A stretch of DNA of 64,000 nt, taken from NCBI RefSeq assembly GCF_027579695.1, contig NC_083570.1, positions 8,914,793 to 8,978,792 of the forward strand. Direction: 5' to 3'. Within the stretch, counting starts at the first letter, position 1; every line of letters starts with the position of its first letter. The stretch is from Neoarius graeffei (taxonomy: Eukaryota; Chordata; Actinopteri; Siluriformes; Ariidae). This document shows positions 1 to 64,000 of this stretch, piece by piece. Under the pieces are notes generated by a model that was given only the letters and a program-made list of their open reading frames with translations, was not told where the DNA came from and ran no database searches. Position numbers and translations under genes: made by a program.

Positions 1-102
1 TCAAAGTGTCGGGTGAATAAAGTGTCTGCAGAAAAGAAAGCAGGAGCATCGCTAAGAAATAACACATCACTGTGTTTCTCCAGCAGGAACAGCTCCTCTT
101 AC

Positions 103-646
103 CATGTGGAGGGATTTTGTTGAATTCCTCCTCACAGAATTCCTCGAGTCTCTTTTTCAGATCTGAGAGAGAATTCCTCACTCCATCAAATGAGAGATGT
201 TGATGGACAGTGACGCTGGATGTGTGAAAATCTGGTCTTTGGAAGAGAGGAGACTGACGTCCAGAAGCTAAAACCTACAGAAAGCAAATGAAATGTAAAA
301 CCCACTTGTGATGTCAGACAGGGACATTTATTGTTCCCTTAATGAGAGGTGTTTTAGAGAGTGTGTGAGGAACAGCTGGCTCTGTAGATCAGACAGTGAG
401 TGTTACCTGGAGGAAATGGATGTGATCATGTGTGTGTGAAAGCTGCTCCAGCTCAGTGACTCTCCTCTGAAGATCAGCAATCTCCTGCTCCAGTTGCTCC
501 AGGAGTCGTTCAGCTCGACTCAGTTCAGCCTTCTCCTGATCTCTGATCAGCTCCGTCACCTCCCAGCGCTTTTTCTCCATGGAGCTGATCAGCTCAGTAA
601 AGATCCTCTCACTGTCCTCCACTGCTGTCTGTGCACTGAGCTGTTA

Positions 647-694
<48 letters not shown>

Positions 695-1004
695 GATTTA
701 AAGCTCATCTATCATTCCCTCTCTTACTGGGACTGTAAATGACTCGTTGTCCATGTTGTGTGTGTTTCTAGGAGCAGCTCTGTCTCTGCTCACTGCTCAC
801 CTTTATAGTGTTCACAGCCTGTTTCAGCTCCTGCACCTTCTTCTGCTTCTCCTGGATTCTCTGCTGGGATTTCATCTGCTCCTCCTTTAACTCACTCTGA
901 GGACAAATAAAATACATTCAGCTTTTTATACAGTACGAGCAAACTGGTTCCATATTAATGTCAGTTCAAAGTACATTCATGTTTCGCTCTGAAGGTTATG
1001 TACT

Positions 1005-1050
<46 letters not shown>

Positions 1051-3490
1051 AATGTTCACTAACTGATCTGGGCTGGGTTTCCCGAAAGCCTCTTCAGGCC
1101 AAGAGAGTTTTAAATGACCTCTTAAGATCCATCATCAAGCTAACGTGGTTTTCCCGAACAACATCGTAGCACAAGTCGTCCTTTAGTTTGCTCGGAATTT
1201 ACGAGAGACCCGGAGCACTCGTTCAAAACAAAGAGCGACTCGCTCGCTGCCGAATCCACAGAATGCGCATGCGGCTCTGAGGGACTCTCACAGTCAGCGG
1301 GGGAAACTGGGGTTGAATCTGCTGGTGGTGTTCAATTAGTTTTCTTCTACATTGCAAATACATCGAGTTAATTATCAGAGGTGGACAGTAACGAAGTACA
1401 TTTACTTGAGTTCTGTACTTAAGTACACTTTGAGTATCTGTACTTTACTTGAGTATTTTTTTGGAAACTTATGACTTTAGGGCGGCACGGTGGTGTAGTG
1501 GTTAGCGCTGTCGCCTCACAGCAAGAAGGTCCGGGTTCGAGCCCCGGGGCCGGCGAGGGCCTTTCTGTACGGAGTTTGCATGTTCTCCCCGTGTCCGCGT
1601 GGGTTTCCTCCGGGTGCTCCGGTTTCCCCCACAGTCCAAAGACATGCAAGTTAGGTTAACTGGTGATTCTAAATTGAGCGTAGGTGTGAATGTGAGTGTG
1701 AATGGTTGTCTGTGTCTATGTGTCAGCCCTGTGATGACCTGGCGACTTGTCCAGGGTGTACCCCACCTTTCGCCCGTAGTCAGCTGGGATAGGCTCCAGC
1801 TCGCCTGCGACCCTGTAGAACAGGATAAAGCGGCTACAGATAATGAGATGAGATGAGACTTATGACTTTAACTTCACTCCATTTGAAAGACAAATATCGT
1901 ACTTTTTACTCCACTACATTTCTATCAAGGTCCTCGTTACTCATTACTATGAAGCAGCTTTGAAAGTGGATGTTTTTCTTTTCTAAAACGTGATTGTTTT
2001 TTCCGCAGGTGACACTGAGACAGTCTATCAGTAATCACTAGGGTCACGTCACGTCCATAGACTGGATAAAATCAAGATCAATGATTTCTCCGCAGCATTA
2101 TTTAACACGATCAGTTGATGGCAGAATGGAAGGAGGCGGTTCTTCTGGGGAATGCACACACCCACGGTTCTATAGCTAGAACCCATGATTCAGTTTTCTG
2201 AAAGGAATAGAGAGTCATTTTGCTTTAAATGTTTGCTTTGTTTGCCTAAAACGGAGCACATCACAACCTACAAAAACTCGCCATCCCACCTGTGGAAGCA
2301 TATTGAGGGATATAAATGTTTTATTAGCTTGCAGTGAAGTTGTCTGTGCATTTAGAGTTAGCGATAGTGTTGAAATGGCTACGCAGTCTGATTAGTCAAA
2401 TGAGTTTCTGTGGATTTGCCTGCCAAGTTGCCATAGTCTTGTCCATGACTAATGTTTACACATAGCTAGTTAACTTGGACACTGTTAGTTATGTCCAATA
2501 CGATTGCCTTTAGCAGCTACTAATGCCTATATCGGGACGTGAACTGCAAAGACGCTCTTTGTCCTGTTGCTCTTTAGACTCTTCTTACGAGTGAGTTTGG
2601 GAAAACCACGTACAGAGACAATGTTCGTTCCTTAAGAGAGTCTCTCAACTCTCTCTTTAGGTCTGAAGGGCAACGTTATCAGGAAACCCACCCCGAACCA
2701 GATTACGACCATCACTGAAGATAAATTTAACACTCTGTTCACCAGAACACAGACAATTTTAATCAGCTTTTACAGAATCCTTCTGATTGAGACACACATT
2801 GAAATTAAAGTTAAAATCAATCACTGACTAAAGCACCTGTTTCTAGATGGGAAACTATAATTAAGATGATTTAATTCTGGAAAGATTTCTAGTTCTCACC
2901 TGTTTCTCAGCTCTTTCTGCTGCGGCTGTGATGGTGTCGTGACCTTTGTGATGATCCATCGTACACAAATAACAAATGCTGGTTTGATCAGTACGACAGT
3001 AGATCTCAATCAGCTTGTCATGTTCAGAGCAGATCTTCTCTTGGAGTTTTGCTGAGGCTTCAATTAATGTGTGTTTTTTCAAAGCAGGAACTTCAAGATG
3101 AGGTTTCAGATGAATTTCACAAAATGAAGTCAAACAAATCGGACAGGACTTGACGGCTTTATGTTTTCTCCCAGTGCAGAAATCACACTCCACATCTCCA
3201 GGTCCAGTGTAACAGTGAGCAGGAGAAGCAGCTTGGACTTCAGTCTTCTTCAGTTTCTCCACCACCTCAGCCAGCATGTTGTTTCTGCGTAGAACAGGCC
3301 TTGTCGTGAAAGTGTCTCTGCACTGAGGACAGCTGTAGACGCCCTTCTGATCCTCCTGATCCCAGCAGCCATTAATACACGCCTTACAGAAACTTTGACC
3401 ACAGGGGATAGTCACCGGATCCTTCAGGAGATCCAGACACACTGGACACATGAACTGGTCCTGAGCTACTGAAATATTGGCCTCGGCCAT
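103..3490 (-). CDS. finTRIM gene A, 5' four exons (3' end outside window)
   Basis: A fish-specific TRIM of the finTRIM group, probably a cytosolic RING E3 ubiquitin ligase linked to antiviral responses (family knowledge). Visible exons in coding order are 3490-2900 (197 codons), 896-801, 640-407 and 274-103. Exon 1 carries the RING (Cys 15, 18, 30, 35, 38, 54, 57), B-box 1 near residues 108-140 and B-box 2 near 155-190. Exons 2-4 give an acidic/basic heptad-rich coiled coil. Exon ends have GT/AG and agree in phase (0,0,0,1). The start is the MAEANISVAQ methionine, four bases after a likely acceptor AG. The PRY/SPRY exon must lie left of position 1, as in copies B and C. Odd point: the RING histidine expected at residue 32 is glutamine here (PCGQSFC), while B, C and D have PCGHSFC, so zinc binding and ligase activity may be weakened. 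The frame is otherwise open. Confidence 0.85.
653..694. repeat. (AC)n microsatellite in intron 2 of gene A
   Basis: A pure dinucleotide run just upstream of the exon 3 acceptor. Its length differs between copies: it is shorter and interrupted at about 20377-20406 in B and similar at 44363-44407 in C. Confidence 0.95.
1060..2705. mobile_element. Nested DNA transposon remains filling intron 1 of gene A
   Basis: The outer ends are weakly inverted (GGGTTTCCCGAAAGC near 1075 and its partner near 2680). Inside, from about 1376, is a common teleost repeat beginning CAGAGGTGGACAG, which looks like a hAT-type end. Around 2210-2310, plus strand, one frame reads a BED-type zinc finger (CFKCLLCLPKTEH, then H five residues after the SHLWK motif), typical of the N-terminus of hAT transposases. 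The element is broken and carries no catalytic domain. The same insert sits in intron 1 of B (20797-22050) and C (44812-46065), so it predates the duplications. Confidence 0.6.
1480..1857 (+). repeat. Mermaid/Merlin-like tRNA-derived SINE
   Basis: A full-length SINE with an A box (TGGTGTAGTGGTTA), a B box (GGGTTCGAGCCC) and a 3' tail of ATGAG repeats. A 13 bp target duplication, acttatgacttta, flanks it at 1467-1479 and 1858-1870. The matching sites in B (about 21205) and C (about 45215) are empty, so it inserted after this copy separated. Confidence 0.93.
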
Positions 3491-3504
3491 TTTCCTGAAA
3501 TCGC

Positions 3505-3535
<31 letters not shown>

Positions 3536-3537
3536 TC

Positions 3538-3552
3538 AGTTTTGTTTTCTCT
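3538..3552 (-). promoter_or_regulatory. ISRE-like motif upstream of gene A
   Basis: AGTTTTGTTTTCTCT on the plus strand matches the interferon-stimulated response element (AGTTTCNNTTTC) with one mismatch, about 50 bases upstream of the start codon. The same motif is kept in B and C. finTRIM genes are known to be induced by virus and interferon in fish, but whether this site acts is an inference, since it may lie in a 5' intron. Confidence 0.3.
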
Positions 3553-3883
3553 GAAATGACAAGTTACTTCCTGGTTCTGTGTGTGAAAGAGAGAGAGAGA
3601 GGAGGAGCACAAACACAGAGAGGTCATGAACACTCCTCTATTAACCATTTCATCTCCCTTCAGTGCAGAAATATAACTCATGTAGCCGCACTGATTAGGA
3701 TTAATTTCATGAAATACTCACAGAATGGATCTTAATTTTCTGGACTTTTCCACCTACTGACACCTCAAGCACAACTTTCAGCCTTGTTGATAAATTTGTT
3801 GATTTGACAATTTATTGATTTCGCATTGTTTATGCAGATTTTGAAATTCACAAGGATTCAGTTCATAGGGGATTTGATCAGCA

Positions 3884-4475
3884 CGAGTTGAATGATTTGG
3901 CACGTGGTTTGGGCCAATCAAAAAAAGCTTCAGAAATCCTAGCATCAAGACTGAATGAGAAAAACTTACTTGAACAAGGAGTGAAGGTATCATACTTTTG
4001 AACCAAAGAAAGTACATTTCTGCAGTACTTTCGAAGTGATAGCGGCTTTGTGTTTTGCCATAACATTCCTGGTTTACTGAAGGAATTAGGGCTTTCAATC
4101 TACAATCCGAATGAATGGCGAATGTTTATTGATAGCTCAAAGCAGAGTTTGAAGTGTGTCCTTCTACACAATGGCAATTTATTCGGTGCAGTCCCTATTG
4201 GGCATTCTGTCTGTCTTTGTGAAGAACATGGAGATGTAAAGAGAGTCATTGAGTTATTGCAATATGACAAACACAATTGGATAATCTGTGTTGACCTTAA
4301 AATGGTGTGCTTCCTTCTTGGTCAGCAACATGGGTACACAAAGTATCCCTGCTTTCTCTGTATGTGGGATAGCAGAGCTCGAGAGAAGCATTGGGTTGAG
4401 ACGAATTGGCCTCCAAGATCTGATCTTAAACCTGGAGATCCCAACATTCTACACTTGTTGACAGGAAGAAAATAA
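3884..4475 (+). pseudogene. Fragment of a repeat-associated protein of unknown function
   Basis: A frame from about 3884 to 4475, crossed by one stop near 3998, encodes blocks such as ELNDLARGLGQSKKASEIL, NEWRMFIDSSKQSLK, VLLHNGNLFGAVPIGHS and TKYPCFLCMWDSRAREKHW. From memory, this signature (EWRLFIDSSK, LLHNGN, GYTKYPCFLCLWDSRA) occurs in long uncharacterised proteins scattered through fish, cnidarian and arthropod genomes, which suggests a mobile origin. No enzymatic domain is recognised. The CxxC...WDSRA segment resembles a structural zinc-binding loop. The piece has no clear intron structure and replaces the finTRIM upstream sequence seen in B and C. Confidence 0.55.
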
Positions 4476-4734
4476 TATTCCCACCTCGCTTCTACCAGAA
4501 CTGGACCGTACCACTTCGCAAAAGGGGGAGGGTTAAATGACAATATGTTGAAGAACTCAAGAAATAGACAACCTTGTTCAATTAGCTCATTTTACCAGAT
4601 GGAATATTGCATTGTTGTTATTTCAAAAGTCTTATTAAAATCATCAAAAGCATATTATCAGCCCCTTTAGGGCCCCATGGCAGTGCTGGGCCCCGAGAAT
4701 TGTTCTAACCTTTCCCCCCCTGGCGGCGCCCATG

Positions 4735-4870
4735 AGCAGCACACCTGATTTGGCTTATTCAGTCAACTGACACACCCACCCTTTAATCAAGGGTGGGTGT
4801 GGCTGCAAGTATTTGACTGTGTGAAGACAGTTCAGTTGATTGAATGAGCCAAGTCAGGTGTGCTGCTGCA
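4735..4870. repeat. Foldback repeat
   Basis: Two inverted arms (agcagcacacctgatttgg at the left, its complement ending at about 4870) enclose a second inner hairpin cacccacccttt/aagggtgggtg. This is a short palindromic teleost repeat without coding capacity, probably a MITE. Confidence 0.6.
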
Positions 4871-5051
4871 TGGCTGGAATGAAAACCTACAGCCACACGG
4901 CCCTTTATGGATCAGTTTGGACACCTCTGATGTAGTGCATGCTAGACAAAGAGCATCCTGATTGGGTTACCCAGCAAAATAAGCCAATCAGCTTTCAGTG
5001 TGGGCGGGCTTTTATCTCTTTTCTCGAGGACCGAAGTTTTCAGTTCACGTC

Positions 5052-5236
5052 ATGGCAGAGAGAGAGAGCGCATGCCCCAAAAAACGAAAGTACAAAACCC
5101 ACTTCACCTCAGATTACACAAAAGAATATCCTTGTCAAATAGGGGTCAACAATAATGACAGTTTCACGCGATGTATACTGTTTGCAACAGTGGTTTCAGC
5201 ATTGCCCATGGTGGCTTAAATGATTTGTAAAAGACA
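5052..5236 (+). pseudogene. hAT-type transposase N-terminal fragment
   Basis: From ATG 5052 the frame reads MAERESACPKKRKYK then FTSDYTKEYPC. After a frameshift near 5170 it continues VCNSGFSIAHGGLNDL. This matches the N-terminal zinc-finger region of fish hAT-like proteins (K-R-K-Y, then CNxxFSIAHGG). A SINE interrupts the segment directly downstream. Only the amino-terminal part is present and no dimerisation domain is seen. Confidence 0.5.
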
Positions 5237-5249
5237 TGTTGAGGTGAGG

Positions 5250-5627
5250 GCGGCACGGTGGTGTAGTGGTTAGCGCTGTCGCCTCACAGCAAGAAGGTCC
5301 GGGTTCGAGCCCCGTGGCCGGCGAGGGCCTTTCTGTGTGGAGTTTGCATGTTCTCCCCGTGTCCGCATGGGTTTCCTCCGGGTGCTCCGGTTTCCCCCAC
5401 AGTCCAAAGACATGCAGGTTAGGTTAACTGGTGACTCTAAATTGAGCGTAGGTGTGAATGTGAGTGTGAATGGTTGTCTGTGTCTATGTGTCAGCCCTGT
5501 GATGACCTGGCGACTTGTCCAGGGTGTACCCCGCCTTTCGCCCCTAGTCAGCTGGGATAGGCTCCAGCTTGCCTGCGACCCTGTAGAACAGGATAAAGCG
5601 GCTAGAGATAATGAGATGAGATGAGAT
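5250..5627 (+). repeat. Mermaid/Merlin-like SINE
   Basis: A full-length copy with the same boxes and tail as the one at 1480-1857. The target duplication ttgaggtgagg lies at 5239-5249 and 5629-5639. Confidence 0.92.
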
Positions 5628-5639
5628 ATTGAGGTGAGG

Positions 5640-6470
5640 AGTGTCATTTCATGTGCATTATATTTAGGTCTACAACAGGCGGTCATGAAAAGACCAAACT
5701 TATTGAAGATTTCCGTAAAGTAACAATGTATGAATATACATCATATATATATATATCAAATACATGGCATATATGTGTGTATCTTTTATAAATGGGGTTA
5801 GCTTATCTAATGTAGCATGTTGGGGAGAATCATAGTATCATATCTATATTTCTGATACAATTTTAGGTATGATACCATGTATAAGTCTCCTACTCATTGC
5901 TCATTTCATCGGGGGGATTGTTGGCATGTGCCACAAGGGAGCGTCTGCCCATATTTTTTAGGCTGAGATGAACTTATAGTTTTTGATTAAAAAAAAAAAT
6001 TCCAATATGTAATGTCAATTGTACATGCCTGTTCTGTAATTCAAAATCGCCATCTTGATCTTCAAATTGACTGTATGGTATATGTATTACATTACACAAC
6101 ATCCTGTCCAGATAAAACCTAGTTATTACACACAACAGTTGAAAGGGAAGCGATGAGTGATGTTGAATGTTGCCTGCTTAATATGCAAGACCTCCTGCTA
6201 CCATGATAACATCAAAAGAAAGCTTAAGAGAATTCTATGATAGAACTTTTTTCTGGTTTGCACTTCATTGTAAAGGATTCGAGTATTCAAAGACATGAAT
6301 AGCAAAAATGCAGAAATATAATACTGTAGAGCTCGTTTATATTAAAAGGTGCATTGATTTTTTTTTTTAAATCATCAAATGTGAATTGATTAAAAACAAG
6401 TTTCTTGTACCATATTAATCATTTTCACCTGGTAGTCCACCAAGAAGGGGAATTTATTTCCAAATGAATT
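5640..6470. other. AT-rich spacer, no gene seen
   Basis: Contains a short (AT)n run near 5745 and poly-A and poly-T stretches. No open frame with family resemblance and no clear repeat ends were found. Confidence 0.6.
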
Positions 6471-6659
6471 GCAACTTTTTGCTGATAAAATTAATGGTTT
6501 TGGGGTAAAAAAAAAAAATAGCCAAAAATCATTAGCTCCCATGCCCTGGGCCCCCACCGGGGCTCTGCCCCCTGAGCACCGCTGGGTGCCTACGGCCCCC
6601 AAACCCCCATCTTTTTTCAGACTTTTAAAATATTTTTCATTCTCATCCCTGGAATCAGA

Positions 6660-8119
6660 TGAAAAAGTTTTGGACAACTCAATGGGGAGGCAATTTTTTT
6701 TTTTTTCACATGGTAGAACAAGATCAGTAGGCATTGCAATTTTACTCAATATCTCACTGGGGAAAATAATTGCCACCAAAAGTAGTAACAATGGCCATTG
6801 GGTAATATGCGTACTCCAATTAGACAATTCTACACTAATTTTAGGAAATGTTTATGGACACTGTAACATAGCACAAAACAGAAACCTTCTTACAGAGATT
6901 AGAGAAGTTATTTTGTAGTTTAAAACTAAATATGTAACTGGAAATATATTGGGAGGGGACTGGAATATGGTTAAGGATGAAGGGCTAGACAGACTTCCTA
7001 GTAGATTTACAAACCCTCACCCCAATACTATGCTGGTTGACTATTGTGATTCATTAAAACTTGTAGATGTACGGCGAGAGAAAAATCCAGATGTAAAACA
7101 ATACTCTTGGTTCAAACCAGATGGCTCATCCAAATCAAGACTTGATTATTGGTTAATTACTGATGCTCTATTCAATCACATTTCACTCTGAGAAATAATG
7201 CCCGCACCTCTAACTGACCATTGCTGTGTTGAGTTACTGGTCACACCCCTATCACAGTCCCACAGGAGAAAAGGGTACTGGAAATTTAATTCTAGTTTAT
7301 TAAAATAGGATAACTTTTCTAAAGGTATCGCAAACCTTATACAAGAAACCTTACATGATGAAGCCTTATTATCATACTCTCAGAAATGGGAATTCCTAAA
7401 ATATAAAATCCGTCAATTCTCCATGTCCTTTAGTAAACAGGTTAGAAGCCAAAATAATATAGAAGAGGAAAGTATTATAAAAGATATACTCTCAATTACT
7501 ACTCGCTCACTATTGTCAGAGAGTGATCATATAAGGCTTTTACAATTGCAAACTAAACTAGACAAAATGTATGAACCGAAAGCTCGAGGGGCATACATCA
7601 GATCACGAACAAATGGAAGAAGGGGAAAAATACAGCCAACTTCTGCAGGTTAGAAAAAACACGACAAGAACGAAACACAATAAAATCTCTGATTAATGGC
7701 TCTGAATGCTCCGATTTGTCTGTTATTGCAAAAGAAATTAGTGTTTTTTATCAAAATCTGTATACCTCTTCCTACTCTTCTGAAAAGTGGATATCTTCCT
7801 GAACAAAATTTGAAGAATCTATTCCAAAAATTGACAAACTTAAAGATAAATGTGAAAAAGATATAGAACTGATTGAACTTGACAAAGCTGTAATGTGTTT
7901 AAAACTAGATAAATCCCCTGGCCCCGATGGGCTAACTGCTAACTTTTACAGACACTTTTGGGAGCTACTTAGGGAACTCCTCTTTCAGGTGTTTAATGAA
8001 GCAATAACTAATCTAATTTTACCCACAAGCATGAAACAAGGCATTATAACATTAATACCAAAACCTGGTAAAGATAAAAGAACACTGGAAAATTATCGCC
8101 CAATCTCGCTAATAAATCG
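6660..8119 (+). mobile_element. L1-like LINE fragment (endonuclease to start of RT)
   Basis: Several frames together show an apurinic endonuclease (GGDWNMVKDEGLDR, KSRLDYWLITDA near 6950-7180) and the reverse transcriptase N-terminus (LDKSPGPDGLTANFY, then IITLIPKPGKD and NYRPISLIN near 7905-8117). Order and motifs fit the L1/Tx1 group. Frameshifts and stops lie near 6918, 7190, 7650 and 7800. The 3' half, including the RT catalytic YADD, is absent. The sequence stops at 8119 in a GT run that is directly continuous with finTRIM intron 2 sequence of gene E, so this is a rearrangement junction. Confidence 0.75.
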
Positions 8120-8342
8120 TGTGTGTGTGTGTGTGTCCTAACAGCTCAGTGCACAGACAGCAGTGGCGGACAGTGAGAGGATCTTTACTGAGCTGATCAG
8201 CTCCATGGAGAAAAAGCGCTGGGAGGTGACGGAGCTGATCAGAGATCAGGAGAAGGCTGAACTGAGTCGAGCTGAACGACTCCTGGAGCAACTGGAGCAG
8301 GAGATTGCTGATCTTCAGAGGAGAGTCACTGAGCTGGAGCAG

Positions 8343-8345
<3 letters not shown>

Positions 8346-8407
<62 letters not shown>
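8346..8407 (+). repeat. (CA)n expanded inside a finTRIM coding exon
   Basis: In A, B and C the same site is only a few CA units encoding SHTHDHIHF. In E it is about 31 units and reads as a run of Thr-His. The number of bases added is not a multiple of three. Confidence 0.9.
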
Positions 8408-8409
<2 letters not shown>

Positions 8410-8930
8410 TCACATCCATTTCCTCCAGGTAACAATCACTGTCTGATATCACTTGCACTGTGGTCTGAGACCATTCATCTATCTCGTACACCACTCCGAT
8501 TCCAGTCTCTCGGTGTCTCTTCTGGACGTGGCGACTCATCCATCATTACTGTCCATCAACATGTTTCATTTAATGGAGTGAGGAATTATCTCTTGGAGAT
8601 GAAAAAGCAATTCAACAAAATCCCTTCATATGGTGAGAGGAAGTAAAATGTTATAAAACCACGCATATACATAAAAAAAGATTTATTGTACTTATCTGAA
8701 CTTAACATTGCCGCAGCTACCATCTGAAAGATATTGCACTTATACAGTTCATCAGTCATATTAAGATCATTTATTTTGCCAATATCCATAAATTCAAACA
8801 TCGTGTCTCCTAAAATCACACTCTGATCATTGTATATTATTCCGCCTCCATTTTCTCTCCATCACAGCAATTTGGATGAATTTACCTTCAGAGCTGAAGA
8901 CTCGAGAAGATTTTCTACAATGTATGTATA

Positions 8931-8968
<38 letters not shown>

Positions 8969-9183
8969 ACACACACACACACACACACAGTGCTGCCAGA
9001 TCATTAAGAACACATGATGTTCTTGGAGACGTTTCCTTCCACAATAAAGAGAAGTGAAGAATGGAGGTGTCATGTTGAGTGTCGCTGACAGCACAGCACT
9101 GGTGAAGTTCGATATGTTTGATCCATGAATGTATATGAAGGTTAATAACATTCTAGTCATTTTCTTTCCTGAAGTTTATACAA

Positions 9184-10592
9184 GAATCGAGTCAAGTCAA
9201 GTTTATTTGTATTGCACTTTTAACAACAGACATTGCCACAAAGCAGCTTTACAGAAAATTAAAGACTTTGACCATGAGCTAATCCATCCATCCATTATCT
9301 GTAGCCGCTTATCCTGTGCAGGGTCGTGGGCAAACTGGAGCCTATCCCAGCTGACTATGGGCGAAAGATTGGGTACACCCTGGACAATTCACCAGATCAT
9401 TGCAGGAAGTTAATAAGCATCCAGTGTCTAATGTCCTTTACACATTCCTCAATTCTATTAAGCTGATGTGTCTCTTCTGGCTTTGCAGAAACATACAACT
9501 GTGTGTCATCAGCATTACAGTGGAAACTAATCCCATGCTTACCGTATACCATACCCAGAGGTAACCTATATAAAGAAAAAAGCAGTGGACCTAAGACAGA
9601 ACCTTGTGGGCCACCAAACTTTACCTCAGCATGCATAGAAAAATCACCATATACATCAAGAAACTTATAGCGATCAGTTAAATAAGAGCTGAGCCAGGAG
9701 AGGGCCATTCCCTTAACTCCCACAACATTTTCTAGTCTATCCAGGAAAATGGAATGATCAATAGTGTCAAAGTCTGCTCTAAGGTCAAGCAACACAAGCA
9801 GCGAGACACAGTCCAGATCAGATGCCAACAACAGGTCATTTACTACTTTAACCAGTGCTGTCTCTGTGCTATGATGAGATCTAAATCCTGACTGATACAT
9901 TTCATGGTTGTTATTCCTTTATTCCAATGTAAATATGAGCATAACTGCTGTGCCACAGCTTTTTCTAGGATCTTGGAGATAAAGGGGAGGTTTGAGAATG
10001 GCCTTTCATTGGGCTGACAGGGGTCGAGGTCAGGTTTTTTAATCAGGGGGTTGATAACTGCAAGTTTAAAGGATTTACATATGTAGCCAATTCTAAGGGA
10101 AGAATTGATTATTTCTAGAAGAGTTTAAATTGCTTCCAGTATTATCTGTTTGAAGAGTCATGTAGGTAAGGGATCTAGTACACAAGAAGATTTTGATGTG
10201 GAAATTAATGAAATTAATTTGATTTCTGAAAGGGGAATAAAACATTCTAATTGCTGATCTGATACAGTTATATTGTTAACGACTGGGTTATTTAAGTTGT
10301 CTGGGCTTAAATGAGTAGTTTGAATTTTTTTTGTTGGATGTATTCAATTTTGTTATTGAAAGAATTCATGAAGTTGTTGCTGCTGCATATTGCAGGTGCA
10401 CGTGTGTCTGTAGTGGTCTTTTTCTTGGTTAATTTTGCTACAGTATTAAATAGGAATCTAGGATTATTTTTATCTTCGATTAGGGTGGAGAGATACATTG
10501 ATCTTGCAGCACGAAGAGCATTTCTATACTTCAGGAAGCTCTCCTTCCATGCTAATTTGAATATTATCAATTCTACAAGGAATATCATCTAA
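9184..10592 (-). mobile_element. CR1/L2/Rex1-group LINE, intron 5 of gene E
   Basis: The left end (caagtcaagtttatttgta) is the usual 3' terminus of this teleost LINE. On the minus strand, 9900-9397 encodes reverse transcriptase: YQSGFRSHHSTETALV, LLDLRADFDTIDHSI, GGPQGSVLGPLLFSLY and the catalytic YADD degraded to NADD. Further upstream (10588-10307) is the pre-RT region. The 3' UTR and C-terminus are mostly deleted compared with the copy at 35586-38870. Confidence 0.8.
9285..9412 (-). repeat. SINE fragment (Mermaid-like, reverse)
   Basis: Only the 3' half remains (tccattatctgtagccgctt ... ctggacaattc), sitting within the LINE 3' UTR. The orthologous partial copy in block 2 is 36077-36357 and retains the tRNA-like head. 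Confidence 0.75.
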
Positions 10593-11514
10593 TTGTGTAA
10601 TCTCTTGCTCTCTCTCTCTCTCTCTCTCTCTGATATAATGTGTAAGAAACTGAGGGTGTGAGAGAGTGTCAATATGAGGCACTAATGAATTACTGGTTTA
10701 ATTATGACCCATTGTACCACAGTGTTTAATATATGATAAACTTTATTGCGCAACATCTCTTTTCTTTCAGATTTCTGTTATCTGACTCTGGATCCCAAAA
10801 CGGCACATGGTTCCCTCTGTCTGTGTGAGAAGGACAGAGTGGTGAGATACAGTTATAAAGAGAAGCCGTTCCCTTGTCACCCTGAGAGGTTTACCTCCAT
10901 CGCTCAGGTGTTGTGTAAGGAGAGTGTGTGTGGACGCAGTTACTGGGAGGTGGAAAGGAGCAGTGAGGGATGTGTGTACATCTCAGTCTCATATAAAGGG
11001 ACCAATAAAAAAGAGCAGCCCAGACAGACCATATTTGGGTACAACGATCAGTCGTGGAGTCTGGTGTATTCTCGGACTCCTCTTCATTTCTATCACAACA
11101 ACATTAAGACCGAGTTCGGAGTTCCGTCACCTTCCAGAATAGGAATGTATGTAGATCACAGTGCAGGAACTCTGTCCTTCTACAGCATTTCTGACAGGAT
11201 GAAGCTCCTCCACAGAGTCCACACCACATTCACTCAGCCTCTATACGCTGGGTTTACTCTGTGGGCTCCTGAATCAGTTGTCAGGTTTTCTGATCCACAA
11301 TAATGGATCATTAATGTATAGTATCCTGTACTGAGTGCTGCGGAGTTCTGGTCTGAAGGTGTTGATTAATTCCCTATAACAGCAGCTCTGACAGTAGTGC
11401 AGCTGCAAATCATTAGTGTTTCTATAGTAACAGCTTGTGTGTGTTTCTCACAAGCATTCCACCTAAAATACTCTCTTACTGCCGCTCGACATGAACATGG
11501 TGGTCTCTGAAAGA

Positions 11515-12510
11515 CTATTCAGGCATTTGCCCAGGAGGTTGTGCCAGTTTTAGGGCTTGAGCAGTTTTTCGTCTCTTGTGTCTCTCATCCTCTGATTTCT
11601 GTCTATTGGATTCAAAGGTCTTAACTCCATTGCAGACCATACACCTCCAGAGCAGTCTATCAGTTGGTGCTGTAGCCCAATCAATAATCCCACACTCTTT
11701 AAAAGTTCTTTTTAGGGCATCCTTGTATCTCTTCTTAGGAGCACCAATGCTTCTCATTCCTGTGGGTTGCTGACTGAAGAAAAGCTGTTTTGGAAGTTGT
11801 TTTGCATCCATTTTAACAACATGTCCATACCACCTCAGACTATTTTGCTGAAGCATAGCCTCGATGCTTGTTAAGGAGGCTCTATCAAGAATTGCAGCAT
11901 TGGTAACACGATCATACCATTGGGCGTTCATGATGGATCGTAGGTATCTTCAGTGAAATTTCTCAAGTAGTTTTACTTGATATTGGTACGTAGTCCATGT
12001 TTTTGACCCATACAGGAGCGTTGGTATTACAGTGGCTTTATAGACTCTTATTTTAGTTTTCAACTCAAGTTCATGATGATCAAAATCATGCTTATGTAGC
12101 TTGCCAAAAGCTGTTGCTCCAGCACTGATGTTGTTATTAATTTCATGGTCAAGGGAAATATCACTTGACACGTAGCTGATGAGATATTTAAAGTGTGGGA
12201 CTACCTTAAGAACAGTTCCATCCACAGAAATTTCAGGTTGGGTGGTGATTGGGATGGAGGTGTCAGAGGCAGGTCGACACATAACCTCTGTTTTAGTGCA
12301 GTTCAGTGATAGCCTGAGTCTTTTGTAGGCTTCTGCAGAGGCATCTGTGATTCTCTGCAAGCCAGCTTCTGAGTATGAACAGAGCGCAGCATCATCAGCA
12401 TACTGAAGTTCCACAACTGAGGCTGTAGACACCTTAGTTTTATCTTGCAAATAATGTAGGTTGTACCATTGTATTGATAAACTATCTGAATTCCATGATA
12501 AGAAGAACAA
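11515..12510 (-). mobile_element. LINE C-terminal region (RTE/Nimb-like)
   Basis: In minus-strand order the region encodes ELQYADDAALCSYSEAG (reverse transcriptase motif with an intact YADD), LSLNCTKTEV, PHFKYLISYVSSD and the end domain LRWYGHVVKMD, GAPKKRYKDALKRTFKECG. A stop and frame change separate the two parts near 11940. The upstream RT palm lies at 15762-15986. The clade is uncertain: RTE or I/Nimb. Its partner in block 2 is 39777-40786. Confidence 0.7.
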
Positions 12511-12694
12511 CTTTATTCATCACTTGTACACTTGTGAAATTCCTCTCTGCATTTAACCCATCTGAAGTAGTGAACGCACACATGAGCAATGAGCACAAAC
12601 ACATACTCAGAGCAGTGGGCAGCCATGCTACAGCACCCAGGGAGCAGTTAGGGGTTAGTTGCCTCGCTCAAGAGCACCTCAGCCTAAGGGCACC
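12511..12694 (-). repeat. Dispersed teleost repeat
   Basis: A segment (cattcatcacttgtacactt ... cctcgctcaagagcacctca) found also at 40785-40973 and, in plus orientation, at 53612-53775. It often flanks SINE heads in this window and has no coding capacity. Confidence 0.7.
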
Positions 12695-13058
12695 CCATTG
12701 TGGGTGCAATTGGTCTTTAGTGATCAGTCTCATTAAATCAGTCTCATTAAATCAGTCTCATTGATAATACCATTAATTTTGGTGTTTAATAATAAATTAC
12801 CAAAAAGCCAAATTATGGTATATTCCAAATTACTATGATCACTACCGATGCAGCAATAATGTATCACTTATCGTATTACATAAACACTACAGCCAATAGC
12901 ACTCATATACACCTTGGAATTCTTTGAGATTGTGTGACTTCAAAATATAGTAGCAACAACAGACACACAGTTTAACAAAATAATTAAATAATTTAATTTA
13001 TTATAACAACAATACTAAATAAGTAATAGCAGTTGAATACATTCAAATATGATCAGCA

Positions 13059-14548
13059 GCAATATATGTGGCAGATCACAGAATCCAGGGACACATGTCG
13101 GCCCAGGGGCATTTTGAGTTATTGACAGATTCAGAAAGTACAGTTTCTAAGCTTTCCAATGATGCCTTCCATGTGGAGATCTGACAATATTTGAAGAATG
13201 TGTGGCCTTTTGAATGTGTATACTTCTTAAAACAGAAAAGGGAGAAAATCGCCCTCAAAGTTTTCCATCTCAGCTACTCTGGGTGTAGGGCGGGCACATA
13301 ATGGTGCTCATTTGTATGATATTAAGGAAAGTCCTACCCCCTACGAGCTAGCACGATACTACTTTCATGTAAACAAAGATCACCACGTCAATTTTCCTTC
13401 CATGCAAAGTATGCCCAACACAATTATGAAGTACAAAAATAAGTCCTAAAGTATACTTTAACGTTTTGTGGTTGAAAAATTACTCACACCGTAAGAAAGA
13501 AAGATAGCACGATGATGACACAACTAATACAATGCTAGTTTCATGTAAAGCCTCGGTCACAACCGGCCGTATGTGCTCCTACAGCCGGTCTGCATGCAAA
13601 AAACGCAAGAAACACACGGAGAGCGCGCATGAAACGCACGAGAGCATGCGTGTGAAAAGCACAAGAGCCCGCGTGTGATGTGCTGATTTTCGAGCCGCAG
13701 ACCGGCCGCAGAGGTTCTTTGTCATGTCAAACAAACTCTACAGGCACTTACGTTTTTTTCAGGTTGCAAGACAAACTTACGGCCAACGCTCGTCTTTCTC
13801 CGTGAACAAAAAAAAACGCAGCGATTTGGGAAACGCCAAAAATCACACGGCCAAAAAATTGTACGTCCGGTTGTGACCTAGGCTTAACCAAACCACAACA
13901 CTCTCCGTTACATGCAAAAATAACCACACAGCCTTAGATTAATAAACTTACCCCATCTGAAAGAGAAACGGCGCCTTGCACACACCAAAGCCTCCGATGG
14001 AATGTAATCCTAGAAAGGTCCGTGTATCATCCAATCATTCAAGTATTCCATTCAATCTGGAAAACGAGGTTGCGGTTTTTTTTTTGCGAGAAATGGTGAT
14101 CTGCAATGTAAATACTGAGTGTCTGTTTGCTTCGCGGTGTTTGCTCCTCTGCGCTCTGTTTAGCTTCCTTATTCCATAGTGAAATCACACGCCTGTATGC
14201 AGGTTAAGTAGCCATGCGCTCAGCCCGCATCATACAGCTGATTCGCGGAAAAAAAAAACAAATGACTTAAATCTTCATGTGAATGGCCCATATGGTAATT
14301 TACCCACACCCCCCAGCAGGCTACAGTCCTGACAAAAACAAGACAATTTGCAACAAAAAATGTATGGTTTTCCAACCAAACAATCTATTATCTGAAATAC
14401 TGATTGCATTCTTCAAGATCTCAACTTGCACATGATGGAAAAAAACAAAAATCACAAATTTCGAAAAAAAAATGCTTCTTTTGCGATTATCTCGGATTCG
14501 TTTCGGCCGACATGTGTCCCTGGATTCGGTGAGCGGTCACATATGTGC
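13059..14548. mobile_element. Nested element with 44 bp terminal inverted repeats
   Basis: Left arm 13059-13103 and right arm 14505-14548 are inverted copies; a 23-base core, gaatccagggacacatgtcg plus three more bases, is identical. The interior is AT-rich with no transposase frame, so it is a non-autonomous DNA element. No direct target duplication was recognised. Confidence 0.6.
13549..13884. mobile_element. Harbinger-like MITE
   Basis: Ends AGCCTCGGTCACAACCGG and its inverse CCGGTTGTGACCTAGGCT are flanked by TAA on both sides (13546-13548, 13885-13887), the three-base duplication typical of PIF/Harbinger. The element is 336 bp, with no coding capacity, and sits inside the larger nested element. 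Confidence 0.6.
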
Positions 14549-14637
14549 AAGGAATTGTGTGTGCGTGTGTGTGTTTGAGAGAGAGAGAGAGGGGGAGTGT
14601 GTGGGTGTTTGTGTGTGCATGTGTTTGTGTGTGTTTC

Positions 14638-14680
<43 letters not shown>

Positions 14681-15614
14681 TGAATATGTGCGCGGACAGA
14701 ATGTGTTTATGCGTGAAGATGCGCTGTAAAGTCTGGAATGTTATCTAAGGTGTGGGGGAAGGTGATAATCGCCTCGTAGTCCCTCGAGACAAAGGGATTA
14801 GCCGTGGTAGCTAACCCACTAGCTTATAACATTACTAAATTCACTGAAATCTTGATGAGGTCAAAATATGTGTAATAATGAAATTAAAGGATGTTAGAAA
14901 GGATAGAGAAAGAGCATGCAACACCTATCTATTAAACACAACTGAGAGAACAAAAATAGAACAATGATCAACTCAACACTCTGAGTGTCTACAGTGTGCA
15001 CAATTAAACCGTTCCTGAGTTTAAATTCACACTACTTCATAAAGCTAATTCCTAAGGCTAATTTGCCCAAATGCCAGCCTTACTTCTAGATATCCTGAAG
15101 TTTTGCGGAATTTCACAGAGCTCGTGGAGGCTTCTGTAAAAGCGCAGAGGTTTCCTTGGTCCAAACTTCATCGTCCATGAGGAAAAGTCTCCGATCAATA
15201 ATGTGCACAGCGATTAAGTCAGAAGGAATCCGGTCGCTTCTAACCTTTAACTAACTGCTTGGGTGGCAGTCGTAACATTATTTATAATAAACAAATAAAA
15301 ACCGGTTGTAACTCAATCTAGAGAGACAGTGCAACTTAAGTATTTTACCGTGGCCAGTAGTAAATGAAAGCACGCTGATTCTTCTTTCTTGCAAAGCAGA
15401 CGTCTTGATTTTTAGATGTTCTGATGAGCGGGTGTCTCTTTATGTCTGTATGACGAAGTCCACAGTGCCAAAGAGGGAGAACGGAAGTTGACTGAGTCAC
15501 TTATGGACTCGGGGGGATGTGACGTAGGTGATCCCACCCAGGCGTGACGTAGGTCATCGCGGAAGTTAGTTGATGGGATTTGTAGTTCTAGACGGGACTA
15601 TGACTGTCCCTACA

Positions 15615-15779
15615 CCATGTTAACCTAACGACATGCCTTTGGACTCTGGTGGAAACCAGAGCACCCGGAGGAAACCCATGCAGACTCCACACAGAAAGGC
15701 CCCCGTCAGCCGCTGGGCTCAAACCCAGAACCTTCTTGCTGTGAGGCGACAGTGCTAACCACTACACCACCGTGCTGCC
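15615..15779 (-). repeat. SINE head fragment (Mermaid-like, reverse)
   Basis: Carries the tRNA-like B and A boxes in reverse (gggctcaaacccag, taaccactacaccaccgtg). It is continuous with the fragment at 12511-12694 once the 2.9 kb insert is allowed for, as shown by the uninterrupted partner at 40974-41083. Confidence 0.8.
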
Positions 15780-15986
15780 CAGATTATGCAGATTCGGCTT
15801 GGCTTCATGCAGGACAGCACCTGTGAAGAGAGCAAACAATGTAGTGGCTACACAGCTTTGTATTACACTAACTTTCACAGGAAAAGTTTCCAGTTCTTCA
15901 TCTTCACAGAGAACAGAAACAGTCATCCCATCATGGAGAAGACGAATCATTGTGATCAGTTTATCTGGGGACCAGGAATTCTCCAA
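15762..15986 (-). mobile_element. LINE reverse transcriptase palm fragment
   Basis: The minus strand reads DKLITMIRLLHDGMTVSVL then VKVSVIQSCVATTLFALFTGAVL, matching the RT region before the YADD motif in RTE/Nimb-like LINEs (HDGM, NGVKQGCVLAPTLF), with the G-V-K-Q-G motif degraded. The same fragment recurs at 41520-41744. Confidence 0.65.
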
Positions 15987-16015
15987 AGAACCTCTCTATT
16001 CACTGAGAGCAAGAG

Positions 16016-18427
16016 ATACTAAGAAATACTGAATAACGTAGAACTCCAGCATCATGAAGCTGAGAAATTTAATGGACTTATTGTCTTTTTTTTTTAACGA
16101 GACTAAAAAGCTGGTGTTCCATTAAACACAGTTACAGTATTACACACAGCAGGGACTGAATAAATCATTCATCTCATCATGAATCAATATTATTGATTAT
16201 ATTTATGATAAGACAAGTTTTCAGTCTGTTCTGATGTGAGTTCAGCAAAAATATTGAAAATGGTTCATTTCTTGTAGCGTCACGTGTCCATGAGCATCCT
16301 CTAGTGGTCAGTAATGATAAGACAAGTTTAAATTGCAGTCATTTAAATTTCATGAATAAATCACTCAATTTTTCATTTTCTGAAAATTTATAAAGAAATA
16401 AATGGCTAAAGTGAGATAAAGGAATTCTTTAAAGTAAATTTGATTTTATTGTCGCCTACACATGAATGCTAAATGGTAAATGTGGCCAGAAATCGAGTTC
16501 TGTACTTCAATAGAAAGTATCATGGATGTCATTTATGTTCTTTTCCCATTTTGTCCTTTCTTTCTGTCCATGAAGTGTATGCGGTGAAATCACATTTTAA
16601 AATCAGAACTCCAGATAGAATTCTATAATATGTGAATACAATCGAGTTGTTATTTGGAGTCTCAGTTTTACAGAGTAGCACCACATCACTGAAACACACA
16701 CAGCCTTGAAACATCAATTCTGTATCTTCACTAAAAGACACACAAGAGGATTTACAGCAGGACCGTGTCTTACTACAAGCACTAAAAACTACCACATTGT
16801 GTTCATTAAGATGGAAATAAAGCAGAAATATTTCACTGTCATCTGCACTTCAGTGTCATTTGTTCTGCTGAAATATTTTCCTTAGTCTGCCAGTTTGGAA
16901 TTTAGTGAGGAGTGAAAATGAATCGAAATAAATGACTCTTTATTCCCACAAGGGGAGTCAAAACCTGATTTGATTTATTTTGCATTGTTTATTGCTAATA
17001 GAAGTCCCACTTTCTCATGGACAGATTGTTGAGATGGAAATGAAGTTGGTAGATGAATATGTTGGAGATCAGAGATCCTGAGTCACCTCAATCAGTCATT
17101 AGATGTGTCTTTGAGAAGTAGGAGAACACTGGAGAACCAGGAGGAAACCCACACTGACACGGGTCATTCTACCTTTGGGTCATTTTAACATTGTTAACAG
17201 ACTGAAATGAATCTCCTGAAAGGCAGAAGAAAGAAATCTGCGAGTAGTGTTAACACAAGACTTTATCTAATCCCAGTCAGTGCAGGGTTCAAACCCCATC
17301 CACCAGAAATATCATTAAAATCAAAGGGAAAGGCAGAGACGAGGCGAGATCATCAACAGGAGATCTATCCAGAATAAACACGGCTCACAACTGAGGAGAT
17401 TTACTAACACACTGGAAGGGTTCAAGTTACTGTAGGATCATTGTGCATTTTATAACAGACAGGAAATGAGCGGAGGAAGTGAAGTTATTCAAAAAGTGTA
17501 AAGGCGCTCTCTGGTGGTCTGGAGGAGAAATGTCCAGGTTAAATATTCCAGTGTTCATCCACGTTTCTTTTATTTTTATTTGTGAACAAACAGGTCTAAA
17601 ATAATTTCACTTCAATGAGCTGTTACTATAGAAACAAGGACATATTAGTGCAAGCCCATTAATATAAACCTGCACTACTGTCAGAGCTGCTGTTATAGAA
17701 AAATAATCAACAACTTCTGACCAATCAGAATAGTCAACTGGAACAGATTTTTTTTTTTTTTTTTTGCTCTATTTGATTGAAAATGAAAAGGATTAAAAAA
17801 AAAAAGTTTTTCCAACAATCATGTTCAGAATCTAAATCAGGAGTCAGAGCACAGACAGATCCAGTTCACAGAGACAGATTTATCATCATTATTCACACAC
17901 ACAATATATGACAACATTAAAAGAGATGTTTTTTGGAGGAAAGTCAGTTGTAGGTTTACAGTGATTTTCACAAACACATATTTAAGACACTGTGGTTATT
18001 TCCCACAGATTAAATCTAAAAATATCCATCCAAAGTGGAGAAAAACCCCGTTGCGTATCAATACAGCGGCTTGCTGACATCCTGACCTCAGTATTAAAAG
18101 CTTCTGTCTGAAAATGAGTTCAGCACAGAAACTCCATCACTGGGGGAAACTTTATTCTCCTGTGCTCTTATCTTTTATTCTGCAAAGCTTTGATTGTAAT
18201 ATTTGAATAAAAATCCCAAACTCACAGATAAACCTGGATTTATAAGGTTCTATCTGCGGGCCAATCATCATCCAGGTTGAATATGGGATGAACACGACAT
18301 CGGCATATTTTATAATTTAAATATTAAAATGAGTGTTTTTGTGCAGCTGGATTGTGTTCTAGTGAAACAGACGACTGAGCAACAACGTGGCAACGTGCAG
18401 GAATTTTACAGAAAACACTCCACACTT
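16016..18427. other. 3' flank of gene B, no gene
   Basis: Non-coding sequence shared in pieces with 59148-60756 (flank of F), 41790-42540 (flank of C), 23876-24290 and 26033-26225. It gives the original, uninterrupted order of the flank: the other copies have deletions or a Tc1 in place of 17430-18062. An apparent frame at 16529-16795 on the minus strand is not a gene here, but its counterpart was fused to the SPRY exon in gene C. Confidence 0.7.
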
Positions 18428-19511
18428 TTATTCTGGGTCACACAATCTCACTGTAGAATCCAAGTTGAGCCCAAACCCAGCGTATAGAGTCTGAGTGAAT
18501 GTGGTGTGGACTCTGTGGAGGAGCTTCATCGTGTCAGAGACGCTGTAGAAGGACAGAGTTCCTGCACTGTGATCCACATACACTCCTATTCTGGAGGCTG
18601 ATGGAACTCTGAGATCAGTCTCAATGCTGTTGTGATAGAAAGAGAGAGAAGAAGAAGAACACCGCAGACTCCAGGACTGATTGTGGAATCCAAACCGACA
18701 CTCATCACCCCGTCCTTTCCTGCTGATGTCTCTATATGAGACTGATATGGACACAACACCAGCACCGCTCCGCTCCACCTCCCAGTAACAGCGTCCACAC
18801 ACACTCTCCTTACACAACACCTGAGTCCAGGAATCAAATCTCTCTGGATGATCAGAGTAACGCTGCTCTCTCTCACTCCATCTCACCGCTCTGTTCTTCT
18901 CAGACAGAATGAGGCGACGATGTGCCGTGTTGGGATCCAGAGTCAGATAACAGAAATCTAAAATAAAAGAGAAAAACAAACTGAACAATGTGAACATGAA
19001 TATCCGCGCTGGGGGCGTGGTCACGAAAACAACAGTTCGGTTGCAGTGAAAACTTTTCTCTGTAGAACCCTGTCACTCCCCCCTCCCCCCACTCTGGGCT
19101 CAAGAACACAGCAAAAGGGCAATAATATAACAACCAATCAGAATTCAGATACAACAACCAATCAGAATTCAGATACATTCTGTTGCCAAGTAAAATTGTA
19201 ACCTGTCAAAGTTCTCGAGCCCTCGTGCTGTTTTACCGTTAGATCAATCACATATCAGCTTAAACTAGCATTCTAAACCTAGTTAAAGATCCCACAGAAG
19301 AGAGCGACTCCCCCTGCCAGCCTCATGGAACTGAATAAGTTGACTTAATTAAAAAGTTGACTGTTCTATGAAAGGGTGTATTTGCATGATCATTATTATT
19401 TTACTCGTGGCATAAAATTGTCTTGAAAAGACGTCAACAATAATATCGTTTATCGCAATAATTTCTGAGACAATATATCGTCCAACAAAATTTATCATCA
19501 TGACAAGCCTA

Positions 19512-19561
<50 letters not shown>

Positions 19562-20709
19562 AGATGTACATTTCAGAAAGTCTTCTCTGCTCTGTGGTTC
19601 TGGTTCTGAAATGATCTGAACTGCTGCAGCTGTGGAGAGAAAAATGGAAACATGAGTTTGTGTAAAAGATGGAAAGAGTTTAAAGTGATCCAGTCAGTTT
19701 ATTCATTTTAAATCAGTGTTTTAGTTCAAAGTGTCGGGTGAATAAAGTGTCTGCAGAAAAGAAAGCAGGAGCATCGCTAAGAAATAACACATCACTGTGT
19801 TTCTCCAGCAGGAACAGCTCCTCTTACCATGTGGAGGGATTTTGTTGAATTCCTCCTCACAGAATTCCTCGAGTCTCTTTTTCAGATCTGAGAGAGAATT
19901 CCTCACTCCATCAAATGAGAGATGTTGATGGACAGTGACGCTGGATGTGTGAAAATCTGGTCTTTGGAAGAGAGGAGACTGACGTCCAGAAGCTAAAACC
20001 TACAGAAAGCAAATGAAATGTAAAACCCACTTGTGATGTCAGACAGGGACATTTATTGTTCCCTTAATGAGAGGTGTTTTAGAGAGTGTGTGAGGAACAG
20101 CTGGCTCTGTAGATCAGACAGTGAGTGTTACCTGGAGGAAATGGATGTGATCGTGTGTGTGTGAAAGCTGCTCCAGCTCAGTGACTCTCCTCTGAAGATC
20201 AGCAATCTCCTGCTCCAGTTGCTCCAGGAGTCGTTCAGCTCGACTCAGTTCAGCCTTCTCCTGATCTCTGATCAGCTCCGTCACCTCCCAGCGCTTTTTC
20301 TCCATGGAGCTGATCAGCTCAGTAAAGATCCTCTCACTGTCCTCCACTGCTGTCTGTGCACTGAGCTGTTAGGGGACACACACACACACACACATACACA
20401 CACACAATATTTAAAGCTCATCTATCATTCCCTCTCTTACTGGGACTGTAAATGACTCGTTGTCCATGTTGTGTGTGTTTCTAGGAGCAGCTCTGTCTCT
20501 GCTCACTGCTCACCTTTATAGTGTTCACAGCCTGTTTCAGCTCCTGCACCTTCTTCTGCTTCTCCTGAATTCTTTGCTGGGATTTCATCTGCTCCTCCTT
20601 TAACTCACTCTGAGGACAAGTAAAATACATTCAGCTTTTTATACAGTACGAGCGAACTGCTTCCATATTAATGTCAGTTCAAAGTACATTCATGTTTCGC
20701 TCTGAAGGT

Positions 20710-20777
<68 letters not shown>

Positions 20778-22834
20778 AATGTTCACTAACTGATCTGGGC
20801 TGGGTTTCCCGAAAGCCTCTTAAGGCCAAGAGAGTTTTAAATGACCTCTTAAGATCCATCATCAAGCTAACGTGGTTTTCCCGAACAACATCGTAGCACA
20901 AGTCGTCCTTTAGTTTGCTCGGAATTTACGAGAGACCCGGAGCACTCGTTCAAAACAAAGAGCGACTCGCTCGCTGCCGAATCCACAGAATGCGCATGCG
21001 GCTCTGAGGGACTCTCACAGTCAGCGGGGGAAACTGGGGTTGAATCTGCTGGTGGTGTTCAATTAGTTTTCTTCTACATTGCAAATACATCGAGTTAATT
21101 ATCAGAGGTGGACAGTAACGAAGTACATTTACTTGAGTTCTGTTCTGAAGTACACTTTTTGAGTATCTGTACTTTACTTGAGTATTTTTTTGGGGGAACT
21201 TATGACTTTAACTTCACTCCATTTGAAAGACAAATACTGTATCGTACTTTTTACTCCACTACATTTCTATCAAGGTCCTCGTTACTCGTTACTATGAAGC
21301 AGCTTTGAAAATGGATGTTTTTTTTCTTTTCTAAAACGTGATTGGTTTTTCCGCAGGTGACACTGAGACAGTCTATCAGTAATCACTAGGGTCACGTCAC
21401 GTCCATAGACTGGATAAAATCAAGATCAATGATTTCTCCGCAGCATTATTTAACACGATCAGTTGATGGCAGAATGGAAGGAGGCGGTTCTTCTGGGGAA
21501 TGCACACACCCACGGTTCTATAGCTAGAACCCATGGTTCAGTTTTCTGAAAGGAATAAAGAGTCGTTTCATTTTAAATGTTTGCTTTGTTTGCCTAAAAC
21601 GGAGCACATCACAGCCTACAAAAACTCACCATCCAACCTGTGGAAGCATTTTGAGGGATATAAGCGTTTTATTAGCTTGCGGTGAAGTTGTCTGTGCTTT
21701 TAGAGTTAGTGATAATGTTGAAATAACTATGTAGTCTGATTAGTCAAATGAGTTTCTGTGGATTTGCCCGCCAAGTTGCCACAGTCTTGTCCATGGCTAA
21801 TGTTTACACACAGCTAGTTAACTTGGACACTGTTAGTTATGTCCAATATGATTGCCTTTAGCAGCTACTAATGCCTATATCGGGGACGCGAACTGCAAAG
21901 ACCCACTTTGTCCTGTTGCTCTTTAGACTCCTTCTTTTGAGTGAATTCCGGAAAACCACACACAGAGACAACGTTCATTCTTTAAGAGAATCTCTCAACT
22001 CTCTCTTTAGGTCTGAAGGGCAACGTTATCAGGAAACCCACCCGGAACCAGATTACGACCATCACTGAAGATAAATTTAACACTCTGTTCACCAGAACAC
22101 AGACAATTTTAATCAGCTTTTACAGAATCCTTCTGATTGAGACACACATTGAAATTAAAGTTCAAATCTGACTAAAGCACCTGTTTCTAGATGGGAAACT
22201 ATAATTAAGATGATTTAATTCTGGAAAGATTTCTAGTTCTCACCTGTTTTTCAGCTCTTTCTGTTGCAACTGAAACAGCGTCATGGTCTTTATGTTTCTC
22301 CAACATGCACAGATAACAGATCCAGGCTTGATCAGTACGACAGTAGATCTCAATCAGCTTGTTATGTTCAGAGCAGATCTTCTCTTGGAGTTTTGCTGAG
22401 GCTTCAATTAATGTGTGTTTTTTCAAAGCAGGAACTTCAAGATGAGGTTTCAGATGAATTTCACAAAATGAAGTCAAACAAATCGGACAGGACTTGACGG
22501 CTTTGTGTTTTCTCCTGGTGCAGAAATCACACTCCACATCTCCAGGTCCAGCGTAACAGTGAGCAGGAGAAGCAGCTTGGACTTCAGTCTTCTTCAGTTT
22601 CTCCACCACTTCATCCAGCATGTTGTTTCTGCGTAGAACAGGCCTTGTCGTGAAAGTGTCTCTGCACTGAGGACAGCTGTAGACGCCCTTCTGTTCCTCC
22701 TGATCCCAGCAGCCATTAATACACACCTTACAGAAACTGTGACCACAGGGGATAGCCACCGGATCCTTCAGGAGATCCAGACACACTGGACACATGAACT
22801 GGTCTTGAGCTACTGAAATACTGGCCTCGGCCAT
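18428..22834 (-). CDS. finTRIM gene B, complete six-exon copy
   Basis: Predicted TRIM E3 ligase of about 559 residues. Exons in coding order: 22834-22244 (RING and B-boxes), 20609-20514, 20365-20132, 19999-19828 (coiled coil), 19629-19570 and 18957-18428 (PRY/SPRY). All junctions have GT/AG and phases fit (0,0,0,1,1). The RING is canonical C3HC4 (C15, C18, C30, H32, C35, C38, C54, C57). B-box 1 starts at CDFCTRRKH and B-box 2 at CSEHNKL, ending HKDHD. The linker exon ends in REDFLK, followed by YFCYLTLDPNTAH opening the PRY. The SPRY holds CGRCYWEVE, SISVSYRDI and GVYVDHSAGTLSFYSV and ends CDPE. The start is the MAEASISVAQ methionine. Only copy here with every expected domain intact, so the best candidate for a working gene. 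It is convergent with E and head to head with D. Confidence 0.88.
19514..19558. repeat. (GT)n microsatellite
   Basis: Lies in the last intron of gene B. The matching site in gene C (about 43531-43548) is much shorter. Confidence 0.95.
20719..20778. repeat. (GT)n(GA)n microsatellite in intron 1 of gene B
   Basis: A compound run. It is present in A (about 1009-1050) and longest in C (44720-44797). Confidence 0.95.
20797..22050. mobile_element. Nested DNA transposon remains, intron 1 of gene B
   Basis: Second copy of the insert described at 1060-2705, without the SINE. The BED-type finger is readable near 21560-21670 with its second zinc half shifted to NLWKHFEGYK. Confidence 0.6.
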
Positions 22835-22872
22835 TTTCCTGAAATCGCAACGAGAGAGAGAGAGAGAGAGAT

Positions 22873-22887
22873 CAGTTTTGTTTTCTC
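22873..22887 (-). promoter_or_regulatory. ISRE-like motif upstream of gene B
   Basis: AGTTTTGTTTTCTCT, identical to the site before A and C, about 40 bases upstream of the ATG. One mismatch to the ISRE consensus. Confidence 0.3.
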
Positions 22888-23061
22888 TGAAATGACAAGT
22901 TACTTCCTGGTTCTGTGTGTGAAAGAGAGAGAGAGAGAGAGGAGGAGCACAAACACAGAGAGGTCATGAACGCTCCTCTATTAACCATTTCATCTCCCTT
23001 CAGTGCAGAAATTTAACCCATGTAGCTGGACTGATTAGGATTAATTTCATGAAATACTCAC

Positions 23062-23205
23062 AGAATGGATCTTAATTTTCTGGACTTTTCCACCTACTGA
23101 CACCTCAAGCACAACTTTCAGCCTTGTTGATAAATTACACTTGAACAGCTTTTTCCTCGTGACATCTTTAAACTGATCTTCATCCCTAAAGAATGTTGCA
23201 GCCAT
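23062..23205 (-). other. Candidate 5' exon upstream of gene B
   Basis: ATG at 23205 opens 48 codons (MAATFFRDEDQFKDV through GGKVQKIKIHS) that end exactly at a strong donor, GTGAGTA. A likely acceptor lies four bases before the finTRIM start codon. Joined directly, the frames would not agree, so the exon may be 5' untranslated, or belong to another transcript. It is conserved at 47085-47228 and cut off in A at 3785. No family is recognised. Confidence 0.35.
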
Positions 23206-23238
23206 TTTAAAAGTGAGGAGGACGGAGCTGTCAGGAAG

Positions 23239-23574
23239 TCCTTCCCACGCCTTACAGAACCTGGTATTCCTAGGCAGTCTCCCACTCAAGTACTAACCAG
23301 GCCCAACCTGTATGTGGCGCATCGGGCGGCACCGATCTCCGTTTCCATAGCCCTCGGCCTCTCGCCTATTACATAGCTAGGGTTACAGTGGGGGGCTAGT
23401 CCTCTGGTAACCACGAGAGTTTAACTCCCCATGCACATCTGTATTGCAGCGTGCCTTGCCAGATGGTAGTAGGTACCATTTTTATGATGGTCTTTGGTAT
23501 GACCCAACCGTGAATAGAACTCACGATCTCCCGATCAAGAGACGGACACGCTACCACTAGGCCACTAATCGGTC
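23239..23574 (-). repeat. Composite SINE: tRNA-like head, 5S rRNA-like end
   Basis: On the minus strand it begins with a tRNA-like promoter (GTGGCCTAGTGGTAGCG, then GAGTTCTATTC) and ends with a 5S rRNA-like segment (GGCCTGGTTAGTACTTGAG, GGGAGACTGCCTAGGAATAC). A 13 bp target duplication, agctgtcaggaag, lies at 23226-23238 and 23575-23587. The same insertion with the same duplication is present at 47262-47597, so it predates the duplication. Confidence 0.75.
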
Positions 23575-23587
23575 AGCTGTCAGGAAG

Positions 23588-24381
23588 GAAAACCATATTT
23601 TATTGATTTCGCATTGTTTATTACGAAACGAAATCACAAAAGTGGACCTTTTTTTCAACATAATCTCCATTTCACTCAGTATGAGCGCTCCAGGCTTAAC
23701 AAGAGCCTGAACTCTTCATGACCTGCTGTTTGTGGAAACTAATCCACTTTGTGTTGGGTCACATCCCACCACCTCATCACAGATTAGTTTCCTGGAGCAG
23801 CATGCCTCATCCTGTTTTATTCCTTACCTCATGATTTATCAAGAACATTATTCCTGGTCGATGAAGAATTCTTTCGCATGAACAGATTGTTGAGATGGAA
23901 ATGAAGTTGTTAGGTGAATATGTTTGAGATCAGAGATCCTGAGTCACTTCAATCAGTCACTTCAGTGTGTCTTTGAGAAGTAGGAGAACACTGGAGAACC
24001 AGGAGGAAACCCACACTGACACGGGTCATTTTACCTTTGGGTCATTTTAACATTGTTAACAGACTGAAATGAATCTCCTGAAAGGCAGAAGAAAGAAATC
24101 TGCTAGTAGTGTTAACACAAGACTTTATCTAATCCCAGTCAGTGCAGGGTTCAAACCCCATCCACCAGAAATATCATTAAAATCAAAGGGAAAGGCAGAG
24201 ACGAGGCGAGATCATAAACAGGAGATCTATCCAGAATAAACACGGCTCACAACTGAGGAGATTTACGAACACACTGGAAGGGTTCACAGTAACTTCTCCT
24301 TCTTTCTTGTGTTGAAAGGCAGTCAGCGTCCTTATTGTTGCATTGCTGCCACCTTCTGGATCAATTCCATGCACCATTATA
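23588..24381. other. Non-coding finTRIM flank
   Basis: From 23876 it matches the 3' flank of B (17025-17430) and of F (59345-59760). No gene seen. Confidence 0.65.
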
Positions 24382-26031
24382 CAGTGTCTTGCAAAAGTAT
24401 TCATCCCCCTTGATGTTTGTCCTGTTTTGTCGCATTACAAGCTGGAATTAAAATGGATGTTTTGGAGGGTTAGCACCATTTGATTTACAAACCATGCCGA
24501 CCACTTAAAAGGTGAAAATTGTTGTTTTATTGTGACACAAACAATATTTAAGATAAAAAAGACAGAAATCTGGAGTGTGCATAAGAATTCACCCCCAAAG
24601 TCAATACTTTGTAGAGACACCTTTTGCTGCAATTACAGCTGCAAGTCTCTTGGGGTATGTCTCTATTAGCTTAGCACATCTAGCTCCTGGGATTTTTGCC
24701 CATTCCTCAAGGCAAAACTGCTCCAACTCCTTCAAGCTAGATGGGTTGCATTGGTGTACAGCAATCTTCAAGTTATGCCACAGATTCTCAGTTGGATTGA
24801 GGTCTAGGCTTTGATGAGGCCATTCCAAGATATTTAAATGTTTCCCTTTAAACCACTCCAGTGTAGCTTTAGCAGTATGTTTAGGGTCGTTGTCCTGCTG
24901 GAATGTGAACTTTTGTCTCAGTCTCAAACCTCTGGCTGACTCAAACAGGTTTTCCTCCAGAATTGCCCTGTATTTAGTGCCATCCATCTTTCCTTCAGTC
25001 CTGACCAGCTTTCCTGTCCCTGCAGATGAAAAAGATCCCCACAGCATGATGCTGCCACCACCATGCTTCACTGTAAGAATGGTGTTCTCAGGGTGATGGG
25101 TTTGCACCACACAGGGTGATGGGTTTGTGTTTCCCATGATGGCCAAAAAGATCAATTTTGGTCTCATCTGACCAGAGAATCTTCTTCCATGTGTTTGGGG
25201 AGTCTGCCACATGCTGTTGGGCAAACTCCAAACATGTTTTTTATCATTATTATTATTTTCTGTAAGTAATGGCTTTTTTTTCCTCGCCACTCTTCCATAA
25301 AGCCCCGCCCACTCTGTGAAGTGTACGACTTAAAGTGGTCCTATGGACAGATACTTCCATCTCCGCTGTGGATCTTTGCAGCTCCTTCAGTGTTATCGTT
25401 GGTGTCTTTGTTGCATCTCTGATTAATGCCCTCCTTCCCCGGTCTGTGAGTTTTGGTGGGCAGGGCCTTCTCTTGTCAGGTTTGTAGTGGTGCCATATTC
25501 TTTCCATTTTGCTATAATGAATTTAATGGCACGCCATGGGATATTCAATATTTGGGATATTTTTTATAACCCAACCCTGATCTATACTTCTCCATAACTT
25601 TGTCTCTGACCTGTTTGGAGGCTCCTTGGTTTTCATGTTGTTTGTTTTGTCATGTTACAGAGTCAGGGTCCTTCCAGAATAGGTTGATTTATATAGACAC
25701 CATGTGACAGATCATGTGACACTGTGATTGCACACAGGTGGCTCTTAATCAACTAATTATGTGACTTATGAAGTGAATTGGTTGGACCAGCTCTTATTTA
25801 GGGGTTTCATATGAAAGGGGTGAATACATATGCACACTCCAGATTTCTGGGTTTTTTTCATCTTAATTATTGTATGTGTTACAATAAAACAACAATTTTC
25901 ACCTTTAAAGTGGTCGGCATGTTGTGTAAATCAAATGGTGCTAACCCTCCAAACATCCATTTTAATTCCAGCTTGTAAGGCGACAAAACAGGACAAACAC
26001 CAAGGGGGATGAATACTTTTGCAAGACGCTG
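24382..26031 (-). mobile_element. Tc1/mariner element, full length
   Basis: It has long inverted repeats of about 200 bp (CAGTGTCTTGCAAAAGTATT at the left, its complement at the right) and TA at 24380-24381; the right TA is lost. The minus strand encodes a Tc1 transposase in two overlapping frames. The DNA-binding part is 25507-25253 (PPKLTDRGRRALIRDATKT, VHRTTLSRTLHR). The DDE domain is 25290-24601 with QQDNDPKHTAK and DLNPTENLW. The first catalytic Asp (WSDETKI) is legible only in a shifted frame near 25165, so the gene is broken by at least two frameshifts. It is duplicated at 48405-50057. Confidence 0.9.
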
Positions 26032-26715
26032 TCCAGCAGCTTGCGGACATCCTGACCTCAGTATTAAAAGCTTCTGTCTGAAAATGAGTTCAGCACAGAA
26101 ACTTCATCGCTGGGGGAAACTTTATTCTCCTGTGCTCTTATCTTTTATTCTGCAAAGCTTTGATTGTAATATTTGAATAAAAATCCCAAACTCACAGATA
26201 AACCTGGATTTATAAGGTTCTAAAAAAAAGTAAATTTTATTCAATGAAACACAACATGCATTTAATACAATTCAATACAACCTCTCTGTCTGTCTCTTTC
26301 TCTCTCTCTTTTCTCTCCAAGTCTTCATAATGGATCACCACCAGAACATTAGTGCATCGATGTTAACTGGACTTCCTGCATGTTTGCACCACCTTGATAA
26401 CTGAAGCTTGATTATGCATTTTCTGAATCATTTAATGAAACAATGTCAGCTGTATGTAATTCGGCTAAAAAGGAGCAACAAACAAACAAACGAACAGTGA
26501 CGAGCCATTTGGGAGCTGAACAAGTCGATTCTGACTGTAAATAGATGTTCAGTCCACATTATGTAGAACATTTTGGAATCATTGTTCAATTCACTGCTTA
26601 TTCATGCAGTGTGACATCCTCACGATACACAACAAGATCTGTTTTTTGTCTTGTTAACTTCAAGAGAGAGAAAAAAGGAGGCTGGTGAGGGAACAACTCA
26701 CTTATAGCTGTTATA
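26032..26715. other. Non-coding spacer
   Basis: 26033-26225 matches the flank of B (18062-18255). The rest, with a CT-rich stretch near 26280-26315, is shared only with 50058-50734. Confidence 0.6.
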
Positions 26716-26845
26716 GAGAGCGTGCACGTGACGTCACGAGGTCACGTGATATTTGTTTATCCGCCATTTTGGACGGCAAGGTCGCGCATAGAACTTAGAC
26801 GAACCCGTTCTAATTATCAAGTGTGTGGGAGTAGATCTTTCGAGA

Positions 26846-27023
26846 ATGGTTATATCTTGTTCAGCATTTGGTTCTACCAATAGACAGGGCCAAAAGGAGG
26901 GCCTGTCATTTTATAGATTCCCCGCAGATGAGGAGAGACGCGCAAAATGGGTGTCCGCTGTGCAAAGAGAAAACTGGAACCCCAGTTCTACCAGCCGAAT
27001 TTGTAGTGAACACTTCATATCAG
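26846..27023 (+). pseudogene. THAP-domain exon of ISL2EU transposase
   Basis: MVISCSAFGSTNRQGQK starts a THAP zinc finger: EGLSFYRFPADEERRAKW, then WNPSSTSRICSEHFIS, ending at a donor GTAGGT. THAP domains bind DNA through a C2CH zinc. The second cysteine is serine here (AFGSTN) but is kept in the other copy near 50890 (AFDCTN). Downstream exons are absent. Confidence 0.75.
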
Positions 27024-27380
27024 GTAGGTGTAATCTTCTAATTCAATACTCCTAGTACATCTGTTAAGTTGATTTTCGGATTGAATGATAACTGCATACT
27101 TAGAAACTAGACAGTCTCTAACGTTTAAAATGGCTATGCCTAGCCCTACTACCCTGGCCTAGTCTATGACAATGTTTTATCTTTTTGGCTCATATATGCC
27201 TTTGAAAGGCCAATCCATAGTAGGGATGGCGAAAACTAAAAAAAATCTTGACCGACCACCGAGCCTCATTAGCCGGTTAAAGTAGGTTAACCTTTGAGTT
27301 TAAACAGGGATGCAAACGGCGGATGCGCCTTTTGCACGGCTGAATCGCGCAGATCCGATTTGGGGGGGGGGGGCGTTGGA

Positions 27381-27749
27381 GTCTCATCTCATCTCATTAT
27401 CTCTAGCCACTTTATCCTTCTACAGGGTCGCAGGCAAGCTGGAGCTGACTACGGGCGAAAGGCGGGGTACACCCTGGACAAGTCGCCAGGTCATCACAGG
27501 GCTGACACATAGACACAGACAACCATTCACACTCACATTCACACCTACGGTCAATTTAGAGTCACCAGTTAACCTAACCTGCATGTCTTTGGACTGTGGG
27601 GGAAACCGGAGCACCCGGAGGAAACCCACGCGGACACGGGGAGAACATGCAAACTCCACACAGAAAGGCCCTCGCCGGACCCGGGGTTCGAACCCAGGAC
27701 CTTCTTGCTGTGAGGCGACAGCGCTAACCACTACACCACCGTGCCGCCA
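27381..27749 (-). repeat. Mermaid-like SINE inside the ISL2EU element
   Basis: Full-length, reverse orientation. A 13 bp target duplication, ggggcgttggagt, flanks it. The matching site at about 51160 is empty, so this insertion followed the segmental duplication. Confidence 0.92.
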
Positions 27750-28049
27750 GGGGCGTTGGAGTGTCTGAATAATTTCATCAAAGTAAATTATGTATTAAAA
27801 TTACTAAATGAGCAAATGCTGTTACAGTCCATGAAACATAGGAAGTATTAGTAATGAGAAGAAGGCAGTTGGTTAGAAAGCTGCGCACATTTGCACAGCT
27901 TCCGCGCAGGCGTGCGCAACTGTTTTTCAGACAAAAACATACATATTTACAACCCTGTCATTATCTGGAACTGAGTTTAGATTACGAACATTCTTAAGAT
28001 AAAACGTCCTGCATAGTCTCTTTATGATAAACATCTTAATGCCACTTAC

Positions 28050-28426
28050 CCGTGAGGTTATCAAGTAGACTTCTTTCTTCGGAACCTTCCAGAGGTATAG
28101 TTGGGATACCCATCCCGCAACAAAATATTTATAAGCTTCCAGGCTCTTGTAAGCTTTGAGGGCTTTGCCAGTGTAACATGATTAATGAGAAAATTGTAAA
28201 TGTCATGGTAGGCCAGATCGGGCAAATCGCCGGCACCGCAGCTCCGAATTTCCCTGAACAAGGATTGCGGCAAGTTGTACGGATCTGCAATCCCCAACCT
28301 GGAACACTTTTCCACGTAACGCTGCCTCACGTCACCTTCAAGATGCTGAACAAACTTAGACAAGTAATCGCGCGATGTAGATGGGGTATTTTCCGAATTT
28401 TCTTGGGGATTACTCCCTGGATCCAT
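28050..28426 (-). pseudogene. N-terminal exon of ISL2EU second (YqaJ-type) protein
   Basis: From MDPGSNPQENSENTPS the frame gives RDYLSKFVQHLEGDVRQ, RYVEKCSRLGIADPYNLP and DLPDLAYHDIYNFL. After a -1 shift it reads CYTGKALKAYKSLEAYKYF and GWVSQLYLWKVPKKEV, up to a donor GTAAGT. These are the conserved N-terminal motifs of fish proteins that carry SWIM-type and YqaJ domains (from memory). The same shift is in the other copy, 51460-51836, so it predates the duplication. Confidence 0.6.
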
Positions 28427-28611
28427 TACGCTCGCGCAAGGTAAACTATCGTGATGCCGTCCAATGTGGCGGAGTACACACGTGCGGGTCACGTGACTGC
28501 ACATCCTCTATAACGATAGTGACGACAGGCTCTAACTCGTTTCATGGACGTTCCACAACATTAAATGTAGATATAAATGGATAAAGAGTATGATGTGTCA
28601 TTTTGTACACT

Positions 28612-29300
28612 GAAAAATACAACGGCAATTCCAAAAAAGTTGGGACGCTGTGTAAACTGGAAATAAAAAGAGAATGCGATAATTTGCAAATCATGGAAAC
28701 CGACATTTCATTGAAAATAGTACAAAGACAACATTTCAAATGTTGAAACTGAGAAATTTTTATTGTTTTTTGAAAAATATACACTCATTTTGAATTTGAT
28801 GTCAGCAAAATGGTTCAAGAAAGTTCAAGAAAGAACGGGGTGTGTTTACTACTGTGTTGCATCACCTCTACTTTTAACAATTCTCTGTTAACATTTGGGA
28901 ACTGAGGAGACCAATTGCTGTAGTTTTGAAAGAGAAATGTTGTCCCATTCTTGCCTGATATACACTTTAAGCTGCTCAAAAGTTTGCGCTCTCCTTTGTC
29001 ATATTTTGTGCTTCATAATGCACCAAATGTTTTCAATGGGAGACAGGTCTGGACTGCAGCAGGTCAGTTCAGCACCCAGACACTTTTACTACAGAGCCAT
29101 GCAGTTTTAATATGCGCAGAAAGCGGTTTGGCGTTGTCTCGCTGAAAGAAGGAAGGCCTTCCCTGAAAAAGATTTTGTCTGGATGGCAGCATATTGCTCT
29201 GAAACGTGTTTATAGAGGAGCTTTCGCATGGGCCGAAAATCTGGAAACCCATTGAGTTGATTTTTCATGGACACACAGGGATCCCAGCCGTGTTCGTCCA
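28612..29300 (-). mobile_element. Degenerate Tc1/mariner-like element
   Basis: The minus strand, read across stops, encodes FFQRDNAKPLSAHIKTAWL and, after the break, SPDLSPIENIWCIMKHKI, QTFEQLKVYIRQEWDNI and LQQLVSSVP, the last two-thirds of a Tc1-type DDE domain. The left end (caattccaaaaaagttggga) is a very common teleost repeat. The 5' part of the gene is missing at the duplication edge. Copy 2 is 52021-52701. Confidence 0.65.
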
Positions 29301-29538
29301 AAATAAGTAAACAACTTGTATATATGTGCAAATGCAATGAAGGAACAGTAATGGTATGAGTGTCAAATTAATGAAAATTATTTAACATGAGAACAAACGA
29401 AGAATACATTTTAACATTTTGAGTCATATGATTAGCATTGTAGTGCTGCCTGTTTTTAGTCTACAATGCTCGTTGTCAAATCTCACATCAGTCAATATAA
29501 ATCTTTTTTTTTGTTATAAAATCAGTAAAAATAACAAA
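29301..29538. other. Spacer at the block edge
   Basis: About 70 bases (29330-29400) match 56891-56960. Nothing coding. Confidence 0.6.
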
Positions 29539-30497
29539 CAGTGGTGCTTGAAAGTTTGTGTACCCTTTAGAATTTTCTATATTTCTGCATAAATATGACT
29601 GAAAACATCATCAGAGTTTCACACAAGTCCTAAAAGTAGATAAAGAGAACCCAGTCAAACAATGAGGTAAAAATATTATACTTGGTCATTTATTTATTGA
29701 GGAAAATGATCCAATATTACATATCTGTGAGTGGCAAAAGTATGTGAACCTTTGCTTTCAGTATCTGGTGTGACCCCCTTGTGCAGCAATAACTGCAACT
29801 AAACGTTTCCGATAACTGTTGATCAGTCCTGCACACCGGCTTGGAGGAATTTTAGCCCGTTCCTCCGTACAGAACAGCTTCAACTCTGGGATGTTGGTGG
29901 GTTTCCTCACATGAACTGCTCGCTTCAGGTCCTTCCACAATATTTTGATTGGATTAAGGTCAGGACTTTGACTTGGCCATTCCAAAACATTAACTTTATT
30001 CTTCTTTAACCATTCTTTGGTAGAACGACTTATGTGCTTAGGGTCGTTGTCTTGCTGCATGACCCACCTTCTTTTGAGATTCAGTTCATGGACAGATATC
30101 CTGACATTTTCCTTTAGAATTCGCTGGTATAATTCAGAATTCATTGTTCCATCAATGATGGCAAGCCGTCCTGGCCCAGATGCAGCAAAACAGCCCCAAA
30201 TCATGATAATTCTACGACCATGTTTCACAGATGGGATAAGGTTCTTATGCTGGAATTCAGTGTTTTCCTTTCTGCAAACATAACGCTTCTCATTTAAACC
30301 AAAAAGTTCTATTTTGGTCTCATCTGTCCACAAAACATATTTCCAATAGCCTTCTGGCTTGTCCACGTGATCTTTAGCAAACTGCAGACGAGCAGCAATG
30401 TTCTTTTTGGAGAGCAGTGACTTTCTCCTTGCAACCTTGCCATGCACACCATTGTTGTTCAGTGTTCTCCTGATGGTGGACTCATGAACATGTAGGT
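29539..30497 (-). mobile_element. Tc1 element, 5'-truncated, catalytic Glu replaced
   Basis: The inverted repeat begins CAGTGGTGCTTGAAAG at 29539. The transposase frame 30447-29758 is unbroken: YVLWTDETKIELFG holds the first Asp and WVMQQDNDPKHISR the second. The third position reads SPDLNPIKILW, where family members have NPIENLW, so the DD34E glutamate is lysine and the enzyme should be dead. The DNA-binding half and the far repeat are lost at about 30497. Confidence 0.85.
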
Positions 30498-30934
30498 GTA
30501 TTATGTTTATGTGTATGTAGATTGGTGTTAAGTGATCAATCTTTAATAATTAAATTGAATCAATCCCATTGAATCATTTAATTTGAATCATTTGAATTGA
30601 ATCATACCATTGAAACAGTCTCATTGAATCAGTCTCATTGAATTGTTTAAATTGAATCATTTAAATTGAATCATTTAAATTGAATTATTTAAATTGAATC
30701 ATTTAGTGAATCATTTAGTGAATCATACCATTATCGGGTATATTCAGAATTATTATGGTCACTTACCAAGCTGCAGCTAATAGTATTCATATACACCTTA
30801 AGAGTTCTTTTGAGATATGGGCGACTTCAAGAAGTATCGGAACAGCAGACAAACACACACAGTTTCAATAATAATGGAATTTATTATAACAAAGATAAAA
30901 ATTGAATAGTAGCAGATGAAATCTTCTGTAAACA

Positions 30935-30965
<31 letters not shown>

Positions 30966-31464
30966 CAAAAGATTAGCTTTGTAGGCTAATTAGACAAAGG
31001 AAGGCTAGCTAGCATGTGTTTGTGTGTAAACAAATGATTGGCTTTCTCAGATATCAATGCGCTGCCGAAGCGCGCAGAAGGTGTTAGTACGCCTGTCATT
31101 ATAGTGCGGACTTTCCATAGCATAGAAAATCGCTACATTTCAATTTGTGTAACTGAACTTGTTTCATATCACTGGTCATATAAACCTATCTAAACAGGAA
31201 AAATGTGGAAGAGTTTGGTCGCATCTAACTACAGCCCCAAAAAATACCGTTGGCTATACTGAGCCTAGCTACATTGCTAACAGGAGTGACAGCGCGTCTG
31301 ACTGCGTCTGACTGACTGGGAGGTCGCGCAAAGCTCGGATAGGTACGGAGCAGCTCGTCTCAATTCAGATAAGAGCATATTTCATTATGGAAATACGGTG
31401 GACTGTTCCTTTAAGGCAAGACGTCCATATTTCTGAAGCTCAGTCTGCTCAGTCCTTTCCAAAG
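30498..31464. other. Repeat-derived non-coding stretch
   Basis: 30530-30730 is a run of 14-base units (attgaatcatttaa and variants). 30514-30930 resembles the start of the insertion at 12699-13060, including its 14-base repeat. A (GT)n run lies at 30936-30961. No exon of the downstream ciliary gene was found here. Confidence 0.55.
30530..30730. repeat. 14-bp tandem repeat
   Basis: Imperfect units of the type tttaaattgaatca. A three-unit version (tctcattaaatcag) occurs at 12729-12768. Confidence 0.8.
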
Positions 31465-32444
31465 GCAATCCGAACATCGGCATCCTGAAGCACAGGGAGA
31501 AATATTACAGCTTCAGCTCCAAGCAGGCTGCGTATCAGTTCGCTTCAAACGCAGACGAGTACATCGAACTGATCGCGGAAAGAGCGAAGAGATCTCCGGA
31601 GCTGATCCAGCTGCTCGAGCTTCATCAGCAGTTTGCCAGCATAACTCCGTACTCTCAGGTATCATGGACGTGTGACTTACTTGTGTCTTCTCCTTCGCAT
31701 CCTTGACCTACTCGCTGATCTCCAACACAAACTCCATTCTCCAGGAACACTCTTAGCCTACAAATATGGCTGATCCAGCACCTACATACTGATCCAACAC
31801 AATCAGTCGCTGCGAATGAAGACTCCACACACACTCTGCACATTAAAACTGCTCAACTGCAATCCCATCCTTGTCCATCTCATCTGTGAGCCTGAGAGTA
31901 ACAGGAAAATAATCAACAACAATGCGGTGAGCCAGTGCAAAGCAGCGTTTCTTAGAAAGTTTGTCTTCACAGATGCAGTCAGGTGAGAAATTGTTGGTGA
32001 AACCCATCAGCAAAAGTGAAAGCAGTACACAGACGGACACACACCTGCTGGAGAGCAACATCGTCAGATCTTACGAGTGGAACGAGTGGGAGCTGAGACG
32101 GAAAGGCATCAAACTGGTAAGCAGCTCCACCTGAAATACACTGGCATGATTAGATTACGCTCAAGCTGTCCGAAAAGCCCTGAAATAAGTTTAACACGTT
32201 ATTTTGTTGAATGCACTCCAAGGCGAACCTGCGCCATAAGGTAACCCACTCAACGCAGACTGACCTGAGCCACATGAGGAGACACAACACCACGCAGACG
32301 TTCCTTCCAAAAGAAGCCGCCTGCCAGACGAAGAGAGACGGACAGAGTAACGTACCGAGACCTCAAGTCTACCTGGCTGGGCTGAGAGGAGGACCAACCA
32401 CTCCCATGACCAAACTCGATTTAACTCCAGATGTGCATGAATAG
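31465..32444 (+). pseudogene. cfap206: Last three coding exons of a cfap206-like ciliary gene
   Basis: Exons 31465-31658, 31973-32116 and 32223-32444 have AG/GT borders and compatible phases. They encode GNPNIGILKHREKYYSFSS, PELIQLLELHQQFASITPY, then SYEWNEWELRRKGIKL, then ANLRHKVTHSTQTDLSHMRR, KEAACQTKRD and NVPRPQVYLAGLRGG to a TAG. From memory this is the conserved C-terminus of CFAP206 (C6orf165), an axonemal protein tied to radial spoke 2 and cilia or sperm motility. The reading is clean, so it is either recently stranded or the tail of a gene with very distant exons. No upstream exon is visible between the window start and 31464, and transposons precede it, so a truncated copy is favoured. 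Confidence 0.7.
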
Positions 32445-33400
32445 TTAATTTGTTCGTTTGTTTGTTAGTTAGACCTAGTATTGAATGTTTGTATTGAATT
32501 GTTGCATTCTGGTTTCTGATTGGCCAGAAAATACTGATTAATTTTCTCTGAAAGTTTTGCAGGCGTATATTAATGCACTCGTTCGAATTTATGGTTTTCA
32601 TCGTACCAGCTCGTTCCCAGGGATTTCTACGATGGACGCTAGACATAAACCGATTTTAAAAATCATTTATACGGTGATGTTTTCGTAACTGAAGGGAGAT
32701 GTTCATTTAGCATTTCTGGAAGGAGTCTCCAGTGTAACAGTCAGAGGTAAAGTTTTGTGACACCTTCAGGACAGAGGAGTTTATGCTTCGCAGTTTCTTG
32801 GTTACAATATGATTTTTTTTTGTCTTATTAACTTTAAGAGAAGGATAATAGGCAGGCTGGTGAGGGAACGACTGTTAATGTAACTATAAATGGATAAAAA
32901 AAAACTATGATGTGAAATTTGTAATTGTTGGCAAAATGCTGTGGTACAAGAGGAATTGTGGGAGATGCTACTTTGGTACCGAATATCAGTCAAAGCAGCG
33001 CGCACACAATTATGAAAATGATCTTATTGGCTCTAATAATATTAAATATTATTATACATACAGGAGACTTTTTCAATGGAATAAAAATGTGTTCTATTCC
33101 CTTCTAGTGGGTTTCATTCATTCGGTTTGGTAGCATGCAATATTGTTAGCGTATCGCTTATCCTACGTGTATTACGTCAGTCTACCCACTAGAGAATGAG
33201 CGTTGAATATTATTTACGATATTGCATGGTTGTCAAGGCAACATTACGTCACATGTCGTAGACGTAAAACTTCCGCGTGAGTGAGCGAGCAACTGTGACA
33301 ATTTGTGAACAAACATAACTTCTACGATTGCTTCGTTAAATACAGAAGATTTTGAGAGAATTTTGAAAGAGAAAGACGCGTTGAACACTCGGAAGGAATG

Positions 33401-33434
<34 letters not shown>

Positions 33435-33873
33435 TTGACTGGCTTTTTTTGTGGTCTATCAGATATATTCCATTCAGCTACTCGTCTTTGACTCATTCAT
33501 TATCATGCTAGCTGAATGGAATATATGTGATATACCACTCAACGCCAGACAATATTTATTTAATTATCCTGAGGAATAACACAGCAGACTGTGAGGTTAC
33601 ACAAAAATAATCCACGCCAGCATGGATTTACCACTTTACCATCTTTGATTTATTAAAAAGTAGCAGGTGTATAAAATGAGATTGAAGCTTCTGCACACAC
33701 ACACACACACACACACACTGTCACACAGCCACACCCCTTTGACAGTCTGCACTCCTACTCTTTTTAAAGCCCCACCCACTCTGGCTCTGTGATATCGTAT
33801 CTCACAGTGCAGCAGGACGCTCATTTCAAAGCACGCAATTCCGATCTCTACTGTATGTGTCGCTCTCTGGAAA
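32445..33873. other. Non-coding spacer upstream of gene D
   Basis: 32810-32925 resembles the sequences flanking the ISL2EU element (26633-26700 joined to 28565-28600). Also holds an (ATA)n run at 33401-33434, a foldback at 33435-33553 and a (CA)n run at 33692-33718. Confidence 0.55.
33435..33553. repeat. Foldback repeat / MITE
   Basis: The arms aatattgactggc...attccattcagct and agctgaatggaat...gccagacaatatt are inverted copies around a 25-base loop. The (ATA)n run adjoins it. Confidence 0.65.
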
Positions 33874-33874
33874 A

Positions 33875-35316
33875 ATGGCTGAGGCCAGTATTTCAGTAGC
33901 TCAGGACCAGTTCATGTGTCCAGTGTGTCTGGATCTCCTGAAGGATCCGGTGACTATCCCCTGTGGTCACAGTTTCTGTAAGGTGTGTATTAATGGCTGC
34001 TGGGATCAGGAGGATCAGAAGGGTGTCTACAGCTGTCCTCAGTGCAGAGACACTTTCACTACAAGGCCTGTTCTACGCAGAAACAACATGCTGGATGAAG
34101 TGGTGGAGAAACTGAAGAAGAAGACTGAAGTCTCATCCTGTTTTTGTGAACACAACACCGAGTCAGGTGCATCAGACAAAGAACAGGTGAGAAGGAGAAA
34201 TGGTTTCAGACTGAATCCTTCGACATTTTGTTTCTAATCCTGCTTTACTCAGGCTATATGGTGTAAAAATGTCATGACTTCTATTGATTATAAATAATAA
34301 ATATGTTCCATGTATCCTGTAGATGTGAACAGTTTTACAAGCACATACTGAGTACCTTTGACCTCACTCAGAGAGAGCCAGGATATGGATGATCTTTAAC
34401 TTGAATTGCAGTTAATAATCTCCCACCTTCGAGCTGTCTTTGAGTGAACACTTTACAGTTAGTAAAGTTAGTATTTAACTCAGGATGTAACATCATTTCA
34501 TTCATTCTTGTCAGAGTGAGTTAAAGTTGAAGGAGGAGCAGATAAAATCCCAGCAGAGAATCCAGGAGAAGCAGAAGAAGGTGCAGGAGCTGAAACAGGC
34601 TGTGAACACTATAAAGGTGAGCAGTGAGCAGAGACAGAGCTGCTCCTAGAAACACACACAACATGGACAACGAGTCATTTACAGTCCCAGTAAGAGAGGG
34701 AATGATAGATGAGCTTTAAATCTTGTGTGTGTCCTAACAGCTCAGTGCACAGACAGCAGTGGAGGACAGTGAGAGGATCTTTACTGAGCTGATCAGCTCC
34801 ATGGAGAAAAAGCGCTGGGAGGTGACGGAGCTGATCAGAGATCAGGAGAAGGCTGAACTGAGTCGAGCTGAAAGTACACTGCTCCGTTTCCAGTCTCTTG
34901 GTGTCTCTTCTGGACGTGGCGACTCATCCATCATTACTGTCCATCAACATGTTTCATTTGATGGAGTGAGGAATTATCTCTCAGAGATGAAAAAGCAATT
35001 CAACAAAATCCCTTCATATGGTGAGAGGAAGTAAAATGTTATAAATCCGCGCATATACATAAAAAAAGATTCATTGTACTTATCTGAACTTAACATTGTC
35101 GCAGCTACCATCTGAAAGATATTTCACTTATACAGTTCATCAGTCATATTAAGATCATTTATTTTGCCAATATTCATAAATTCAAACATCGTGTTTCCTA
35201 AAATCACACTCTGATCATTGTATATTATTCCACCTCCATTTTCTCTCCTTCACAGCAGTTTGGATGAATTTACCTTCAGAGCTGAAGACTCGAGAAGATT
35301 TTCTACAATGTATGTA

Positions 35317-35395
<79 letters not shown>

Positions 35396-38300
35396 GCTGC
35401 CAGATCATTAAGAACATATGTTGTTCTTGGAGACGTTTCCTTCCACAATAAAGAGAAGTGAAGAATGGAGGTGTCATGTTGAGTGTCGCTGACAGCACAG
35501 CGCTGGTGAAGTTCGATATGTTTGATCCATGAATGTATATGAAGGTTAATAACATTCTAGTCATTTTCTTTCCTGAAGTTTATACAAGAATCAAGTCAAG
35601 TTTATTTGTATCGCACTTTTAACAAGAGACATTGCCACAAAGGGCGGCACGGTGGTGTAGTGGTTAGCGCTGTCGCCTCACAGCAAGAAGGTCCTGGGTT
35701 TGAGCCCCGGGGCTGGCGAGGGCCTTTCTGTGTGGAGTTTGCATGTTCTCCCCGTGTCCGCGTGGGTTTCCTCCGGGTGCTCCGGTTTCCCCCACAGTCC
35801 AAAGACATGCAGGTTAGGTTAACTGGTGACTCTAAATTGACCGTAGGTGTGAGTGTGAATGGTTGTTTGTGTCTATGTGTTGCCCTGTGATGACCTGGCG
35901 ACTTGTCCAGGGAGTACCCCGCCTTTCGCCCGTAGTCAGCTGGGATAGGCTCCAGCTTGCCTGCGACCCTGTAGAAGGATAAAGCGGCTAGAGATAATGA
36001 GATGAGATGAGACATTGCCACAAAGCAGCTTTACAGAAAATTAAAGACTTTGACCATGAGCTAATCCATCCGTCCATTATCTGTAGCCGCTTATCCTGTG
36101 CAGGGTCGTGGGCAAGCTGGGGCCTGGCTGGGTACACCCTGGACAATTCGCCAGATCATTGCAGGGCTGACACATAGAGACAAACAACTATTCACACTCA
36201 CACCTACGGTCAATTTAGGGCCACCAATTAGCCTAACCTGCATGGAGCACCAAGAGAACATGTAAGCTCCACACATAAAGGCCCCCATCGGCCACTGGGC
36301 TTGAACCCAGAACCTTCTTACTGTGAGGCGACAGTGCTGTACCACTGTGCCACCACATGAGCTAATTTTATCCCTAATTTATCCCCTATGAGCAAGCCTA
36401 TGGCGATGTTTGCAAGGAAAAACTCCCTCAGGCGACATGAGGAAGAAACCTTTTGAGGAACCAGACTCAAAAGGGAACCCATCCTCATTTGGGTGATAAC
36501 TGATAGCATGATTATAAATAACTCTCTTCCATAACTGTGTCCTACAGAACCACAAATTATAACTGTGTAACCAGGAACTTCATTATAGTTTTAACACGGT
36601 CTGTTTTGTTGAAGTTATAAACTGTTCATTGATGGAAACTTGAGCGCAAAACTGTTCAAGACAACTGCAGTCCTAAAGTTAGCAAGTCAGCTGTAGTTCT
36701 CAGACATAAATATATTACTGTAAGTGTCCAGAGCGTCTTCTAAGTATGACTTTCAACTGTCCATATGGGACCATCCTCCACAGGAGTGATGTGATGAGAC
36801 TCCAGCCAGAAGTAGGGCATCAGGATGGATCAGGCAGGTCCGAGGAGCAGAAGAGGTCAGCATCACTGGTTTCTCAGGATTGACATGTAACTCAACAGAG
36901 ACAGACAGAAGGAAGATATGAGAGAGAGAGAGAGAGAGAGAGAGAACAAAGGTTGTGAGGTATGCCCAGTGTCACCTTATGAATAAGAACAGTATATATT
37001 TTACGCTGAGTGCAAGCAGGGACTCTGGCAACACTAACTATGACAGCATATTTAAAAGGGAGAGCCAGAAGGTAACACAGGCATGAGGGAGCCCCGGGAC
37101 ATAAAGCAGCAGCCATTCCACCATCAACAAACCTGAGTGAGTGAGAGTGGGGGACTGACAACATCCATATATCCCAGTTTACCAAAACACTCTATGCCTG
37201 AGGACTCACCAGAGTTACTCCTTTACCGAATAAAAAACTATCTTGACTGAAAAGACATATTTTCAGCCTAGACTTAAACACTGAGACTGTGTCTGAGTCC
37301 TGAACACTACTTGGAAGGTTGTTCTATAACTGTGGGGCTTTGTAAGAAAAGGCTCTGCCCCCTGATATTGCCTTCACTATATGAGGTACCAACAAATAAC
37401 CTGCACCTTTTGATCTAAGTAGGCATGGTGGGTCATAAAGGACCAGAAGTTTGTTCAAGTACTGTGGTGCAAGACCATTCAGTGCTTTAAAGGTCAATAG
37501 TAGTATTGTATAATCAATACGAAATTTGATTGGGAGCCAGCGCAGTGTGGATAAGACAGGGGTGATGTGGTCATATCTTCTAGTTCTAGTAAGGACCGTT
37601 GTTGCTGCATTTTGAACTAACTGGAGCACTTATTGGAACATCCAGACAGTAAGGCATTACAGTCATCCAACCTGGAGGTAAGAAAAGCATGAACTAGTTT
37701 TTCTGCATCTTAGTGACATTAAATTTCTTATCTTGGCAATATTTCTGAGATGAAAGAAAGCTATCTGGGTAATGTTATCATTATGAGTTTCAAATGAAAG
37801 ACTGGAGTCGATGATCACACTGAGGTCTTTTACTGCTGCACATGAAGAAAAAAGCAGTGGACCGAAGACAGAACCTTGTGGAACACCAAACTTTACCTCA
37901 GCATGCATAGAAAAATCACCATATACATCAAGAAACTGATAGTGATCAGTTAAATAAGAGCTGAGTCAGGAGAGGGCCGTTCTCTTAACTCCCACAACAT
38001 TTTCTAGTCTATCCAGGAAAATGGAATGATCAATAGTGTCAGAGTCTGCACTAAGGTCAAGCAACACAAGCAGCGAGACACAGTCCAGATCAGATGCCAA
38101 CAACAGGTCATTTACTACTTTAACCAGTGCTGTCTCTGTGCTATGATGAGTCTAAATCCTGACTGATACATTTCATGGTTGTTATTCCAATGTAAATATG
38201 AGCATAACTGCTGTGCCACAGCTTTTTCTAGGATCTTGGAGATAAAGGGGAGGTTTGATAATGGCCTTTCATTGGGCTGACAGGGGTCGAGGTCAGGTTT

Positions 38301-39563
38301 TTTAATCAGGGGGTTGATAACTGCAAGTTTAAAGGATTTGCGTATGTAGCCAATTCTAAGGGAAGAATTGATTATTTCTAGAAGAGCTTAAATTGCTTCT
38401 GGTATTATCTGTTTGAAGAGACATGTAGGTAAGAGATTAGTACACAAGAAGAAGATTTTGATGTGGAAATTAATGAAATTAATTTGATTTCTCGAAGAGG
38501 AGTAAAACATTCTAATTGCTGAGCTTATACAGTTATATTGTTAACGACTGGGCTATTTAAGTTGTCTGGGCTTAAATGAGTAGTTTGAATTTTTTTGTTG
38601 GATATTTTCAATTTTGTGATTGAAAAAAATTATGAAGTTGTTGCTGCTGCATATTGCAGGTGCATGTGTGTCTGTAGTGGTCTTTTTCTTAGTTAATTTT
38701 GCTACAGTTTTAAAAAGGAATCCAGGATTATTTTGTTATCTTTGATTAGGGTGGAGAGATACATTGATCTTGCAGCACTAGGAGCTTTTCTATACTTCAG
38801 GAAGCTCTCCTTCCATGCTAATTTGAATACGACCAATTCTACAAGGAATATCATCTAACTGTGTAATCTCTCCTGCTCTCTCTCTCTCTCTGATATAATG
38901 TGTAAGAAACTGAGGGTGTGAGAGAGTGTCAATATGAGGCACTAATGAATTACTGGTTTAATTATGACTCATTGTACCCCAGTGTTTAATACACGATAAA
39001 CTTTATTGCGCAACATCTCTTTTCTTTCAGATTTCTGTTATCTGACTCTGGATCCCAACACGGCACATGGTTCCCTCCATCTGTGTGAGAAGGACAGAGC
39101 GGTGAGACGCAGTTATAAAGAGAAGCTGTTCCCTTGTCACCCTGAGAGGTTTACCTCCATCGCTCAGGTGTTGTGTAAGGAGAGTGTGTGTGGACGCAGT
39201 TACTGGGAGGTGGAAAGGAGCAGTGAGGGATGTGTGTACATCTCAGTCTCATATAAAGGGACCAATAAAAAAGAGCAGCCCAGACGGACCATATTTGGGT
39301 ACAACGATCAGTCGTGGAGTCTGGTGTGTTCTCGGACTCCTCTTCATTTCTATCACAACAACATTAAGACCGAGTTCGGAGTTCCGTCACCTTCCAGAAT
39401 AGGAGTGTATGTGGATCACAGTGCAGGAACTCTGTCCTTCTACAGCGTCTCTGACAGGATGAAGCTCCTCCACAGAGTCCACACCACATTCACTCAGCCT
39501 CTATACGCTGGGTTTACTCTGTGGGCTCCTGAATCAGTTGTCAGGTTTTCTGATCCACAATAA
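33875..39563 (+). CDS. finTRIM gene D: RING, short coiled coil, PRY/SPRY, no B-boxes
   Basis: Exons 33875-34186, 34515-34616, 34741-35020, 35256-35309 and 39031-39563 are all open with matching phases, giving about 425 residues. Exon 1 has the canonical RING (MCPVCLDLL, PCGHSFC, CPQCRDTF). Where copies A-C continue into two B-boxes, D has a 23-residue segment (TEVSSCFCEHNTESG...KEQ) leading to the donor. Exon 2 is coiled coil with two extra codons relative to A-C. The third exon is a fusion: the first half of the usual coiled-coil exon runs in frame into the next exon, the intron between them being deleted. The SPRY begins FCYLTLDPNTAHGS and carries SYWEVERSSEG and GVYVDHSAGTLSFYSV. A 3.7 kb last intron is filled by a LINE and SINEs. 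The start is MAEASIS, although an in-frame ATG lies 18 bases upstream. Probably expressed, with altered domain make-up. Confidence 0.8.
35322..35392. repeat. (TC)n(AC)n microsatellite
   Basis: Just after exon 5 of gene D. Its partner in E is 8931-8988. Confidence 0.95.
35643..36011 (+). repeat. Mermaid-like SINE
   Basis: Full length, with a 14 bp target duplication, acattgccacaaag, at 35629-35642 and 36012-36025. The corresponding site in copy 1 (about 9228-9245) is empty. Confidence 0.92.
36077..36357 (-). repeat. Older SINE fragment, reverse
   Basis: A diverged Mermaid-like copy with internal deletions. Its tRNA-like head is near 36295-36355. Confidence 0.75.
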
Positions 39564-39776
39564 TGGATCATTAATGTATAGTATCCTGTACTGAGTGCTG
39601 CGGAGTTCTGGTCTGAAGGTGTTGATTAATTCCCTATAACAGCAGCTCTGACAGTAGTGCAGCTGCAAATCATTAGTGTTTCTATAGTAACAGCTCGTGT
39701 ATGTTTCTCACAAGCATTTCACCTAAAATACTCTCTCTTACTGCCACTCGACATGAACATGGTGGTCTCTGAAAGA

Positions 39777-40786
39777 CTATACAGGCATCTGCCCAGGAGG
39801 TTGTGCCAGTTTTAGGGCTTGAGCAGTTTTTCGTCTCTTGTGTCTCTCATCCTTTGATTTCCGTCGATTGGATTCAAAGGTCTCAACTCCATTGCAGACC
39901 ACACGCCTCCAGAGCAGTCTATCAGTTGATGCTGTAGCCCAATCAATAATCCCACACTCTTTAAAAGTTCTTTTTAGGGCATCCTTGTATCTCTTCTTAG
40001 GAGCACCAATGCTTCTCATTCCTGTGGATCGCTGACTGAAGAAAAGCTGTTTTGGAAGTTGTTTTGCATCCATTTTAACAACATGTCCATACCACCTCAG
40101 CCAATTTTGCTGAAGCATAGCCTCGATGCTTGTTAAGGAGGCTCTATCAAGAATTGCAGCATTGGTAACACGATCATACCATTGGGCATTCATGATGGAT
40201 CGTACCATAGGCATCTTCAGTGAAATTTCTCAAGTTGTTTTACTTGATATTGGTACGTAGTCCATGTTTTTGACCCATACAGGAGCGTTGGTATTATAGT
40301 GGCATTATAGACTCTTATTTTAGTTTTCAACTCAAGTTTGTGATGATCAAAATCATGCTTACGTAGCTTGCCAAAAGCTGTTGCTCCAGCACTGATGTTG
40401 TTATTAATTTCATGGTCAAGGGAAATATCACCTGACACATAGCTGATGAGATATTTAAAGTGTGGGACTACCTTAAGAACAGTTCCATCCACAGAAATTT
40501 CAGGTTGGGTGGTGATTGGGATGGAGGTGTCAGAGGCAGGTCGACACACAACCTCTGTTTTCGTGCAGTTCAGTGATAACCTGAGTCTTTTGTAGGCTTC
40601 TGCAAAGGCATCTGTGATTCTCTGCAAGCCAGCTTCTGAGTATGAACAGAGCGCAGCATCATCACTATACTGAAGTTCCACAACTGAGGCTGTAGACACC
40701 TTACTTTTAGCTTGCAAACGATGTAGGTTGTACGATTGTATTGATAAACTATCTGTATTCCATGATAAGAAGAAGAACAACAACAA
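39777..40786 (-). mobile_element. LINE C-terminal region (RTE/Nimb-like), copy 2
   Basis: Partner of 11515-12510. The YADD motif reads YSDD here (ELQYSDDAALCSY), so the catalytic box is altered. The end domain LRWYGHVVKMDAKQLPKQ is kept. Confidence 0.7.
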
Positions 40787-41512
40787 CTTTATTCATCACA
40801 TGTACACTTGTGAAATTCCTCTCTGCATTTAACTCATCTGAAGTAGTGAACGCACATGTGAGCAATGAGCACAAACACGTGCTCAGAGCAGTGGGCAGCC
40901 GTGCTACAGCAACCAGGGAGCAGTTAGGGGTTAGGTGCCTCGCTCAAGAGCACCTCAGCCTAAGGGCACCCCATGTTAACCTAACGACATGCCTTCATGT
41001 CGAAACCCACGCAGACTCCACACAGAAAGGCCCCCGTCAGCTGCTGGGCTGAAACCCAGAACCTTCTTGCTGTGAGGCGACAGTCAAGTCAAGTCAAGTT
41101 TATTTGTATAGCGTTTTTAACAAACATTGTCGCAAAGCAGCTTTACAGAATTTCAACAACTTAAAACATGAGCTAATTGTATCCCTAATCTATCCCCAAT
41201 GAGCAAGCCTGTGGCGACGGTGGCAAGGAAAAACTCCCTCAGACTACATGAGGAAGAAACCTCGAGAGGAACCAGACTCAAAAGGGAACCCATCCTCATT
41301 TGGGCAACAACAGACAGCATGACTATAATATTAACAGTTTTATCATGAGGACAGTTTCGTTGATGTTATAATTCTTCATTGATGGAAACTTGAGTGCAAA
41401 ACTGTTCATGATAACTGCAGTCCTAAAGTTAGCAAGTCAACTTTAGTCCTCAGCCATAAAAGCATTACTGTAAGAGTCCAGAGCATCCTCCAGGTATAGT
41501 CCAGTAACAGTG
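40785..41512. repeat. Composite of dispersed repeat, SINE head and LINE 3' UTR
   Basis: 40785-40973 is the dispersed repeat; 40974-41083 is a reverse SINE head with a small deletion; 41085-41512 is the 3' end of the CR1/L2/Rex1 LINE (caagtcaagtttatttgtat ... cagactcaaaagggaaccca). The join at 40973/40974 is the empty site of the 12699-15614 insertion. Confidence 0.75.
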
Positions 41513-41519
41513 CTAACCA

Positions 41520-41744
41520 CTACACCACCGTGCTGCCCAGATTATGCAGATTCGGCTTGGCTACATGCAGGACAGCACCTGTGAAGAGAGCAAACAATGT
41601 AGTGGCTACACAGCTTTGTATTACACTAACTTTCACAGGAAAAGGTTCCAGTTCTTCATCTTCACAGAGAACAGAAACAGTCATCCCATCATGGAGAAGA
41701 CGAATCAGTGTGATCAGTTTATCTGGGCACAAGGAATTCTCCAA
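41520..41744 (-). mobile_element. LINE reverse transcriptase palm fragment, copy 2
   Basis: Same as 15762-15986 (LITLIRLLHDGMTVSVL, VIQSCVATTLFALFTGAVL). Confidence 0.65.
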
Positions 41745-42277
41745 AGAACCTCTCTATTCACTGAGAGCAAGAGATACTAAGAAATACTGAATAACGTAGC
41801 ACTCCAGCATCATGAAGCTGAGAAATTTACTGGACTTATTGTCTTTTTTTTTTTAACGAGACTAAAAAGCTGCTGTTCCATTACAGTATGACACACAGCA
41901 GGGACTGAATAAACCATTCATCTCATCATGAATCAATATTATTGATTATATTTATGATAAGACAAGTTTTCAGTCTGTTCTGATGTGAGTTCAGCAAAAA
42001 TATTGAAAATGGTTCATTTCTTGCAGGGTCACGTGTCCATGAGCATCCTCTAATGGTCAGAAATGATAAGACAAGTTTAAATTGCAGTCATTTAAATTTA
42101 ATGAATAAATCACTCAATTTTTCATTTTCTGAAAATTTATAAAGAAATAAATGGCTAAAGTGAGATAAAGGAATTCTTTAAAGTAAATTTGATTTTATTG
42201 TCGCCTACACATGAATGCTAAATGGTAAATGTGGCCAGAGATCGATTTCTGTACTTCAATAGAAAGTATCATGCATG

Positions 42278-44360
42278 TCATTTATGTTCTTTTCCCATTT
42301 TGTCCTTTCTTTCTGTCCATGAAGTGTATGCGGTGAAATCACATTTTAAAATCAGAACTCCAGATATAATTCTATAATATGTGAATACAATCAAGTTGTT
42401 ATTTGGAGTCTCAGTTTTACAGAGTAGCACCACATCACTGAAACACACACAGCCTTTCAACATCAATTCTGTATCTTCACTAAAAGACACACAAGAGGAT
42501 TTACAGCAGGACCGTGTCTTACTACAAGCACTAAAAACTACAGAGACGCTGTAGAAGGACAGAGTTCCTGCACTGTGATCCACATACACTCCTATTCTGG
42601 AGGGGGATGGAACTCCGAGATCAGTCTTAATGCTGTTGTGATAGAAAGAGAGAGAAGAAGAAGAACACCACAGACTCCAGGACTGACTGTTGTATCCAAA
42701 CCCACACTCATTACCCTCTCCTTTCCTGCTGATGTCTTTATATGAGACTGATATGGACACATCACCAGCAGCACCGCTCCACTCCACCTCCCAGTAACAG
42801 CGTCCACACACTCTCTCCTTACACAACACCTGCCTGCAGTAATCAAATCTCTCTGGATGATCAGAGTAACGCTGCTCTCTCTCACTGACTCTCAGCGCTC
42901 TGTTCTTCTCAGACAGAATGAGGAGACGATGTGCCGTGTTGGGATCCAGAGTCAGATAACAGAAATCTAAAATAAAAGAGAAAAACAAACTGAACAATGT
43001 GAACATGAATATCCGCGCTGGGGGCGTGGTCACGAAAACAGCAGTTCGGTTGCAGTGAAAACTTTTCTCTGTAGAACCCTGTCACTCCCCCCTCCCCCCA
43101 CTCTGGGCTCAAGAACACAGCAAAAGGGCAATAATATAACAAGAACCAATCAGAATTCAGATACAACAACCAATCAGAATCCAGATACATTCAGTTGCCA
43201 AGTAAAATTGTAACCTGTCAAAGTTCTCGAGCCCTCGTGCTGTTTTACCGTTAGATCAATCACATATCAGCTTAAACTAGCATTCTAAACCTAGTTAAAG
43301 ATCCCACAGAAGAGAGCCGACTCCCCCTGCCAGCCTCATGGAACTGAATAAGTTGACTTAATTAAAAAGTTGACTGTTCTATGAAAGGGTGTATTTGCAT
43401 GATCATTATTATTTTACTAGTGGCATAAAATTGTCTTGAAAAGACGTCAACAATAATATCGTTTATCGCAATAATTTCTGAGACAATATATCATCCAACA
43501 AAATTTGTTATCGTGACAGGCCCAGAAGCGTGTGTATGTGTGTGTGTTTTAGATTTACATTTCAGAAACTCTTCTCTGCTCTGTGGTTCTGGTTCTGAAA
43601 TGATCTGAACTGCTGCAGCTGTGGAGAGAAAAATAGAAACATGAGTTTGTGTAAAAGATGGAAAGAGTTTAAAGTGATCCAGTCAGTTTATTCATTTTAA
43701 ATCAGTGTTTTAGTTCAAAGTGTCGGGTGAATAAAGTGTCTGCAGAAAAGAAAGCAGGAGCATCGCTAAGAAATAACACATCACTGTGTTTCTCCAGCAG
43801 GAACAGCTCCTCTTACCATGTGGAGGGATTTTGTTGAATTCCTCCTCACAGAATTCCTCGAGTCTCTTTTTCAGATCTGAGAGAGAATTCCTCACTCCAT
43901 CAAATGAGAGATGTTGATGGACAGTGACGCTGGATGTGTGAAAATTTGGTCTGTCCCGTGGAGGAGAGCGACGTCCAGAAGCTAAAACCTACAGAAAGCA
44001 AATGAAATGTAAAACCCACTTGTGATGTCAGACAGGGACATTTATTGTTCCCTTAATGAGAGGTGTTTTAGAGAGTGTGTGAGGAACAGCTGGCTCTGTA
44101 GATCAGACAGTGAGTGTTACCTGGAGGAAATGGATGTGATCGTGTGTGTGTGAAAGCTGCTCCAGCTCAGTGACTCTCCTCTGAAGATCAGCAATCTCCT
44201 GCTCCAGTTGCTCCAGGAGTCGTTCAGCTCGACTCAGTTCAGCCTTCTCCTGATCTCTGATCAGCTCCGTCACCTCCCAGCGCTTTTTCTCCATGGAGCT
44301 GATCAGCTCAGTAAAGATCCTCTCACTGTCCTCCACTGCTGTCTGTGCACTGAGCTGTTA

Positions 44361-44408
<48 letters not shown>

Positions 44409-44710
44409 GATTTAAAGCTCATCTATCATTCCCTCTCTTACTGGGACTGTAAATGACTCGTTGTCCATGTTGTGTGTGTTTCTAGGAGCAGCTCTGTCTC
44501 TGCTCACTGCTCACCTTTATAGTGTTCACAGCCTGTTTCAGCTCCTGCACCTTCTTCTGCTTCTCCTGGATTCTCTGCTGGGATTTCATCTGCTCCTCCT
44601 TTAACTCACTCTGAGGACAAATAAAATACATTCAGCTTTTTATACAGTACGAGCGAACTGGTTCCATATTAATGTCAGTTCAAAGTACATTCATGTTTCG
44701 CTCTGAAGGT

Positions 44711-44796
<86 letters not shown>

Positions 44797-46853
44797 AATG
44801 TTCACTAACTGGTCTGGGCTGGGTTTCCCGAAAGCCTCTTAAGGCCAAGAGAGTTTTAAATGACCTCTTAAGATCCATCATCAAGCTAACGTGGTTTTCC
44901 CGAACAACATCGTAGCACAAGTCGTCCTTTAGTTTGCTCGGAATTTACGAGAGACCCGGAGCACTCGTTCAAAACAAAGAGCGACTCGCTCGCTGCCGAA
45001 TCCACAGAATGTGCATGCGGCTCTGAGGGACTCTCACAGTCAGCGGGGGAAACTGGGGTTGAATCTGCTGGTGGGGTTCAATTAGTTTTCTTCTACATTG
45101 TAAGTACATTGAGTTAATTATCAGAGGTGGACAGTAACGAAGTACATTTACTTGAGTTCTGTACTTAAGTACACTTTTTGAGTATCTGAACTTTACTTGA
45201 GTATTTTTTTTGGAAACTTATGACTTTAACTTCACTCCATTTGAAAGACAAATATCGTCCTTTTTACTCCACTACATTTCTATCAAGGTCCTCGTTACTC
45301 GTTACTATGAAGCAGCTTTGAAAGTGGATGTTTTTTCTTTTCTAAAACGTGATTGGTTTTTTTCGCAGGTGACACTGAGACAGTCTATCAGTAATCACTA
45401 GGGTCACGTCACGTCCATAGACTGGATAAAATCAAGATCAATGATTTCTCCGCAGCATTATTTAACACGATCAGTTGATGGCAGAATGGAAGGAGACGGT
45501 TCTTCTGGGGAATGCACACACCCACGGTTCTATAGCTAGAACCCATGGTTCAGTTTTCTGAAAGGAATAAAGAGTCATTTTGCTTTAAATGTTTGCTTTG
45601 TTTGCCTAAAACGGAGCACATCACAGCCTACAAAAACTCGCCATCCCACCTGTGGAAGCATATTGAGGGATATAAACGTTTTATTAGCTTGTAGTGAAGT
45701 TGTCTGTGCTTTTAGAGTTAGTGATAATGTTGAAATAACTATGTAGTCTGATTAGTCAAATGATTTTCTGTGGATTTGCCCGCCAAGTTGCCATAGTCTT
45801 GTCCATGGCTAATGTTTACACACAGCTAGTTAACTTGGACACTGTTAGTTATGTCCAATATGATTGCCTTTAGCAGCTACTAATGCCTATATCGGGGACG
45901 CGAACTGCAAAGACCCACTTTGTCCTGTTGCTCTTTAGACTCCTTCTTATGAGTGAATTCCGGAAAACCACACACAGAGACAACGTTCATTCTTTAAGAG
46001 AGTCTCTCAACTCTCTCTTTAGGTCTAAAGGGCAACGTTATCAGGAAACCCACCCGGAACCAGATTACGACCATCACTGAAGATAAATTTAACACTCTGT
46101 TCACCAGAACACAGACAATTTTAATCAGCTTTTACAGAATCCTTCTGATTGAGACACACATTGAAATTAAAGTTCAAATCATATCACTGACTAAAGCACC
46201 TGTTTCTAGATGGGAAACTGTAATTAAGATGATTTAATTCTGGAAAGATTTCTAGTTCTCACCTGTTTCTCAGCTCTTTCTGTTGCAACTGAAACAGCGT
46301 CATGGTCTTTGTGTTTCTCCAACGTGCACAAATAACAGACGCAGGTTTGATCAGTACGACAGTAGATCTTCAGCACTTCACCATGTTCAGAGCAGATCTT
46401 CTCTTGGAGTTTTGCTGAGGCTTCAATTAATGTGTGTTTTTTCAAAGCAGGACGTTCAAGATGAGGTTTCAGATGAATTTCACAAAATGAAGTCAAACAC
46501 ATCAGACAGGACTTGACGGCTTTGTGTTTTCTTCCGGTGCAGAAATCACACTCCACATCTCCAGGTCCAGCGTAACAGTGAGCAGGAGAAGCAGCTTGGA
46601 CTTCAGTCTTCTTCAGTTTCTCCACCACTTCATCCAGCATGTTGTTTCTGCGTAGAACAGGCCTTGTCGTGAAAGTGTCTCTGCACTGAGGACAGCTGTA
46701 GACGCCCTTCTGATCCTCCTGATCCCAGCAGCCATTAATACACACCTTACAGAAACTGTGACCACAGGGGATAGTCACCGGATCCTTCAGGAGATCCAGA
46801 CACACTGGACACATAAACTGGTCCTGAGCTACTGAAATACTGGCCTCGGCCAT
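42278..46853 (-). CDS. finTRIM gene C, SPRY C-terminus replaced
   Basis: Exons in coding order: 46853-46263 (RING, B-boxes), 44610-44515, 44354-44121, 43988-43817, 43618-43559 and 42966-42278. The first five match gene B exactly in structure, with a canonical RING (PCGHSFC). B-box 2 differs from B (CSEHGEVLKIYCRTDQTCVC). The last exon is normal up to GVYVDHSAGTLSFYSVS. There a deletion of about 1.74 kb has fused it to sequence from the 3' flank (equivalent to 16795 downward in copy B). The roughly 35 residues that close the SPRY (KLLHRVHTTFTQ... to the end) are lost, and about 85 unrelated residues, ending KDKMGKEHK, are read instead. The frame stays open, but the beta-sandwich lacks its last strands, so target binding is doubtful. 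It may be a pseudogene in practice. Confidence 0.8.
44720..44797. repeat. (GT)n(GA)n microsatellite, longest copy
   Basis: Intron 1 of gene C. Homologous to 20719-20778. Confidence 0.95.
44812..46065. mobile_element. Nested DNA transposon remains, intron 1 of gene C
   Basis: Third copy of the hAT-containing insert described at 1060-2705, SINE-free. The BED-like finger (CFKCLLCLPKTEHITAYK) is legible near 45580-45680. Confidence 0.6.
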
Positions 46854-46890
46854 TTTCCTGAAATCGCAACGAGAGAGAGAGAGAGAGATC

Positions 46891-46905
46891 AGTTTTGTTT
46901 TCTCT
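46891..46905 (-). promoter_or_regulatory. ISRE-like motif upstream of gene C
   Basis: AGTTTTGTTTTCTCT, as upstream of A and B. Confidence 0.3.
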
Positions 46906-47084
46906 GAAATGACAAGTTACTTCCTGGTTCTGTGTGTGAAAGAGAGAGAGAGAGAGAGAGAGAGGAGGAGCACAAACACAGAGAGATCATGAACACTCCT
47001 CTATTAACCATTTCATCTCCCTTCAGTGCAGAAATTTAACCCATGTCGCCGGACTGATTAGGATTAATTTCATGAAATACTCAC

Positions 47085-47228
47085 AGAATGGATCTTAATT
47101 TTCTGGACTTTTCCACCTACTGACACCTCAAGCACAACTTTCAGCCTTGTTGATAAATTACACTTGAACAGCTTTTTCCTCGTGACATCTTTAAACTGAT
47201 CTTCATCCCTAAAGAATGTTGCAGCCAT
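47085..47228 (-). other. Candidate 5' exon upstream of gene C
   Basis: 144 bp open segment with a donor GTGAGTA, matching 23062-23205 in length and protein (MAATFFRDEDQFKDV...). Confidence 0.35.
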
Positions 47229-47261
47229 TTTAAAAGTGAGGAGGACGGAGCTGTCAGGAAG

Positions 47262-47597
47262 TCCTTCCCACACCTTACAGAACCTGGTATTCCTAGGCAG
47301 TCTCCCACTCAAGTACTAACCAGGCCCAACCTGTATGTGGCGCATCGGGCGGTGCCGATCTCCGTTTCCATAGCCCTCGGCCTCTCGCCTATTACATAGC
47401 TAGGGTTACAGTGGGGGGCTAGTCCTCTGGTAACCACGAGAGTTTAACTCCCCATGCACATCTGTATTGCAGCGTGCCTTGCCAGATGGTAGTAGGTACC
47501 ATTTTTATAATGGTCTTTGGTATGACCCGACCATGAATAGAACTCACGATCTCTCGATCAAGAGACGGACACGCTACCACTAGGCCACTAATCGGTC
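47262..47597 (-). repeat. Composite tRNA/5S SINE, copy 2
   Basis: Duplicated along with 23239-23574; same target duplication at 47249-47261 and 47598-47610. Confidence 0.75.
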
Positions 47598-47610
47598 AGC
47601 TGTCAGGAAG

Positions 47611-48404
47611 GAAAACCATATTTTATTGATTTCGCATTGTTTATTACGAAAAGAAATCACAAAAGTGGACCTTTTTTTCAACATAATCTCCATTTCACTC
47701 AGTATGAGCGCTCCAGGCTTAACAAGAGCCTGAACTCTTCATGACCTGCTGTTTGTGGAAACTAATCCACTTTGTGTTGGGTCACATCCCACCACCTCAT
47801 CACAGATTAGTTTCCTGGAGCAGCATGCCTCATCCTGTTTTATTCCTTACCTCATGATTTATCAAGAACATTATTCCTGGTCGATGAAGAATTCTTTCGC
47901 ATGAACAGATTGTTGAGATGGAAATGAAGTTGTTAGGTGAATATGTTTGAGATCAGAGATCCTGAGTCACTTCAATCAGTCACTTCAGTGTGTCTTTGAG
48001 AAGTAGGAGAACACTGGAGAACCAGGAGGAAACCCACACTGACACGGGTCATTTTACCTTTGGGTCATTTTAACATTGTTAACAGACTGAAATGAATCTC
48101 CTGAAAGGCAGAAGAAAGAAATCTGCTAGTAGTGTTAACACAAGACTTTATCTAATCCCAGTCAGTGCAGGGTTCAAACCCCATCCACCAGAAATATCAT
48201 TAAAATCAAAGGGAAAGGCAGAGACGAGGTGAGATCATCAACAGGAGATCTATCCAGAATAAACACGGCTCACAACTGAGGAGATTTACGAACACACTGG
48301 AAGGGTTCACAGTAACTTCTCCTTCTTTCTTGTGTTGAAAGGCAGTCAGCGTCCTTATTGTTGCATTGCTGCCACCTTCTGGATCAATTCCATGCACCAT
48401 TATA
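47611..48404. other. Non-coding finTRIM flank, copy 2
   Basis: Partner of 23588-24381; nothing coding. Confidence 0.65.
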
Positions 48405-50057
48405 CAGTGTCTTGCAAAAGTATTCATCCCCCTTGATGTTTGTCCTGTTTTGTCGCATTACAAGCTGGAATTAAAATGGATGTTTTGGAGGGTTAGTACC
48501 ATTTGATTTACAAACCATGCCGACCACTTAAAAGGTGAAAATTGTTGTTTTATTGTGACACAAACAATATTTAAGATAAAAAAGACAGAAATCTGGAGTG
48601 TGCATAAGAATTCACCCCCAAAGTCAATACTTTGTAGAGACACCTTTTGCTGCAATTACAGCTGCAAGTCTCTTGGGGTATGTCTCTATTAGCTTAGCAC
48701 ATCTAGCTCCTGGGATTTTTGCCCATTCCTCAAGGCAAAACTGCTCCAACTCCTTCAAGCTAGATGGGTTGCATTGGTGTACAGCAATCTTCAAGTTATG
48801 CCACAGATTCTCAGTTGGATTGAGGTCTAGGCTTTGATGAGGCCATTCCAAGATATTTAAATGTTTCCCTTTAAACCACTCCAGTGTAGCTTTAGCAGTA
48901 TGTTTAGGGTCGTTGTCCTGCTGGAATGTGAACTTTTGTCTCAGTCTCAAACCTCTGGCTGACTTAAACAGGTTTTCCTCCAGAATTGCCCTGTATTTAG
49001 TGCCATCCATCTTTCCTTCAGTCCTGACCAGCTTTCCTGTCCCTGCAGACAAAAAAGATCCCCACAGCATGATGCTGCCACCACCATGCTTCACTGTAAG
49101 AATGGTGTTCTCAGGGTGATGGGTTTGCACCACACAGGGTGATGGGTTTGTGTTTCCCATGATGGCCAAAAAGATCAATTTTGGTCTCATCTGACCAGAG
49201 AATCTTCTTCCATGTGTTTGGGGAGTCTGCCACATGCTGTTGGGCAAACTCCAAACATGTTTTTTATTATTATTATTATTATTTTCTGTAAGTAATGGCT
49301 TTTTTTTCCTGGCCACTCTTCCATAAAGCCCCGCCCACTCTGTGAAGTGTACGACTTAAAGTGGTCCTATGGACAGATACTTCCATCTCCGCTGTGGATC
49401 TTTGCAGCTTCTTCAGTGTTATCGTTGGTGTCTTTGTTGCATCTCTGATTAATGCCCTCCTTCCCCGGTCTGTGAGTTTTGGTGGGCGGGGCCTTCTCTT
49501 GTCAGGTTTGTAGTGGTGCCATATTCTTTCCATTTTGCTATAATGAATTTAATGGCACGCCATGGGATATTCAATATTTGGGATATTTTTTATAACCCAA
49601 CCCTGATCTATACTTCTCCATAACTTTGTCTCTGACCTGTTTGGAGGCTCCTTGGTTTTCATGTTGTTTGTTTTGTCATGTTACAGAGTCAGGGTCCTTC
49701 CAGAATAGGTTGATTTATATAGACACCATGTGACAGATCATGTGACACTGTGATTGCACACAGGTGGCTCTTAATCAACTAATTATGTGACTTATGAAGT
49801 GAATTGGTTGGACCAGCTCTTATTTAGGGGTTTCATATGAAAGGGGTGAATACATATGCACACTCCAGATTTCTGGGTTTTTTTCATCTTAATTATTGTA
49901 TGTGTTACAATAAAACAACAATTTTTACCTTTAAAGTGGTTGGCATGTTGTGTAAATCAAATGGTGCTAACTCTCCAAACATCCATTTTAATTCCAGCTT
50001 GTAAGGCGACAAAACAGGACAAACACCTAGGGGGATGAATACTTTTGCAAGACACTG
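48405..50057 (-). mobile_element. Tc1/mariner element, copy 2
   Basis: Passenger in the duplication; 1653 bp against 1650 in copy 1. It shares the same frameshift pattern, so it was already dead. The DDE parts QQDNDPKHTAK and DLNPTENLW are kept. Confidence 0.9.
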
Positions 50058-50734
50058 TCCAGCAACTTGCGGACATCCTGACCTCAGTATTAAAAGCTTC
50101 TGTCTGAAAATGAGTTCAGCACAGAAACTCCATCACTGGGGGAAACTTTATTCTCCTGTGCTCTTATCTTTTATTCTGCAAAGCTTTGATTGTAATATTT
50201 GAATAAAAATCCCAAACTCACAGATAAACCTGGATTTATAAGGTTCTAAAAAAAGTAAATTTTATTCAATGAAACACAACATGCATTTAATACAATTCAA
50301 TACAACCTCTCTCTGTCTCTTTCTCTCTCTCTTTTCTCTCCAAGTCTTCATAATGGATCAGCACCAGAACATTAGTGCATCGATGTTAACTGAACTTCCT
50401 GCATGTTTGCACCACCTTCATAACTGAAGCTTGATTATGCATTTTCTGAATCATTTAATGAAACAATGTCAGCTGTATGTAATTCGGCTAAAAAGGAGCA
50501 AGAAACAAACAAACAGTGACGAGCCATTTGGGAGCTGAACAAGTCGATTCTGACTGTAAATACCTGTTCAGTCCACATTATGTAGAACATTTTGGAATCA
50601 TCGTTCAATTCACTGCTTATTCATGCAGTGTGACATCCTCACGATACACAACAAGATCTGTTTTTTGTCTTGTTAACTTCAAGAGAGAGAAAAAAGGAGG
50701 CTGGTGAGGGAACAACTCACTTATAGCTGCTATA
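50058..50734. other. Non-coding spacer, copy 2
   Basis: Partner of 26032-26715. Confidence 0.6.
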
Positions 50735-51918
50735 GAGAGCGTGCACGTGACGTCACGAGGTCACGTGATATTTTTTTATCCGCCATTTTGGACGGCAAGG
50801 TCGCGCATAGAACTTAGACGAACCCGTTCTAATTATCAAGTGTGTGGGAGTAGATCTTTCGAGAATGGTTATATCTTGTTCAGCATTTGATTGTACCAAT
50901 AGACAGGGCCAAAAGGAGGGCCTGTCATTTTATAGATTCCCCGCAGACGAGGAGAGACGCGCAAAATGATTTTATCTTTTTGGCTCATATATGCCTTTGA
51001 AAGACCAATCCCTAGTAGGGATGGCGAAAACTAAAAAAATCTTGACCGACCACCGAGCCTCATTAGCCGGTTAAAGTAGGTTAACCTTTGAGTTTAAACT
51101 GGGATGCAAACGGCGGATGCGCCTTTTGCACGGCTGAATCGCGCAGATCCGATTTGGGGGGGCGCATTGGAGTGTCTGAATAATTTCATCAAAGTAAATT
51201 ATGTATTAAAATTACTAAATGAGCAAATGCTGTTACAGTCCATGAAACATAGGAAGTATTAGTATGAGAAGAAGGCAGTTGGTTAGAAAGCTGCGCACAT
51301 TTGCGCAGCTTCCGCGCAGGCGTGCGCAACTGTTTTTCAGACAAAAACATACATATTTACAACCCTGTCATTATCTGGAACTGAGTTTAGATTACGAACA
51401 TTCTTAAGATAAAACGTCCTGCATAGTCTCTTTATGATAAACGTCTTAATGCCACTTACCCGTGAGGTTATCAAGTAGACTTCTTTCTTCGGAACCTTCC
51501 AGAGGTATAGTTGGGATACCCATCCCGCAACAAAATATTTATAAGCTTCCAGGCTCTTGTAAGCTTTGAGGGCTTTGCCAGTGTAACACGATTAACGAGA
51601 AAATTGTAAATGTCATGGTAGGCCAGATCGGGCAAATCGCCGGCACCGCAGCTCCGAATTTCCCTGAACAAGGATTGCGGCAAGTTGTACGGATCTGCAA
51701 TCCCCAACCTGGAACACTTTTCCACGTAATGCTGCCTCACGTCACCTTCAAGATGCTGATCAAACTTAGACAAGTAATCACGCGATGTAGATGGGGTATT
51801 TTCCGAATTTTCTTGGGGATTACTCCCTGGATCCATTACGCTCGCGCAAGGTAAACTATCCTGATGCCGTCCAATGTGGCGGAGTGCACACGTGCGGGTC
51901 ACGTGACTGCACATCCTC
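50735..51918. mobile_element. ISL2EU-type transposon, copy 2
   Basis: Same ends and TA flanks as 26716-28508. It lacks the SINE and about 225 bp that in copy 1 include the end of the THAP exon and its donor (junction near 50969). It retains the YqaJ-type N-terminal exon at 51836-51460 (minus) with the shared -1 shift. The THAP start near 50872 keeps both first cysteines (SCSAFDCTN). Confidence 0.65.
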
Positions 51919-52020
51919 TATAACGATAGTGACGACAGGCTCTAACTCGTTTCATGGACGTTCCACAACATTAAATGTAGATATAAATGGATAAAGAGTA
52001 TGATGTGTCATTTTGTACAC

Positions 52021-52701
52021 TGAAAAATACAACGGCAATTCCAAAAAAGTTGGGACGCTGTGTAAACTGGAAATAAAAAGAGAATGCGATAATTTGCAAA
52101 TCATGGAAACCGATTTTTCATTGAAAATAGTACAAAGACAACATTTCAAATGTTGAAACTGAGAAATTTTATTGTTTTTTGGAAAATATACACTCATTTT
52201 GAATTTGATGTCAGCAAAATGGTTCAAGAAAGGACAAGGGTGTGTTCACTACTGTGTTGCATCACCTCTACTTTTAACAATTCTCTGTTAACATTTGGGA
52301 ACTGAGGAGACCAATTGCTGTAGTTTTGAAAGAGAAATGTTGTCCCATTCTTGCCTGATATACACTTTCAGCTGCTCAAAAGCTTGCGGTCTCCTTTGTC
52401 ATATTTTGTGCTTCATAATGCACCAAATGCTTTCAATGGGAGACAGGTCTGGACTGCAGCAGGCCAGTTTAGCACCCAGACTTTTTTACTACAGAGCCAT
52501 GCAGTTTTAATATGCGCAGAAAGTGGTTTGGCGTTGTCTCGCTGAAAGAAGGAAGGCCTTCCCTGAAAAAGATTTTGTCTGGATGGCAGCATATTGCTCT
52601 GAAACATGTTTATAGCGGAGCTTTCGCACGGGCCGAAAATCTGGAAACCCATCGAGTTGATTTTTCATGGACACACAGGGATCCCAGCCGTGTTCGTCCA
52701 T
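52021..52701 (-). mobile_element. Degenerate Tc1/mariner-like element, copy 2
   Basis: Partner of 28612-29300, ending at the duplication edge. Confidence 0.65.
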
Positions 52702-52878
52702 CCCCGCCCCTCGCTATTCTGATTGGCTGTTTGATTTTGGCCGTAACTAGAAGCGCGAGCACCTACATAACTTATTTTTGTCTCCGGATAATTTCATATT
52801 TATCGGGGTTTTCCATCGAGAACAACTCAAACAGCGCAACACAATAATCATTTTTAGTTGACTCAGTTGATATATATA

Positions 52879-53423
52879 CAGTGGCATGCAAAAGTTTGGG
52901 CACCCTTGCTGAAAATGTCTGTTACTGTGAATAGTTAAGTGAGCAGAAGATGAACTGATCACCAAAAGGCATAAAGGTAAAGACGAGACATTTCTTTTCA
53001 GCGTTTTATGCAGGATTTGTGTATTATTTTTGTTTTGTACAATTGGAGAATGAAAAAAGAAAAGGAATGCCATGCGAAAGTTTGGGCACCCCAATACATT
53101 TGAGTTCTCAGGTTACTTTTACCAAGGTTCCAGACCTTAATTAGCTTATTGAGCTGTGGCTTGTTCAAATTCTTTGTTAGGAAAGGTCAGATGATGCAGA
53201 ATTCAAAGCTGTATAAATTCTCTGACTCCTCAAACTTGTCTCTAAAATCAACAGCCATGGGCTCCTCTAAGCAACTTCCTCACATTCTGAATAATAAAAT
53301 AATTGATGCTCACAAAGCAGGAGAAGGCTACAAGAACATAGCAAAGTGTTTTCAGGTAGCTGTTTCCTCAGATTGTAATGTTATTAAGAAATGGCAGTTA
53401 ACAGAAACAGTCAGCTACAGCAT
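52879..53423 (+). mobile_element. Tc1 element, 3'-truncated
   Basis: Starts at CAGTGGCATGCAAAAG after TA (52877-52878). The transposase begins at 53258: MGSSKQLPHILNNKIIDA, GYKNIAKCFQVAVSS, NVIKKWQLT, a Tc1 paired-like helix-turn-helix. It is cut within the second DNA-binding region by a SINE at about 53430. Confidence 0.8.
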
Positions 53424-53429
53424 ACTCAG

Positions 53430-53775
53430 GTGTACAGTGGTGTGATGGTTAGCACAGTCACCTCACAGCAAGAAGGTTCTGGGTTCGAACCCAGCGGCTG
53501 GCAAGGGCCTTTCTGTGTGGAGTTTGCATGTTCTCCCTGTGGGTTTCCTCTGGGTGCTCTGGTTTTTCCCCACAGTTCAAAGACATGTGGTTAGGTTAAT
53601 ATGGGATGGCCTTGGCTGGGTGCCCTTGAGCGGGGCACCTAACTCCCGATTGCTCCCCGGGTGCTGTTAGCATGGCTGCCCACTGCTCTGGGTATGTGTG
53701 TGTTCATTGCTTCAGATGGGTTAAATGCAGAGAGGAAATTTCACAAGTGTGTGATGAATAAAGTTGTGCTTCCTT
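53430..53775 (+). repeat. Diverged SINE plus dispersed repeat
   Basis: SINE head with B box (gggttcgaacccag) to about 53611, followed by the dispersed repeat (gcccttgagcggggcaccta ... cacaagtgtgtgatgaataa) in plus orientation. Confidence 0.8.
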
Positions 53776-54311
53776 TGTTTACTAATTACTGTTAGTATCG
53801 AGTATCTGTAGCCTACATCATATGAGTTTGCTTGTCTATCATGAAGAGTAATGGAAATTATGTAACTATGTTGGATCTAAAATCCCTGAAAAAATTGTGG
53901 AAATCGATCAATCGAGTCCAAAGTTATGACTAATTATGTGATCCAAATTTATCATAAATTTGATATAATGATGTTGCACTTGCTATTTATTGATATTTTA
54001 AATGTAAAAAATGTTTAAATGAATTGAAAATATTAGTAAAATTCATGTTTTTTTCTTTTATCACTTATTTATTTATTTTTTCATGTTCATTGAGTAAATG
54101 TCACACAGTATTATATAAAAAAATTAAAAATGAAATCATGTGTCGAGCGTCATTTTGCATGATTATATATTTTCTGACAAAAACTACTCTTTCCAAAAGA
54201 CTAAAGTGTAAGATATATCATCAAAATGTAGTTTATAAGCAAGCATATGATGTCTCTGTTGTGTGTGAATCAGTAGTTATCCGATTGTTTACAAATACTA
54301 TGTCTTGTCAC
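53776..54311. other. AT-rich spacer
   Basis: Poly-T rich, no gene or named repeat seen. Confidence 0.6.
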
Positions 54312-54589
54312 CAGGGGCCTCATGTACAAAGACCTGCGTGGATTTCCCACTAAATATGTGTGCACATCAAAATCGGGAAATTTGCGTACGACCAAAAAAA
54401 TCCGGATGTATCAATCAGTGCGTACGAAGGTTTCCACGCACTCTCCTGTTGTACATCCCAATCAACGTGGAATTCGGCGCACATGCACGAGCCCCGTTCC
54501 CCGCCCCGTCTCCTCCCTCAGTTATTCCACACTGAATATGTTAATTAGTATAAATAGATCTGCAGTAAGGCCCGCGTTAGGTAAAAGAC

Positions 54590-55748
54590 ATGGCGAAATC
54601 TCGAAAAAGAAATTTCACAAATTACGAGGTGGAGGCGCTGATTTCGGAGGGAGAGGCAAGACACAAGATCTTGTTCGGAAGCCTGTCCTCCGGAATCAGC
54701 ACCAAAACCAAACGTCTGAATAGGGAGCAAATAACTAATGTCATCAATCAAGTCGGGGCCAACAATCAATCCACAGCCGACATTAAAAAAAAAAAATGGT
54801 CGGACATCAAAGTAGATGTGAAAAGGAGGATGGCTGCGCAGCACAGGAGCGCAATGAAGACGGGTGGCGGGCCGGGGGTCGAGGCCCTCTCCCCTTTTGA
54901 CCAGAGGGTGACCGCGGTCCTCGGTGACCATGCATTAGTCGGCGTGGTTCCGCCCGAAGAGGGGGACTCTGACTTGGCCCAGCAGGATCTCACAGGTGCT
55001 GTAATCATTTTCATACAGGGCGTCCCGAAAAATGTAGCCTATACTCTAAATCACCATAAAGTATGTATGAACTGAAATCCCTGCCTTTAGCACAGTGTAA
55101 TAGAATTCACATACATGACTTAATTGTTCTGTCACCTCCAATTAAAGTGATGTTCAAAGTGTATGCTATGAGACATGCAACGGTCACTGATTGTATGCCA
55201 CTGAATGTGAATGTAGCCTATACCAAGATAACGGTATGATTCGCATCGTCCGCAGTGCCTGCGCCACAATGAGTGCCTATTTGAGTTACATGGGTTTTGA
55301 AAACAAACAAACACCTTTAGTGCTCTAATGTGTACATTTTTTCGGGGACACCCTGTATTTGAGGAAATGTCTTCCTCTCTTAGTAGGCCCAATATTCCTA
55401 GCCACATGTAACCAGAAATAAAACATGTGCACATATTTTCCACAATAGGATTTTAATGACAAATGTATTCTAGCAGGGTGCCAGGGAACAACAGGAGGCC
55501 CCCAGTCCATCCCACCCGAGCAGGAAGAGGACCCCCAGCCGAGCGGATCCAGCGTCACTGTCACCTGCCCCCCTTCTCCACCGCCTGCCCCTGTCGCTGG
55601 GTCCACAGGCCGGGTGCTGACTTGCGCGGTCCTTGAGTCGCAGGGGGAAATTTTAAAGGGGATAGAGGCGATTAACGACAACCTCGAGGGAATCCGCGAG
55701 GAATTGAAGGAACTGAATAACACATTAAAAGAATATCTTAAAAAATGA
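54590..55748 (+). CDS. Harbinger Myb/SANT-like DNA-binding protein
   Basis: Exon 1 is 54590-54995 (ends ACAG, then GTGCTG) and exon 2 is 55477-55748 (after TAGCAG); phases fit, giving 225 residues. The N-terminal 80 residues (MAKSRKRNFTNYEVEALIS, INQVGANNQSTADIKKKW-like, then VKRRMAAQH) form a trihelical Myb/SANT-like domain as in NAIF1. The middle is Pro/Ser-rich, and the C-terminus (ESQGEILKGIEAIND, IREELKELNN, LKEYLKK) is a coiled coil. In Harbinger elements this partner binds the transposon ends and helps bring the transposase into the nucleus. No stop or frameshift is seen, although the transposase is nearly gone. Confidence 0.75.
55016..55355. mobile_element. Mariner-type MITE in the Myb gene intron
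   Basis: 340 bp with inverted ends CAGGGCGTCCCGAAAAA and CAGGGTGTCCCCGAAAAA (reverse) and TA on both sides (55014-55015, 55356-55357). Non-coding. It begins about 20 bases after the donor, so splicing could remove it. Confidence 0.75.
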
Positions 55749-55774
55749 ATGATGTCCCGTGTGTCCTTACCTTT

Positions 55775-56014
55775 TCACATTGTGGCTATTAAGCGCTGCC
55801 GGGTTTGTATGCCATGTCGCTGTGGCACCTCGTTGTGAGGCCCAGGGTCTGGGTCCTCCGGCAGGTCTCGCTCCATTATTGGCACACCGTGCCGCTGCGC
55901 CACATTGTGTAACACGCCACACACCGCAGTTGTGTCTGATTTGTACGCACTTGGAAATCGTTTCATATATTGATCTTGGTAATTATGTGATAAGGCTACC
56001 CCACGCAACATCAA
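55775..56014 (-). pseudogene. Harbinger transposase C-terminal remnant
   Basis: TAVCGVLHNVAQRHGVPI fits the conserved end of Harbinger/HARBI1-type nucleases (LHNIA...GVP). The DDE catalytic region is absent; upstream sequence to 56540 is non-coding. Confidence 0.6.
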
Positions 56015-56554
56015 CTAATAATATTTCAGTCTGACACCTCACAGCAAATGCGCGAGGAAGATCTATTAAGCTAGCTGCAATGCATGGTCCTGCATGTGCA
56101 TTCTTTAATTTAATTAATTAACCAATAGTCACTGGGAATAATATCGAAATGATATTGCTGGGGTTTCTCATTTCCCGTAATTACAATATGGAAGGGATGG
56201 TTGATGGATCTGTTGGCATTTACCCAACAGTCTCGCATTATGTGTCTCGACAATGTCGTATGACTGACATACATTTCAATTCACGCATCCTGATGTTCCG
56301 ATGCATTTTTGGATGCCTCTTATCGCCATGTCATGACTCTTGACCGAGTAGGCCTAAATGTAGTTGTGTTGCTCTGCCTCTAAGTGTCGCCAAGTACCAA
56401 GATGCACCAGAAATGTGCGTACGCCAGCCATGAGGTTTGCGTAGAGTACCGCACTTTTCCATGCCAAGTCAATCTTTGTACATACGAATGTTTGCGCAGA
56501 AAGTGACGTACGTAGCTTTTTTGTGCGTACGCAAGCTTTGTACATGAGGCCCCT

Positions 56555-56960
56555 GATCCTGAACCCATGTAATTTTGCCTAAAAAATCTGGAGTGTCTGT
56601 AGGCCTGGTACTAAATCATAGAATGGATGCCATGTTTGATAATTCTTGGTATGTTGCTATTTGTTGTTGGATACTTTTATCAAACATAAGCACTCAACAT
56701 AAATTGGATTAATACATACAGTGATAAAACTTGAATACTTGCATGTAGTGTCCGTAGGCCCCTTGTAGTGTCCGTAGGCCCCAAGCATTCTTGTTCCAAT
56801 TATTCAGTGATTTACCCATATTTCTCCCATAAAATTCACCAATTTTGTTACAAATAAGTAAAACAATTTTATATATGAGCAAATGATTATACAATGAAAG
56901 GACAGTAATGGTATGAGTGTCAATTTAATGAAAATTATTTAACATGAGAGCAAACAAAGA
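56555..56960. other. Spacer
   Basis: A short direct repeat, tagtgtccgtaggcccc, occurs twice at 56746-56780. 56891-56960 matches 29330-29400. Confidence 0.6.
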
Positions 56961-56986
56961 GGGGCGGCATGGTGGTGTAGTGGTTA

Positions 56987-58189
56987 CCCTTAGCAAAAAG
57001 TAGTATACTTAAAGTTCATTTTATTAAGTATGCTTCAGTATAAGTATAGCAAGTATACTACAGACTTTTAGTGTACTAGAAAGTATACAAATTTAATATT
57101 TTTTTCGGACTAAATTGGAACATTTCAAGTTTATAAAAGTATACTTTAAAGTTCATTTTAAGTTTGCAAAAGTACACTTTAAAGTATACAACAAGTACAC
57201 TCATCTATATACTATCAATGTACTTGGTATATCCCTCTCGTATGCTTAAAGTATACCACAAGTACACTTATCAATTTCCTGCCATTGTACTAGTTATATA
57301 CTTCGAGTCCCTATTTTTAGTTTATTATTGCATACTTTAAGTATACTGTTATAAACATTGGTAATTTCATTAGTTTACACAGTATATTACTTTTTTTTCC
57401 ACCTTTATTGGATAGGACAGTATAGAGACAGGAAATGAGCGGGAGAGATCGGGAAACGACCTCGGGCCAGAATCGAACCCGGGTCCCCGATTTATGGTAT
57501 GGCGCCTTAGCCAGCTGAGCCATAGCCCTTAAAGTTTACTCATACTGTATGTACACAAGAGTGTGATGCATTTACAAAATCACAAGACAATGTTGAAAAC
57601 AAGTTTGATATATTTTCAAACATTTCAAAAACAAAGACCTATGAAATCAAGTCCTTCCTTACTGGAGAAAATGAAAGGAAAAAGTGCACATTTGCATGTA
57701 AAAATGTAAACATAATGGTCTCTTGATCAATAAAGTCAAGTCAAAGGTTTTTCTGCTTTTGTGTATGATTTTAAGGTACATAAAGATAATGCAATTGAGC
57801 ACACATACTATATACTGTAAAGTTTTAAACTCCAGCATTATATTATATTAATATCTAAATTAAATGTTAAGCATGAGTCAATGACTTGACCTTATTATGC
57901 ACTCGGAGCAAGATATACTAAGTATTAGTACTTTGTGGCAGAAAAACGTAAAAAGTATATTAAAGTATAAGTTTTAGTATTAAAGTATAAGTGTAAGTCT
58001 TCGTATTAATGTACTTCGTCTTAGACTTTTGTTTATACTTTTCAGTATAAGCCAAGTATACTTCACTATACTATTCTTAAGGATATAAAATATAGTTTAT
58101 AAAAAGTCAACTTCAAGTATACTTCCTCAGTTTTAGTAAAAAATAAGTATACTCATAGTACACTTGAATAAACTTCTTTTTGCTAAGGG
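56987..58189. mobile_element. 1.2 kb inverted-repeat DNA element
   Basis: Ends CCCTTAGCAAAAAG and CTTTTTGCTAAGGG with a TA duplication (56985-56986, 58190-58191). The interior is rich in AAGTATACTT-like words on both flanks and has no transposase frame. The superfamily is uncertain; the TA site would suit Tc1/mariner. Confidence 0.75.
57393..57530 (-). repeat. tRNA-derived SINE-like segment
   Basis: Reverse strand reads ATGGCTCAGCTGGCTAAGGC (A box) and GGGTTCGATTCTGG (B box), followed by a conserved fish repeat body (cctgtctctatactgtccta). It lies inside the 1.2 kb element. Confidence 0.6.
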
Positions 58190-58501
58190 TAGCGCTGTTG
58201 CCTCACAGCAAGAAGGTCCGGGTTTGAGCCCCGTGGCCTGCGAGGGCCTTTCTGTGCGGAGTTTGCATGTCCTCCCCGTGTCCGCGTGGGTTTCCTCCGG
58301 GTGCTCCGGTTTCCCCCACAGTCCAAAGACATGCAGGTTAGGTTAACTGGTGACTCTAAATTGACCGTAGGTGTGAATGTGAGTGTGAATGGTTGTCTGT
58401 GTCTATGTGTCAGCCCTGCGATGACCTGGCGACTTGTCCAGGGTGTACCCCGCCTTTCGCCCGTAGTCAGCTGGGATAGGCTCCAGCTTGCCTGCGACCC
58501 T

Positions 58502-59147
58502 GAAATCCTACCATACTATCACAATATACTCCACAAAGAAATTCACTCAAATGCAAAATTTTAGTCCGACCAAAATACACTCACTAATAATCTTTCACTT
58601 AAAACCTCAAAACTCGATCAAAATCAATCACTTTCCAGATAATTCACTTGTAAACTTTCACTTAAAACTTTCAAACATAAATTCAAAATAGCACTAAGAC
58701 ACTACCACACTATTCAAATACACTCATCAAAAAAATTGTGCAGAGTGCAGAGCCTATCCCGCTGGAATGTGTGCATTTCCCTCTGCACTCGACTTTTACA
58801 GACTTTCCCCTGAAGATGGCATCTGGAGAAGAACAACTTCAGGTAAGGTCACTGGCTTTGTGAGCTAGGGACACTTCGTTTTGTTTGTAGGAACCCTCTA
58901 CTCACTTCCACAGAACTGTCATGTTGTTTTGAGCTTTGCAATGGTTTTAAAATTAACGTTTTGTATCGGCAAAAAGGCATGCCCCGGCCACTGCCGTGTT
59001 AGCACTTTCCGGTTGAAATCGCAAAAAACGAATTTCCTCAAAACACATCCGATTGACGTGACTGTGGTAGCAACTCAACGTATGCACTCCCAATCGTGCA
59101 AAAATAGACCTAGAAAGCATTTCACTCTGGAGTATTCCTTGAAGGAT
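58502..59147. other. Spacer with one possible small exon
   Basis: AT-rich to about 58735. At 58816-58842 an ATG opens nine codons (MASGEEQLQ) ending at a strong donor, GTAAGG. It could be a first coding exon of a gene whose rest was displaced by the finTRIM block at 59148, or chance. Confidence 0.3.
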
Positions 59148-60756
59148 GGAAATAAAGCAGAAATATTTCACTGTCGTCTGCACTTCAGTTCTGCTGAAAT
59201 ATTTTCCTCAGTCTGTCAGTTTGGAATTTAGTGAGGAGTGAAAATGAATCGAAATAAATTCCTCTTTATTCCCACAAGGGGAGTCAAAACCTGATTTGAT
59301 TTATTTTGCATTGTTTATTGCTAATAGAAGTCCCACTTTCTCATGAACAGATTGTTGAGATGGAAATGAAGTCGGTAGATGAATATGTTTGAGATCAGAG
59401 ATCCTGAGACGCCTCAATCAGTCATTAGATGTGTCTTTGAGAAGTAGGAGAACACTGGAGAACCAGGAGGAAACCCACACTGACACAGGTCATTTTACCT
59501 TTGGGTCATTTTAACATTGTTAACAGACTGAAATGAATCTCCTGAAAGGGAGAAGAAAGAAATCTGCTCGTAGTGTTAACACAAGACTTTATCTAATCCC
59601 AGTCAGTGCAGGGTTCAAACCCCATCCACCAGAAATATCATTAAAATCAAAGAGAAAGGCAGAGACGAAGCAAGATCATCAACAGGAGATCAATCCAGAA
59701 TAAACACGGCTCACAACTGAGGAGATTTACAAACACATTGGAAGGGGTCACAGTAACTGAAGGGTCCATGTGCATTTTATAACAACAGACAGGAACTGAG
59801 TGGAGGAAGTGAAGTTATTCAAAATGTATAAAGGCGCCCTCTGGTGGTCTGGAGGAGAAATGTCCAGGTTAAATACTACAGTGTTCATCCACGTTTATTT
59901 TATTTTTATTTGTGAACACACAGGTCTAAAATAATTTCAATTCAATGAGCTGTTACTATAGAAACAAGAACATATTAGAGCAAGCTCATTAATACAAACC
60001 TGCACTACTGTCAGAGCTGCTGTTATAGAAAATTAATCAACACCTTCTGACCAATCAGAATAGACAACTGGAACAGAATTTTTTTTTTTTTGCTTTATTT
60101 GATTGAAAATTAAAAGTATTTAAAAAAAAAAGTTTTTCCAACAATCATGTTGAGAATCTAAATCAGGAGTCAGACCACAGACAGATCCAGTTCACAGAGA
60201 CAGATTTATCATCATTACTCACACAGACAATATATGACAACATTAAAAGAGATGTTTTTTTGGAGGAAAAAGTCAGTTGTAGGTTTACAGTGATTTCCAC
60301 AAAGACATATTTAAGACACTGTCGTTATTTCCCACAGATTAAATCTAAAAATATCCATCCAAAGTGGAGAAAACCCCCGTTGCGTATCAATACAGCGGCT
60401 TGCTGACATCCTGACCTCAGTATTAAAAGCTTCTGTCTGAAAATGAGTTCAGCACAGAAACTCCATCACTGGGGGAAACTTTATTCTCCTGTGCTCTTAT
60501 CTTTTAGTCTGCAAAGCTTTGATTGTAATATTTGAATAAAAATCCCAAACTCACAGATAAACCTGGATTTATAAGGTTCTATCTGTGGGCCAATCATCAT
60601 CCAGGCTGAATATGGGATGAACACGACATTGGCATATTTTATAATTTAAATATTAAAATGAGTGTTTTTGTGCAGCTGGATTGTGTTCTAGTGAAACAGA
60701 TGACTGAGCAACAACTTGGCAATGTGCAGGAATTTTACAGAAAACACTCCACACTT
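59148..60756. repeat. finTRIM 3' flank, copy belonging to F
   Basis: Closely matches 16808-18427, complete and without a Tc1. Non-coding. Confidence 0.8.
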
Positions 60757-61289
60757 TTATTCTGGATCACACAATCTCACTGTAGAAACCCAGTAGACCC
60801 CAAACCCAGCGTATAGAGTCTGAGTGAATGTGGTGTGGACTCTGTGGAGGAGCTTCATCGTGTCAGAGACGCTGTAGAAGGACAGAGTTCCTGCACTGTG
60901 ATCCACATACACTCCTATTCTGGAGGCTGATGGAACTCTGAGATCAGTCTCAATGCTGTTGTGACAGAAAGAGAGAGAAGAAAAAGAAGAACAGCACAGA
61001 CTCCAGGACTGATTGTTGAATCCAAACCGACACTCATTACCCCGTCCTTTCCTGCTGATGTCTTTATATGAGACTGATATGGACACAACATCAGCACCGC
61101 TCCACTCCACCTCCCAGTAACAGCGTCCACACACACTCTCCTTACACAACACCTGCTCCCAGGAATCAAATCTCTCTGGATGATCAGAGTAACGCTGCTC
61201 TCTCTCACTGCCTCTCACCGCTCTGTTCTTCTCAGACAGAATGAGGTGACGATGTACCGTGTTGGGATCCAGAGTCAGATAACAGAAAA
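60757..61289 (-). pseudogene. finTRIM gene F, PRY/SPRY exon only
   Basis: Open SPRY exon with acceptor at 61290-61291: FCYLTLDPNTVHRHLILS, CGRCYWEVEWSGADVVSIS, GVYVDHSAGTLSFYSVSD, ending CDPE. Closest to gene B. The intron continues homologous to B until about 61649, where a Penelope-like element begins. None of the five upstream exons is in the window; they may lie right of 64000 or be lost. Confidence 0.75.
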
Positions 61290-61649
61290 CTAAAATAAAA
61301 GAGAAAAACAAACTGAACAATGTGAACATGAATATCTGCGCTGGGGACGTGATCACGAAAACAGCATGTTCGGTTGCAGTGAAAACTTCTCTGTAGAACC
61401 CTGTCACTCCCCCCACTCTGGGCTCAAGAAGACAACAAAAGGGCAATAATATAACAGCCAATCAGAATTCAGATACATTCTGTTGCCAAATAAAATTGTA
61501 ACCTGTCAAAGTTCTCGAGCCCTCGTGCTGTTTTACCGTTAGATCAATCACATATCAGCTTAAACTAGCATTCTAAAACTAGTTAAAGATCCCACAGAAG
61601 AGAGCGACTCCCCCTGCCAGCCTCATGGAATTGAATAAGTTGACTTGTC
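61290..61649. other. Last intron of F, truncated
   Basis: Matches 18958-19342 of gene B, then stops abruptly at the retroelement. Confidence 0.75.
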
Positions 61650-62389
61650 TGTGAAGATTCTCAAATCATCCAGGTCATCGTAAACTGTGGGTGGTAGAAA
61701 AGGGCAACTGGACTTGCTTGAAGATTCTTGAAAACCTTTCACCTCTCATCCGAAAGGCTTCCTAAGTTCTGTCTGACTAATAGGGAGTATCAGATATTTA
61801 TCCTCTCCTGGATCAGAATCAGAATTCTGATGACAAGCTCATCTAAGGTGTCGTTGAGGCATCATGTTGGTGTGGGTCACTGGAGGCTGGGTGTGAACGG
61901 CGAGTCATTAGGGTGATCAAAGGATTGCCCGTTAGGGTGATCAATGGAAAGCTGACTCTCTCTGTCCTCCTGTGAGTCACTGAAAACAGCTGGGTCCTGG
62001 CGTACACCAAGCCGTCTGGGAAGAGTGTCCAAGACCGCATTGTAGCTGGTTGATAAATGATGTCTTAGACCCCCACCTCTGTTCAGTGATGGCCGTTCCA
62101 GGTTGACAAAAATGGCTTCTTTAACTCCTCGCTCATACCAACAAACCTCTCTGGCTAAAATGCGTACGTTAAAATCCTGAAATGAGTGTCCTTTGTTGTT
62201 AAGATGAATGTAGACAGCCAAGTCCTGGCCTGAGGAGCTGGCTCTCCTGTGTTGAGCCAAGTGCCTGTATTGAGGTATTTCACTCACGTGACCAAGTCAT
62301 GTGATGCTGCCATTTTGGACGGCACGGCTCGAATCAGTTTGAATGCGAGGAAGGCGACAAACGAAAAACATAAAAGAAAAAGGAGCGAG

Positions 62390-62530
62390 ATGCAGAAAAC
62401 ACCTTCACTATCCAGCGACGTAGGGCATTTACAGGGCGAGCAGAGGGAGAGGTATTTGCAAAAATTGAGGTTAGCAGGCTTAGAGAATGACGTTTACCTG
62501 CTTCCACCAGGATTGTTCACTGACAGCTAA
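62390..62530 (+). pseudogene. N-terminal piece of ISL2EU second (YqaJ-type) protein
   Basis: MQKTPSLSSDVGHLQGEQR, RYLQKLRLAGLENDVYLLP, then PGLFTDS and stop. It is clearly related to RYVEKCSRLGIADPYNLP in the elements at 26716 and 50735 but diverged. The nuclease domain is absent. Confidence 0.5.
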
Positions 62531-62632
62531 GGTTTGTTCACATTTTCATTTACTTTCGGTCCTCAGGATAAACAAAATGTTATTAAATGTCATTGAAATA
62601 ACTTCTTAGTCTGTTGAGACATGGCCCGGTAT

Positions 62633-63394
62633 AAGTTTTTCCTTTACTGTATTTACTAGTTTACTGAGCGCGCTCCGGGGCGGGCTGGCTGGCACTAGCT
62701 AGCTAGCGCTCCGGGGCTGGCTGGCTGGCACTAGCTAGCACTCCGGGGCTGGCTGGCTGGCGCTAGCTAGCGCTCCGGGGCTGGCTGGCTGGCGCTAGCT
62801 AGCTAGCGCTCCGGGGCTGGCTGGCTATCGCTAGCTAGCTAGCGCTCCGGGGCTGGCTGGCTATCGCTAGCTAGCTAGCGCTCCGGGGCTGGCTGGCTGG
62901 CGCTAGCTAGCTAGCGCTCCGGGGCTGGCTGGCTGGCGCTAGCTAGCTAGCGCTCTGGGGCTGGCTGGCTGGCGCTAGCTAGCTAGCGCTCTGGGGCTGG
63001 CTGGCTGGCTAGCTAGCTAGCGCTCCGGGGCTGGCTGGCTGGCTAGCTAGCTAGCGCTCCGAGGCTGGCTGGTTGGCTGGCTAGCTAGCGCTCCGGGGCT
63101 GGCTGGCTGGCTGGCTAGCACTCCGGGGCTGGCTGGCTGGCTAGCCAGCGCTCCGGGGCTGGCTGGTTGGCTAGCTAGCTAGCGCTCCGGGGCTGGCTGG
63201 CTGGCTGGCTAGCTAGCTAGCTAGCGCTCCGGGGCTGGCTGGCTGGCTAGCTAGCCAGCTCCGGGGCTGGCTGGCTGGCTAGCCAGCTCCAGGGCTGGCT
63301 GGCTGGCTAGCCAGCTCCAGGGCTGGCTGGCTAGCTAGCCAGCTCCAGGGCTGCCTGGCTCAGTAAACTAGCAAATCCAGTAAAGGAAAAACTT
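62633..63394. repeat. Minisatellite framed by inverted arms
   Basis: The arms 62633-62669 (aagtttttcctttactg...actagtttactgagc) and 63358-63394 are inverted copies of about 37 bp. Between them are about 20 tandem units of roughly 30-36 bp built from GCTCCGGGGCTGGCTGG and runs of CTAG/GCTA, with later units carrying CTCCAGGG. The GC-rich unit has many AGCT palindromes. Confidence 0.88.
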
Positions 63395-64000
63395 GAGACT
63401 GAAAGGTTTTAACAGTCATCCAAATGACTGAACGTAAACAGTGTTACAGTAACATACCAGCTACTGTTGTTGACATTAGCTAGCTTGCCGTCCAAAACGG
63501 CGGACACCGGGGCGTCACGTGACCCTGTGACGTCAGGTGAAATACCTCAATAGCGGTTGTTTTGTTTCCCCAATATATGTGTCCATGCATTCCTCACTGC
63601 ACTGAATCGCATACACTATGTTGTCCTGTTTGTGTCTGGGTATTCTGTCCTTAGGGTGGACCAATTTCTGCTTCAGGATGTTACTGGGTCTGAAATGTAC
63701 CGGAATGTTGTGTTTGTAGAAGATACTCCTGAGTTTCTCAGATAGACCAGAAATGTAGGGAATGACAATGTTCTTGCATTTGTTCCTGTTATCATCCTTG
63801 TCCATTATGTTCCTTTTTATGCTCTTTAGGAAAGCCCAGTTGGGATACCCACAGTTCTGAAGTGCTTTCTTGATATGATTCTGCTCCTTCTCTTTTCCCT
63901 CTATCGTTGTAGGAATGTTCTGAGCCCTGTGTTGCAAGGTCCTAATGACCCCCAATTTATGTTCCAGTGGGTGGTGAGAGTCGAAAAGTAGGTACTGGTC

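Follow-up and report, generated by a model that had tools for sequence, protein, structure and literature searches.

A GC-rich minisatellite in the hairpin loop of a non-autonomous ISL2EU-type transposon and its probable origin at that loop

Results and Discussion

The centre of a transposon's own inverted repeat probably keeps yielding tandem duplications, and a GC-rich minisatellite in the window (the whole 64,000-nucleotide stretch of DNA analysed here) would be one of their products. The transposon, a non-autonomous element of ISL2EU type, is present in many copies and in two forms, which we term form A and form B. Between its inner arms lie loops of 1, 1.5, 2, or many units, in some copies of a different unit sequence, and the arrays change beside flanks that are identical.

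A minisatellite between the inner arms of the element

The sequence-only reading, an earlier account of the window, had described a hairpin-prone, GC-rich minisatellite between 37 bp inverted arms, placed inside an element with terminal repeats of its own. This anatomy holds (Table 1). The form-A element is flanked by TA at 62268-62269 and 63551-63552, and its ends are imperfect inverted repeats. Its two arms are complementary at 35 of 37 nucleotides and enclose an array of 688 bp and 71% GC, which consists of 20 full units of 28-42 bp and a 16-bp part (TRF: period 36, 20 copies, score 757). Compared with 20 dinucleotide shuffles, single-stranded DNA of arms and array together (62633-63394) folds 18 s.d. 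beyond their mean, in agreement with the hairpin-prone character assigned to the insert. What had been called CTAG palindromes are runs of TAGC/AGCT tetrads.

Table 1. Positions of the form-A element and its parts in the window
Feature	Position	Strand	Remark
Non-autonomous ISL2EU-type element, form A	62270..63550	+	further copies found
Left part, 363 bp, including the left terminal repeat	62270..62632	+	
46-codon frame, left over from the start of the element's second ORF (not the transposase)	62390..62530	+	aligns with ORF 51471-51914 (-)
Left inverted arm, 37 bp	62633..62669	+	shorter than form B arm
Loop minisatellite, 20 units GCTCCGGGGC(NGGC)n(TAGC)m and a partial unit	62670..63357	+	
Right inverted arm, 37 bp	63358..63394	-	
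89 bp adjoining the right arm	63395..63483	-	repeated inverted beside the left arm in form B
Right part, 156 bp, including the right terminal repeat	63395..63550	-	

Along the array, GCTCCGGGG becomes GCTCCAGGG in the last units, so that the gradient noticed earlier is real in this copy. Moreover, the similarity between units drops with their distance (Spearman -0.46; as low in 0 of 5,000 shuffles), and identical units occur in the left half of the array (units 4, 7, and 8; units 5 and 6). Thus, duplication has been local and not restricted to one end. Canonical G-quadruplex motifs are absent from the array, Rfam gives no match at gathering thresholds, and neither the arm nor the unit has a match in the viral contigs searched. 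A literature match to the sequence letters, 14 bases of a pig promoter, was discarded as a chance match, judging by the title of the paper.

The terminal repeats (62270-62340 and 63480-63550) contain CACGTG, TGACGTCA, and CCGCCATTTTG-like motifs, which we take to be E-box, CRE, and YY1 sites. The transposon ends might serve as promoters.

Form A recurs with arrays of widely differing length

Copies were sought in the window's own assembly, a single assembly of 2.34 Gb. A query spanning the arm-array junction and including 24 array bases yielded 811 first-look candidates; 40 matches were scored, and all 40 match at 61/61. The 39 form-A copies fetched are these 40 minus the window. In all 39, the left arm adjoins the same left part, and in 38 the right arm adjoins the same right part, while the truncated copy L042 is without right arm and right part. 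The arrays of the window and of the 38 fetched copies measure 144-2,690 bases (median 580), and the joined element ends of these 39 array copies deviate by a mean of 0.97% from the majority base. TA is found on both sides of TTGAGG...CCTCAA in 32 of 39 copies.

A second sample, for which the query was limited to the left part (1,388 first-look candidates; 20 of 40 scored matches taken), contains the arm and the array start in 20 of 20 copies. In three of them the array amounts to only 46-48 bases, or 1.5 units, with a core of 16-18 bp on either side of a spacer. Form-A arrays in the copies read extend from 46 to 2,690 bp. With its short non-coding body, inverted ends, target duplication, many copies, and variable array, the element has the make-up of a MITE with an internal tandem repeat.

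Form B and arms with short loops

A genome search had been proposed to see whether the arms occur alone or always with the minisatellite, and arms without it are indeed found at 20 places, where the loops measure 2-30 bp. In this search, both inner arm ends (14 bases each, exact) were required with a spacer of 0-30 or 31-60 bases, giving 20 and 295 places, respectively, and 0 places in both spacer classes with a reversed-pattern control. All 20 places with 0-30-base loops lie inside the same element: 7 are form A, 12 are form B, including the rearranged copies L073 and L079, and one (L071) is truncated on the left.

In form B, the inverted repeat extends through 89 bases of the right part, giving arms of ~126 bases each. 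The form-B left junction has 3,192 exact matches in the genome (1,603 + 1,589). Form A would be form B with most of the left arm gone and 37 bp kept; we favour the direction from B to A because one deletion at a 2-base match suffices for it, while the reverse needs an insertion that mirrors the right part. Mean divergence in the 150 bases after the right arm is 2.1% for the 39 array copies, 3.9% for the 12 form-B copies, and 6.6% for the 7 short-loop A copies, values that suggest an age order and, since the three groups were sampled differently, do no more than suggest it. Homogenisation of the arms is at most weak, as 93 of 5,000 random pairings are as close (10 form-B copies).

Several unit types occupy the same loop

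The loops form a series from TA, which makes L070 a perfect palindrome, through 6-30 GC-rich bases and single A units to arrays. The single A unit GCGCTCCGGGGCTGGCTG is the loop of both L082 and L083. Ten form-B copies, chosen solely by the B junction and all from the first part of contig C1, were read across the loop, and six of the ten carry tandem arrays of 25-34 base units (25, 29, 30, or 34). The loop of L091 holds 2 x 29 bases and that of L090 8 x 30, while L093 and L099 carry a 30-base unit that repeats with 100% identity as far as the sequence was read (at least 266 and at least 267 bases). The array of L096 (C1:15747220-15747519) is mirrored, with 4 x 25 bases forward, nine bases, and 5 x 25 inverted. 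A 34-base unit is present in 4.6 copies at 72% in L092. The loops of L095, L097, and L098 (37, 51, and 62 bases) contain no clear array, that of L097 having weak 10-14 base repeats by TRF, and L094 has a complex loop with no array. Arm ends are altered in both L092 and L094, whose long loops are unlike the others and include other palindromes with A/T-rich pieces (CTCAAATTAAGC); the two copies are perhaps a further sub-form of B.

Several of these units also occur singly. Among 50 listed of the 295 places with 31-60-base loops, inspection by eye identified eight A-like loops as well as loops with one copy each of the L099 unit (C2:24399266), the L096 unit (C1:106623154), and, as a near match, the L090/L093 unit (C1:2213312). 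Four identical 40-bp loops among the listed places may be duplicates of one locus. Units of different types have the motifs GCGCTC and GGGAGC in common (by eye); because of these common motifs the unit types are probably related, yet each has been amplified in its own copies.

Loops also occur in opposite orientation relative to the element, as in L078 versus L089, L074 versus L075, and L085 versus the A arrays. Except for two additional bases, the loop of L085 is the same as the beginning of a B loop (0 of 1,000 shuffles as good), and it ties the A loops to the B loops. In the other three comparisons of L085, 2, 7, and 23 of 1,000 shuffles are as good, and for two other A loops compared with B loops the numbers range from 12 to 381 of 1,000.

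Arrays change faster than their flanks

Near-identical duplicated loci within this one assembly reveal that arrays change faster than their flanks. The flanks of L039 and L040 are identical over 600 and 3,537 bases (4.1 kb), with arrays of 1,234 and 1,010 bases; L033 and L034 have flank identities of 99.7% and 99.5% and arrays of 892 and 590; and between the window and L030 the element ends do not differ and the 600 bases to the left agree at 99.2%, with arrays of 688 and 564. The arrays of L043 and L044 have the same length (458 bases both). The window/L030 pair, in whose comparison part of one fetched stretch was masked, fits a segmental duplication with 95.6% identity over 5,141 bp, and retrotransposition of the surrounding sequence was rejected as its cause. 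We take this surrounding sequence to be Penelope-like; Pfam finds nothing in it. Compared with its duplicate L030, the window carries extra CCAGGG units at the right end, as growth from one end, proposed earlier from the gradient, would have it, but the middle of the array differs as well, and this proposal thus stands only weakly.

All 855 full units in the 39 arrays have even lengths, 719 of them leaving a remainder of 2 when divided by four. In these 719 units, a 10-base core is followed by tetrads, namely TGGC (1,269), TAGC (1,102), and CGGC (653). Of 816 pairs of adjacent units, 187 are identical, whereas 500 shuffles within arrays give 66 on average and never more than 85 (39 arrays), which supports local duplication or slippage, the latter already put forward in the sequence-only reading, as the source of array length. 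With regard to growth from one end, identical neighbours number 15, 35, 36, 52, and 47 by array fifths from left to right and are fewest at the left, yet CpG loss in the core is without a right-end gradient (14, 10, 12, 9, and 8; 39 arrays in both counts).

Proposed repeat birth at the hairpin loop and its alternatives

The origin that we consider probable starts from a high-copy non-autonomous ISL2EU-type transposon with an inner inverted repeat and a loop, presumably mobilised by an ISL2EU transposase. In replication or repair, the loop would most likely fold as a hairpin, upon which a short sequence would be duplicated in tandem, leading from short to long loops. The self-complementary edge motifs (GCTAGC, GCGCGC, GAGC/GCTC) could provide both direct and inverted repeats for slippage: self-complementarity makes loop edges such as GCTAGC and GCGCGC at once arm ends and direct repeats, and an edge of this kind is part of the B units. 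Slippage between the edges, aided by the hairpin, would then duplicate edge and loop together, as the Haber-Louis model explains how minisatellites originate, with a motif enclosed by short direct repeats between which slippage occurs (PMC6947457); in contrast to that model, the edge repeats here are self-complementary and lie at the hairpin tip. Related but distinct loop sequences would give rise to separate arrays in different copies, the window array being of the form-A type. Once present, an array would expand and contract by local unit duplication and by 4-bp tetrad changes that outpace mutation of the flanks. Folding is strong in the shortest A form, that of 1.5 units (z -11.7), but of four sequences of single A units tried, three do not surpass shuffles, the exception being one register. 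The loops of opposite orientation and the mirrored array of L096 suggest that the arms fold or exchange in vivo, with the caveat that inverted short loops could derive independently from longer loops.

Alternatively, the family might have spread already with a GC-rich array, the short loops being contracted remnants, the units having diverged by ordinary minisatellite turnover, and the hairpin having no role. The motifs that the unit types have in common and the fast turnover of the arrays agree with this account; by eye, the TA loop can be what remained after a longer loop lost the stretch between AGCTAGC repeats, and all short loops could be contractions. We nevertheless regard it as unlikely, although it deserves some weight: single-copy loops are known for several unit types, the mirrored array and the inverted loops point to folding or arm exchange, and the right part is more diverged in the 12 B copies than in the 39 array copies, a comparison between differently sampled groups. 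Selection on the element could instead keep the array, if the units acted as extra transposase sites or if a long loop spaced the arms and rendered the palindrome milder. There is precedent in available excerpts for both versions, as the THAP transposon Galileo has internal tandem repeats with extra transposase sites (PMC4079207) and palindromes are less recombinogenic with longer spacers (PMC7999016). Here, however, the units resemble the rest of the element over TAGCTAGCTTGCC alone (4 of 500 shuffles as good) and short-loop copies exist at hundreds of places, so that such selection seems improbable. The resemblance over TAGCTAGCTTGCC is at the same time a weak hint that the array may have been seeded from the right end of the element.

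A third nested foldback, as in the sequence-only reading, would have arms and array enter the ISL2EU element as an insertion of their own and would explain why the arms bound the array exactly. Yet in the copies read the arms always sit in the same element (39 of 39 for the left side, 20 of 20 for the places with short loops), form-B arms run on into the element's own right part, and by eye there is no target duplication around the arms; we therefore hold this explanation to be very improbable.

Returning to repeat birth at the hairpin loop, a more specific and more tentative version is possible, in which hairpin-templated copying at the palindrome centre would make the loop a repeat nursery. 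In a single family exceeding 3,000 copies, single-copy loops would repeatedly become arrays, some of them mirrored, whose units differ (25, 29, 30, 18-42, and perhaps 34 bp). If this version is true, transposon-borne palindrome centres would be a general source of GC-rich minisatellites. How a minisatellite is first duplicated is usually inferred after the fact. Here, one genome presents, at one anatomical site, loops whose unit number goes from 1 through 1.5 and 2 to many, together with mirrored arrays and different unit types. Since the copies can be dated by their near-identical element ends, it could be measured directly how fast and by which routes arrays are born, and the many loci would be informative length markers for the species.

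Relation to known satellite-bearing transposons

The comparisons in this section refer to the available excerpts of the cited papers. It is already known that transposons carry micro- and minisatellites (PMC9659126; PMC6947457; PMC4079207). Examples among MITEs are Xmix/Xstir, miDNA4, the lepidopteran (GTCY)n elements, and rice minisatellites (PMC9659126; PMC6947457), and, like the present family, these are short non-autonomous transposons that spread a tandem array of variable length. They differ in that here several distinct units occur in one hairpin loop of one family, in single-copy, doubled, and mirrored states. The foldback elements Tetris and Galileo also combine long inverted repeats with tandem repeats, and Galileo has a possible further likeness in a link to a THAP transposase; however, their tandem repeats are located within the terminal inverted repeats (PMC4079207) and not, as here, in the loop between inner arms. 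In the literature searched, which lies mostly outside subscription journals, no paper was found to describe more than one unit originating in the hairpin loop of a transposon.

Assignment to ISL2EU and other elements of the window

ISL2EU elements are DNA transposons of the PHIS superfamily with a THAP/DDE ORF and a YqaJ ORF (PMC4482050; PMC9179366), and have a 2-bp AT target duplication at the target A|AT|T (PMC4482050), as stated in the accessible parts of these papers. The ISL2EU-type host proposed from the sequence alone is supported by homology of the ends and of one short ORF, no transposase with these ends having been seen. Inverted ends are common to both, and two further window elements, at ~50.7 kb and 26.7 kb, have the same end motif as the form-A element (77% over 56 bases). 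The 26.7-kb element is a duplicate of the ~50.7-kb one, with a THAP domain at the other end (Pfam, 1.3e-14), and thus resembles ISL2EU in having a THAP ORF and a second ORF at opposite ends. The 46-codon frame aligns with the start of the ~50.7-kb element's ORF at 51471-51914 (-), a score reached in 0 of 2,000 shuffles. BLASTP and Pfam are silent on this frame, and Pfam, run on N-terminal parts, finds no YqaJ match in the remnant or in the part of the 50.7-kb element's second ORF that lies in the window. We assume that this second ORF is the YqaJ ORF. YqaJ genes do exist in the genome, with 71 matches, none of them linked here to form-A element ends. Nine of the 71 lie at C17:1.0-4.6 Mb, where the best have open frames over 500 aa.

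In contrast to ISL2EU, the form-A element is non-coding save for the 46-codon remnant. Moreover, neither a palindromic inner part nor an array is described for ISL2EU in the available text of PMC4482050 and PMC9179366, and the term "tandem repeat" appears in neither paper. The element ends begin TTGAGG or TGAGG, and ISL2EU terminal inverted repeats usually begin GG. The junction TAT-TGAGG/CCTCA-ATA is readable as an AT duplication too; the A|AT|T context was not seen.

The window also contains a duplication spaced ~24 kb apart, between 25500-35000 and 50000-52500 and again between 19083-19346 and 43092-43359, with 97.3-97.5% identity over the longer pieces. RING-type ORFs, TRIM-gene-like by eye, and a PRY-SPRY ORF (2.6e-21, 3e-12), presumably finTRIM-like and so suggestive of a fish, are found among 2861-3535, 22205-22963, 33743-34237, 46224-46916, and 60757-61461.
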